Assembly (NCBI GenBank): GCA_000310025.1 | Contig: FN649736.1 | Location: 1,284,736-1,348,735, forward strand | DNA length: 64,000 nt | Reading direction: 5' to 3' | Source of the DNA: Ectocarpus siliculosus | Taxonomy: Eukaryota; Sar; Phaeophyceae; Ectocarpales; Ectocarpaceae | In this document: positions 1 to 64,000 of the stretch, piece by piece | Numbering within the stretch: the stretch's first letter is position 1 | Layout: the number at the start of each line of letters is the position of its first letter | Position numbers and translations under genes: made by a program | The notes under the pieces: model-generated | What the model was told of the DNA's origin: nothing | The model's database searches: none | What the model saw: the letters and a program-made list of their open reading frames with translations, nothing else

Positions 1-24
1 TTCAGTCCTCGTCTGTCCGAGGGA

Positions 25-160
25 TGCACCAACAGAGAAAATAACCAAGGCGCACGGCCTTCTCGGCCCGCTACAGAGCACAACCGTGTGCGTGCACCAA
101 CAGAGAAAATAACCAAGGCACACGGCCTTCTCGGCCCGCTACAGAGCACAACCGTGTGCT
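25..160. repeat. Two-copy tandem repeat, 68-bp unit
   Basis: Two head-to-tail copies (25-92 and 93-160) differ at only a base or two. The unit starts TGCACCAACAGAGAAAATAA. It codes for nothing recognisable. The near identity points to a recent duplication. Confidence 0.9.
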
Positions 161-183
161 GTTCACCCAAACTTGCACCCCCC

Positions 184-294
184 GGTTGGGTTTTTGTCGC
201 GTGGCAACGACGGTGTAAAACAAGCCGCCCCACCCGGTGTTTGCCATCGGGGTTGGGTTTTCGTCGCTTGGCAGCGACGTTGTAAAACAAGCCG
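184..294. repeat. Diverged two-copy repeat, 67-bp spacing
   Basis: Segments beginning GGTTGGGTTTT at 184 and 251 share about 44 bp ending in AAAACAAGCCG with a few changes. They follow directly on the 68-bp repeat. The rest of 295-660 shows no gene or clear element. Confidence 0.75.
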
Positions 295-660
295 ATCACT
301 TCGTGAGCTCGGCAACCAGGTTACCGCTTTTTTTTTGCCTTTGGTTTTTTTCTTTGCGGTAACCATGAATGGTGGTCGAGCAGATTATGTTATGTGGGGT
401 CCATAATCCTCACTCCGCGCAAAGAGGGTTATCGCACCACGTTGTGGTGAATTGGTCAAGCACCCTTGAGCAGCTACACAGTGTTTACAAGTGTCTCTGG
501 AAGTGAAAGCACCAGAAAATAAATCAAGTCATACGCAGGTGTCATCCGTACGCAAGGAAGTAAGCACAAGATGCTGAACACCCTCAGCAGGATGCAGCGT
601 ACCCTTCATGCGACTCGCCGAGTACCTCACGACGCTTCGCGCTTGGTGATGTGAGAGCCT

Positions 661-770
661 GGTCCGGTGAGAACCCGGCGTGCTCTGCCCCGGCTTTGTA
701 GGGATGCGAGGTCAATGGTCTAACGACCACGGCATGCACGACTACGAGTCCCCCCCCCCCCCCCCCCCCC
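661..770 (+). repeat. Short poly(C)-tailed repeat, copy A
   Basis: About 90 bp starting GGTCCGGTGAGAACCCGG and ending in a run of about 20 C. It is nearly identical to 1342-1446. Its last 60 bp resemble the 3' end of the LINE at 42040-45169: both carry GGTCAATGGTCTAAC, then GGCATGCA, then GAGT and a C run. It is either a severely 5'-truncated LINE copy or a SINE that borrowed the LINE tail. GGTCAATGGTCTAAC also resembles a tRNA A box. Confidence 0.75.
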
Positions 771-1046
771 ATTACCTTTTCGGCCTGGAAGCATGGTTTT
801 GTTGATTTAGCCCCGGGGTAGATCGTTTTCGACAAGAATAAACAAGATCCCCCCGGGTATTTCAATTTCCCCCCGGGGTACCTGTTTCCTCACGAGTTCT
901 CCCCAAGGGGGATGCATTTCTCTTATTTTCTGAGTCGATTTTGTTGCATCGCGGAGCACAAAAAGCATGATATGGGACGGAAAATTCACTTGCAGGTGTG
1001 GGCTTCGAGCGAGATTTAGGTGTACCGTTTGTCACTTGGCCCTCGC

Positions 1047-1146
1047 NNNNNNNNNNNNNNNNNNNNNNNNNNNNNNNNNNNNNNNNNNNNNNNNNNNNNN
1101 NNNNNNNNNNNNNNNNNNNNNNNNNNNNNNNNNNNNNNNNNNNNNN
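1047..1146. other. Scaffold gap (100 N)
   Basis: Exactly 100 N, an assembly placeholder. Flanking contigs end in copies of the same poly(C)-tailed repeat, which probably broke the assembly. Confidence 1.
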
Positions 1147-1340
1147 CCCCCCCGGGGGGGGGGGGGTCCCTTTTTGGGCTCCCGGGGGTCCCCCCCACCC
1201 TTTCCCCTTTTGGTAATGAAAACCCCTTTCCGGGGAAAACCCCGGGGTTTTCCCCCCCCTTTTTGGGGGGGGGGGGGTAAAAGTTTTAAAGGCCCCGGGC
1301 TGCCGGGTTTGGGGCCCCCCCCCCCCCCCCCCCCCCCCGT
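1147..1340. other. Probable low-quality contig end
   Basis: Almost every base occurs in stretched homopolymers of G, C, A or T, as in a decayed end of a Sanger read. Open frames here should be ignored. Confidence 0.7.
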
Positions 1341-1341
1341 T

Positions 1342-1446
1342 GGTCCGGTGAGAACCCGGCGTGCTCCGTCCCGGCTTTGTAGGGATGCGAGGTCAATGGT
1401 CTAACGACTCCGGCATGCACGACTAGGAGTCCCCCCCCCCCCCCCC
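1342..1446 (+). repeat. Short poly(C)-tailed repeat, copy B
   Basis: Second copy of the 661-770 repeat, with a few substitutions and a 16-C tail. With copy A it brackets the gap, so one may be an assembly duplicate of the other; their differences argue for two loci or two alleles. Confidence 0.75.
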
Positions 1447-1681
1447 TCCCGGGACGTTTCTCCAGGGATTACGATTTTCATGTTCCAAAATGGTAAAGCG
1501 CTCAGACGCACCGGCTGCCTCTCTCGCTCACTACTGAGAACTGAGAACCCTGCTGAAAAATACAGATAGTGACATGCCGACACCGGAAGCAACAAGGTGG
1601 AGGCGCACAAGGCACAGGTTTGACCAGAGATTGATGTTGAATTTTTATGTTTGTGTTTTTTAGGTTCGTGTGTGACCAGTA

Positions 1682-1769
1682 GTCACCACGGGTTTTTGAG
1701 TACATAAACGGCACAAGTGCCTGTGAGCTGTGAGCGCTGATTTTGAAGAGAAGACCAAAAACAAAAATC
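1682..1769 (+). mobile_element. SINE 3' segment, copy 1
   Basis: Shares CACCACGGGTT, then an AACGGCAC block, then GTGAGCGCTGATTTT, then GAAGAC and an A-rich tail with 20600-20672. A weak A-box-like stretch near 1488 may be its head, but 1490-1680 is not clearly alignable with the other copies. 1770-2398 holds no supported gene; it is the upstream region of SBPase. Confidence 0.6.
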
Positions 1770-2398
1770 GACGTTTACAGCAATCTCTGCTCGCTGTTGT
1801 CGTCGCTGCACCATGACAATGCTGCTGCAGATTTTCGTGTCCTGGCGTTATTACGACCTACTACTGCTGAATTTCGATTTGTGTAGTATGCCATCTCGAG
1901 GCGAAAGCAGTCTAATGAGGTACGAGGCTGCAATACTTCTGCAAGAGAAGAGGTACCACCGCACCTCTATCGCTTGATCGACGGGATTTTCGTCTGGGGG
2001 AACGGGAGCGATGCCTCTCCACACTTGGCTCCCTGCCCATGTTGCTTGCTGCAGCGCGTTGCGTGTAGTAAGGTACTTCTCCCTCTACCGCTCTGCTGCA
2101 GCTCGTCCTGTCCAGCACACTCAGAGCACAGAGCAATCTCCACTCCCCATACTATGCTGCTGGGATCTGGGATCAAGGGATCATTGGGATCATCGATAGG
2201 TGGGTCCGCTGCTGGGATCCAGGACCCGAACTCTCCCCTCCCGGGGTCTCTTCTACTCCCTCCATCCCGGACCCCCCCCGGGGCCCCGCGTCCCTCCTGA
2301 AACATCCAGAACTCACGTGCGTTGCATGATCTTACATGCGTGTAGCGTTCCCCGCACACACACGTGACACATTTCTCCTTCCTTAACTAACCGTCACA

Positions 2399-5300
2399 AT
2401 GAAGTCTGTAGCCGTAACCGCCTTCCTCGCCCTCGCTGCGACGACCCATGGGTTTGTCGTGTCCCCTGCATCTACATGCGCGGCGAGACCGTCCGCGGCG
2501 GTGACGGCTCAAGCGACATCACCCTTCATGTCGCGTCGTGTGGATTCTGCACCCACGGCGTCGTCCGGAGCACTCAAGATGTCCGACTCCATGAACGATG
2601 CTCAACAACCAACACTCGAACAGGTGGTTTGGGATGTCGTGGAGCAGAAGAGCTCCCTCCGAATTGTCGGGGTGTCCTCTGACCCGCAGGCTGTATATAA
2701 GAGATCATATGTGTTTGTTTGTGCGTACGTTGTATGATGCAAGTGTTAGCAGAGCTCGTTGTTTTTTTCTGAAGTAATCCTCCACTTGCATGTTGTCTAA
2801 GCACACGAACTTGTCTGCTCTCTGCTTTTCGTCCGCCGCGCGGTGGCCCACGGTTTTCTCTTCCTTCATAGTGGCTGACGTTCGCAGAGCCCAAACTCCA
2901 GTCGACCCTGATCGCTATGTTCGCGGCGTGCAAGGAGATCGCCTACAAAATCCGTACCGCGTCGTGTGACAAGATGGCGTGTTTTAACGAATTTGGCGAT
3001 GAGCAGCTGGCGATCGACGTACTTGCCAACAACGTTATCTTCGAGAACCTGAAGGCGAGCGGATGCTGCGCAACAGCCTCCTCCGAGGAGACCCCCGTCG
3101 AGGACCCCATGGGTGGCGAGGTCAGTTAGCTGGAGGTGTTGCGATTGCTGCGCATCTGTTGTGTCAGGAGACAAGCTGGTTGAACATGCTCTGCTCTCCG
3201 AAATGAGGATTATCGTCTGTGCTGTACCATGGTACAGCAGTAGTAGTACTGCTGTGGTATAGTGTCATCTCCCAACAGCAACCTGCAGCTGAGAATCGTC
3301 CACGAATGTAGTCAAATGCGCTTGTTTCTGGACACAATTGCATTCTTGGTTGGATGTAAACAAATGACGAGACTGCTATGAGGACAGGATCAATCGAACG
3401 TATTCATACCAAACATGGTGAGACACCTACAGGTAATAGCAACAGACTCGAGAGTCAACCAAAAGCACCCCACATCGGAAAAACTTGGATCGCTTACGGG
3501 CATTCCACGCAGTCGTAACGGCTCGGGTGAGCTATGCGTACTCACACTTGTAAACCGCCACAACCCCGGGGCTGTCCAGCTGTCAAGACTTTTGTTTAGT
3601 ATCAGTGGTCGACCTATGCTTTGGTGGATGTGGTCTTAAATGAAGTAGGTACTCGCAAATAGGGTTGAGCGCCTCTTGTACTTAAAAAAAAACAAAAAAA
3701 CGGAAAATACATCTGTGGAATGATCTCTAATATTTGTCGTTCCTTCATATCTGTGGATAAGAGATGGATTCGTTTATGTTTCTTATCAAACAGGTAGTAT
3801 CAGAATATGAAAATAGACGCAAATATTCGCGGAAGACTACGTATCTGGTACGATGTGCGGTAGATACCCTTTCGAGACAATTCTCCACAGGGAGGACGAT
3901 GGAATTTGCTGGACGTGAGGTTTGAAAGTGACACCTGCTGGGGAACCTGTAGTGGGGTGATGGAAAGGGGATCAGGGGGTTCCCACCTCGTCGAACGCAA
4001 CCAACTTGACAACTTGATGTCGTTGTTTGGTGCGGTTTGTTGGCTTTCAGGGATACTCGGTGGCGTTCGACCCGCTCGATGGATCATCCATCATCGACAC
4101 TAACTTCGCCGTGGGTACCATCTTCGGCGTGTGGCCGGGCAGCCGGCTGGTGGGCGTGAGTGGACGGGAGCTTGCAGCAGCCGGGATGGCTGTGTACGGC
4201 CCCCGAACCACCATGACAGTCGCTGGTACGGACGTTTTGCGATTTTGTTTTGCTGCATACCTAGTGTATGGTTGGCCGAGTCAACACGAACGAGCAGCTG
4301 CTCGCAATTATCTTGTAGGAATGTGCAGAATGAGAAGGTTGCCACGTTTCTTTGGTACTCGATTGTACTGTAATACGATGTGGAAGTATCTCCCACACGT
4401 CGAACGTAACATTTCGGAAGGCTTTCGCTCACTCTGAAAAAACATTCTGGTTTCTTTTGGGCGGACCTCTCTTCCTTATCAACAACAGTGGACGGCATGG
4501 ACGGCTCCCACGAGTTTCTCCTAATCGACGACTTCTCTGGGCGCCACGGCCAGTGGGTGAAGACGAACAGCTTCACCACCATCGACGATGGCAAGCTGTT
4601 CGCCCCAGGCAACCTCCGGGGCACGCAGGTGAGTCATGGTCTTCGTCGAATCCAGACCGTGGTCGCAGTCCTCCTTGTTGAATTCGAGCGTGCCAAGGTT
4701 GTCTGTGTTTGTCGCAACCGTTCGGTAGTGAGCGGCACTTGTGGTATTAATAGCTTCGCCCGCCGTCGGGATGGTGTTTGGTCGCAATGTAAAAATCCGC
4801 GTTTCGTCTTGTAGATCTTCCGCGATCCCACCTAGTACTCGCACGTAGTATTTGCACTCAAAATGACCATGGGCGTACGCCTCGTACAAGAAACAGAGCA
4901 TATCATGACCATTAATTACCAACTTTTATTTACTTACACGCAGGACAACGAGGGATACAACGAGCTCTTCAACTTTTACCTGGACAACAAGTACCAGCTG
5001 CGGTACACTGGGGGCATGGTGCCGGATGTAAACCAGGTACAGCATGCGAATTTTGTTTGTTGCCCTGCTCGTCGCGTGGTGTGGCTGAAGATTATTAGTG
5101 ACCGGCTGGCTACGGCGAAGGAAAAGAAATAGTTGGCATTGGATTCATGGACTCAAATACTGCGACAAGCATCTGTGTCATAGATGTGTAGATGTCTGAG
5201 GCGCGTTCACCCTCATATCAAGCTAAGATTTGCGATCGAACGCTCCGTGCTATTCCATTCCTGCAGATCATGGTGAAGGGCAAAGGGATCTTCGTCAACC

Positions 5301-6127
5301 CTGCGTCTGCGGCTGCTCCCGCGAAGCTCAGGGTCCTGTACGAAGTTGGCCCGATCGCGTACCTGATCGAGAAGGCAGGCGGCAAGTCGTCCGATGGCGA
5401 GAACTCTGCTCTGGACATCCAGATCCCCAACACGGAGGTGAGAGAATGGAATCTTGCCATAATGTGACGACTCTTTCTTATGGTGAATCCACCATTCATG
5501 TGGTTTCGTTGTTTTTCGCTAACCATGTCAACAGTTGCGCAGCTGTTAGACGGCGCATGCATGTGCGGAGCGCTTGCGTACGTGGCGCGGCATGATTTCT
5601 GTTCTTAGGCTTGCAACAACCTCCTTGGAGTGCTTGCATTAAGCCCAGCTGGCGGGTTACAGCATGTGTGTTTGTGACTATGGGACCAACTTGTGTGGAG
5701 AGAGGTGTAAACACGATTCTAATTGGGTGAAGGGCTCGCCCCCCGTCTCTAACGGCAGCCTCAGCTGTGTTGATCATTGTGCCATGAGTTGCGGGAGGCG
5801 AAGAATGAAACCCATATTTTTCGTTGTGCGGCCGAGTAAGAGCATGCAGCTTTTTGGACATGTCTATCGACAACTACTCGGGTGCGCCGGCAAGATCTTG
5901 GCCGATTGATGTCCTGCACGGTATAAAGAGTAGAGTAAACCTGCTTCAGGGTCGACACGTTTGGCCGGCTGTATCACACGAGTTTGACGACTTCACCTGC
6001 GTTGCTGCCGGTCTCCTTGTTCTTGTTTATTGTACAGGTTCGCTCACAGGTGGCGTACGGCTCTGTGGGAGAGGTGGACCGGTTTGAGAAGTTGGTCGGC
6101 GTGAAGGCGATGGTGGCTGACGCGTAG
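2399..6127 (+). CDS. SBPase: Sedoheptulose-1,7-bisphosphatase, plastid
   Basis: Calvin-cycle enzyme that removes the 1-phosphate of sedoheptulose 1,7-bisphosphate in the plastid stroma. Exons by GT-AG borders and phase: 2399-2623, 2872-3120, 4051-4225, 4489-4628, 4944-5036, 5267-5437, 6038-6127, giving 380 aa. Residues 1-18 are a signal peptide followed by Phe (THG/FVVSP), then a Ser/Ala-rich transit part to about residue 65. Family hallmarks are [21 protein letters not shown] and YGPRTT (metal and phosphate binding), and [12 protein letters not shown]. SBPase rather than FBPase is supported by RTASC followed five residues later by Cys (Cys107, Cys112), the spacing of the thioredoxin-regulated pair in plant SBPase. 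Light/redox control is therefore inferred. Frame is intact. Convergent with CNX2. Confidence 0.95.
3222..3255. repeat. Nested palindromes in SBPase intron 2
   Basis: CTGTACCATGGTACAG (3222-3237) is a perfect 16-bp palindrome. It overlaps ACAGCAGTA (3234-3242), whose reverse complement TACTGCTGT lies at 3247-3255, making a 9-bp stem with a 4-base loop. The 9-mer is the over-represented motif reported in the findings. Confidence 0.8.
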
Positions 6128-7149
6128 GGAGGCAGTCATTTTTAACAGTAGAGTCATTTGGCATACGTTTGCGGGGGGGTGGGGGGTACACCGACCAGCG
6201 TGTTGCCATTTTGCATAAAGGCAGTTTACGGAGCAATTTGCTGCCCAGATGAACGTTCCCGATACGTCTAGCGGCAGATCTAGAAGTGCGAGAACGGGGG
6301 AAGACCTCTTGGTGTTTAGCGGTGCTCCTCCAAATCAAGACGCGGTCATGGAACAGTGTACGCTTGTTTCGTGTGCCACGCTGGTCGTTGTGGACTTGGT
6401 CCTAGTCTAGTGTTTGTTGAGGTTAAGGTTTTATGATTTGTTTGAAGTCATTTTTGGAGTCAAAAAGAACATGTAACCATGACCGTACTTGATTTTGTTC
6501 CCTCGACAAAAATTTTTGAGGTCAGGTGACTAGTTTGCCTCTCCTTTGATGAACGGAGAGGGCCGTGGTGAACTGCTGCATGTTAAATAGACGGTCAATG
6601 ACCCACCTTCTGACTTTCTGCGATTCTGGGCGTGAAAACCGAATAATGTCTTCGGAACCCTCTCGTAACACTCGGTAGTTGTTTTTCGGGAACACTGAGC
6701 ATATCGGCGTGAACCAAGTTGTCTTCCTGCGCACAACTCCCACGTAAACACTTCTCGATCGGCGGTGTCACGCAGACCACGTTTCGCTCTCTTTGCTCCG
6801 TGGCGCACCCTTTTAGCCGTAAAATATAGATCTCGAGGCGGTTTGTGCAGCACTCAACTCTGGATGTCACGAAGACCTCCATACAGGTTCTTCACGAAAA
6901 AATCATAAGTCTCACGATCTTCATGCCAACACCTGAAAGGACCTGGGCTTCGGACAAAAATCAATCGTCACGAAGCATCACTTCCAGCTGCAGAGCTCAC
7001 GAAGTCACTTCGAAAATGTGCACCCCTGTCGGCGTTTCTCTTGGAGCACACACCCATCTCTCAACAGACCGGAGACGACAGGAAAACACAAAACCGTCAA
7101 GCCCGCCCAGCTGAAGTAACGAAAGTTTCCTGAATATTACTTGGTTGTA
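6128..7149. other. Spacer downstream of SBPase
   Basis: No gene seen. Open frames near 6522-6882 are short, exist in three frames at once and resemble nothing. A short G-run (6173-6186) is the only feature. Confidence 0.5.
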
Positions 7150-8345
7150 TGAGTTATTTTCACCTTGTGCAATCGAAACTCCACAACATGGGTGCAGCCA
7201 GTCACACATGTAGGTGGTGGAATGCACTACACGTAAGGTCGTGGGCAGCAACAGTAGTGGACACGAACTATCGCTCACCACCCTCCATTCTGCACGAGTA
7301 CACGGCAGGCTAGCACCAGTCAACGACGTGAGACAGGTGAGTTGTTGTATTTCTGCAAGCTTTGTGCGAAGCCAGAACCGCATAAACTTAAAACGAAGTC
7401 ATCCAAATACAAATCCCTCCCTTGCCACGAAATTGCCGCAATGTAATGCACAGCAAATGAACGACGAGAAATTTTGGCACTATTACAGCAGTGTGGTGTA
7501 CAGTACACACGAATATCATTATCACCCACAGACACCATGCAAAGACGGCAGGCCAACAACAGTCAACAACGTGAGTTATTAATTGCATACCTAAAGCTTC
7601 CACGAGAATTTTGGAATGCACAAGCGTGTGGTGGACAGTGTAAATACTACCAAGTAGCACGTACCCACCCACATCATGCACGAAAACACAGCAGGCCAGC
7701 AAAAGTCAACGACGTGAGTTGTTACATGCCTGTACGCTCAGCGTAGATGAATTCGGGACCGCATAAACCTCCAAACAAAGTCATGCCGATACACACACAC
7801 CCTCCCCCCACGACATTTGCCGTGTGGGTCACGCACAGCAATTTTGGGATGCACTTGTAAGAGTGGTGGGAAGAGTGGTAAAACCAAGTATCACCGATCA
7901 CCCCACAACAATATGCATGAGAACACCGCAGGCCAACAACAGTCAACGACGTACCAGATCTTGAAATGCAAAAGCCTAAGGTTAGCGTAGATGCAGCCGG
8001 AACCGCAAAATCTTCAAATAAAGTCATGCCGATACACCCACACCCTTGCCACGTCCTTTGCCGAGTGTTACTGAACAGCAAATTGATGACAATTTGGGAT
8101 ACACCCATAGAGTTGGTGAACAGAGAGGTCGACACCACGTATCACCATCACCCGACAACATTATGCATGAAAACGCGGCTGCCAGCAGCAGTCACCGGCG
8201 ATCGAGGTACTTAAATGCAAAAGTCCAAGCTTGGCGTAGATGAAGTCGGAACCGCAGAAAGCTTCAAACAAAGTCACGCCGATACAAATCCTCACTCCTG
8301 CCACGACATTTGGCAAGAGAAAGAAACCACACGACAAATACATTT
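7150..8345. repeat. Degenerate tandem array, unit about 245 bp
   Basis: About five units. The anchor GCAGGCC..CAGTCAACGACGTGAG recurs near 7303, 7547, 7691, 7928 and 8177. A second anchor, ACCGCA..AAAGTCATGCCGATAC, recurs near 7377, 7758, 8001 and 8251. One unit (7547-7691) is shortened to about 144 bp. Copies differ by tens of percent with small indels. No frame is conserved, so this is an old non-coding satellite-like array between two convergent genes. Confidence 0.85.
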
Positions 8346-8714
8346 CAAACACAGCACACGCGCGAAAAAACAGAAGTTTTGTACACAGAACGCTGTTTTG
8401 CTCGATAATATCGAGCACGCACGCTAGACACTACCTGCGAAACGGGGTTACCAAAAAGTGGGTAAAGCACAACAATGCGGTTACAGATCCAACATGTAAA
8501 CTCAACCTTGTCACGTTCGCTGTGTCGTAAAACAAGCCCACAGCTCGGAGACGAACGAATCGCCTAAATACATTCGCGGCCAGGGGCCTCAATCTGCTCC
8601 GCAGTTGAGCTTCCGCCAAAGGCAGCTGTCCTAAATTACGCATTTCCGATTAGACACATCGTTTCGGGTCCTGCCAGTACTAATAACCGGGAACAGCGTT
8701 AGGGTGCTTCATGT
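8346..8714. other. Spacer after the tandem array
   Basis: Nothing recognised. Probably 3' flank of the minus-strand CNX2 gene. Confidence 0.5.
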
Positions 8715-11700
8715 TCATCCTCCAATTGTGGTCATCGGCCGGTTCTTGGCGTTAGCAATACCATACATGTCCCCATGACCTCCAAGGGCAGCGCGTTTGC
8801 CCAACACTGCCGCCCGTACCAGAACCGATATCTCTGCATCCGACAGTCCTCCTCTAAGCGCGTCCCGGAGGCTGAGGCTTTCGTCTCCGAACAGGCAGAC
8901 TTTCAAATTCCCATCCGATGTGATGCGGAGGCGATTGCAAGTACCACAGAAGTGCTCGCTCATCGACGTGATGAACCCGACCCTTGAACGGAACGAAAAG
9001 CGGTACATACAAGGTTCATGTGATGTTTTATGTTTGCTGCGCACGGGTTTTCAAAATATCCTTGGCGGCGAAAGCAACACGCAATCATTGCGTCACCTCG
9101 ACACGCGCAAGTCACCATCGCTCATTTCAACCCAAGAGATATGCATACACACGGGTAGAAATGACGGGAAGTATTAGTTTCGACTGTCCTGTGCATCAAG
9201 CGCCAAGCGCCTTGGGTGTTTCTCTCGCAGAACCCATTGGTTGCGTCTATCTCGGACCCAAACGAACCCGAAATGATGTGCCGTAGTGCAAATGCCGTTG
9301 GGGAACCGCACTGTACTTGTATGTACATTCGTGTCATGTGCGGCTCCACCTCTTTCTACACCGAGTGCTTAGTCTGTTGCACTGCTGTGCGGAGAAACGA
9401 ACGAGACGCAACTTCGATTTCGTTCCGTGCCTTGGAACCGGCGGTTCGCAGAGCCAATAGCACAAAAATTCTAAAGGGGGCAGGTGGTGGATGGACTACA
9501 TGAGCGGCAAAAACGAAATCAAAATACCAATGTTTACCTGCCCCGGTATCCAGGAACTCGGTGCCACTTGGTGGTGTCATTGGCAGAGTCGACAGTTCTT
9601 TCGAGATCGGGATAGCGCTCCCGAATCACGTCCAGCATTGACTGCAAAACACGTCGGGCACCATGCGGAAGAAGGCGGGAGGAAGTCATGAGGCCCAAGA
9701 TTGCCTGGCATGCGCCATCCACTTGTGCTGATACCGAAAACTGTTGAAATGTTACACTGCTGTGCGCAGCCGGAGTTGGCTTTGCCAGTAAAACCAATCG
9801 TAACGCAATACCAGGCCAATAAACGACAAACCTCCATAGGTTTACCGTCTTATTGAGCGCAGTTAGACCACTCCACCTGTAAAACATAGAATATAGCAGA
9901 CGGAGAAAGGACAGCACAGCTGCAGTGTACAGCATTGGGCACATCACTTGCTCCAGCAGAGGGACGGTCATGGCCGTCGTGAAACACACTCTAATTTACA
10001 CATTTCCATGCGGTCTTTGCTTGGCCAGGAAACAGAAACTCACACCGAGGAAGCACCGGGCATGGACCGAGGCAGGCGTACACCAAAACGAAACAACGGA
10101 AAATGAATTCAGGGAGGAGACTTGTTGGAAACAGTATTGTTCACGACATATCCAAAGTGTACCGAAACAAAACCAAACCAGACATCTGGCGCCGGCTGTG
10201 CAAGGCAGCGGTTACATGATTCGCGCTGGGATACTGAAGGTTGCCGTCTATGGTTACTGTGGGAAGTTCAGCGTTGTGGGAGACCGTGCAGCGCTCGACA
10301 GCAGCAGACACATCTCAAGGGTAAAACGAAGCTGTCTAGTTGGCGTGGGACCCGCTGGCCATGAAGATGAGCAACCTGGCGGTACACATGTGTAGCAGCT
10401 ATAACGCTGATGAGTTTTCGTCATGCCTGGTAGGAGAAGAACTTGGCGTCCTTCCACCGGTTGTCGTCGAAAGGCATCCATTCGATAAATCGAACGTCAA
10501 TCTCCTGATCGCGCGTGAACTCTAAGAAGTCCGCCAGTTCGTCCGTGTTGACACCGTTCATCACGACGCAGTTGATCTTCAGCCTGCCATCATTGCATCA
10601 GCGTCACGAAAGTCGTGCAACAAGTCAACCAACAGGGAGGGGGTCTACTCCAACGAGGCTCGATACGATTCGATGAAGCGGTGCAAGTGGCCACGCACAA
10701 GCGCATCCCTACAGACGCTTGGACATCAACAGTGCACGCGTACTAATCAAACTCTCACCTTCCCCCGTACCCATGAGCTAGCGCTGCATCCAACGACGCC
10801 AACACTGTGTCGAGGCCCTTTCTACGAGTGATGGCAGCAAAGCGGTCTGGCTGCAGCGTGTCCAGGCTCACCTGACGCATCCAAAACAAAGCAAACAGAG
10901 ACGCGGACGTTGGGCTTCACTGACGAGATGACCGGAAAACAAGTTGTAATGCTGCCGATGTTCAATGCAACACACGAAGCGGTGATTCGCAAGAGGGCAA
11001 AGCACCGTCAGTGCAGCACTAGGTCAAACATGAAAACACTCACGTTGATGTGGGTGAGGCCTGCCTCACGTAGAGCAGGAATCTTCCGCTTGAGATTGAT
11101 CCCGTTTGTAGTCACCCCGACGTTGCGCACGCCTTCCAATGAGCTCAGCGCCCGTACAATGTCAGGCAGGTCTTTCCGTACCAACGGCTGTTAAGAAACC
11201 GGCCGATATTTTTTAACGCGGCGATCGAAGACGAACGTCAACACGCGCTCATAAATCATGCAAACACGCCACTTTCAACTTGTATAGCGAAGCGGCGCTA
11301 TTGCACGCCAGCCAGGACAGCAATGCCAGGCTGTGAAGCAAACCGTGTGTGCTGGTGCACCGGCTCGAAAACCAAAAAGGAATTCTCGGTACACGCGTCT
11401 GATACCGGAGCACTTTCCACGTCAAAATGGTCAAACAAAGCACAGGTTGTGCGGTACAGGACATGCGAGTTGAGCTCACGGCAGTGCGGCGCGTGGTCGA
11501 TAGTACTGCGCATTCTAGGGCGCAACCCACCTCGCCACCGGTAAGTCGGATCTTGTCAACCCCCGCATCGACAAACATGCTCGCCAACCTCAGTATCTCC
11601 TGCTGGTTAATCATTTTTGATTGGGGCTGCAAGTCGACCCCATCTTCAGGCATGCAGTACACGCATCTCAAGTTGCACCTGCGAGGAAGTGTAAACACGA

Positions 11701-12356
11701 TAAGGAAATAAAATGACACGATAAGGAATTACATATTTGAACCTTCAAGGTATAACTTGTAACTGTCCACAGACGAGAGCAACCGTCACACACCAACCGA
11801 AAGATACCTCGAGCAGTCCCCAAGAGAAGCCACACTAAGGAAACGTGGGGCGACCGTGGTGACTATTGTAAGGTATCTCGTACCATTCCAGTCCCCTGCA
11901 CTAAAACGTGAACAGCACGTCCCTCGTCGTGAGGAATCGCTGGGGTCATTATCTAATGGATGTTCGTGAATAAACCACCGCTTCCCCAGGGTGGAAGGTT
12001 AACATGCTGTTCGCAACAAAACAAAGTTCCGCTTACCTCTCCGTGAGAGATATGCGGAGATAGTTGTGATGGCGACCATGCGTGTCTGACAGCATGCTGT
12101 GTTCGTGGCCAGGAGGTGGTCGGACGGCGCCTTCGGTGCGCCTGGCGAGCATAGTCTCCGCCTCGCGGGCGACGCGCTCCGCGTCGGCGAGTTGCGCAGC
12201 TAGTTGGCGCATTGATTCCACGGAGAGCGCTGGTAGGTCGACTGTGCAGCATGCAACGAGCAGAGTGATTGTAGGGCATGGGTGAGGGCCAAACTCAAAG
12301 CAAGGTTCTTCAACAACCGATGATGGTGAAGATGTGAAGATGTTTATACGCTCCAA
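8715..12356 (-). CDS. CNX2: GTP 3',8-cyclase (MoaA/CNX2), molybdenum cofactor step 1
   Basis: Radical-SAM enzyme converting GTP to 3',8-cyclo-GTP; in plants the homologue is mitochondrial. Exons, 5' to 3': 12037-12241, 11531-11678, 11044-11187, 10759-10871, 10427-10583, 9538-9641, 8715-8982; phases agree throughout. Seen: LRISLTER joined to [10 protein letters not shown] (CxxxCxxC, SAM cluster), [46 protein letters not shown], then [17 protein letters not shown] and CLFG (second Fe-S cluster) and the C-terminal GG. The intron 9642-10426 has a GC donor (CAG/GCATGA), needed because the next codon is TGA. The 5' end is unsure: either ATG at 12356 in the same open frame, or an upstream exon spliced to 12241. 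Confidence 0.93.
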
Positions 12357-13572
12357 CTACAAACACATGCACCATTGCTCGCCACTTTAATGGTGGTGGA
12401 GGATACACTGCTGTAGCGACTACAATAATCATAAAAAAAACTTACTGCAACGAAACAACAGCAACATCGGGAGGATGTCCTTTTCGTGTCAGAGACGATA
12501 GTTGGAATGGGCGCCTGCCGGCATTGGTGATGCCTCATTGTGTGGGTTTTGTTTGCCATCCCGCTATAGTTTGGTCGCCAACGCATGGTATATCATATGC
12601 CAGGAATTGCCCCGCCTCGAATCGTCTGAAGCCCTGAAGTCGGCCCCCTCTTCGCTCACCCCCAAAGCGAGCGAGACAGGAGCGGTGAGAAACAAGGAGA
12701 GATATGACACGGAAATCTATGCTAGGCACGCACAGCTAACAGACAGCCAGGATGGCAGCAGAAGAAAAAGGATTGCATGTACTATGTGTATTCTGCAACA
12801 TTGTCGAATACGAACGCCCAAAGCCGCCATTGCTCACCGAATGGATCGTACCTTTTCGGTGATCCGTGAAAACTTTCCAAGGTTTCCCCTCCCGGAGCGG
12901 GGCGGGGGTCTATGCGTCTGGAATTTTCGTTGGCGCATACTCTTTTGACAATAAAAATGAACCGTAGATTTGCCTCCCTAGCTCTTGTCTTCGAAAACGT
13001 GAGCAGTTCTTTTGTTGTATTCACAACAGAATCTGATTCCCTGTAAGGCCTTTAGGGCAACTCTTATGGAAGGTCTGCATTTTGTCTGAAAACCACAGAA
13101 TCATGTGGAAATATCCAGCTCAAATAGGACGAAAACAACAGAGAGCAGCTGCGATTTTTGAGATAACCCTTGTGGTCGGAAGAGGAAAAACACTGGCTTT
13201 GACTCGACGCACCACCAACAAACTGACGGTTGGTTCCTTTCGAACCACCACACACAACAGACGTCAACAGCGGCACAGTGGCTTACGCCGTACAATCGGG
13301 CGGGATGCACACACACACATACCTGCTCTAGTAGCACCATATCATCATATTGTAAATGCAGCAGTAGCGATGCAATGACCTACTGCTACTGCTGTGCCCT
13401 TTTTTGCCTTTGAGAAAGGGTGTCACATGTTGTCGATTGGTGGATAATCGGTGTATTCAAGATCAGCAGAGGGTCGACACACACGTCCAACATCTGACAT
13501 GTATCCTCACACGGGTGCATGGGTGCAGTTGGTGCCGCGGGCGCGCCACAACGCCTGCACAACGACCTCAAA

Positions 13573-13656
13573 CCCAAATCCCCGCCAAAAATTCCCGCTG
13601 GGATTTGGGCCTCCAAATCGCAGGGGGCAAGGCGATTCCGGGGTATCTGCGATTTG
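13573..13656. repeat. Two adjacent perfect 10-bp hairpins
   Basis: CCCAAATCCC (13573-13582) pairs with GGGATTTGGG (13600-13609). CAAATCGCAG (13614-13623) pairs with CTGCGATTTG (13647-13656). Loops are 17 and 23 bases. The two stems share the CAAATC core, suggesting a fold-back element. A further AAACCCAAATC lies at about 13721. Confidence 0.75.
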
Positions 13657-16351
13657 AAATCCCCGTTTTTCGGCAAATAACAGTACCATAAGGAGTGGTA
13701 TGTCTTGTCAGCCTGACTACAAACCCAAATCTCATGAACTGCAGACCTTCCATAAGAATTGGTCTTAAGAACCTTTTTGGACGCACCAGCCGGGGTCACT
13801 GAAGAGCTAATTTTTCTTTGTCTCCCTCGTCCTTGTGCGGTGCTTGCCTTCTGTCTTCAAAGGGTTGAGCCGTCCCTTTTGCTCGTTGATCGTGAAATTG
13901 ACCTTTGACAAAGCACGAATACCGCAATCCCGTGAGAACACGCCCAGCATAGCGCCTACAAGTTTTCCGTGAACAAAATGCGCTGGCGCGTTCTCGCAGT
14001 TACGGGAGCGATCGTCGCACAAACCAAAACGCCCCGGGGGCGGAAAGCTCCACCCAGAGGTGTACTTTCTTTTTTCCGGTCGAGGCACGCCCTGGATACG
14101 CACACAAGGTTACACCGGGACTGGGGGTGGCATCTGTGTTGTCCAGAGAGACGCGGCTGGAACTGTAGCCTGTTTCGTAGTCGACCTCTTCACTTTTTTG
14201 TTTTCGGTGCTGCTTAATTGTGGCCTTCGTCTGAGTTACTGCTGTCTGACCAAGTTTCAAAGAAAGCGGTGCACGTACACAGTTGGCAAGAGCGTCTCGT
14301 GATGGTTGGCAACTCTTGCGGCGCCTTTCGACATGTACAGGCGTTGCGCACCCCAGCAGACTCGTGACAACGACTCTCGTGTGTTTGTCGGCAGGAGTAT
14401 CGTCCGTGGTGGTGCTCCATAATAATATTAAGTCATTGATAGGACGGTTTCGATTTGATAAACATCATACGGAAACAATAACACCAACATTGCTGGGAAA
14501 TGAATGGCTTTGTCATAGCACGCGCCGGGGGGTGCCTAAACTCATTTTGAAAAGAGAGTTATTGTAGCTCACGTGACTGCGCCGAGATCCAAATTCACGC
14601 CCCCGCACATCGAATAAACGCCAACGCCCGTCCGAAGAAAAAGAGAAGAGGCAACGAGTATTCTACAGGTAGGTGGTGGATGTTCAACGACGGCGGTGGC
14701 AAGTCTGGATAGGAAATGGTTCAACCCGTCATTGAAACTAAAACGAAATTAACCACATGGCTTTGGCCGGGGTAACTCTGGCGGCACGTACACCCCGGCC
14801 AAGTAGGGGTGTGCAGACTCTCTCGTTGGATTTTGCCTTGATTGGTCATGCTTTGTTCTATATTGTTGTTGCCGAGCGGGGGCGGTGGGCTCTCTTTCAT
14901 TGGGTCTGGATGTATACATTTCTTGTTTTCTTTGGCGGGTTCGATCGCCTCCCTGTTTTGTGTCATCTGCTATGGCGTTTGTTTGAAGATTTTTTAGTCC
15001 ATATTTTTCGCTTGATTCCTAAAAGTGTGCACCCTTTTGGGGTAGATGGCTTGTGACCACGGAAGGCGCCAGCAACAGTTGGATCGGTACGGATGTTCGA
15101 AGGCGCTGCGCAGAGACCGAATCGGTTTTTCCAAGTAAGACAACAACAACTGCTGTCCGCCCGCTATACAAGATGATCGCATAACTGGTCTTCTTGAGCC
15201 TGAAAAACCATAGGGGAGACAAAATTCAAGACCATGTTTCTTCGCGAGGATATCTTGGACTGATATGATATACTAGTATATGAGAAGGTTGACGAGTGTC
15301 TGTTCAGAAAAAAAAATCCAAAGTCAGATCCAACAGTGACTGCAGACTGCAACCTTTCGCATCGCAAAAAGGCCAAACATGTGGTTGAAGGTTCCAGAAA
15401 ATAGTTCAATGTTCCAGAAAATAGTTGAGTGTTCCCAGTAAATGCTTGGTATGGTCCTTTGCTCTCGTATTCCACTCCCGGGGGCACAAGCAGGCAACTA
15501 CGGTAGCGGGGGGCCTACAGACTACCAGACACATGTTTTGGTTTCTGGAAAAACTCATCTACACGCACAAAAATCACGGGGGCAATCATCATGCACCCAA
15601 CCAATTGCTGCAGCATGTATCGGAATCGCTTTGTTCGTGGAGACGCGACGTCAAGGAGAAGCCGACTTCTGTCTTGAGATACGCATACACGTCTAATCGA
15701 GATACAACACCAACGCAGCCTTTCATTCCAAAAGACCATCGGCCTCCTGTCCGTCTCCTCGAAATTACACGAGAGCGATGGCAGAAAATTCCATCCAAAC
15801 CTTGGACATGCGGGGGGGTACGATATACGTGCAGGACCTGGCAAATTGCCACCGAGATCAACCAATCCTCCACATAGTTTCCCACCAACTTTTAAGAGAA
15901 CTCAACGAAGTATTTACCCGGTCACACATGAACGACCTTGAAGAGAGGTGCAAGCACAGACAGGTTCGCGGTTGCTTTCGCATTAACATATGGCGCCGGA
16001 TGAAATCGGCCAACTTCCTTGCAGATCACTCCCGCGCTCATTGCTTTGCCCGAGGCTCTTGTTGTGTTTTAGTTTCTCCGTGGGGGAACCCAACATCGAC
16101 GCTGGTTGCTGCCATAGTTAGGTCTAGGTAGGACCCAACATCGACTCTGGTTAGGTTGCTGTTCTTCGGGTCAAGTGCTAGGCTTGTACCAGGTCGTACG
16201 TATGTACATGAATCCTTTGATATTTTGAGTGTTGAGGCTCACTCTCTCAGCGGCCAATTTCTGAAAGGGAGTGGCTCTACTTCGGGATTTTTCAGTACAA
16301 TACGCCGAAACAAATGTGGGAAGTGATTGTTTCAAATGATTACGTGCCAAA

Positions 16352-16480
16352 TTCGACTTCACGGTCGACGAGGGAAAAGAACGGCGGAATCCTTCGATAA
16401 AAACCATGGCAGCAACCAGCGCAGGAGGAATGTGGGAGAAAACATCCTGCGTGGCCTTCTGTGTGACCCAGGCTCGTGCA
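16352..16480. repeat. Dispersed repeat R1, copy 1
   Basis: Similar along its length to 26857-27027: shared blocks are GTCGACGAGGGAAA, then CGATAAAAAC, then a G-rich AGG..GTGGG block, then GACCTTC/GGCCTTC and GTGACCC.GGCT. Copy 2 has a short AT-rich insertion. Family unknown. Confidence 0.6.
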
Positions 16481-17202
16481 TCAAGAAAATTTACCGCAGG
16501 TGCATTACCATCTCATTTCAATAGTTTTGTGACGTCCGAATAATGAGACGACACACACAAACAAGTGTGAGCGTGGCAAGCACCGCGAACGCAAAAAGGC
16601 CCGTATGCCTACAGCAGTACATGTACACACACCAGGAGGCGGCGTTGGGATGTCGTCAGCCACCATCGCTGCAAAATCTTGCAATCTTGTGTCCGTGCTC
16701 CGAGCACGTGCAGGCCGACACAAGCTATTCGTATTTTCTTCAACATGTGCGATGCATTTCTTATTGGTACGTTAGTGACACGCCCTCGCAAACCAATGCT
16801 TGCATATGGAGTCATATATGGAGTAAGTGCACACAGCAGCCATGCACGTGGAATTGAAAACTCGGGAGTTTACTGCTGTGCTGCGGACCACTTCACATGC
16901 CCTGAAGATCTACACCGATGTATGCATACAATAGCTTGCCACACTATGCTACAATCCACTAACGTTGCTGCTGTTGTACATGAAATGCAGAGGCTCTCCT
17001 CCTCATGACATTGGGCTGAACTTCCACAATATCCAGGTGCGCTCGCTCTTGTGGGTTTTTAGAAGATGATTTTTCCATCCTGTTGCCGTTGCTGCAAGTG
17101 GAAGAGTGGACGCTGTCGTCTTAAATTTACAAGTCCAACAAAAAATAGTCAAAGCGACAACGAAGCGACAAGAGTGCATGTTTTCTCTCTGAACGGTTGT
17201 AG

Positions 17203-17406
17203 GATCTATCCGACGGCGAAGGCCTTCGGACTACTACTGATAGGAAGGAAGTGCATAATTTGATCTCCCCAGATGGGAAGGTCTCTGATTCTCGAAAATC
17301 TGCGACGCCGAACACCTCCTTCACCGATGCCATTCTTCGTTCCAGGGAAGCGGCAATTGATGCAACAAGAAAACGACACCACGTGTGCGAATTTCTTACA
17401 ACGTGA
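17203..17406 (+). CDS. Possible exon of an unrecognised gene
   Basis: After an acceptor-like TTGTAG, a 67-codon open frame (DLSDGEGLR... to EFLTT, stop at 17404) has a protein-like composition rich in charged residues. No family recognised. An overlapping minus-strand frame (17127-17423) is also open, so strand is unsure. Confidence 0.2.
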   Translation, partial: DLSDGEGLRTTTDRKEVHNLISPDGKVSDSRKSATPNTSFTDAILRSREAAIDATRKRHHVCEFLTT

Positions 17407-17901
17407 CCAACAAAGTAAACCACATGTAGGGAAAAGATAGACTTTCACGACGCAAACAAGGGCGAGCCTACCTACTTCCGACCTTCTTGTGGCTTCTAGG
17501 CTTCATCGCGAGGAAGGAAACTATGCGTCGTCAGCAGAAAGGAAAGGAGGCGCGTCATACACCTATTGTCATGTTTGGCAATCCTCTTGGGTGGATGCAC
17601 AAGAGCGTACCAAACTGCAGCTAGTCGATTGCTCTGCCTCCTGTTGTCGGCAAGCCCATATACAACACCTTCCCTACGCAATATGGCGGTATATTCTCCA
17701 TATTCGCGCCGGATGTGCCAGTCCCGGGGGAGGGAGATTAACCGGGGAAAGGGGAGACAGCGCCAAGAGAGTGAGGAGGAGTTCGCCGCGTACCTTGCTT
17801 GGACGATCTCTTCGCCTTTTGGTCTCCATCTCCAGCCGAGAAGGATTCAACGAAATAGGCCAGACCCGGTCCTTCAGGTACCCTTCTTGTTCGCGGCGCA
17901 G

Positions 17902-17993
17902 AGACTCTAGCAGCCCTTACTGCAACGGATGTCGAAGACAGGCTCCTCGCGACCAAGGCCGATATTTTTGGGAGTCGTGACATGATTTCGACG
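17902..17993 (+). CDS. Possible internal exon, unrecognised gene
   Basis: Bounded by a pyrimidine-rich acceptor ending GGCGCAG and a consensus-like donor ACG/GTGAGT. Encodes about 30 residues including TLAALTATDVEDRLLATKAD. No family recognised. It may belong with the frame at 17203-17406. Confidence 0.25.
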
Positions 17994-18195
17994 GTGAGTG
18001 CGGTGTCGGGCTTCATTCATTACAGATTCGTTTTTTTTTTTTTCTCGGAGAACATCGGTACGGACCCCCCCCCCCCCCCCTCGTGCATTGCCTGGGCATC
18101 CCGGTCACCACGTATGTCTGTGTATGATCATACATACTTCATGTACAGCAAGCAGTACAACCACGCTTACAATACAACAGGCGCTAGACACCCGG

Positions 18196-18363
18196 ATGAC
18201 TGCGCGCTTGTGTGTCGTAGCCCTTACGTTTGCATCGCTCGCGGTCTTATCGCCATGTGCAGCATTCTTGCTAGCGAGTAGAGGGAGAGCACCACCAGGA
18301 ACTAGATGCAAGCCGGCTCCAAGCCGAAATAGTTGCGCGGCGGCACTACCCGCCACAACGAAG
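18196..18363 (+). CDS. Orphan first exon with plastid-type leader
   Basis: Starts MTARLCVVALTFASLAVL, then SPCAA/FLLASRG: a signal peptide whose likely cleavage site is followed by Phe, then a basic Ser/Arg/Pro-rich segment as in stramenopile plastid leaders. It ends at a good donor (AAG/GTGAGT) in phase 0. Mature protein not identified. Two phase-0 stretches with splice-like borders, 18945-19055 and 19122-19199 (26 codons with KNFRDKRLCNTA), are possible next exons but resemble no family. A stretch of 16 C (about 18065-18080) lies just upstream. Confidence 0.45.
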
Positions 18364-19199
18364 GTGAGTACACATGATTGATGAACACGACTAAATAGTG
18401 TAGCAGCAATCGTACATAGTAACGTGTCACAAAAATCCTGCCACGTGATTGTACGATAGCTTACAACAGGATGACCCATTGGGTCTCCGGGTCAAATTGA
18501 TGTGCTGCTGTGTACAGCCAGCAGGACACGCACACACAACAATAATGAAGGCACACACGCAGCGAGCAGCCAGCAGGAGATCGTTGTGGTATGCGTTTGC
18601 GACTAATAAATGTAGTGTTGCTTGTTGGCCCGTTGCCCCACCGGAGCGCCGCACAGGAGAATAGGTTTGATGAAAATATGGCACACCACGAAGTGACCGT
18701 TGGGTGCAGTACAGGGAGAATCTGTCGTTTCATTACTGGTAGAATAAAAGTATAGGACGAATCCATTCCTGACCAACGTACAATATGTACAACAACAGCA
18801 GTTATCTCGAACGTCTCACTACTGCTGTGTTTGTTCTAAATATGCAAGTATGCACAGAACCCAGCAAATCGGCTACATTCGTACGTACTGACGTACTGAC
18901 GTACTGACGGAGGAATCTCCAGCACAATGCACTGCCGCCGGCAGAATGAACACTGGTGGAAGACAGAGCCCACCGGGCAGCACGGTGTGGGAAGTGGCAG
19001 GAGCACAGCAGTTCAAACAGAGCCAGTCCTATCAGTGGTACCTCTGTTTCTCAAGGTTTGAACCGCGTGTGTGAGATCTCCGCCTTTGTTCCCCCTGTAT
19101 GTCGACAACTCCCGGGATCAGGGGGAGGTATCTCCCAAGAACTTTCGGGACAAACGGCTGTGCAACACGGCCATCTTTTGTCGGAGCACCACCAAACCG

Positions 19200-20365
19200 G
19201 TGTGATGCCCTATTTTCTTCCTTCTTAAGCCAACAGATAGTCAATCGGTGCTCTACAGGTCTTGTTTGGGTCAAAAAGGAGGATTACCTAATTAGGCTTC
19301 CTCGTAGTCAAGTTTGGGCCACGGCATCGCGTTTGAACAGGCCGATATTTTTTTGGAGCCTGTATTTCCCTGCTGGGATGAAGGAGGAAAAGGTCGCGGC
19401 TTGCCGCCCCGCGAGAAGACATGACACCCGTTGAGAAAGAGGGGTGACCGAGACCCCAATACGAAGAGCAGGAGGGAGTGCGTCAAATATTTTTTCATCT
19501 CCGAATGACTTCCTTCATTCGCACGCCTGTGCCATGGGGGGTTGTGTGGTGCGCGCTTTTTTGGGCGCCAACTCAACCATGGGTTTGCCTGAGTCCGCGC
19601 ACACGACAGAAAGCACGCTGACGAATGCACGCGTACACAGCAGTAGCGGATACAGCAGTTCTAAGATGATTTATCGAAGACAAACTACGAACGTGAGAGA
19701 GACAAAGTGGTTTGTTTGTCCCGCCATGATCGATAACACGAAATAATTTGTCTTAAATCCTGTCGGGTTGTGTTCTCTTTAATCGAACCCCGACGAAAGA
19801 AGGACAACATATCAAACACGCCCAGAGCCGCCAACACCATGCCCTGCGCAACGGGCAGCCGCTGCTTTTGCTTCCCCGACCACACGCCAGCCCCACCAGA
19901 CTTCATCAGGAACCCATGCAGGGTCTGCGGAGGCCACCTCCTCTCGGGGGCGTAGTTTTCTGCACCAGCGTTGATAGGCGCTCACTGGTCTTTAGTTTGG
20001 TTTTTTTTTGTATGCATTGTTCACCACTCTGTTGTTGGCGTTTATTGTTTGGCTGTGTCGAGCCGGCCCATGGTGCTGACGCAGCTGGAAGGGTTTTTTC
20101 GTTACTTTTTGTGTCCTCCATGAGCTCTCACGGCAATGTCCGAAGTTTCCCGCATGTCTCCTATCCGCCAACCATTCCACCCCACAACAAATTAATTATG
20201 GGGAATCAAACTGATGCTCCAGACTTGCTTGTGCGCATGGTCGACTGCATTCGAGAAAATGGATCCATCCTTGTGTGTGTTCGTGAAGAGAGGGGTGCTA
20301 GCGATAGTGAGAGAGAGCACTGCACCCTGATGGGTGGTGATTCGCATTGTTGCATTAAATTTCAC
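19200..20365. other. Spacer
   Basis: No gene supported. GGCCGATATTTTT at about 19337 also occurs at about 11201 and 17957; the link, if any, is unknown. Confidence 0.4.
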
Positions 20366-20672
20366 CCGGGTGGTCTAGTTGGTATCCTCGAAACCTTCTA
20401 GAGGTCAGGTCAGGGGTCCGAATCCCGGCGTAAGCGAGCTTTTCTTGCAAAGTGAGTTTTTCTCTCGCTTCCGCTCCTGGCCTAGTGGATAGCGCTAGTT
20501 CGCGTGTACACAGAGGGAAGAGAGTGCTGAACTCTTCTCGCATTAAAAATCGCAGGCAAAGTACCGCAGAAGGGGAGGATAGAGAGGGGCTCTTCTGTGT
20601 TACCACGGGTTGGAGTGAACGGCACTAGTGCTGTGAGCGCTGATTTGAAGTGAAGACAAAAAAAAAAAATCA
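20366..20672 (+). mobile_element. tRNA-derived SINE, copy 2 (possibly dimeric)
   Basis: An A box (TGGTCTAGTTGGTATCC, 20371-20387) and a B box (GGTCCGAATCC, 20415-20425) lie at tRNA spacing; a second A-box-like TGGCCTAGTGGATAGCGC follows at about 20478. The body shares its 3' part with 1682-1769 and ends GAAGTGAAGAC plus a 12-A tail. It is not a real tRNA: stems do not close properly and the anticodon arm is degenerate. Confidence 0.75.
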
Positions 20673-23600
20673 TGGTTGTTCATGGTTGATGTTGATGCCA
20701 TGACTACACATGTTGCGAGCGCGTTTGACGAGCAAGCATTTTGAGTGCGGGGATTACTGCGGACCGCTGTATCGACCGCATGTCCAATGCCAACAAAACA
20801 GGGGGCAAGGGGTGCTAGAGAGATAGGGAGAGTATCAGACCTGACGGGGTGGTTGCGCGTGGATGGTCATGTGCAGTAAGTACTTTTGTTGTTGTTCGCG
20901 TGCATGCACACTCGCAGGCACCACGTTTTCAGAGCATCAACGAGAGGAGAGGAGCCAGATCAGGGCATAGAGAGCAGACGGACGGGTAGAGGCGTGCGGT
21001 GTTAAAACAGCACCAAAAAACACATGTTTTAACGTGTCACCTGCGACAGCAGTATTGTACAACTCACGTGTTTTCAGCAGAGGAGCACCCGGGAGGTGGT
21101 GCTCGATTTTTGGTGAATATTAGTAAGCGTGATCATTTCACCAACGACAGTGACAACGACGACGGCGACGATGACAACCGAAGCAACAACAAGTTGCGGG
21201 ATGTGTGGGTTGACTTGCTGTGAATGGCCTGGAGGCGTCCCCACATTGTCAGGCGGAAAAATCCCCAGGGCGTTCTCGTTATTTTGGCAGCAGTCTCAAA
21301 AGATTTTTGGGTGCTTCCTTGGCGAGTTGAACGAATCGAAAGCAGCACGCCCATCTCTTGCCAGAGCACAACGTAACATGGGCGACGGGTCGTGTCCTAA
21401 TGAACGCTTCCGCGAATGCAGGAACGTCAATACCGGGTTTCCGGTAGGCCTCGTTCAAGGGCGTACCCTTTCGAACTTTATTTTATCTACGGCTTGGGTC
21501 ATAACCCATGGAGCTCTAACCAACTTTACACGTCCCAGATAACGCTGTCGGATTTGATTATTGTTTTGTTTTCCAGTTTGTTTCGTTTCCCATCTGGAAA
21601 CGAACGTATGCGTCCACAACTTGATGCAAGTAGATCAGACTGACATAGACCTATAGACGGATTTCCTACAGGCTGAGGGCTCACGAGATCGCAGGAAAGG
21701 CAATCCTGATGATCTCGTGAGCCTAGAGCCGTTATTTCGAGGTTTCTCCGCCCGTTGACCTCGCCTCGAAGCGAGACTTGCACCTACCGATAGCCCTGTG
21801 TTGCGAGGGCCCTCCCGGCGTGCCGTGCGCTCTCGGGGCGGACTGGGTGCAGCGCTAGCGAGGGCAGAACGTCGCGTCTCCGACATCTACCATGGATCCA
21901 CCAATCACACCCCGATTTCTTGACAGTGCAGGCCACTCATACATACATTCGGCAAGCGGCTGACGTGGATTGTGCGTGTGCGCTGGCTACACACCACACA
22001 CCCTGCCACACACGACAACCAAGCCACCAAGTCTCCGCATGAGACGAGAAAAGTACTCTACTGCTGTAGTACGTCTCCCTTTTGATCCAGGCGAAAGGTG
22101 GGGGAGTTAGCGGCCAGTGTCGTGCGCACAGCTGTCTGCAAAACTACACCCGCCCGAGAAAAAAAAAATGAAATACGTTGTTTGTTCCTCCGTTTCATGG
22201 AAATACTTTTTTTTTTTCCCGGAAATATCTTCTGGATACCTGCCGCTCTTCTACAGCAGCAGTTTATTGTAGAGCGGCTACCGGGACATCCTCCGCATCC
22301 CACCAACACACACCAACACACGAACTTCTGCAGTCATCTGACTCCCAAAACCCTCTAGCAGAACATATAGAAATACTACTGCTGCTGTGGGTTTCCATAT
22401 TTTCATAAATCGGCAGAAAAAGTTGTCTGCTTTTCTCTGCTTTTGCTTACACACAACGTGCTGCAAAAACTAAAAAGACTACCGTATGCATACGTAATGA
22501 TTTGCGCTGCTTTTCCTCGCCTCCCGTACTCAACCCCGATTCTCATCACCGACGGCTGTACATCAGATCACATACGAAGACCGCACACCCGAGAAGTAGC
22601 GAACTTTATTCAGCAACAACGTCTCGCTGAGGGGGTGGGTAGCACATGGGAGAGAGGGGAGGAAGAGAGAGAAAAGCTGGTTGCTTGATGTTTCTTTCTT
22701 AGTTTAATTATTCGACACACTCCCCCCCCAGTAACCCCTCTCGTGTCTTATGAATAGTAGAGCATTTTAGGGGTCGCTCCTCTGTTTTCTTACTGAGACG
22801 TTTCTTCTATGGTGTGGCCCAGGTTGAGCTATTATGTTACGTAACCCTATTTTCCTACTTTTTTCGTGGAAAGTGAGCCTTTGTTTCTGAAAAACAAACT
22901 TCTTACTCCGAGCAATTAAATACTCTGTCCTCCGGCCGTCGCGTAACATATGAATATAGTCATTGTGCGTCTCTGCTCTTCGAACAAACAAAATTTTCCC
23001 TCTTCGCAGCATTTTTTCTTCGTATATCTCATTTCAAAACTCCACCCGCACACACTTGCCATCGCCATTGAACCTACGAGCGTAGCGGCGACCGCGAAGC
23101 GGTACGCCACGAAGCGCCCTTGTATTATTTACAAATATAAACAATACGGTACGAACGCTCCCACTGCGACCAACCGTTGAAGGTATTATACCATATTGCT
23201 GTTGCCACCCCCAATCTTTCTGTGTCGATTAGCGTGTTGGATACGTCTCATTTCTCTTGCGCTATCGTAAAACACCGCACGGTCTCCTTTGGCATTTGGT
23301 GCCATGATCGTGTCGATTGTTTCTGATCCTACTATTTGAAGCACTGGCATTGATACACTGGTAGATTGAACGATAAGACACACCGATACGCCGCCCGGGA
23401 AATACATGTTGTACAGTAGCAAAGAGCGGGATGCCCGACCTAAATAGCAAAGTGGCTCACCCACTAAAAATAGCAAGGCCAGTACCACCCATTCGGTCGC
23501 CCTCACTCCAGTTGGGCAACCCTAGCTGGATTTTATGATGCTCCTCTATTCGGTAATATCAGAGATGTACGCTGCCCATCTCCGGAAACACCCGTATCAC

Positions 23601-23955
23601 CCCGAAGCGTGCGCGAGTGAGAGAGACTATTGTCGCACCGGAGAATGTGGATTCTGAGTGTGAGTGACTAAACGACGACGGTAGTGAGAATACTCGTGTA
23701 GAGTATTTAGAGCGTGACTCCGACACATAGTCTCTATCCGATGTTATGGTATCGTTGAGAGACGTATAGATGGTGGCCCGAACTCGAGTCAACCGACGTA
23801 CAACGCTTGTGACGACAGCAGTTTAGGGGTTGACGCGCAAAGGGTCACCGCGCACAGAAAAAAGTGTTTGTTTTCTAAAGCGGCAAGCCTCAACACTCCT
23901 AATCCCTATCTGTTGATCGTGTGCCCAATCCCCTCTGTTATACATCCCTGAGCAG
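20673..23955. other. Gene-poor stretch before GatC
   Basis: No gene supported. Contains the 13-bp hairpin at 21678-21723 and scattered simple sequence. It should hold the missing 5' exon of GatC. A minus-strand frame with a hydrophobic start (23186-23506) lacks other support. Confidence 0.4.
21678..21723. repeat. Perfect 13-bp stem with 20-base loop
   Basis: GGCTCACGAGATC (21678-21690) and GATCTCGTGAGCC (21711-21723) pair perfectly, and AGGA/TCCT inside the loop can extend the fold. Could be a fold-back element or a structured RNA; no poly(T) or box motifs were seen. Confidence 0.8.
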
Positions 23956-24629
23956 GTCGACATTACGCCGGACTTGGTTAGGAAGACGGCGATGCTGGCC
24001 CAAATTCAGGTTTCTGACGAGGAGGCAAGTCGTATCCTTAGGAGACTACTCCATGCCTTACGCGATGCCTAGTCTGAGGTTGCTGGCTCATCAGCTCACG
24101 CGGACCACCGCATTCGGTTGCGTTCTTTAGCCGCAGTGGGTTTTCATTCGAGTGCGGCAAAGGCGCCAAGATTAGTTAGCACACATCCAAGAGTAGAGAG
24201 TCTTATGCTCGCCACAGCCCGCTGTAAACGCCGAAACTACGCACGCTATCTTTCAGAGGGATGATTCGAACTTCTGTTCCACCCTGTCCAACGTGGAAAA
24301 CCTGCTCGATAATTTTTTTCTATTCTATCGGAGGACTGTTGTTGGACGATGCAGCCGCGGGGCTCACCCACTACTACCGTACCCAATGCACGGCTTGACA
24401 GGTTGACGTCCTGGCACCGCGAATGGAAGAGTTTCTGGGCTTTGTGGAAACGATGAAGGAGGTCGCCGAAGCTAGTGACGGCGCTTTCGCCACGTTAAAC
24501 TGCGGCAGTGATTTTCTCAGAGAAGACTCGGCAGATAGATTTTCGAACGTGGCAGCTATCATGGAGAATATGCCCATCGAAGAAGGGAACTATCTCCGTG
24601 TCCCGAAAGTCGGAGAAGACGAAGGATAG
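23956..24629 (+). CDS. GATC: Glu-tRNA(Gln) amidotransferase subunit C (GatC), 3' two exons
   Basis: GatC is the small subunit of the GatCAB complex that makes Gln-tRNA(Gln) from Glu-tRNA(Gln) in organelles. Exon 23956-24024 encodes VDITPDLVRKTAMLAQIQVS, the typical GatC N-terminal helix. Exon 24402-24629 encodes MEEFLGFVETMKEV and, near the end, LREDSADR, then IMENMPIEEGNYLRVPKV. The final 'NAP..EG.Y..VPKV' pattern is diagnostic. The intron donor is GC (GAG/GCAAGT); reading through it meets a stop. The 98 residues shown are roughly a full bacterial GatC. The first exon (start and organelle leader) was not found; MVARTRVNRRTTL at 23770 is a weak candidate. Confidence 0.85.
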
Positions 24630-25444
24630 TTTCATGGAGAAGATACACAAACGTGTAGCCTGCCGATATCAGCCAATTGGAGAAGTTTACGCCTGGGCTT
24701 GTGACCATCTTCGAGGGAGTTTCCTTCTTTTTCTCTGGGCAGAAAGCTTTCGCCGCTTGATTTGTTCGGGCGTGTTGAGCCCTCCGACAAGAACCGAGTT
24801 TAACCAGTGCACGTTCCGTGCCACGGACGCGGAGTGTAGCTTCTCCACCGGTTGTTCCACGCGCCCCGGGGTTCTCCCCGCTCGCTGTCGTTTGACACGC
24901 GTGGACCAGGGCAGGTCACACGTTCATGCGAACACGCGAGCGGTAAGATAAGCACTCGCAAGGGGCCCTTCGCAGTCGTATGTGTTGCGTTGTTTATGCG
25001 CTGGTGGTTGAACGGCAGTCCTGCGATCTTTGCGCAAACTGGAACGAACGCGGAGGGTACGGTGCATGTCTTGAGATGTGCGCTTGTTCCATGTCGAGTC
25101 CCATATCCCGATGAGCACGTGTGGCAAGTGCATTTGCCTACCAAGTGCAATCTGAGTTTCACAGCTGGGTGGTTGTATTCACGTAACCATACACGTGGTA
25201 GAACATATGTGTATCCTCAGTCTAGACGGACGGCGAGCAGAACGTTGATCTACCGCTTTTTCCCGTTTCGATACGAAAACACGCAGCGTGTACATAGTAG
25301 TGGAGAGAGGAGAACGACCCCCACCGCACCTGTGGCTCTGCAGACACGAGTTGTGGAGCGAGTTGTTGCCGCGCGGTATGCCGGGTTGGCTCATGGCGTG
25401 CGGTAGCCCAGTCCACCCTCCGTCGCCACCGTCACGTAAACCTC
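24630..25444. other. Spacer
   Basis: No gene seen. Several overlapping open frames of 60-180 codons on both strands resemble nothing and mainly reflect rising GC content toward the array. Confidence 0.4.
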
Positions 25445-26200
25445 TCCTATCGTCGCCGCTCCCATCAACGGTGGTGCCGCTGCTCCGTTCGTAAGTGCGT
25501 GCGTCCCGGTCGTCCGCCGCCGCGGGGAACTCATGACTGCCGGTCCCCCTCTCGCCGCCGGTGTTGCTGCCGATGCTGCCGCTCCCGCCACGAGAGTCTG
25601 CTGCCCGGCCGTCTCCCCCACCGCCGCCGCGGGGAAAACCCTGCCGCCGGGGGTCACCACTCTCGCCGCCGGTGCTGCTACCGATGGTAACGCTCTAGCC
25701 GCGAGTGCTTGCACCCCGACCGTCCCGACGGCCTGCATCGCGGGGAACACATGATTGCCGGTGGTCCCTCTTCTCGCCGCCGGTGCTGCTGCCGATGCTG
25801 CCGCTCCCGCCACGAGAGCCTGCTGCCCGGTCGTCTCCCCCACCGCCGCCGCGGGGAAAACTCTGCCGCCGGGGGTCACCACTCTCGCCGCCGGTGCTGC
25901 TACCGATGGTACCGCTCTAGCCGCGAGTGCCTACACCCCGGCCGTCCCGACGGCCGGCGTCGCGGGGAACACATGATTGCCGGTTGTCCCTCCTCTCGCC
26001 GCCGGTGCTGCTGCCGATGCTGCCGCTCCCGCCACGAATGCCTGCGGCCCGGCCGTCTCCCCCCGCCGCCGCGGGGAAACCCTGCCGCCAGGGGTCACCA
26101 CTCTCGTCCCTGATACAGCTACCGATGGTGCCGCGCCCTCCGCGAGTCCCTGCACCCCGCCGTCTCCCCCTGTCAGCCCATCGGGGAGAACTACCTGAGG
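25445..26200. repeat. GC-rich tandem array, 222-bp unit
   Basis: About 3.4 copies with a period of exactly 222 bp (anchor CATGAyTGCCGG at 25531, 25753, 25975). Each unit is itself a dimer of two related halves of about 111 bp starting CTCGCCGCCGGTG. Because 222 is a multiple of three, several frames stay open. On the minus strand one frame reads Ala/Gly/Val-rich 74-residue repeats (VAGAAASAAAPAARG) over 25391-25882 and 25931-26155, with an in-frame stop between. Strongly GC-rich compared with its flanks. Either a minisatellite or the relic of a repetitive protein. Confidence 0.85.
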
Positions 26201-26856
26201 CGTTTTTTCGTGCGATTCTTTCTCGCGTTTACTTCATCTTTTTGTAGTATCCTATCGTCGTAGGTTTCTTCGGATTTACAGTAGTTCTTTGGCCTTGTCA
26301 TCGTCGGCACCATACATAGTTGTTTCAGGGTCTTCATCGCGGTCTGGACGCCTTCATTCTTCAGTCACTTTGGTTTTGCTGTGTTCGTGCTCGAGCAGTT
26401 GCGGCTTCCCGTAAAGAAAACAAGGAAAGCTTCAGACAGGCAACGCCAACGAAACTCGTCGAGGAGTTGCACATAAATGGCCACCAGCACAGACAAAATA
26501 ACGCGCCCTCCCAGTAAAGCTGCAACCGGAAAGCCCCAAAACCTTTGGAACCCCCGGGGGCGATGATCGTTCGGTTTTTTTTCGCCAGCCCCTCCCTCAG
26601 ACTTCTCTGGGCGTTGGTTTGTCACTCGCTACATAGACTGCCTTATTGTGCGAGTCTATACAAGTCTTTTTGGCTGTCCACGGGTATGCACAGCACAACC
26701 ATTGGCAGCCATGCCAACAACGTTGTTGTCGCCGGCATCGAGGGTTCGTTCCAACGCAAGGGTAGAGGCGGAAAGAGTACAACTCCCGCCTAGATTTTTT
26801 CTAGAACTACTCCTGGTTAGAAATCGATCTACATAAATAGGTCGTGAGTAAAGAAA
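26201..26856. other. Spacer
   Basis: No gene supported; only short chance frames. Confidence 0.4.
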
Positions 26857-27027
26857 CTTCGGCCTCACAGTCGACGAGGGAAAGGGATGGCTGAACCCTT
26901 CTCGCGATAAAAACGAAGGCAAGCACCACAGGGGGGAAAGTGGGGCAATATAGCAAATTTAATACAAGTAAAAAATGAAATAAAGCTCCTCGGTGACCTT
27001 CCTCTTGCGTGACCCCGGCTGACACGT
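26857..27027. repeat. Dispersed repeat R1, copy 2
   Basis: Diverged copy of 16352-16480 (see there), same orientation. On the minus strand both copies read FPSSTV after a Gly-Phe pair, which is probably shared ancestry rather than coding. Confidence 0.6.
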
Positions 27028-27301
27028 CAGGTATAAACTGTAGTCTACGCCGAAAGGCCTGTAAACACACACACACACTCCGTATATCTTTCCAATTTCC
27101 CAGGTATGCTCCACGCTGCACTGCTGTTGCTACAATATGCCGATGCATGCCCTTTTATTGTAGAAACTGCTGTCAGTCGTACACAAAGAGAGGTGATGTG
27201 TTGAAATACTTCCAGTAAAGTTGAGTGACATCTCGCCTACTACTATTTCTATCTACTGCTTCGACGCGGCAGTTTATTTACGGCAGTGTCTACCGGGCGC
27301 C

Positions 27302-27400
27302 CCGGTAGTAGTCTAGTTGGTATCCTCGAAAACCTTCTACTGTAGTGTGTACATCGTGTGGCAAGGGGGTTCCAATCCCGTCTATACAAGTGAAGACCAA
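27302..27400 (+). mobile_element. tRNA-derived SINE, short copy 3
   Basis: Head AGTCTAGTTGGTATCCTCGA matches the SINE at 20366. B box GGTTCCAATCC is at 27368-27378, then a GTGAAGACC motif and a 10-A tail. The central body present in copy 2 is missing. A GC-rich palindrome (CTACCGGGCGCCCCGGTAG, about 27288) lies at its 5' edge. Confidence 0.7.
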
Positions 27401-27601
27401 AAAAAAAAGTGTCGGTGGTTTGTCCCCCCTACCTCTGAGTATGTCCCGAGGCGTTATCGCCCCATTGACAGTCTCGCGTCAGCAGAAAACGGACGAAGAG
27501 TAAAAGATACCACAAGCGGGGGCGAGGGCTTAGACTACTGCCTTGTGTTTGGCTGGCTTTCTGCATTCGACCCACATAACCGTTGTACCTCCACCTAAGG
27601 C

Positions 27602-30600
27602 ATGTCCCAAGAAAGGGAGGGTATCGGACCCCATGCCATGTGGGGTTGTACACCTGCCCAAGATCTCCTGCGAGACTCCCCGCTGAAAGGACAGGTGGGG
27701 CGTCTATCTTAGAAAGATACTGCGCGCAGCCCAAAGGAATTTGTATTTCGCTCAGTCTATGCAAAGGAAGGACTTTCCTTACCACGTGGTGATTCCTTGC
27801 GGTAACCCGGTACTGCACATGCTGCTGCCCTTTCGCGCTTTGACGTCTTGCCTCCAGGCTAACATTCTGATCTGCCAACCTGGCGACATAGGGCATGTTC
27901 TGAGGACAATCGGCACGCGAAGGGGGCACCCTCAGCACACGATCCACGTAAGCATTCCTCCACGAGGTGTGCTAATTGAAGATCCAGCGAGCCATCTAGC
28001 TGTTGCTCCAGTATCCTGTCTACCGGTATTTCAGTGCTACAGCATGACACCAAAGTTCTTGATGTGTGATCTGCTTGGCGCTTTTTTCGTTGAACTGGAC
28101 CGCTCTTGCCAACAGCTGTACATATGGGAACGCCAGATCGAGGTGCTGGCGCGCCATCTACTTCTTTTGCAGGTCGCGCAGGATTGGGAATTGCCGATAC
28201 GGCAGAGAGCCAATGTCTTTCTCGAGATATTCGGGAATTGCTTAGTCCAGGTGACTATGTGTGACGGTTGTGTTGTACATAGAATGTTCGAAATTGGAAA
28301 TAGTACATGGTTGGGTCTTCACAAAAAAGAGCCATGTCAAGGTTCTCGACAAATCGATGTACTCTCTACCACTGTGAAGCAGTCTACCAAGTGTGAAGAT
28401 AAGAGGGCCCAGCACCAATTGATCGAGCTAAGACCCATCCTAGCGGGGAAAAGATCTTGGCCAGATATCTCGTGTTTTTCGATATTTTGGCAAATTACAA
28501 ATTACCTCGCGAGCGACTCCGAATCGCCTTGTCTATCTTCGAGAACAACTGCAGCAGCCGGTCTCGGCAGGCCGTCAGTTGAAGTGGTCGAAAGTTTGAT
28601 TTTTTCAAGAAAGCAAGATTGAAATTGCTTCGAATTGACCAGAACAGGCCAAGATCGCCCGTTCCATGCCAATCTTGCGCATTTTTTACTGAAAAGGGGA
28701 CAATCTCTTGTTCTACTAGTACAAAATTAACCTTTCTGAGAACGTCAGAGCAGGTCGGTGATATGCCAAGACCTCAATGAGAGCTACAGCTGGTCCTCAA
28801 GAGCGGGTAGGTCAATCGGAGCCGTCCGCGAGGTACCGCCCCAAGGGTCGAAAACACAAGCTTTTTCGCCAACAAGATTTTCCCCTCAGAAGATGGGAAC
28901 ATTTTTCACATGTTTCGTGAGATGTCTTCCTTGTTCTTTGGGCTGCCGAATGGGACTTTTGATCTCCTCAACACCGTTCCCCTCTATCTATCTTCCCCGT
29001 ACATCATACAGGAACAACTACGTAGAGTAACTCCAATCGTTCCTGCTCGTGCTACACCAAACTTCTTTTCCCAACTCACTTCGCATTCCCCCTTCGGTTT
29101 CCAATTTCTTGGGGTATTGTTACGATGGCGCCTGGACGAAGCTGTGTCTCGTTACCTCATCGCCTTGTTTTTTTTGTGCGAATTGAGGTCAATTTCTGCA
29201 TACAACATTTGTTTGCGTGCCGCACCTGACAGTAAAGTACAATGTTGATCACATCGCAACCCTCCTCTCCGTTCGACGGCTTCTTGTGCGTGTGCGACAT
29301 GGTTCCATCCATTTGGTGATGGACGCATGCATATGCTAATCACGTATGCCTTGCAGCTGGGTTTCTGTGAAACTCTATTTTGAAACGCCATGTAGTCAAA
29401 TATATGCGTTCTCGGTACGTCTACATGGGTGGCACAAACATTACAGGATCGTACCAGCCGCTACATTGCTCGCCTAGGGAAGGAACTAGTGGGCATGCTA
29501 TTCTCGACAGAGGACGTGCCTGACATACTGGATCTCTCACTACTCAAGAACAGAGAGAGAGACCAGCTTGAAGAGGTTTTCAAATCATGGCGCTGTGATG
29601 TGCCTTGCAACGGTGAGTAGCTCTCGACTCGGAAGACACGATACGTTGTTTCCATTTGATGTTGATAACACATACTTGTTGCCGACGACGCCGCACGTAC
29701 ATATGTTCATTCTCTGCTGATATGCTTCGATTTCTGTATATATTGCACAGAGTTGGGAAGGTGTAAACCAACAGTTCGTTTTTGCCTGCAATATATTGAC
29801 GATGTTGTGAACAGCCCCAGGAACATCGGCCATGGACACACAGCACTTCAAGGATATATTCGCCCTCTTTTTCGCATTCCGGCAGTGACGGCCCTTCGCG
29901 ATGCCCGCCTTAGGAACTTCTTCGGTGTGCGATACGACCATCGCAAGAACTTGGTCGACTGGGACTACACCAATCGGCTAAAACAAGTTGCGAGTATCAT
30001 CCACCATACCCAGTACAGGTGAGCCAAGATGGAAAACACAGACTACAAGTTTCGGACTTATTTTACCAGAACTTCAGAATATGATCTTCGCGAGGTGAGC
30101 TCCATGGCTAGTTCCCACGTTACATGTTGACATCGTGTTACCATGTTGAAAATCATTATCGTTGCTCAGGAGCTGGCGCTTGGAAGGTATCGCGTACGAG
30201 TTCGGGGACCAAGTCTATGACAAGCCTAACCGCACTATGGTCAGTTACGCCGAGGGGATGATGGTCAAGGGTGAACACCGAGGCCTGAAGAAGGAGATGA
30301 GGTCAGGAGAGAAGCGCGTGGCACCGAATTGATGATTTGTCTCAATTCCGTGGCGTGGCCTGGCCATTGCCTCTGTCAAGTTCCACCTCCACACGGTATT
30401 AGGGGAGTCGAGCTTATAAAAAACCGTCGTGAACCTCACAAAACGGCTGTTCGCAGGGGTTTCTGGCTGGACATCCGCGTTGGTCCGTTCATCACTTTCG
30501 GAGTAGACTGCGACCGGCCGAACCCATTCGCTGAGGAGCTGTTCAACGTTCTTAATAAAGGCACAGGTGCGCATGACTCTCCAGAAAAATCAAGCACGTC

Positions 30601-33037
30601 CCCAACACAAATCGTCGTTTCACATGTGCCACATAAGTATTGTCAGTGTGGGTTGCACCCGTGGCGTGGCACAAGCTAATTCACCCAAGCTATACTTTGC
30701 CCGAGGGTCTATTCTTATCAACACGAGTGTAGACGGAGAGATCTTGAACTGTTGTCTGTGCCTCGGGAATCGTGCACTCATTCGGGGATGTCGGTGGGCT
30801 CCCTCATTTCACTCGTTCGTTGCTGCAGGGACGGAACAACACAGGCACAACACGGCTGAAGTGGCTGTCTACTCGACAATATCCTACTTGTGGGGACTGG
30901 AAACGCGAGGACACTACGCCATGACGAAGGTTGGCAAAATTCCCTAGAGCCGAAATGAATACTTACAGGGCAATGGCATTTCCGAGCTTGCTATTGTACG
31001 AAATAGCTCTTCCTAGAGCATTGGCATTGTATTAGTAGTGCGGTCGGCGAAAGATACACCTAAGTACAACTTGACTGCCGCCCTGATATCCTTCCTAGGT
31101 CCAGTAACGTTCATATACCATTTGTCATTGATTTGCAACGCGTTTGGAACTACTACTTGTAGTATTGCTCTTAGCCTGTGACCACGAAAGGCGTGATGCT
31201 GTCTCATAACAACACCAACGACATCATGACACCGACAACGCCAAAACACAATCTCCTATAGTTGTCGTTGTTGCTGCTGTGAGGCTATCGTGCTGATGCC
31301 GGCCTGTTTTTCTTCCAGAAAAACGACATCTACAGTGGCCTTGGCGACGATTCCAGCACTGTCCTGGATTTGAAGAACACCCATGAACAACGCAAAATGC
31401 AAAAAGTAGTAAAGGCAGGGGAAANNNNNNNNNNNNNNNNNNNNNNNNNNNNNNNNNNNNNNNNNNNNNNNNNNNNNNNNNNNNNNNNNNNNNNNNNNNN
31501 NNNNNNNNNNNNNNNNNNNNNNNNAGGTATCTCCAGCATCCGGTGACGGTGTCAATCTGAAGGGGCATGCTCGAGACCCAAGCCCTGCTGAAGATCAAAG
31601 CTCTTCTGGAATATCCGAGCAGTCTCGCCACGCCACCGACGACAGGTATCACAGAACAGGATTCGCAGAATCATCGAGCGTACGCATATTTGTAGTACGT
31701 TTGAACTTACTGCCCTATGTTTTGGGGGGGGGAGTACCCGCAAATGTTTTCATCGGAGGCAAACAGGTGATGCATTGAGTTGATGCCGGGCCACGTGACA
31801 ATTTGTTGCTGTAGTGGTTTACTATTACTGACAGCAGTGTCACGGCAAGTAGGCCGTTCATGGATATTCCTGTGCCTGTGGTTCTAAGGAAGCTACTTTT
31901 GGAGGCGATCGTGATTCTAATACACGGCAAACCGATGCGCAGTTCTCGTACCACAGGCGTAGAAATATCAACAAATACACGGGTACGTACGCTCGTGTAT
32001 TTACCGTCGATGCTCTTGTGGGAAAGCGCCCTCCTACCTCCAGCTGATCCTTTCAATCCGTGTTAATATCGTTTTCGTGGCGACGCGGTGCGCACAACGA
32101 TTCCGTGTACACCTACCGCTGCCAGGACTGATGTAATTCGCCAGGAGCAGGCTCTCGAAAGGGCTCAGTGTATCGTGGAGACTTTTGACGGCGTCAAGGT
32201 GGGAGTTCTTTGGGTACTATAATAGTATTCCCCGAGGATGTGCACCCCCCCCGCTCGCCACACTCCACCTCTTCGCATATCATGCACAAGCAGGGGTTCG
32301 CATCGTCTTTCCTGATGTTCCCGCGCGAGAAAAAGCAAGCATCTCCCCTAATGTACTTAACGTTCATGAATATCTTCCAGAGGCGTAAAAAGCCGGCATA
32401 TACGTGCATGGCTACCTCCTTGCGGGGCCAGGTTCCTTCAAGTTCTAGACTTGGGGTGAAGAAACATTTGCCACTCGGCTATTACCAGTATCGGTACATG
32501 GTACTCCAAGAAACTGATATAGTTATGAGGTACTCCAAGCGTCGCCTATAATTGTCAAGCGTTCCACAACGATGTAGGTGTTCCTGCTGTCGGGCGACCT
32601 CGATCGACACTTGTCCAAGCCCCGCTTCAAACACCTCTTCGACCGAGTACATATGAGTCTGACCGCGGTGGATGCTGCGGGCAGCGCGTGTATTAACGAG
32701 GCACTGGCTGATGAAGCTGTCGTCACGATGGACACTGGCCGGTAAGCATGGCAGGAATTATTCAATCGAAACGCTCAATTCCTCGAAACCGGACATTGAC
32801 AACTCCATCCGATGGAGCGACTTCTGTTTGAGCGTGTGCACCACACTCCGTGAGGCATCGATCTCTGCGCCTATGAAACGAGTTCGTGTGCCCTATGGCT
32901 TGATTTGCTGCCTCAGATACATGATCCCCTTCAACAAAGACCAACAGCGCAATTTCGTGGAGAGGACGTGCAGCTTGGCATCCGGAAGGGGCTGGAAACC
33001 TCTATTCGGTGAGTTTCTGAAGAACCCACGATGGTAA
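27602..33037 (+). CDS. DNAAF3: Dynein axonemal assembly factor 3 (PF22-like)
   Basis: Cytoplasmic factor needed to pre-assemble axonemal dynein arms. Exons: 27602-27694, 27858-27947, 28116-28250, 29447-29612, 29886-30018, 30170-30302, 30457-30566, 30829-30929, 31319 into the gap, 32126-32198, 32578-32741, 32917-33037. Seen: WGCTPAQDLL (N-terminal WG.SPA.DLL), QPGDIGHVLRTIGTRR, ARHLLLLQVAQDWELPIRQR, LDLSLLKNRERDQLE, YDHRKNLVDWDYTNRLK, WRLEGIAYEFGDQVYDKPNR, FWLDIRVGPFITFGVDCD, GTEQHRHNTAEVAVY, VFLLSGDLDRHLSK, MIPFNKDQQRNF. In exon 6 GGG at 30239-30241 holds one base more than the frame allows; downstream exons stay in register only without it. The gap hides part of the variable C-terminal linker. 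A GTGAGT at 33009 could add a last exon. Confidence 0.92.
31425..31524. other. Scaffold gap (100 N) inside DNAAF3
   Basis: Exactly 100 N, within or just after the exon encoding KNDIYSGLGDDSSTVLDL. Sequence after it has a coding-like stretch (about 31537-31643) that may be the next linker exon. Confidence 1.
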
Positions 33038-33611
33038 CCCACCCGATCAATCATCTATACGCGTCGAGACAGATATAAGCCTGTTTGCATGTCAAAAACC
33101 CTACACTCCGCCCGCGCTGCACAGGTTCGCAACGTTCGAGTGAAGGCTCAGCGACACCTGCAAACGATGCGGCACTAAACATGGACAGGGTTGGCTTCTC
33201 GTTCACCCGAAAACCCGTGTTCGGTTAAACTCTTGGCATGTTGTTGTTCGACCATTGGAAACGGGCGTGTCGGCATGTAGATGACTTGTTGGACGAGCTT
33301 TGTGGCGATGCTTGGACGCACAACGTACCGTCGTATTGCCCCTCCTGTGGAAACGTCGCGACTTTGCCAGTTCGAAATAGATCGATGCAGCACATCTGGT
33401 GCCCCGAATAAACGTGCGCGGCCATAGCTCAAACGACATCACAGACCTCAAACGAGGGTCCAGATCATTCGTCTCAAGTCGTAGATCGTCGTGTGAGAGG
33501 GCAGCGCATCATCACGGTCGTTTTCGTGCGAAATTAGGTACACCGTGGCCACTTTAGCCTACGTGGGGGAAGAACGAAACAAGGAAGATGTTGCACATGC
33601 ATTCCGCTACT
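33038..33611. other. Spacer between convergent DNAAF3 and mTERF genes
   Basis: Holds the two 3' flanks only. Three overlapping minus-strand frames at 33175-33451 resemble nothing. Confidence 0.5.
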
Positions 33612-36600
33612 CTACTTGTACGTACCTCGCAACATCGCTCGGCAACTTTTCATCCTTCGCTCGACCTCGGCGTCCCCTCTATGTACGGCACCAACATCGT
33701 GCATTAGTACTTTCTCTACCCATTTGTTGAACCGCAAGGTCGTAGCTGATGATACGAGCCACACGTGGTCCGTAAAGTTAATTTGAACGCCAAGCGATTG
33801 CAAGACTTCTACCCGACGACTGAGCCGGTTGGTCAGGCTGTATCCAACCAGTGTTGGACTGCCAATGATGGCGGCGCGAACCTCTTCAATTGACCCGCCA
33901 ATCTCCTGCGTGAAGAAGTTGACCTTGCCGCGTAAGTTCGTGACACTGAGATTCAGTACTTGTGGATACTTGAGCGCCATGGAAGTTGCTTCCTTTCGGC
34001 TGGCCTTTAAAGCCTGCGCGACAAGAACGGGCGGTAGAAACTGTTGTAGTTTTCATTGATTTGCCGTGATTAGACCCGCGTATGTGCACAGGTAGCAGTG
34101 GCATGCAAGCTGCGAACACTGAGTGAACAATTGGTACACCACCTCACCTGCATGAGGAAGACCAACTTGGACTCGATCCCATCAATGCTATACCCCAAAA
34201 CTTGTGGACAGCGAGATATGAGGCTGGATACCTGCAGAGGAACGTGAGAAACCGACACAGGTTAGTTGGAAGGGGTACAAACGACCTCAATTTCAACACA
34301 AACTGTATCACCAATTTCCACCCGGTGTCTTGCTGGTACTCATAAACCCATATTGCGATTATCAAGCGTGCGTTACCACCAGGCAGGTGAGCGAGTGATT
34401 CCATTCTCACGTCGTTGGCGTCCAGCTGCAATCCCTCCTCAAAATAAGAAACCTTTCGCCGCATGCTCTCCAAGCTATAGGATAGGAGGGTCGGCGATCT
34501 GACGAGAATCTTCCTCACTTGAGCCTCTTCCACACCAAGCTCCGAAGAAAAGAAACTCATCTGAATGAAAACAACGCACGACGAAACAAAAAGCAACATC
34601 AACTTTATCGGGGCACAAAGTCATAAGGAAGTGGAACACATGCGAGGCAAGTTTTTGGTCGTTTCCCACAGGTAAAACAACGTTAATTTGTTAATTCCAG
34701 CAACATATTGAACAAGCGCATGAAAAATCCGAATGTTCGGATGCATGACTGGAAAACTCAAACACACAAACGTTCTCTATAGTGTAGGGCGGTTCTGCCG
34801 ATTTGCGCCAGGTTCATCGGGGCCAAGGCAACCACTCCCAAACTCGGCCGCTACGCTTCTCCCGATGTTCAACCGTGTTGTGTATACAGATCTTGCAGCT
34901 GGTACTCTGTTATTGCTCGACCATACGAGCCGCAACGGTTCAAGAAAGGACGCCTCACCTTGTGCTTGATCCCCGTGTCGATGTTGTAAAGCAGCAGGGA
35001 AGGGTTCTTCAACACCATGTCTCGCAGTGCCTGTGCCATCGGCGAACGAACTGAATTACTCTCAGTTGGTTTGGGCGTATGAGATTGCCTTTAGAGCATA
35101 CGGACAGCACATTTCCTATCATTCAACGTTCCCGGCCGTACGCCATCAAACAACCCATACCCCGGTGCTACCCGCAGAAGAACTTGCGCAAGCAAGTCTC
35201 ACCACGTCGTTGACCCCGAAAGTTTCCTCGAGCCAACGAATCTTCGGTTTCAAGTTGTTCTCGACGCTGAGAGACCAAACCTGCGCGAGGACGTCACCAG
35301 TACGTTTCGTCATTCAAGACAACATTTGAGTAGATCTGATTGGCACTACTGTGTCTTGCGAAGAAATGGTGAAACCCCACACAGGAAAAATATTTGACTA
35401 TTGTACTTGCAACAAGACTGGTAACACTGTCTTTTTTACCCCCAAGAATTTTGTTTTGTTCTTAATCCGTTATGTGGTCAAGAGTCAATCTGCCCTACAG
35501 GTGCGCACTCGACTTGCTCCGAGTCATGTCTCACCTGAGGGCGTTGCCTAAGAAGCTTTCTTAGCTGATCTTGACCAAGGAAAAGCCTCGCCTCTAACCA
35601 TTCAACCTGTTCCACGGCATGCGTCGTACACCATAGAGTTCACCGTAAATTTAATCGATTCCTGGAGTTTAGTGTTAACAGGGTCTTGGGCATACTCTTA
35701 ACCCTGGAAGCCTAAATGGGGACACTTTGGGGACACAGCACTCAAACCTATTTACCGCAAGGTAGTCACCCCAGGCTCTGGTGTGTACGCGAGAACCCTT
35801 GGCCTATCATGCTTGGCTGAGGTGGTACGCTGTGTGGTATGCTGTGTGATGCCTCTCCTCGGCCTCTGACTTGCTTTAACACCATCTCCGAAGCCGCGTG
35901 TCCCCTAGGTCGAAAAACTGTCCATCGCCTGGTACTGGGAGCTCACATTCTTTGGAGGGACTGTAACCCCTCAACCAATAGGCTGACAAACATTTTTGCG
36001 ACATTCTTTGTTGCGAGGGGACTGAGTGCTAGGAGGGTTAAGCACTACGACGGTGTCTACTACAGCACGTGGACAAATTAACGCGAAAGACCATCAGTCA
36101 GGATAGGTGTATAGTCTAGGCGGACGAAAATGTTCATTAGTAATATATACCTTACCAGCGGTACTTCCGACCGTCCAAAGCGCAACATACCAACGATTTT
36201 TCTCAATCTCCTGGCTCTGAAGGCTGTTGCTTGACGTTGTAGAACGATCACGCCCAGAGGTTTTCACGCGTATCTATTTGGGCTGATGTTTATTTATATA
36301 CTGCAGCAACGTATTCCACCTTCGGTCTCAGGTTCTCCTCCACACTATACGACAGCAAATTTGGCAACGCCACGATATATCGCCTGATGTCTCGCCGCGG
36401 GACACCAAGCGCACCTTCCAGGTAGGCCACCTGCAACACAACGAGGCAGCCAGATACATATGTTCTGCGATCCAATTTTGTCCAAATCAGGTACAATGAC
36501 CTCAATCCCGAAGAAAACATATCATCACAAAATTCTTCTCTGTGGGCATCCTTCGTTTCCGGCACCTGCAATGCCGGCGACAAACGAACAAGAACAAAAA

Positions 36601-37802
36601 CGTCAACGATGGACCATGTAGAAGGGTGAACATGATCCACAACCACCTCACATTCGGCCGCATCTTGTTTTCCACGCTGGACCCCAAAATGTGCGGAGTC
36701 TGCAGTATCACTTTTGCCACTTGCAATCGACGGAATCCTAGATCTTCTGTGAAGAACCGCATCTGACGCGCGCCGGTACATGGACGAAAGATCGGCGGAA
36801 CGGACAACCGTTAGTCTGGATAGCCTCCTCTACAACAAAGAATTCACTACGGCGTAGAATCAAGAGAGAGAGCTACCAATGCTGTAGCATGCTATGGCGG
36901 TGGAGAAGATAATGCAGCCGACCAGAAGGCGCACTTTGACAGTGCTGCTGCATGAGTAGGTAGACATCTGGCTGGCCTGGCGTCTATGTGTGTCGTTCAC
37001 GAGGGATTGCTGGCGGGTGATAGCTGACATTGTCCAGCACAATTGTATGAAACTGATGTTGACTTGAGCTGAGGCGCTCGACTTCGCAAGTTGACACCAA
37101 AACAAAGTATCACCTTTTCGCGCAAGTTGGACCAACTCAGACGAAGGATGGTCGGGTCCTTAATCACCTGTGAGCCAATGACAAACGCACGACCAGGGCG
37201 CGCCACATGAGGCAACTACGCATTGCAATCACGTCTCAATGGAGGATTGGTTGGTCATGTGGTAGCGCATGTAGACAACAGCAAGGCCCTGGGCGGAAAA
37301 TTCGCGCTGCCACGAAGTCGCTGACAAATCACGAATTTCTACGTGCACACCTTTAATTCTCACTCACCAGTGTCTTCAGGTCCTGTTTGGACAATTTGAC
37401 AACATCGAGGTAGAACCCAAGCTGGCGTTCAAGCGTGTCAACTGGTGATTTGGCAATCGCTGGCCTGCCCGCAACAATCTGCGATAACGATCATGCGACG
37501 TATGAGAGTGGGTCGCCATAAGGCCGAAGACACAATAAATGGGGTACGAGAGGCTCCAGAACCAATCTGCCAAGTTGGCGGCGTACAATGATTGCTGTGG
37601 TGAGGTACACCCGTCCCTATTGTTTGTGCGAAAAAGCAGGAGCACAGCAGCGCACCTTCGCCATTTCCCGCGGAGAAAGACCCAGTGTTCTCGAGAGTAG
37701 GCCAATAGCAGACGTGGAGAAATCACCGTCCACAAAAGAAGTATTTGTCGCGAGTAGATGCGATGCCTCGGATGGAGAAAGATCGACTCCCAGCGAGTTC
37801 AT
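33612..37802 (-). CDS. mTERF-domain protein, multi-exon
   Basis: mTERF proteins are helical-repeat nucleic-acid-binding proteins acting in mitochondrial or plastid gene expression. Exons 5' to 3': 37656-37802, 37368-37478, 37114-37167, 36652-36762, 36320-36430, 35535-35606, 35203-35280, 34959-35030, 34411-34560, 34148-34231, 33612-34013; all joins are phase 0, giving about 463 aa. Repeat motifs (P..L..S.E..L..K...L..LG) include KDPTILRLSWSNLREK, QTPHILGSSVENKMRPN, ALPNLLSYSVEENLRPK, RQRPQVWSLSVENNLKPK, KNPSLLLYNIDTGIKHK, RSPTLLSYSLESMRRK, RCPQVLGYSIDGIESK, KYPQVLNLSVTNLRGK and GSPTLVGYSLTNRLSRR. The 5' end (leader) is missing: the first exon shown starts after an acceptor (CCACAG/ATGAAC). The target organelle cannot be called. 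Convergent with DNAAF3. Confidence 0.9.
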
Positions 37803-40207
37803 CTGTGGACAAAATTTCGTGCTGCTGTTGTCTTTATGTCCAACGATCGTTCTGAAGTTCATCTGGTATGTCCCCTTTATTGTTCAAGGCCTGGAAACGA
37901 TTTCGATAGCCACCAGTGCGGAAAAAAGCCGAGGAGGTATTACGGGTACACTCCGAAATCCATCCCTTACCTCAAGCAACCATCCAACCACTCAACGCCA
38001 AGAACAAGAGAGGTTCAAGCCGTGGCATTTGAATGAATTGTATTCCGTGGCACCAATTCCATCTCTTATGAAATGAAATTGAAACGAGGACGGGGTTGAT
38101 CCCCCTGGATACGGCAGAGAGTACACCCAGCCTGCAAGGATCACACTCCCGGTTAAAACGTTTTCACAATTTTGGATTATTGGGAGCACCTGGGCAGCAG
38201 GCGGCTTGCAATACAGCAGTGCGGGCTAAAAAGGATGTGCCACCGCTACTAGCGGCAACCACGCCCTTCACTGCTGTGTGCGTCGATGGAGAGAGACAGA
38301 AAACGGGCTGGTGGAATACGCACACAGTCTTGTCGATGCATGGGGCAGCTGATGAGCGCCATTGCTGTTCGTACGACGCATATGTAGTCTCCAAGCCAAT
38401 ACCTTACATAGTTAACAGTTGTGGTTCTGATATCCAGCCGCCACGGCGCTACAGTTTCGTACCAGACTCAAAGCCATACAGCAGTAATGCTGCGGTCAAG
38501 GGAACTGAGTGATCAAGGGGTAGTCACTCGGCACAAGGGGATTTCCCACAACATTCTATTGTTACCATCGGGGTGTGGTATTTGCCAGCACAGCAGATGT
38601 CGCGAGGACGCAACACATGTGTTGGCACCTTATCTCGAAGTTTGTCCCGGTGCAGGAGCTCTGCGTCTTCAGCCTCAGAGTCATCAGTAAATGTTGAGAG
38701 CCTCGATCTGCACGTACGATACGAAGAAATCAGCGAAGCGATAAGTCGCAAACCCTGAAAACACATGTACAAGTACTCTCCCACATGTATGTGCAACCTC
38801 ACATCTCCTACAAGTCTGTGCACCAATCACACTCTGTACTCCGTGTATACAACAGAAGTCGGTAGTCCCCGAGGTCTTTATACCATACCTACGGCGAGGT
38901 CCAAAGAAGTCTGGAACGCGGGGAAGGTGTCTTAGTTCCATGCTTTTGCCACGATGGTACTGTTGGGAAGGTCTGCTACCGAGCGTACTTGTGTGCTTTT
39001 GTGAAGCCTGCCAGAAGATGGTGTGCTGAGGGGTCAACCCTGCAAGCACCCAGGCGACATGCATCCTTTTGTGCGCGTTTCAGACCGTTACCACGTTGAT
39101 AGTCTTCAGGCAGGCCGTAGTTTTCGAGATTTGCTTGTGCTAGCACCAATTGGAAGCAGGTGCTGCTTCTTGGTACAGCAAGAGGATGGGTGTGCGGACT
39201 GCTGTCTGCATGCGTAGGCGTACAGCCGATTAGCGCCGCATTCGTATTCCGAAGCGTGACTTGAACCAGTTGCTTTGCACTGGTACAGAACAGAATACAG
39301 AAGCAGGTTCTTCGATGTTTTTCATGTGAACGACGCCACGCACCACCCTGCACCTTATTCTGTATCTGCCCTGCACCTTGGCGCACGTATGTTATTTGGG
39401 TTTTCAAGCATGATGCTCACAGCACCAGGAGGTAAACACTGACTGGTGTGCGCTCCTTTCGTGCCGAAGTGTCTTGAACCTGGATGATGCGTGTACTGCT
39501 GCCGTAGGTATAGGCATGTAGTTCGGAACGCACACGCGTCTTTAGAACTCTATTTCTCCGTTTTCTTCTGGCAAAAAGACACTCGTTTTGCATATAGCCT
39601 ACATGAGCATTTTTTTCCGTCCCGGCTAACTCATTCGAATTCCAATGAACAAATTCAGATGGAACCACAGAACCTCTACGAGTTCCGGGGGTGTACGTAC
39701 AAGGGAAACACAGCAGTGCTCCTGTGAGCGAAATATTTAGGTTTCACCGAGCGTCACGCATTTTTCTCCTGGATACATACGTGGTTGACCGGCGTTTTCT
39801 GTCTATCGCTCGGAAGAGCTGCGTTTTGCGATATGGAGTAAAAATTTCGAAATTCATTAGTACATGTTAACCGGCGGGTTCACTTGTCCTTCTTTGAACT
39901 GGCGAGCGAAAGGGTGAACCAACCTTCGTGAAAGTTAAAGATGGTTGGAAGTTGTAAGCCCAACTTCAAAACAAGGACCGGAAAGGAAAGAGAGCTTAGT
40001 CTACATCTGACAAGTTATCACTGAGTGGGAGAATGTTTTGGCATCACACATACATTCCTGCTGGCACAATAATACACGACCAGTATCGCCGCTGGCACCG
40101 ACAGCCAACATGATTTACATTTCTCCGCGAAATCCGGGCGAGCTCAACAACATATCTTAGTACTTCGTACTCCTCGATGCCCGCCATACTCTACATTTAT
40201 CGACAAG
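37803..40207. other. Spacer, may hold the mTERF 5' exon
   Basis: No exon with a clear leader found. A minus-strand frame near 38976-39407 has a few protein-like stretches but no supporting splice pattern. Confidence 0.4.
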
Positions 40208-43200
40208 TCAATCCACATATTCAAAATCGATGCTCTGGATGAGCGGGTTGTCCAGGAGAGCCATCTGGATCCCATAAGCCACTTTCCGGTGACCGCTGTA
40301 TGTGAGTTTGACGTGCCCATCCAGAACGCTCAGTACCTGTTCCACGCGTGCAAACCGAAGAGCAAAGGGAAACTCGTCAAGCGGCTGCTCAAAGCTCAAC
40401 ACTTTCGTTGGCGCTGTGGTGACACGCATTGGTTGACGAAACTGAATTAACTATGCCTAAACGAGGGCACGTCTTACCTCGACTTTGGCCCTCATAGCGA
40501 CCATCGCGGGCCGCAAGGGCTCTAAAATGGCTTCTACCACGGCAGTCGTCGCTTCCGCCATGGCGTTTCCGCTAGCCTCATCAACTTGCTCCACCTGAGC
40601 AGACACGACACGGTTTGCGATGAAGTTTGCCGTCATGAGAACAAACTGGCGCCTCGAGCGACAGCTAGCAGCCCGTTGGTTCTATTCGCACGGACGATAG
40701 CGTGGGCTTCGCCGAGAATACTGCTGAGGCGACACGTACTCAATCCGGATCCCTTACCCCGCCCATGTTGAGGAAATTCTCATTGAGAACCCTCTCAATG
40801 CCCATCTTCATTGTTGTCGTAGATGAAGGACAGCTACCGCACGCGCCTTGAAGAGCCAGTTTCACCTTCATGTACAGAGCGGACAAGAAGAGCGGAGCCG
40901 TGACCGTTTCAGCAATCACGGTAAAAGACGACACGCCTTTAGCATAGGTAGACAACCGGGAAAAGGGGCTCGTGCCTTGTGAGAAGGGTCTTAATGTCGC
41001 CAAACGAGCAAGACCCCGATGCTGGCCAGGGGGTCTACGCCGTGACATCACCAAACATGGAGGACCCATATACTGACTCACCACTCTTCGGTCAATGTCG
41101 ACCCCCATGACCCTGACGTTGCCCCCATCCGCGATCAAGTACGGCCGGACCTCGTCCAGCACCTGAGGCACGAAGCGGTCCAAAATAAGTGACCCAGACT
41201 CTAGGCTGGCGCGCGCCGTACCAAGGTCCGGGGATTACGTGCACTTGGCGGCCGATACGGCATACACGTTCAGTCCCCACCTCCGAGGGAATAACTATTG
41301 CGATCAATACAAAGGCACTGGCAACCTTTCCGGTGTGACCCTACAGCCGCTTCCTTCCCCTTGCTGCGCTAACCTCCCATTGCTGAATCACCCCCCTAAG
41401 CATACCTTGTCGACGTTCTCCAACGTAAACTCCAGGTCGTTGCACTCGGAGGCCGGAGGCGTAGGGGGGGCGTCCGGGACGGGAGCGGCGATCCCGGGTG
41501 GCAACGGTGGCGCCGCCATCCCATCTGGTCCAACTCCGACCGGCATGCCGTCCGAGCTGAAAGGACTGGAGTCAAGGGAAAAGGCCGCCATGTCGGCATT
41601 GTGAGGTTGGACGGTCTCGTGGACCTACTGTCACACGTTATTTAGACGTGGGCTCGACCCATTGCAACATACCGCAATTGTGTGAGTCGTGGCACCCGGG
41701 TGCGATCGCTCATTAAATTGTTTCGCTCCTCCATTTTGGCGCACCCTGGTGCCATCACTCCGACTTATGCAGCGTATGCAGTCTCTCCGAGGACAGTTTT
41801 TGTTTTGATGTCATCAACGGCAAGATTAGAGTGAAATACTATTAGCGGCTTACTGGTGCTATCGTCTTGCTGGATACGGGGAGCTTGGTTGAGTGCATAC
41901 CACTTGTCAATTTAATGAAAACCACGTGGCCATTTTCCCAACGAAGTTGCGCCCCGGTGCAAGCGGGTGCGATATCTTCGAGGAGCGAGAATTGAAACAA
42001 ATCAATCTCGTTTGCATTTGATCGCACCCCGGTGCGTCAGCGAAGAAAAGGGGGGAGAGGGGAGTCGGATTCTTGGTCAAGGAACACTTGTTTGACGTGG
42101 TGGAAGTAGTGGTGAAAACGGAGTTCGAGGAAAGCCTACGCCTTAAGATACCTGGGGAGCGGGGAGAGAAAGATTTGTTTCTAGGGAACGTACACGTCCC
42201 ACCGTCGTCGAAGAAAGTCGCAAGCAAGGCGCAGGAGAACTTTGGACAAACTGGGGAAGATGTCCAGAGGTTCAGTAAGAAGAGAGAAGTTGTCATGGTG
42301 GGCGATGCCAACTCCAGAGTAGGGAAAGCCTCCAGTAGAGGACAGGCGATCGGGCAGCACGGAAGAAGACAAAGTGAATGACAACGGATTGAGGATGCTT
42401 GAATTCTTGGGAAGCAACGAGCTGATGGTGTTGAAAGGTAGGAGGGAGTGCGATAAGCCGGATTCACCAGGCAAAGGGCAGTTTGCAATGAATATTCGAT
42501 CCTCGACTACATCCTGGTAGATAAGGGGAGCACACAGATCGAAGGGTGGGAGTCCATAGTGAACACAACGGCAGAGAGAGTAGTGGGAAAGAAGGTGGTA
42601 CGATGTGGGGTATCGGTTAAGTGGTGGGATGACGAGCTCAAAGAAGAAATAGGAGAACGTAGAGAAGTCTTCAAGCAGTACCTGAGTGAGGGGTCTGAGG
42701 AGATTTGGGAAAAGAACAGGGCCAAGAGAAAACAGGTGAAGGGACTAGTGAAAAAGAAGAAAAAGTGCATTTGGGACGAAGTAGTGCAGAAGGCCAACGG
42801 AGGCCTGGAGGGGAACGTCAGGCAGATGTGGGAAGGGATTAGTGGGATGGTAAAAAAGACCGCGCAAGGGGGGGATACAGGGGTAGCAACTTTGCGAGGT
42901 GTGAACGGTGGAATAGTCAGCAGTGAGAAGGGAAAAAGGGAAGTTCTCGCGGGACACTACAAGAGACTTGGAGTGCCTTCGGAGAATGAAGTTTTTGACC
43001 AAGTGTTTAAGGAGGAGGTGGACGCATGGGCCCAGAAAGAAGAGACATCGAAGGCAGACGTTGGGAACGTAGAACTAGAAAAGGAGTTCACTGAGGACGA
43101 GGTTGAGGCGTGTGTGAACAAGCTGCAGTGCCACAAAGCAGCAGGGGCGGATGGGATAGTCAACGAGTTCATGAAGTTTGGGGGGAAGGGGATGATCCAG

Positions 43201-46200
43201 TTGATCGTACTGCTGTACAACTGGGTGTGGAAAAACGAGTATGCGCCAAGTAGAAGGAGGGAAGGGGTGGTTGTGAACTTGCTTAAAAAAGGAGACAAGA
43301 CTGACCCAGGAAACTACAGGGGGATCACACTGTTGAACACAGTAGGAAACGTGTTCTGTAAGCTGCTGAACGATAGGATAGTGGGAGTATTGGAGAAGGA
43401 ACATAGCATTAGTGAGGGCCAGGCAGGTTTCCGAAAGAAGAGGGGGTGCGTAGACCACGCATTCACGGTAGGGAGAATCATCCAAGGTAGAAAGAGGGCG
43501 GGAAAGCCGACGTACTGCTTCTTCCTGGGCGTGAAAAAGGCATACGACACCGTACGGAGAAATGGGCTGTGGAAACAATTGTTAAGTACGGGATCAAGGG
43601 GAAAATGTGGAGAGTGCTGAAGAAGATGACAAGAGTGTACGAAAAGCGCGGTCATGCTAGACGGAGAACTGTCTAAATTATTCGACATTGAGCAAGGGGT
43701 CCCACAAGGTTGCATGCTGTCCCCGACATTGTTCCAGGTGTTCATCAACGATCAGTTGGAAGTCGTAGAGGCAGTCCGGAAGGGAGTAAAAGTAGGGGAC
43801 ACGGAAACTTCGGTGTCAGGAATGATGTTTGAGGATGATTTTGTTGGTATGTCGGACACCCCTGAGGGACTGCAACTGCAAATTGACGCGGCGAAGAAGT
43901 TTACTGGTAAGTGGAGATTGTCTGCCAACGTTAAGAAGCGTGCCGTCATGGTATGCAATGAGGACAGGGAGGAACCAGTAGAACATAGATGGAAGTGGGG
44001 GATCGAGGAGATTGCAGTAGTGGACCAGTACACATACCTCGGAGTAGAGATCGCAAAAGACTGCTCGTGGAATGCACACATGTCCATGGTAGCGGAAAAG
44101 GGCAAAAAGCACGAGCAGGGAAGCTGCACCCAATACTCGCAAACCGGCACCTCGATACACGCATCAAATTGACGGTTTTGAATAGCGTAATCGTACCGCC
44201 GCTAGAGTACGGCGGAGAAGTATGGGAAGGAAATAAGAAGGTAGTGAAAGAACTCGAGGCGGCGCAGATGAAAGCAGCGAAAATCATCCTAGGATGCTCC
44301 AAGCGCACAAGTAATGCAGCCGTCAGGGCAGAATTGGGGATCCAATCCCTACGGTCGGGAAGAGACGCAAGGAAGCTGACATGGCAGTATCGCATGTATG
44401 TGCGGGATGGGAGAGGAGAGGTTGCCGAGAATAGTATGGGAGGCGAAGTGGGCAAACAAAAAGAGGGATAGACAACCCACGGAATGAGTCAAGGTTGTGG
44501 AGGACGTATGGAAGGGGTTCGACATCGACGAAGATGAAGCGATGGAAACGGAGGGTCTACAGGGGTTCAAGGAGAATATATCTGTTGCTTGTGCCGAGAG
44601 AGAACAGGTTATAAGGAAAGAAACCGAGGATAAGGAGGGTCTAGAAGTGTACGGAATGTTGAAAGAAGGAATAGGGTTCAAGGACTACCTACATGGACCA
44701 ATGGATGCAGGGACAAAGCTTAAGATCAAATTCAGGACCGGGGACATAGGCCTTCGAGAACGTCGACTAAGACATAGGATGGTAGACGACGAATTTGATT
44801 GCGGCTTCGAATGCGAAGACCGTGTTCATGTAATCGCGGAATGTCCGTGGCACGAAGAGAAGAGGGAAGGGGCATGACTGAGCTGGGAAAAATAGAAGGG
44901 AGGTACAGGGAGATGTTTGAGGTATGGAGTAGAGAGGAGAGGACGGTAGCTGTACTGGGGAGTAGGAAGTGGTTTGAAAAGGCGGGAAGGGATATCATTA
45001 GGATAGACAAACTAGGGAAGACATTTTTGAGCCACCTTTGGTAAAGTAGGAAGGAACGATTGGTCATCGGTGATCGGCCCTGTGGGAACAATGCTCCGTC
45101 CTCTCGAGGACGCGTGGTCAATGGTCTAACCGCTAAGGCATGCAAAACGTAAGAGTATCCCCCCCCCCCGGTGCGTCACTGCCAAGATGTCATCATTCGA
45201 ACAATTATTTTAGCTGCCAAGGGATACAACCAAATCTGGGCCATAGGTAAGCCAATTCACCACTCGATGAGCAAGTAGAAAAGCCCGCAGCCATCAGCAC
45301 AAAATGTTGTTGTCGGCTTCAACACACACCTGATGATGGTCGCCGTCGGAGCGTCCACTTCAACCTTAGGTTCTTCCGTGAGCTTAGTTTGCCCGTCGAT
45401 TACACTGCTCCAATCATCATCTTCAACAGCTGACTCCAGGCGCTTTCGGCGTTCGATATCTTCGGAGCTCATCTGGTCAACGGGGAGTTCAGTATGCATA
45501 CAAGCATACACAAGCCAACACAACGAAAAAGGGTTTATCGCATACATACCGCATCATTAACATCCAGTGTAATACCTTCCGTGCTCGCATAAAACAATAG
45601 AAATGCTCGGCAGTCAGGCCCGCATGAACAAAAACTGGACTGCTGTCTCCTGCCCACGCCAGTCCCAGCAACCTATCAGAAGAGCTTACACTTTCCATGA
45701 TTCTACACCTGCTCTGTCTCTTCAACCAGCCCCGGGTCCGCGATGGCTTTGCGCATTTTCAACTTGTTCTCCTCGTACGCCTCCTTTTGAGCCGGAGACA
45801 TCGCGTTCTGTCAAACAAACGGCCACGGTGGAAAAAATCAGAGCGAAACGGGTTGGTTGCCACATTCATAAGACCGCAACTACACAGAATCGACCGGACA
45901 GTAAAAACAATCTAGATACGGCAAATCAATCGACTATGGAACTCGCTCTTTGCAAGCCGAGTGGTGTTTGAGTGGCTCCACCGCCTACAACAGAAGCACA
46001 ACATACGGCCAACAAACAGGTACAAAATTCCCCGCGTGGTAACCACCCAATCGTCCTCTCCATGCTCACTTGTGCATCTTTGGAGCCGGTTGCCCACTCG
46101 CTACCCTTGATGTTGCCGACAGGCGTCGAGCCGCACTCCTCGATCCATTGCGCTTTGAGGGCCTCCATCTTGTCGCGCTTTGGAAACTTGAAACTTCTCA

Positions 46201-48719
46201 CCTGGACATGTAGCCAGGTCAAAGGCAAGAGACGAAGAGAGCGGGTGGACCCCAAACCAGTCTGACATCAGTAGCGTTCGAGCGACAGGCGCAAATCACC
46301 TGAAAACTTGACTTCCAACACACAACATAATATGAGTGATCGTTGAAAAGGGATACCAACTACATTTCCATCTTTACATATAGTTGGAATGGCTCATGCA
46401 TGCCGCAATAGCTTTTCACGTATCATCCACAAACGCTGGGGTCGAAATCGAACCGGGCGTGCAAGTGAAAAACTATCAAGTTTTGAAAATTGAAAATTGA
46501 GTGCCCCGCTGCCCCCGCATGCACGCACACTTTGCGCTTGCACCTCACCTTGAGCATGTGCACCATGCTTTCGCCCTCGGCCGCTAGGTGAGCAGCCAAC
46601 GACAGCGCCACGTTCCGGCCGACGCCTACGAAGTTCACCTTCTCGTCTTTGCCCACGACGGCATACACCGCAGCGTGCTTAGACTCAGCGTTATCTTTGA
46701 GCCACTTCGATACCTGTGTATTCGTTCCATGTAGGGGATGTAAAGTTCAATCGCGACCAGAGCAATGCTGTGGCCGGATGTCGCCCGTCGGATTTTTCAC
46801 ATGGGTACGCTCGGGAACACAGTGGGTATCACGGGGGCAAGTGTTTTGGAAGCGGTCAGATTGATTCGGACTCGGGGGTAGATCGACATGGATGAACTCG
46901 GGTTCTCCCAATGCAATGTGCCACCTCGGGACAACACAGTATCTAGTACCCTGGAGTTTGACCGGAGCAAAACAGGGCTGGCTGTTTGTGAGCTAACCTT
47001 TACGTAGTGGGATACTGTGGGGGATACTGCTGTAAATACTGCTGTAACGTTGAGTTGAATGTAGCCAAGAAGGTTGGCGCTTCAATTGGTACACATTTCG
47101 TACATACAACCAAGTTGCGAGGCACACGCATCCGAAAAACTTTGGGAATGGAGTCACTCGCAACGGTCGACAACAAGAGGAAGAAGACAACTCCGCTAGT
47201 CGTGCCAACTCGCCTCGTAAAGCTGGGTCCCGTCGAATAGTTCCACCGAGCCGTCACTTGCTGTCGCACCGTGGTCCTCCTCGTTGCTATACAAGAAGTC
47301 GTGCAGCCCCCTTCACAAACAAGCGTGTGGGCGGAAGCTGTGTGTTACTTACAACCATCGATTTGCTAGTTCTACAATATTGTAGTGCAGATATCGGGAA
47401 CTCCGACGTTGGTGCGATGGAGGCACTGCAGTCGACACCCCAAGCTGACGGCTCCAGATAACGACACACAATTCTACTACTGCCAAACAGAGTGCACCGC
47501 CCGAAACCAAAGCTAGTCCGAATCTTGCCTGTGAGCTTGAGGTACGTCGCGGTCTTCTAGACGAACCTCTTCGGCTGTCTCGGTAGTCTGTAATGTAACA
47601 TCGAGTTTAAGCAGAACTGAGATAAGAGCAGCAGTAGCGGCGATGAACGCGTAGACGTGTTCGAGAAGCGACAGCAGACGGCAACAACAACGCTCATGAC
47701 AAGCTTGCACAGCGAAGACAAACAACAATCGATAGGTGAACTCTCACACAATCGCAAATTTCGCGTATGAGACACAGGGCAAACAATAACAATCCCAATA
47801 AATAACCTTACAGAACAGCCCCGGAAAGCATAGGCAGAAAAATTGAGAGGTATAGAGTAGGCTACTGTTTCTTGCTGTGTTTGCACCTTTACATCCTTGC
47901 GTAGAAGAGCAAAAACAACACCAGAGACGGACAATTCATCGTTGTACTACAAGTATACATGGAGAGAAATCGGGTGATGACGTCGGGCGGACGTCGAAAG
48001 GTAACTCGTGTCACCGACGGTACCTACAGTACCTCAACGACAGTCGATGTACACTTGTATGTCAAACTGCATCCTACAAAGCGGACCATTCCACCACAAC
48101 ATATATCGTGAGAACTTGTGAACACTCTCCCACACAAGCGGGGATGGAATATGGGGGAGAGGAAGAGGGAGCGGAAGAGGGAGAGGGGAGGGCGAAAAAA
48201 CGAAAAAACATGCCGCTTTTCCTTCAAGTACTGCTCCAGCTGCAACAATCTACCCGCTTCTCTCTGACCTATCGACCAATTGGAAGTTGAACGCACAGCA
48301 ATATTAAGATGGTATTGTGGAGGAAACAGAACCAGATAAGTGCTTGGCATACCCACGCCGATTTGCCAACGATAAGTGAGACTGCAGTTGAACCGTATCA
48401 ACCGATACGGCAACAACACTGCATGTGTATGTGCAAGTTGCCGCGCCAGCACCACACACAAAATTGCTACCGCCCGGAGGACTTCCACACTCCACCCTAA
48501 TAACACTGAATTTACCTCATCCGTCGTGCTTTGAAGTACAACACCACGTCCTGCTGCAGTTCGGTGCGGTATGGACGAGGACCGCGAAGCATGCGGAGCA
48601 CGACTCCTTGACACTGCTGCAGCGGTAGACGCAAGCTGAGGAAAGACGAATGAGCTTGCCTCCAGGGAGAGTACCGCCAGCACCAGCAGAGACGCTGAGT
48701 ATCGACCCATCTCGGCCAC
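40208..48719 (-). CDS. Plastid GIY-YIG/NFU fusion, Fe-S scaffold protein
   Basis: Ten exons, 445 aa: 48516-48719, 46549-46713, 46070-46201, 45709-45807, 45330-45472, 41406-41565, 41082-41162, 40758-40865, 40478-40594, 40208-40336; all phases agree (phase 0 except the exon 5/6 join, phase 2). Residues 1-68: signal peptide ([19 protein letters not shown]) and transit part. Residues 69-165: degenerate GIY-YIG domain, [20 protein letters not shown], like the N-terminal domain of plant plastid GRXS16. Acidic and Pro-rich linker to about 300. NFU domain 1: [15 protein letters not shown] and [20 protein letters not shown] with the CxxC that holds a transient 4Fe-4S cluster. A second, Cys-less NFU-like domain closes the protein ([15 protein letters not shown]), as in plant plastid NFU. 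Likely a plastid Fe-S scaffold. Intron 5 contains the LINE. Confidence 0.85.
41691..42039. repeat. Recurrent GCACC/GGTGC palindromes in intron 5
   Basis: GGCACCCGGGTGCGATCGC (about 41691), GCGCACCCTGGTGCC (about 41740), GCGCCCCGGTGCAAGCGGGTGCGAT (about 41950, given here as two adjoining blocks) and ATCGCACCCCGGTGCGTCA (about 42021). Four related imperfect palindromes in 350 bp; the last is the LINE target. Confidence 0.6.
42040..45169 (+). mobile_element. LINE (non-LTR retrotransposon), 5'-truncated and dead
   Basis: Flanked by a direct repeat, CCCCGGTGCGTCA at 42027-42039 and 45166-45178 (9 bp plus Cs shared with the tail), a target-site duplication. Order: remnant APE-type endonuclease ([11 protein letters not shown], then ILDYILVD) about 42073-42520; reverse transcriptase about 42559-44172 ([71 protein letters not shown]); C-terminal region with a Cys/His knuckle ([20 protein letters not shown], about 44800-44862). 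It ends in 11 C instead of poly(A). The first catalytic Asp of RT is Gly ([13 protein letters not shown] at 43528), and the frame changes near 43620, 44172 and 44470. No ORF1. Clade not assigned. Antisense to its host gene. Confidence 0.95.
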
Positions 48720-48993
48720 TTGTGTTTCTTACACGACCACTGCTAACAGCTGTCCTGCTTGTTGGCTGTAGGGTGTGCGCGTCTTCAAACCCAGCACGCG
48801 CTATCCGTCGCACATGTCCTGTGTCTGACTCTCTCGCACTCTCAACTCTCTGGGGCACCGTCACTGCGAAGAGCAACTACAGGGTACGACCCTTGTCATC
48901 CAGAATTTAAATTTTCGCCGCATTATATTACCGCACTGCACTTCTTCGACTTCTTCCACATCTCCCTCGTTGTCACACTAGCCGCACAGCGTC
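48720..48993. promoter_or_regulatory. Shared bidirectional promoter region
   Basis: Only 274 bp separate the divergent starts of the GIY-YIG/NFU gene (ATG at 48719, minus) and the sterol dehydrogenase (ATG at 48994, plus), so both 5' UTRs and promoters must lie here. Pyrimidine-rich CTTCTTC/CTCC tracts precede the plus-strand start. No clear TATA box. Confidence 0.65.
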
Positions 48994-51900
48994 ATGGGTG
49001 TGGAGGGTGCGGTATGCATGGTGACAGGGGGCTCCGGTCTCACTGGAAGGCGCTTGGTGGAAATGCTAGCGGAGAAGGGTGCCGCACGCGTTGTGTCTTT
49101 CGACATTGCTCCTAAGCCCGCTGATGCCATGGAGCATCCGGCTATCGAGTACCAGCAGGTGGGCTTACAATGTAGCCCTACAGGTGGCCACAGGCCGTGA
49201 GCCAGGCCACCACGGGAGTGCAATTAGAGATTGCTGGGTTTTTAGGTGTAGTTGGGTTCTATCGCCGAGTTTGCTCCCATTTCGAGTATCTCCTCAAGTA
49301 CTGCTGTGCCCATGTGTCGTACCGTCCATTACCGCAGCAGCAAGTAAATCGTAAATCACCACGGAGGGTTGCGCTCCCTCCGACACGCAGCAAGCACGCC
49401 TCGTCCTCTACCCAGCAGTGATGCGTATCCTCTACCATGCGGTTCTCCATGGGAGGTTAACTTGTGCAGGATGCATGGACGAGGTCGTTCGATTTGCACA
49501 TATCCATGCACATCTCCTTGGAACCATGGTCTGTACAGGGGAACCTGACGATCCCCGACGACGTGGACAAGGCATGCGAGGGCGCAGACTGCGTGTGGCA
49601 CGTCGCGGCCCTCGTGGGACCTTTTCATGCGAAGGAAGCGTACATGGCGGTCAATTACCAAGGAAGCCTAAACGTCCTCGAAGCATGCAGGTATGTGCAT
49701 GACCGCGGGTACCCAATGCCATGCGTGCGTTGTTCTGCACCAGACCGATGAAAGGTCCTGAAATGTCGTGAGTATGGTGCCGCACCATACATTTAGTCAT
49801 GTCCAACGCACGCCCCGTATGCCTGACTGCTGCTCCTGCTGCTAATTGGGCCATTTTTCCTGGGAAGCCCCTGTTTCTCCGCCGTGTAAATCTTCATCCC
49901 TCGTCGAACAAGGCACGGACGAAACGAAGTAAATAGACGTGACCAGAAACAGTTTAACGTGAAATAATTGTTGTTCTACGAGTTGTCAACGACAATGTGC
50001 TCGCATAATCGCATTTGCCAGGAAGCATGGCGTGGGGAAGCTCATCATGTCGAGCAGCCCGAGTACCCGCTTCGATGGCAATGATATCGACGGCCTCAAG
50101 GAAGACGAGCTTGAGTACCCGAAGAAGTTTTTGCAGGTGATTTCGTTACCGATACGTGTGCATGCGCACAGCCAATATTTGCTCTTTCGCGCGCCGTTTC
50201 AACCCAGTGCAAAGATGCTCCAGAATTTTTTGAAGTTGTCGACGCTTGTTCATGGATGCAATTCTTGAATAACCCGCCACGTCGCGTTTGATTTGCGCCA
50301 GCTTTATGCAGAGAGCAAGGCGAAGGGAGAAGTGGCCGTGTTGGAGGCTTGCTCGGACAGCCTCCTTACCGTTGCGATAGCGCCGCATCAGATCTACGGA
50401 CCGAGGTGCGTAGAGTGACGAGTTGTCCTTTGATGCTTCACCTCGAGAACATGTCTCTACTCGCGAGATGCTTTTAGGCCTTGTGAAAGCAACAGCATTG
50501 CCCGAAAAACGAAACGCGCCGCCTGTGACAATACGCTGCAGGGATAACTTGTTCATGCCAAGCCTCCTTGAGGCGGCTGGAAAGGGACAGCTGCGAGTGT
50601 TCGGCAACGGGAAGAACAAGGTCTCCTTCACTTACCTGGACAACTATTGCCACGGGTTAATACTCGGATACGATGCCTTGTACCAGGTGCGTGCTACCTC
50701 CGTGTTTGGGAACTTGGGAGGGTGTTATCTTGTCGACCTGGTGTCCAGTGGTAGGCTGATAGTTGCGTGCAGTTAAGGGCGGCCAGCGGCAACTTGACTA
50801 ACTATACCAGACGTCGAGTAAGGTTGCTCCTTTGTTGTTTTTGTCGCCCCATCAGCACGTTCCGCACCTCGTCGTTCGTGTGATCTGGTCGGTTTGCAGG
50901 GGTCACCGGCATTAGGGAACTTCTACATCGTGACGGATGGAGGCTGGCAGGTAGGCCTGCGGGATCGACTATAGCCCCAAACGTCTGGAAGCCAATACTT
51001 GAGTGACGGTTTATTGTGTGTCTTCAATGCAGGAACGCGGGCCTATCTTCTTCCGATGCTGTTCTTTTATAAGACTCTGCTGTGGTATGACTGCTATTTT
51101 TGCAGCAACAACTGCTCTAGTTCAGAACGATTTAAAAGTCGCTTGTTCTACTTGTAGTCAACTAGGCTATATGATATCAAATTACTCAGTGGAAGGGTGC
51201 GCACGCAGTCTTTGGGGTCAACAGATCTAAGCATGTTTTTTTTCATGATGAAAATGCGCTTACCGAGTACCAATATGTGGCACCCTTCTGCCCACCGTGA
51301 CAGTACTTCTGGAGGGTGATTGACGGCGCGGGTATGGCCATGGGCTTCAAGTCTCTCTTTGACAAGATGAAGCTCCCGACGCTGCTAATGGTACCAGTGG
51401 GCTACGTTTGCGCAGGCATCGGCTGGATTTTGGGGCGAAAATTGCGGGTCAACCCGTTCACGGTTAGTAGTCTGTAATGTGATATGTATGTAACCTCTTG
51501 CAGATTTTCCTTGCCTCAGAACAAAAGTTTTCTTTGACTAACGATCCCGACTACGAAAAAGCAGCCCCTCGGTACGAAGCACTGCGCGTATGCTTTGCTG
51601 TGAAATTGTCCCAACCTCCAGCCAGACTGCCCCAGGAGTACGTACCCGATGGTGCACGACACCTCTGGTATTATGCTATTAGGCTAGGGGCCTGCGGTTG
51701 CATGACAGCCGAAGCCCTTTTGGGTTTGTTGAAAATAGATTGCCCTTTGATCTCAACGGTTAGTATAGCGTATGACCAAATCATACTTCCGTGAACACCG
51801 AATGCTACTTGACCATCTTGCCCCAATCGTCTATGTGGCCTGCGCAGGTGAAGATGCTCATCATCCACAGATGGTTTGATATCTCGGCGGCCGAGCGGGA

Positions 51901-52003
51901 CCTCAAATACAAGCCGATTGTGACGTTCGAGGAAGGATTCTCCAAAACTATAGCTTGGTTGAAGGAGGATTGGCTGCCGACCTTTAAGGCCAAGCACGGG
52001 TAG
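48994..52003 (+). CDS. NSDHL: Sterol-4-alpha-carboxylate 3-dehydrogenase, decarboxylating
   Basis: 3-beta-HSD family enzyme of sterol C4 demethylation: NAD(P)-dependent oxidation at C3 with loss of the C4 carboxylate, normally on the ER or lipid droplets. Exons: 48994-49158, 49539-49690, 50022-50136, 50302-50405, 50542-50686, 50900-50950, 51304-51462, 51848-52003, giving 348 aa. Seen: [14 protein letters not shown] (Rossmann TGxxGxxG), [47 protein letters not shown] (catalytic YxxxK), [27 protein letters not shown], then a hydrophobic segment ([17 protein letters not shown]) and [19 protein letters not shown]. Slightly shorter than animal and yeast proteins of about 350-375 aa. The start follows CACAGCGTC. 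Another 3-beta-HSD substrate cannot be excluded. Confidence 0.9.
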
Positions 52004-53275
52004 GTATTGTTTGATAACGGTCAAATCCAACGTGGTATTTATACCATTCGATTTTGTTTGCCTCGTACTTTCTGCGGGTTGCCGATAACGAGTACGATGG
52101 TACTTCTACATTTTTATGCCTTATTAGTGCGTCACGGGCTTTTGGAAACTTGTCAGCACTGGCCTCCATCGACAGAAACCGCTCGACCGCGTGAGGTCTC
52201 GAGAAGCCCCACTTGAACAGCCACTTCGTGGCTCGTGAGTTGTCCTGGGGGTACCCTTCGGTACCTATGGCCGGCCCGGGTACTACACCACGAAAGGTGA
52301 CTGTTTATGGAACGTGCTATTTGAGGACGTAAGATCCAGGCGATTTAATACGGTTTTGCTTGGTGTGTTGCTGTTAGCGAGACTAGAACCGCCTATCAAA
52401 GACCTTTGGCGGAGTAAACTAGATGTATATTGTCCATAGCCAGCGTCGACCACCTAGTTAGCTTGTTTCAGGTATTCCGTTCGCATCGTTTGTGATTGTT
52501 TGCCGACCCCGCATAGCGCCAGCGCCTCTCTTTCGTTCTGCCGTTCTTTTGGTGTGACTCCCTCTTGCTCGTTGAGGCAGCATTCGGCGAGTCGACCGTG
52601 GCCACCGCTCGGCACCAACGGACACGATCAATGTGATGCAGGTCTTCGCGATTTGGAACTATCTTGTAGTTAGCGATGGCGTGGATGGCTGCCGGTGCTC
52701 TTTGTTGACAGGCAAACGCTTCGTTGGATCTCTGTGCAAGCAACGAACGTTGTGAATGCTCGCAAGGGTTGTATTGAAGGGATAGTACGTAAGAACATTT
52801 GGACGATTGGCCACTAGGCTGGTCGCCAGCCTGCTGCGGCCAATCAGGCCGTCGTCAGATACATTTTTGATAACATAACCCTCCACCGGAACAGCAGGTA
52901 AATGGTGTATAATCATCACCGAAGAAGACAGACCGAAAGTGCACCGATCGATAGACACTGCCGACGGCAGCAAGCTACTTCTCGCTACTACTCACAATTT
53001 ATGATGCTACATACACAAGTCCAAGGTGTACGATTCAGGCCGGGTCGCCGTAAAAAACGCCAAAGACTTCCGCCGCCACCCTCCCGGCGTTTTATCTCGG
53101 CCTCCATTGCCCCCTCGAGAGGGTTTCGATGCAAACAAGATTCTACTAGAAGGTGGTCGAAGACAGCATCGATTTGTGTCAGGTGCCACAACACAGAGAG
53201 AGAAAAAAACACCTTGCAAGCTTGCTACCCCACACACATAGCTGAAGACACGATATGCTGTTGCTCCCTTGTCGA
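52004..53275. other. Spacer between convergent NSDHL and GLDH genes
   Basis: No gene supported. The 233-codon plus-strand frame at 52902-53603 overlaps GLDH coding sequence antisense and resembles nothing. Confidence 0.5.
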
Positions 53276-56200
53276 TTATTTCGCTTGTCCAAGGCACGAG
53301 TTGATGTGGTCGTTGGCCATGATGTTTTTTGGGTCAAGCAGCGCCCGCACAGAGTTGAACGCGCCGACGGGAAATCTGAACGGCGTGGTACAGGTAACAT
53401 CAGATCGGAGGACAGAGCAGACAGCGATCAAGCGCTCGCGAGGAAACGTTTGGGGGATTGGGAGATGGATTGCCACTCATCGCCTCACGGGGTGTATTGT
53501 ATTGATATCTCATCACTACCCTGCATGTAGAAAACGCGTGCTTATCACCGACGAGCCTGATGTACACGGGAAAATGCTTAACCTACACAGGGCCACGTAT
53601 TAACTACTACCGCCGGCTGATTCTGGTCGACCTTGCGCCTCGACCGAAACGAGTCCTCGCCCAAAAAATTGGAAACAGCAGAGCAGGTTCGTCGCAAACC
53701 TTCGCCCAAGTCTTGCCCTTGTATCCTCAGCCTCCCTCGCTGTACGTGGCTTCTCGATCTTCGCCCAGTGCACTGCACAGTCGTACCTGTCACGTTGAAT
53801 CGGGGATCCGAGACGGCGGAAATACACAGCGACAATTTGCTGCCATTTCGACGCTGGCGGAAACCTTGGATCCGTCCGCAACGAATACACAACGCATGTC
53901 CTTTGCAAACCTGTGACGAAAATCGTCCCGCAAAACCTGCCTCGCTGACGAAGAAGCAGATTTCATTACTTTCTTAGGGGGTAGGTTAGGTGTAGATGCT
54001 GAAAGCATACGTGGGGCAAGCAGGCACAGCACGCAGACGCACCTGTCCCACAGTCGAACCTTGCACAGGTCGCGGTATGCGAAGAACGCCTCCGTCACCC
54101 GCTTTCGAGCATCCACATCGTCCGCGGGGAGGTACATTATCACACCCACCCACGAGAAAACCTTCCGGCGCACGCACACAAGTAGAGAATGCGATACACG
54201 AGACAACAAAGCATGAGGTAATTAGACATGCGGTCATAGCTGACTTGAAGCTTTCGTTCAAAGCGTAGGGCGGGCAGAGGCCTGGGACGAGGTGGAAGCG
54301 TTGCAATGTACAATACACGCACCGTTTCAGGCGAAGCTCCATCGTGCGCGGGGCTCAAGGTGGCGTTGCTTGAGGACGTCCATCGCTGTTCGATAGGCGC
54401 TGGTGCCGGTATTCCTTCCCTCTCGATGAGGCGCATTAGTTCGTCCTGAAAGTACGCGAGATGGTTTGTCACGTCAGAACAGAAACAAAACCAACAAGGA
54501 CATGGCAAACATCATGATACGTATGGCGAGGAAATAACACGGGCGTGCCTTCCCGAAACGATCCGCACTGTCTCGCATGCATCGTACGGTTGCGGCTGAA
54601 AGTTTACGGAACCATCGCTTGCTCCCAATACCACCGCTCACCATGTAGTCAAGGTCTTTGCCGTTTGGCTCCTCGAGCGTGCCCACCGGGAAGGAGACCT
54701 CGTTAACCCATTGCTGCCCACCGCACTCAAAACCAAGGATTTTGTCACTGTAGTCTACGCGGGTCCCTTGGCTCCGGCGCCAGAATTCCGCCTCGGCATT
54801 GTTGACCTGCCCACGACAGGAGTCCCGACGGGTTCGAAATTTCACTGCCAACGCGGAAGGGCCACTAGCGCTCGACGCAACAGCACATGAGTGTGAATGC
54901 GAACCCATGTTCTCTACCAACGCCTGACGCCATGTCACGTTGAATGAAATTCTATCTGAGAACCTTGCGCGGGAGTGACGGTGTGCATGCTATCCAACTT
55001 ACCTGTTTGATCCAGGAGACGTCCAACGGCGCCACCGCAAGAAGGTGGTCTCTCAGCCCCGCAAAGTCGAGGGAAGAAATGTCCTTGAGGGCGGCAGGGG
55101 ACAACGTAGAGCCGACCTTCTCCAAGAGGAGGTTCTCCAGTGGCTGAAGACAGTCCCTTTTGTCCCTTTCGTTGTTGGCTGACAATGTCCATCGTGCATG
55201 AGTTGGTAGAGCAAACGGCGTGACTCTTTGGTGACAAGCGCAAACAGTCGAAGCAGATTGCCGCAGCTACAGGAAGCCCAAGGCGCTACACTACTGTGAC
55301 AACGAAAAACACAGATCTCCATGCAGCCAGCCAAGAACGATCATTACCTGGTGTCATATCGACAGTATTGTCATCCCGGGCTCCCCGTTGGAGGGCTTTG
55401 TCCATCTGCAGCGGAGTATCCAAACGTTCAAGGACGAGCGAGGGAAGTTATGTTAACCGACCTTTCTCTGAGAAATGTGAGGCCATCTTCACTTTCACCT
55501 AGGGCTTCAAGTCGGCAACTCAAGGACAAATGGCAAACATCGAGCGAGGTTATTGTATGGACGAGGAATGATTCGGTATGCGCCATACCCACTTCAAGGG
55601 AAGCCCAAGACGGACGAACGCATGTATAAAATGTACCTGCACTGGCCTTGTCGTTGACTTGCCGTGTAGGTCGACGGGGTTGCAGCGCACCACGACAACG
55701 GCATCAGTGTATGGGATCCACATGTACCTGACCAATCAGGAAGCGTTTTACACCGTTGTACGCTTCACGTAAGTGTGGTGCATAGCGTGCTTGGGTGGTG
55801 AAACTGTCGAGTCAATCCGTTTCGCCGTCTTCAAGTGGGTGTCGGCGTTCGTGCATTTTTTACCGCACGAGTCGCCGAAAACGGCGATCTACCGTACCTG
55901 ATGTGCTTGTTGCTTCGGAGCAAGGCGTCGTGATTCGCCTTCACCTCTGCGCGAGTCATAACAGCAGTGCTTTCCACCAGCTGATGGCGCTCCACGCACT
56001 TGATCGTTACCTCCGTCACAACACCGAATGCACCGAGTCCAACCTGCTCGAAATCGAAGAAAAAGCGCGACAAGTTGAGGCATCTGTCGCATACGAACAT
56101 CACATCCCCAAGTTGGCGTTATTGCACCATTGCCATCATCCGTCGCTGTGACCGGATCCAACCCACAACTTTTCTTCGCCAAGCTCACCTTGGCCATGCG

Positions 56201-57971
56201 AAAAAGAGAAGGGTTTTTCTCATTACTCAGTTCCAAGGTACCAAGTTTTGGCGTGACCAGCTTCATCCCTACCACCTGCTCATCCACGGGAGGTATGGTA
56301 GCACCGGTTCCATGTGCTCCGACCTGAGGGCGGACAATAACCAGACGGCAAGGGTCGAGACTTGAACTCACAAGGTTTCGCGTGCTTAAGCACAATGCGA
56401 GCAACAACGTTGCTCTTTCACCGCGCTTTCTGGGTGCGTCCTCCAGCGTTGCTTGTACCGCTGTGTCAATATCCGTCCATTATACACAACACCTGGCGAT
56501 CTCCCAAGTGCGCCGGCAGCATATCATGGTATCAAGCAAAACCATATCGCTTGCATTTGTTACCATGCCGAGTTGCGGGCTTCGGTATGGTTCGCACCTG
56601 CAGAAAACCGCCGAGTTGCTGCTCGCTGATTGAGGCGTAATTCTGGAGCGTCAATCCATGAGGCGCTAGCGCGTCCACCACTTGCTGCACTCGCGCTCCG
56701 GCCTGGGAGAGAAGCACGGTTGATCGATTTGACGGAAAGTGTCGCCACTAAGATGAGGTGAGCATGCTGGTGCAGCAATGCCACTGCAGCGATGCTGGTC
56801 CCCCGGTTGCTAGGTGCTTACCTATACGTGTTTCTCTGGTTGGGAACAATCTCTGCATGTCTCGATGCCGCTTGACCACGCAAACGGCAAGTCAACTACC
56901 ATCCTTTTTACAACGAACACGAGAAAAACTTGGCACGCAGCATTCCTCACTTCTACGGTCACAGTTCCTTTCTTCTTGTCCACGTGCAGCACGCGATCGC
57001 ACTGGCCGAGAGAGAGCATCGCATCTTCACTGAGGCCGAGGCCGTTCGGGGAGAGAGCGTTACCGACAACACGTATGCGCTTTCCCGAGTTGTGAGCCTC
57101 GCTGATGATGCGTTCAACCTTGTGGCAAGGGCGAAGGGCGGAGGAAAGCGAAAGTTTGTGGGCGAGGCAATACCGCGAACAGGGTGATTGATATGAGAAT
57201 ATCAAAACGTCGACCAACAACACACCTTGTTGAACAAACAGGTGTTCGTTCCATATCAAGATGTTCGATTGTTTCAACGGAAAGCGAGGAATTCTTGCTG
57301 CAAAAATGCAGCGGAGGCGATGGGTTTTAGAGTGCACCTCCTCAATAGAGCACGCTTTCCATTCCTTTCACTCCACCAGTATTCTGCCGGTGATTTGTCG
57401 AATGTCGCAGCTCATGTTTTGAGTTTGAAACAATGCACCCTCGAACGTCATTAACCTTGCTTGGCTGTGTGGCCTCGACAGGGCGATGTCGAGGTACAGT
57501 GCAGTGATACAATAGTATCAAAGTAAACAGAGGCAGGACCAATTTCACCTCATGGGCGGATTCTGGCTGCAGGTAAGCCTTCGTCTTGACGGAGTGAGTC
57601 GACGACCAGTTCTCGATTTCCACGTCGTCATCGTCATCATCCTTGTGCTCCTCCTGTAGTTTGCGGCAAGGGCATGCAGTGATGGGCAGTTCAACTCCCG
57701 CCGCATTCATTTACATATGCCCCTGGTGTTACAACATCCAAACTCAAGAACCTGACTTTTCCATACATTCATTGCACCACACGGTTGACGACACGTAGGC
57801 TCGAGCGAAGGGGACTAACACGTCCATCCGAAGGAACGTCACCACAAAGCGAACTTAGAGGCTGCTACCATCAGACAGCTTGAGAGCGGGCACGCCTTCA
57901 TACCCAATTGAAACCAGCGTCCCCAAAAACTCGTCTCTCTGAAATAACATGCATTTTCCGCGTGACTACGT

Positions 57972-58038
<67 letters not shown>

Positions 58039-58880
58039 TGGACACACCGCGCGGATTTCCCACAGCAGACCATCTTGGAGACACATATAAAAGCCCTTCA
58101 TCGCTGATCGGCATAGCAGCGAAATTTCCATCCACAGACCTCAATCACGAATCCTCGCGGATGCGATGGTAATGAGAATAACCTCAGCTCTGGGACCAAT
58201 AGTGCCTTTGTTGTCATATTCCACCACGCCGTTGTTACTGAGCTTCAACTTGTTGGCGTGTACCAGGTGTCTGTCATCAGCGCTTTCTAATACGCACATA
58301 ACACCGACAATTTTCTCAACATAAAACCATGTAAACACCGCTTCAGCAAGTTCTAGAACAGTCCCTGAGCTTGAATTGCGTACCTCGTGGACTGAGAGAG
58401 CTGCAACGACGATGTGCTGTAACGAGCCGTCTTAGGGGAGGTCTGCGGGCGTCATGCCCGCCCGAGGTACGCCTCCTTCAGTGACGTACACAAACACAAA
58501 CACGAGGAGCTCTCTCTGTCTTCCAACCTCCTCCGCGGCCACCCTGCCCGGGGAGCCCAACGACTACAGAAAAAAAGCGTGTTCGCATTTTTCATCCGGC
58601 TGTTGGCCCCCTGCCGTATGTTAGGTAGCCGGTTAGCGTGGTCGATGCTACGAAAAAGAAACACACACTCTCATTGGTTGCTATGCATACCTGCGCACAC
58701 CTGAACAAAAAAATCATTACAGCGCACCTGGCATTGCGCCAATCCTCCCAAAGCCGCCGCCGTGGTGGCCATCAGTGCCATCAATGACATGCTTTCAGCA
58801 TAGGTGGGCACATCTGAGCAGCTCTCCGCACCACAGGGGGGGGTGTAGGTCAGGCATGACCCATGCCCGCGGGATGCCAT
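53276..58880 (-). CDS. GLDH: L-galactono-1,4-lactone dehydrogenase (ascorbate synthesis)
   Basis: Mitochondrial inner-membrane flavoenzyme that makes L-ascorbate from L-galactonolactone with cytochrome c as acceptor. Exons: 58728-58880, 57549-57653, 56951-57118, 56598-56702, 56189-56323, 55898-56043, 55637-55727, 55348-55405, 55003-55178, 54642-54806, 54323-54445, 54043-54161, 53700-53786, 53276-53375; phases agree, about 575 aa. Seen: ENWSSTHSVKTKAYLQPES, RIRVVGNALSPNGLGLSE (FAD domain), RVQQVVDALAPHGLTLQNYA, VGAHGTGATIPPVDEQ, IPYTDAVVVVRCNP, AEAEFWRRSQGTRVDYSDKI, CGGQQWVNE, PAPAPIEQRW, FSWVGVIMYLP, VHWAKIEKP. Leu stands where covalently flavinylated relatives have His. Exon 1 (hydrophobic SLMALMATTAAALGGLA) is less sure: an ATG at 57710 reads straight into exon 2. 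Intron 1 holds a (GA)n. Confidence 0.94.
57973..58035. repeat. (GA)n microsatellite, about 30 repeats
   Basis: Uninterrupted GA dinucleotides in intron 1 of GLDH as modelled. Length probably polymorphic. Confidence 0.97.
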
Positions 58881-59621
58881 ACTTCGCCATCCCAAAACGG
58901 CGGCAGCACGGCGCACCTACCCGAAAAAGGAGCAGAAATGAAAAGATTTTGGAGTTATTGTAGTGCGGGGGGCGGGTATAAAAGGGTGGTGGGGCAGCTG
59001 AAGATGACCGCCTTTTATTGGGCAACCGCCTCATTCAGGTTTCTACAATACCTCAGCAAGGCCGTTACCGCCCTACAGTGAGGGAAAACGAATGTACGAG
59101 CTTACCGTTTTCGCGAGTAATGTCCCACCGGCGCGCCGCAACGAGATAGAATATCGTCACGCACAGCGGTGTAACGTCGTGTGTAGTACGAGCCGCATCA
59201 TCACTTGTCACTGTTTCGATGCTAAACGTTCATCAACCCTCTGGTTGACTTTGGGCGATTTTTGTGATGGAAGGTATACAACATGGTGTTACGGGGAGCA
59301 ACGAATCCGTGCACCTCGTGAGCAAACACAAAAGACAGGGAGGGAGGGCAACATGGACCTACGGAAAGAAACAATGATATCCAGACGGTAATATGCAAAT
59401 ACCATTGTTGATGGTGTTAACAGAGTCCCCGCTCGTCCGCTCTACAGCATCTGAAGACAGGGTTGTCAAGCGCAAACCCGGGTTCGAAACAAATATCACT
59501 GAATCACATCGGGCATTGGGTGAACCGGAGCTAAAGTTGGCGAGCGGTCTATTCGCTCGCAGGGCGCGTGCCCACGTGCCCCAATCTCACACAAACATCA
59601 TCCACCGTCGCACACCTCCCG

Positions 59622-59622
<1 letters not shown>

Positions 59623-59683
<61 letters not shown>
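59623..59683. repeat. (GA)n microsatellite, about 29 repeats
   Basis: Second GA array of nearly the same length as that at 57973. Confidence 0.97.
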
Positions 59684-59686
<3 letters not shown>

Positions 59687-60180
59687 ACAGCAAACACAAC
59701 ACACCGAGGGTGGCTGCGCATCGTTGTAGTGCATCGCAATGACTGCAATCCTGGTGGCTATCATTGTACACTGGCGGATTGCCGTGAACGGTTTTTCGCG
59801 ATGGCAGATAGATGCTTACTGAAGGTAGACTATGGGATAACAACTTTGGTAGACGTTTCCGTGGTTGCTGAAGGGGAGTCCCGCATAAATCCCCCGCCCC
59901 CTTAAGGTACATGGAGTCATTTGAATCCAGACTTTGACAGACCCACGCCTGGTATAAAACCGGACTACCACGCTCACACTTCGCACCCAGACCGAGAGTT
60001 GGTCAGGAAAGATTCACAGAACCCTCAGTTTGATTGGGTGAAATGGTGATACGACCGTTTATTTTGTTCTACCTCAAGCTTCATTAAGCTAACCCTGACA
60101 ACGGGCTCCACAGCCAACCCGCAAGCAGCAAAAGGATGTTTCATTGTTCTTTCTCCTCGTGCCACATCACCGCGCGGTAC

Positions 60181-60184
<4 letters not shown>

Positions 60185-60216
<32 letters not shown>
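60185..60216. repeat. (AGC)n microsatellite, about 10 repeats
   Basis: Pure AGC/CAG triplets; the poly-Ala and poly-Ser frames across it are chance. Confidence 0.95.
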
Positions 60217-61156
60217 ACCAGCACCGCAAGGGCATCAACCGCGAGATGTACTGCCGTTCTCACGTGGTTTTGCACCCTTCCTGCTGGAGTTTTTCCCCGG
60301 CTCGCGCGGCTCAGGGGGCTCACTGACCGCAGTCCCATGTCAACCCCAACCCAGTGCAACCCCCACCCACAGGCTATTCGTTGTTTGTGTCGACGTTTTT
60401 CAGCAATAGGTTTGTTTTTAGACTCCTGCAGTATCTGTTGATAGAGATAGATTCTGTTCGTTTTTGTGAGAAAGAAATACTCCGATTAACAAGCAACAAT
60501 GAAGGGAGTGGCCAGCACACAACACATACATATGCCACAACCACACATCTCCGCCGCGGTTCTTTCCCGGGCTAACTCTTGTCTCCGTGCGATATCTCCC
60601 GTGTGAACACCCGTTAACCGGGCTTCAAATATGAGTCGACATTCGATTTCTCCTTTGAGACAGAGCCTAACCGAAGGATCTAGGCAAGGACGAAATGTAT
60701 ATCCATCAGACAATTGCAGGTTTCCGAAAGTAGTGGGGACCAAAGGGTTCGTCTCGGCACTCTTGCCTCGCTCTGACATGAATGTGACGTGATCAACACA
60801 CCTTTCCTTGGCACACCAGCGTTCGCAAGCTGAGCATTGTAGATGCCTTGGTGGGAGTGGCTGGTGTGCTACAGCTCGAGAGAGAGAGAGAGAGTGCGCG
60901 CCCAGTAGCGTGTCAGCGCACAGCGCACAGCCGTGTGACGAATGACGAACGGCAAACGCCGAGTCCCGCCGACGGCAAACCGGCGGCACTGTGCGTTTCG
61001 ATCAATGAAGAGTAATTGCAAGTTCAGAATCAAGATGCCTCCTGCGCTTTTCTGGCCAGATTCCCCATGAAACCCCTCCCTCCCCCGCGCTCTGCACCGC
61101 ACACGCTCCGCCTTTCTCTGCTCTCTGCCTCTGTGCTCCACGCGCAACACCGAATC

Positions 61157-64000
61157 ATGAGGCTTGAAACTCTGCTCGTTGCGTTTGTGCCTGTCTCGGT
61201 GACTGCATTCTCTTTCGTGTCGAAGTTGAGACCTAACCAATTCTCGTTGGAGGTCAGGCCGCAGGTTATGTCGCGATATCGGACTGGACGAGCAAGTCGA
61301 CCACGCACCTTGCGGCCTTTGTGGATGATGAGTTTTGGAGCTGGTGCAACTGATCGATATTCATGGTGAGGAGATGGGGGCGGTCTGCTCGCTGGTATGC
61401 TGTGTTGATAGACCGCCGTACTCGTGTGACACATCAGGCTTTATGTACTGCTGCTGTGTAGATGGACGTCTGACCCGTACAAAACAGGAGGGAATACATG
61501 ACACCGACCGTTGCAACGTCGCTGCAAGTTTTGGGCTGCACACAGTACCTGTGAACGAAACTATACGTTCCCACGATTCGACCTTCGAATATGATTGCTT
61601 CCATCTCGGCATCATGAAGACGGCATGTTCGTGATGTTGCTCTTCCGTGCTCCAGAAGATCGGAACCCAACAGCATTTGCCTGTGTTTACGATCGAAATC
61701 AGTCACATTCGGCTAGACACAGCCAAGCGAGATATGTACATACAAGTACATGCACACTTATATTGACACCACGCGCTCCGTCATTTTTTTCAGCTCATAG
61801 AACAGCCTTCACTCTCGGACCAAACTGCTTTCATTTACCTCTGCTTCGGTTCAGGGATGAAACGGACAAGGAAGTGAACGTCAAGGCGCGACTACCTGCG
61901 TGGGCCAAGGGCAAGTCTGTCGTCCTCGACATGACCAACACCCACGTGAAACTGTTTCTCAAGGAAGAGGAGTCCACGCCCATCATTGAGGTGCGGAAGT
62001 GTTTCACCATTGCGATGGATCTCTAGGGTGACACCACTGGTGCTCTTTCGATTATTTTTGAAACAAAGAGGCTCGTTGAGAGCAGGTCGCGTGCATGCAC
62101 ATGTGCATGGGGTTGCCCTTGTCCGCCTTACCACCAATCCGCACAGCAGCTCTCATATTCGCGCTGGGCCTCCCGCTACTCGCAGGGCGACTTACGAGGA
62201 GCTATCTTGATGGACGGCAGCTATTGGACGATGGGTGAGCGGGCGATGGCGTATGGGCTGCCACACCATTCATCGGCTCACCTTGTTATTTCCGTACATT
62301 TGGTCCAAAGCCAGGAAGTACACGAAGTGTTGCCAAGAACGTCACGAAACAGAGAGTTCGTGAGCGTTGCTGTTTGCCAAAAGTACAACAGTTGATAAAT
62401 CACGTAGTGATTGGTCGCCCCCTTGACCCTGCTTCATATTGCACGCCAACAGTTTTCGACACCTCGCCAACTGCTCGTGTCGGCAGAGACCCTCGATGAC
62501 AATGGCAAGATGCTTTACCTCACCCTGGAGAAGGCGCCGCAGCTTACTGGATTGGGTCCTTGGATGGGTGTTGTCCAGGGTGAGAAACAAGTGAACTCGG
62601 ACTACCCCGAAGAGGACAAGGCAAGTTTTTTTCGTTTCGTGTTCGATTCGAAGATTTGTTGGGCAATTCGGCACCTTTGGAGTTGCTGCGAACAGGTCTG
62701 ACAAAGATGACTGTCGGTGTCTGGGGATGAGGTGTGTCATCGGACTGCGGTACGTCGACCGACAGAGCGACTGGTGCAGGCGTTGGTCAGCGACAAATAC
62801 TCTACTTGGTGTGACGGGGCCTAGACGTACTGGTTTCCGTGTTTTCAATGCTTCTTCGAAGTCTCGCTTGGTTGCTAGGTGGTGTTGCCTTTTTTTGGTT
62901 GAGCCACGCATGATATCCACAGTTGCACATTCTATAGAATGTACCATGGGTTAAGTGACTGCCTACACCCGCGCTGCTAATATTTCTGCCTTGGAGTCTT
63001 TGAACTCAGTTGATTGGCCTGTTGATCTCTCTCCACCAACCCAACCAATGGCAGGCGGCGGAGATAGCTGCCATGGCTCACGAGGAGAAGAAGGCACAAG
63101 GTGGGGGTGGTTCGTAATACAAAGCGATTTCGACGTCGCGAATGACTATGATTGGCATCAGACTACACTCGACCTGAGTAGCTGGTTGTTGTTGTTATTG
63201 TTGTGCTGTGTACAACAGCGTATCGAGATGATTGCAGGTTTGAACAGGAGTCGGGCAAGGCGCTCGCTGTTTGATGCTATCGTAAGCATCTGGTTCGCAC
63301 TGCTTAATTTTTCGCCCCAGATGCTGAGTCGGGCACACCGAAGCATACCGGAGTTGTGGACGAGGATGGCTTTTGCAGAGACCTGCTGGCTGTGCAGGCG
63401 ATGAGTGGGGCAATGGTTGCGCGACAAGTAAGTGAACTGTTACGGCACCCTTTGCGCTTCATTTGTCTGAAATGCGTTTGGTTTTTACTACCCATAAAAC
63501 AGCTGTTGTGATTGCAGAGAGTATTTGTCTAACACCCTGATACTTTGTATGTGCAGTGTATGTATAAAAATTTCTCTGAGAGGATGCGACCCCCAAGGTT
63601 GGGGCGCGTCTCAGTGCATGTTTTGACGTCGCGCTTTCGTTGGGAGACCGCTGCGACCAGCCCTTACAAGCTGCCGATATACTAGAAAAGATTAGCGGAC
63701 ACATTCGACAACGCGTAGAATGCGGGCAATTCCTCATGGAAGAACGAGCTGGAGGTTGTAGGGAAGTGTGTTCCGCTGCCTCCCGTGTCAGCTATGGTAC
63801 TGCCACGTTGCGGTAGAAATAGTTTATTCGAGAGGACTGTCAAGTATCATCTCCTGGAGGTGACGTTAACGTTTCCTCTGGTGTCCTGGGTTGCACCTAC
63901 CCCCAACAGGTACCAGTGAATGGAAATGCTCTTTTCTCCGCGGTGGCGATCTCCAAATGGTTCATCGAAAGCGGTGAACATCCTGATGCCTCGTCGCCGG
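61157..64000 (+). CDS. CS-domain (p23/NudC-like) protein with plastid leader, partial
   Basis: Exons with agreeing phases: 61157-61365, 61855-61990, 62186-62234, 62487-62620, 63055-63100, then probably 63321-63426, 63598-63765 and 63910 onward past the window. Residues 1-20 form a signal peptide followed by Phe (VPVSVTA/FSFVSK). The CS domain follows: TDRYSWRDETDKEVNVKARL, KSVVLDMTNTHVKLFLKEEE, GDLRGAILMDGSYWTM, LYLTLEKAPQLTGLGPWMGV, then VQGEKQVNSDYPEEDK. CS domains are co-chaperone or scaffolding modules. The intron at 62621 has a GC donor (AAG/GCAAGT). The first five exons are solid. The tail (KHTGVVDEDGFCRDLLAVQA..., LGDRCDQPLQAADILEK...) is unrecognised; an alternative ends the gene at a TGA at 63272 after exon 63238. 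Confidence 0.75.

Follow-up and report, generated by a model that had tools for sequence, protein, structure and literature searches.

Does the minus strand between positions 48710 and 40208 of the window (the whole 64-kb stretch of Ectocarpus siliculosus DNA analysed here) encode a single protein joining a GIY-YIG domain to tandem NFU domains, and what would such a protein do in the plastid? Ten exons run from 48710 down to 40208. All nine introns have GT-AG borders, eight of the nine lie in phase 0 with intron 5 the sole phase-2 intron, and the joined exons form a 1329-nt frame that is open throughout, encodes 442 amino acids and ends with TGA, confirming the ten phase-compatible exons proposed by the initial annotation. 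The domain order that it had read from the joined exons is likewise borne out by the gene model and the domain matches. The junctions between exons 2-3, 6-7 and 7-8 fall within a domain match, and those between exons 8-9 and 9-10 do so weakly; the junctions between exons 1-2, 3-4, 4-5 and 5-6 lie outside every domain match. We consider the locus a real gene of published architecture, best explained overall (probability about 0.75) as a single gene for a plastid-imported, NFU1-type Fe-S carrier with a GRXS16-like GIY-YIG domain.

Exon 1 (48516-48710, residues 1-65) encodes a leader that resembles the signal peptide plus transit peptide of a heterokont plastid presequence. Its first residues are hydrophobic in a hydropathy analysis, and the stretch ASS-FVFP at residues 18-24 matches the heterokont rule described in PMC2567999 (Ala at –3, the signal-peptide cut, then Phe), except that Ser replaces Ala at –1. 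A TAA directly precedes the open frame of exon 1, which begins 18 nt ahead of the ATG and whose composition does not resemble that of coding sequence, with 104 of 460 intron segments scoring at least as high. Since the open frame of exon 2 contains no ATG ahead of the GIY-YIG domain, an upstream exon is required for that domain, and we infer the link between exons 1 and 2 from their splice signals and from this need for a start.

Exon 2 (46549-46713, residues 66-120, VYAVV...FVGVGRN) and exon 3 (46070-46201, residues 121-164) encode the two parts of the GIY-YIG domain, both of which are covered by a match to the corresponding domain of AtGRXS16 (2LWF). With the whole protein as query, phmmer matches residues 77-154 to 2LWF at E 4.5e-6, and exons 2-3 alone give E 7.3e-7. 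The local alignment score against AtGRXS16 is 110, compared with 52 for the best of 2000 shuffles. In the two-row alignment the domains share 37% identity (28 columns in common), and the shared positions include the Tyr of VYAV, FVG, the Arg of RN, WIEE and P-x-G-N; GIY itself reads AVY and YIG reads FVG in the Ectocarpus domain. Asn is one of the markers of GIY-YIG nucleases. The motif, an Arg and a metal-binding Glu mark them as well (PMC9071465).

Sequence similarity, with Tyr, Arg, Glu and Asn retained, thus points to a GIY-YIG domain of the AtGRXS16 kind, and we accept the assignment because of the AtGRXS16 match, which also leads us to reject the objection that degeneracy rules out a GIY-YIG identity. 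The initial annotation had likened this region to the GRXS16 module, as the 2LWF match bears out, and had called it a degenerate GIY-YIG domain; the identity stands, and "degenerate" overstates the case given the agreement with AtGRXS16 at Tyr, Arg, Glu and P-x-G-N. The nuclease model PF01541, which had been put forward as a check on the domain, gives no match: the Pfam scan of exons 2-3 returns no family at E up to 1. A scan of the domain against NCBIfam produces zero matches, and a search of plasmids yields eight records at E 0.7 to 5, none of them a credible relative.

The first NFU domain begins near the end of exon 6 (41406-41565, residues 245-298, otherwise a proline-rich linker) and extends through exon 7 (41082-41162, residues 299-325) and exon 8 (40758-40865, residues 326-361). 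Residues 296-357 match the NifU domain PF01106 at E 6.6e-25, the NFU region matches PDB chain 2Z51 at E 1.8e-27, and the nearest solved chains to the first NFU domain are the chloroplast NifU-like proteins 2 and 1. The CxxC cluster ligands are present as Cys334 and Cys337 within GACGSCPSS of exon 8, so that the NFU domain recognized earlier by this motif also holds up against the PF01106 model. NifU is the only family found when the whole protein is compared with Pfam, and NCBIfam returns just the NifU and NfuA models, far under their cut-offs. A CGFS glutaredoxin domain is absent, there being no CGFS in the 442-residue sequence and no glutaredoxin in the Pfam scan.

Exon 9 (40478-40594, residues 362-400) and exon 10 (40208-40336, residues 401-442 and the stop codon) probably encode a degenerate second NFU domain, devoid of Cys as is all of the sequence downstream of residue 337. 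This region scores below the Pfam cut-off (E 0.057, 14 bits against 27) and, searched alone against the PDB, finds no NFU chain and a single unrelated match (E 0.68). Only 4 of 2000 shuffles reach its real score against the second domain of 2Z51, 6 of 2000 do so against the first domain of 2Z51, and 1 of 2000 against the protein's own first NFU domain; with an HMM built from five NFU domains (PDB fragments) it scores 11.0 bits and ranks top of 1001, the best shuffle reaching 9.5. The similarity spans about residues 379-415 and crosses the junction between exons 9 and 10. We tentatively accept a degenerate second NFU domain because these scores are better than those of shuffles and because the region lies behind the CxxC domain, so the Cys-less second NFU domain of the initial annotation is weakly borne out.

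Between the GIY-YIG and NFU domains, exon 4 (45709-45807, residues 165-197) and exon 5 (45330-45472, residues 198-245, acidic) encode a linker recognized by its splice sites and coding composition. We compared codon-position composition with that of open segments of the other introns; none of 1225 such segments scores as high as exon 4 in frame and none of 839 as high as exon 5, the segments overlapping one another and therefore not being independent. The test is a modest one, as some accepted exons score lower when left out singly (exon 8, –0.005 bits per base; exon 10, 0.034 bits per base). A somewhat coding-like composition also marks the 57 nt directly ahead of exon 6 (14 of 1845 open intron segments score as high), so exon 6 may begin earlier, its true 5′ end lying a little further upstream, or a separate NFU gene may start at an in-frame ATG at 41591.

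The latter reading, in which exons 1-5 and part of intron 5 belong to a gene for a plastid GIY-YIG protein and an adjacent NFU gene starts from the ATG at 41591, draws on the unusual intron 5 (41566-45329): at 3764 nt it exceeds the other eight introns, which range from 141 to 1802 nt, and it is the only one in phase 2. Its length is largely accounted for by a decayed, apparently 5′-truncated LINE-type retrotransposon of about 3.1 kb on the plus strand (42027-45178), antisense to the gene. Two distinct open frames each match reverse transcriptase (E 1.4e-8 and 1.2e-12), and a match to endonuclease falls under the cut-off (E 0.028). A perfect 13-nt direct repeat brackets the element (42027-42039 and 45166-45178, 3139 nt apart); its GC-rich portion resembles other motifs of intron 5 (family D1), which makes a target-site duplication likely rather than certain. 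Removal of the 3139-nt insertion unit leaves 625 nt, inside the range of the remaining eight introns, and we therefore reject the view that the long intron alone argues for two genes. The eight codons starting with the ATG at 41591 score –0.027 bits per base and do not look coding, the NFU half on its own would start without the heterokont-like leader, and the fused layout is already in print (PMC3721309). Two separate genes are thus unlikely, in spite of the ATG ahead of exon 6 and the coding-like 57 nt. Within the same intron, we also observed a MITE-like stretch at 41692-42035 with 16-nt inverted-repeat arms, GCACCCGGGTGCGATC and GATCGCACCCCGGTGC, that are 94% complementary; the LINE insertion apparently lies at its edge.

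The LINE could instead have broken an originally intact gene, with transcripts now stopping inside the element and a remnant left behind, as about 3.1 kb of antisense sequence does separate the two halves. Yet the element has itself decayed, its reverse transcriptase being spread over two frames, and the insertion would therefore probably be old, while all ten exons are still open and bordered by GT-AG; we regard a broken gene as very improbable. Frame, splice sites, the coding-like linker, an intron whose length the LINE explains and the published precedent together make it highly probable that the GIY-YIG domain lies N-terminal to NFU in one polypeptide.

The precedent goes back to Couturier et al. 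(2013), who describe a GIY-YIG domain with two Nfu domains in some algae, in P. patens (Physcomitrella) and in Picea sitchensis, and who already noted the likeness of the Nfu-linked GIY-YIG domain to that of GRXS16 (PMC3721309). As described there, these proteins of the NFU1-3 type carry, besides the two Nfu domains, a GIY-YIG extension roughly 200 residues long, and a comparison based on that description reveals no difference in layout from the Ectocarpus gene. A 2021 account describes Chlamydomonas NFU1 as a GIY-YIG domain plus one NFU domain, reports that many of the microalgae it analysed have similar proteins and that, dicots apart, all terrestrial plants have orthologues, and, in its Table 2, marks NFU1 in Ectocarpus and Nannochloropsis (two of five heterokonts), Galdieria and Vitrella (PMC8003979). 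The two sources disagree about angiosperms and about the second NFU domain. Because Table 2 marks orthologues rather than domains, it is likely, rather than established by that source, that its Ectocarpus NFU1 has exactly the GIY-YIG-NFU-NFU layout (PMC8003979).

With GIY-YIG-NFU-NFU in print since 2013 (PMC3721309), we reject the notion of a new architecture, and the gene looks like an ordinary member of the known GIY-YIG-NFU family. The initial annotation had set GRXS16 apart from plastid NFU, stating that the latter has no GIY-YIG domain, which the descriptions of 2013 and 2021 contradict (PMC3721309, PMC8003979). Its further idea, of one nuclease-like module carried by two different plastid Fe-S proteins, had already been published, as the same two sources indicate; the module may have been recruited twice, or both cases may descend from a common ancestral link.

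Five known proteins or protein types resemble the Ectocarpus protein in different respects. The layout of the NFU1-3 type is given above. The NFU1 orthologues marked in Ectocarpus and Nannochloropsis are probably the group to which the gene belongs (PMC8003979). Chlamydomonas NFU1 (Cre17.g710800), by its description, shares the N-terminal GIY-YIG domain, a Cys-bearing NFU domain and a role as chloroplast Fe-S transfer protein, and is said to be without the second, degenerate NFU domain that the Ectocarpus gene retains (PMC8003979). AtGRXS16, for which GIY-YIG is listed in Figure 3 of PMC5890173, resembles the Ectocarpus protein in its GIY-YIG domain (2LWF; the 37% identity, Tyr, Arg, WIEE and P-x-G-N given above), which it carries fused to a CGFS glutaredoxin instead of NFU. 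Chloroplast NFU2 (2Z51) has the same succession of a CxxC NFU domain and a Cys-less NFU domain, whereas its solved chain of 154 residues contains no GIY-YIG domain.

Sequence searches for relatives were made among viral contigs with the whole protein (5 candidate stretches) and with the GIY-YIG domain (30), and among bacterial and archaeal genome contigs with the two-row GIY-YIG alignment (158 candidates) and with the NFU domain (62), and confirmed none. The NFU scan relied on exact peptides of one protein, and is therefore a poor guide to NFU proteins of bacteria; these do exist, as 18 plasmid records attest.

Retention of the second NFU domain, said to be absent from Chlamydomonas NFU1, would fit a three-domain ancestor that predates the split between green and red lineages. 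Moreover, GRX6/GRXS16 is marked in none of the five heterokonts of Table 2 and NFU1 in two of them, and therefore, in such heterokont algae, the plastid Fe-S protein bearing the GIY-YIG module may be NFU1 (PMC8003979). The locus is of modest importance, offering a well-defined structure of a GIY-YIG-NFU-NFU gene whose plastid leader is heterokont-like.

As to function, carrying Fe-S clusters in the plastid is the most likely role of the protein, judging from its relatives. NFU proteins are described as acting in Fe-S transfer after the SUF scaffold; in Arabidopsis, NFU2 and NFU3 are believed to supply HCF101 for the benefit of photosystem I, and dihydroxyacid dehydratase is a further client of NFU2 (PMC8003979). 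We propose a single nuclear gene whose product is an NFU1-type NFU imported into the plastid, in which a presequence would be followed by the GRXS16-like GIY-YIG domain, an acidic and proline-rich linker, the CxxC NFU domain and the Cys-less NFU domain. By analogy with relatives, the CxxC domain would be loaded with an Fe-S cluster by the SUF scaffold of the plastid and deliver this cluster to client proteins; partner binding might be supported by the Cys-less domain. The least certain part concerns the GIY-YIG domain, which, on its flexible linker, could be an accessory module that binds or cuts nucleic acid or that imposes a redox-controlled restraint on the carrier, as reported for GRXS16.

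For GRXS16, an endonuclease activity of the isolated GIY-YIG domain and a mutual restraint of its domains, explained by a Cys123-Cys219 disulfide, are ascribed to Liu 2013 (as reported in PMC5890173). In the aligned AtGRXS16 fragment the only Cys has no Ectocarpus counterpart, and the Ectocarpus protein instead has Cys143 behind WIEE; the exact GRXS16 disulfide is therefore not carried over, and another disulfide could serve. It is possible, if somewhat doubtful, that the GIY-YIG domain of the same gene is inert or acts as an adaptor for protein contacts, in which case the protein would be an Fe-S carrier and nothing more. The silence of the Pfam nuclease model and the replacement of GIY by AVY and of YIG by FVG are in keeping with a domain that is not a nuclease, as is the outcome of a literature search (most subscription journals lying outside its scope) that yielded neither an activity nor a functional test of a GIY-YIG-NFU protein; however, the Tyr, Arg, Glu and P-x-G-N are held in common with AtGRXS16, whose isolated domain has the reported endonuclease activity (PMC5890173).

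The role of a GIY-YIG domain on Fe-S carriers was raised as a question in 2013 in a paper which suggests that a divalent metal for the nuclease could be bound by the Nfu domain, and which offers descent from two cyanobacterial ancestors as a possible explanation for the moderate degree of likeness (PMC3721309). In a bolder reading, the fusion would serve as a sensor in the plastid: a GIY-YIG domain that cuts or binds DNA would be gated by the Fe-S or redox state of NFU, and in red-derived plastids NFU1 would carry this module and play the part that GRXS16 has in green ones. This reading draws on the marking of GRX6/GRXS16 as absent in all five heterokonts of Table 2 (PMC8003979), and we hold it to be quite unlikely. 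The Fe-S carrier with an accessory GIY-YIG module remains our preferred reading.

The genomic setting was surveyed by scanning 20 selected open frames from the rest of the window against Pfam; matches above cut-off are to 3-beta-HSD/epimerase, mTERF, fructose-bisphosphatase (two) and DUF4470, and none of these is a known Fe-S assembly partner. The 64-kb window contains no Rfam match and no tRNA. Its 200 N bases (first at 1047, last at 31524) are assembly gaps outside the NFU gene. A split fructose-1,6-bisphosphatase gene lies at 2872-5464 on the plus strand, with the N-terminal domain at 2872-3126 and the C-terminal domain at 5192-5464, and the C-terminal domain also matches, under the cut-off, at 4836-5129. 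The DUF4470 frame occupies 27687-28619 on the plus strand (311 codons, E 2.7e-12). On the minus strand, mTERF-like frames span 33615-36829, of which 33615-34052 scores above the cut-off (E 3.5e-11) and 36293-36829 below it (E 0.0028). The divergent neighbour of the NFU gene on the plus strand, 48982-49748, consists of 3-beta-hydroxysteroid dehydrogenase/epimerase-like frames that begin about 280 nt from the NFU gene ATG, with a PF01073 match at 49461-49748 (E 5.6e-9) and a PF01370 match under the cut-off at 48982-49200.
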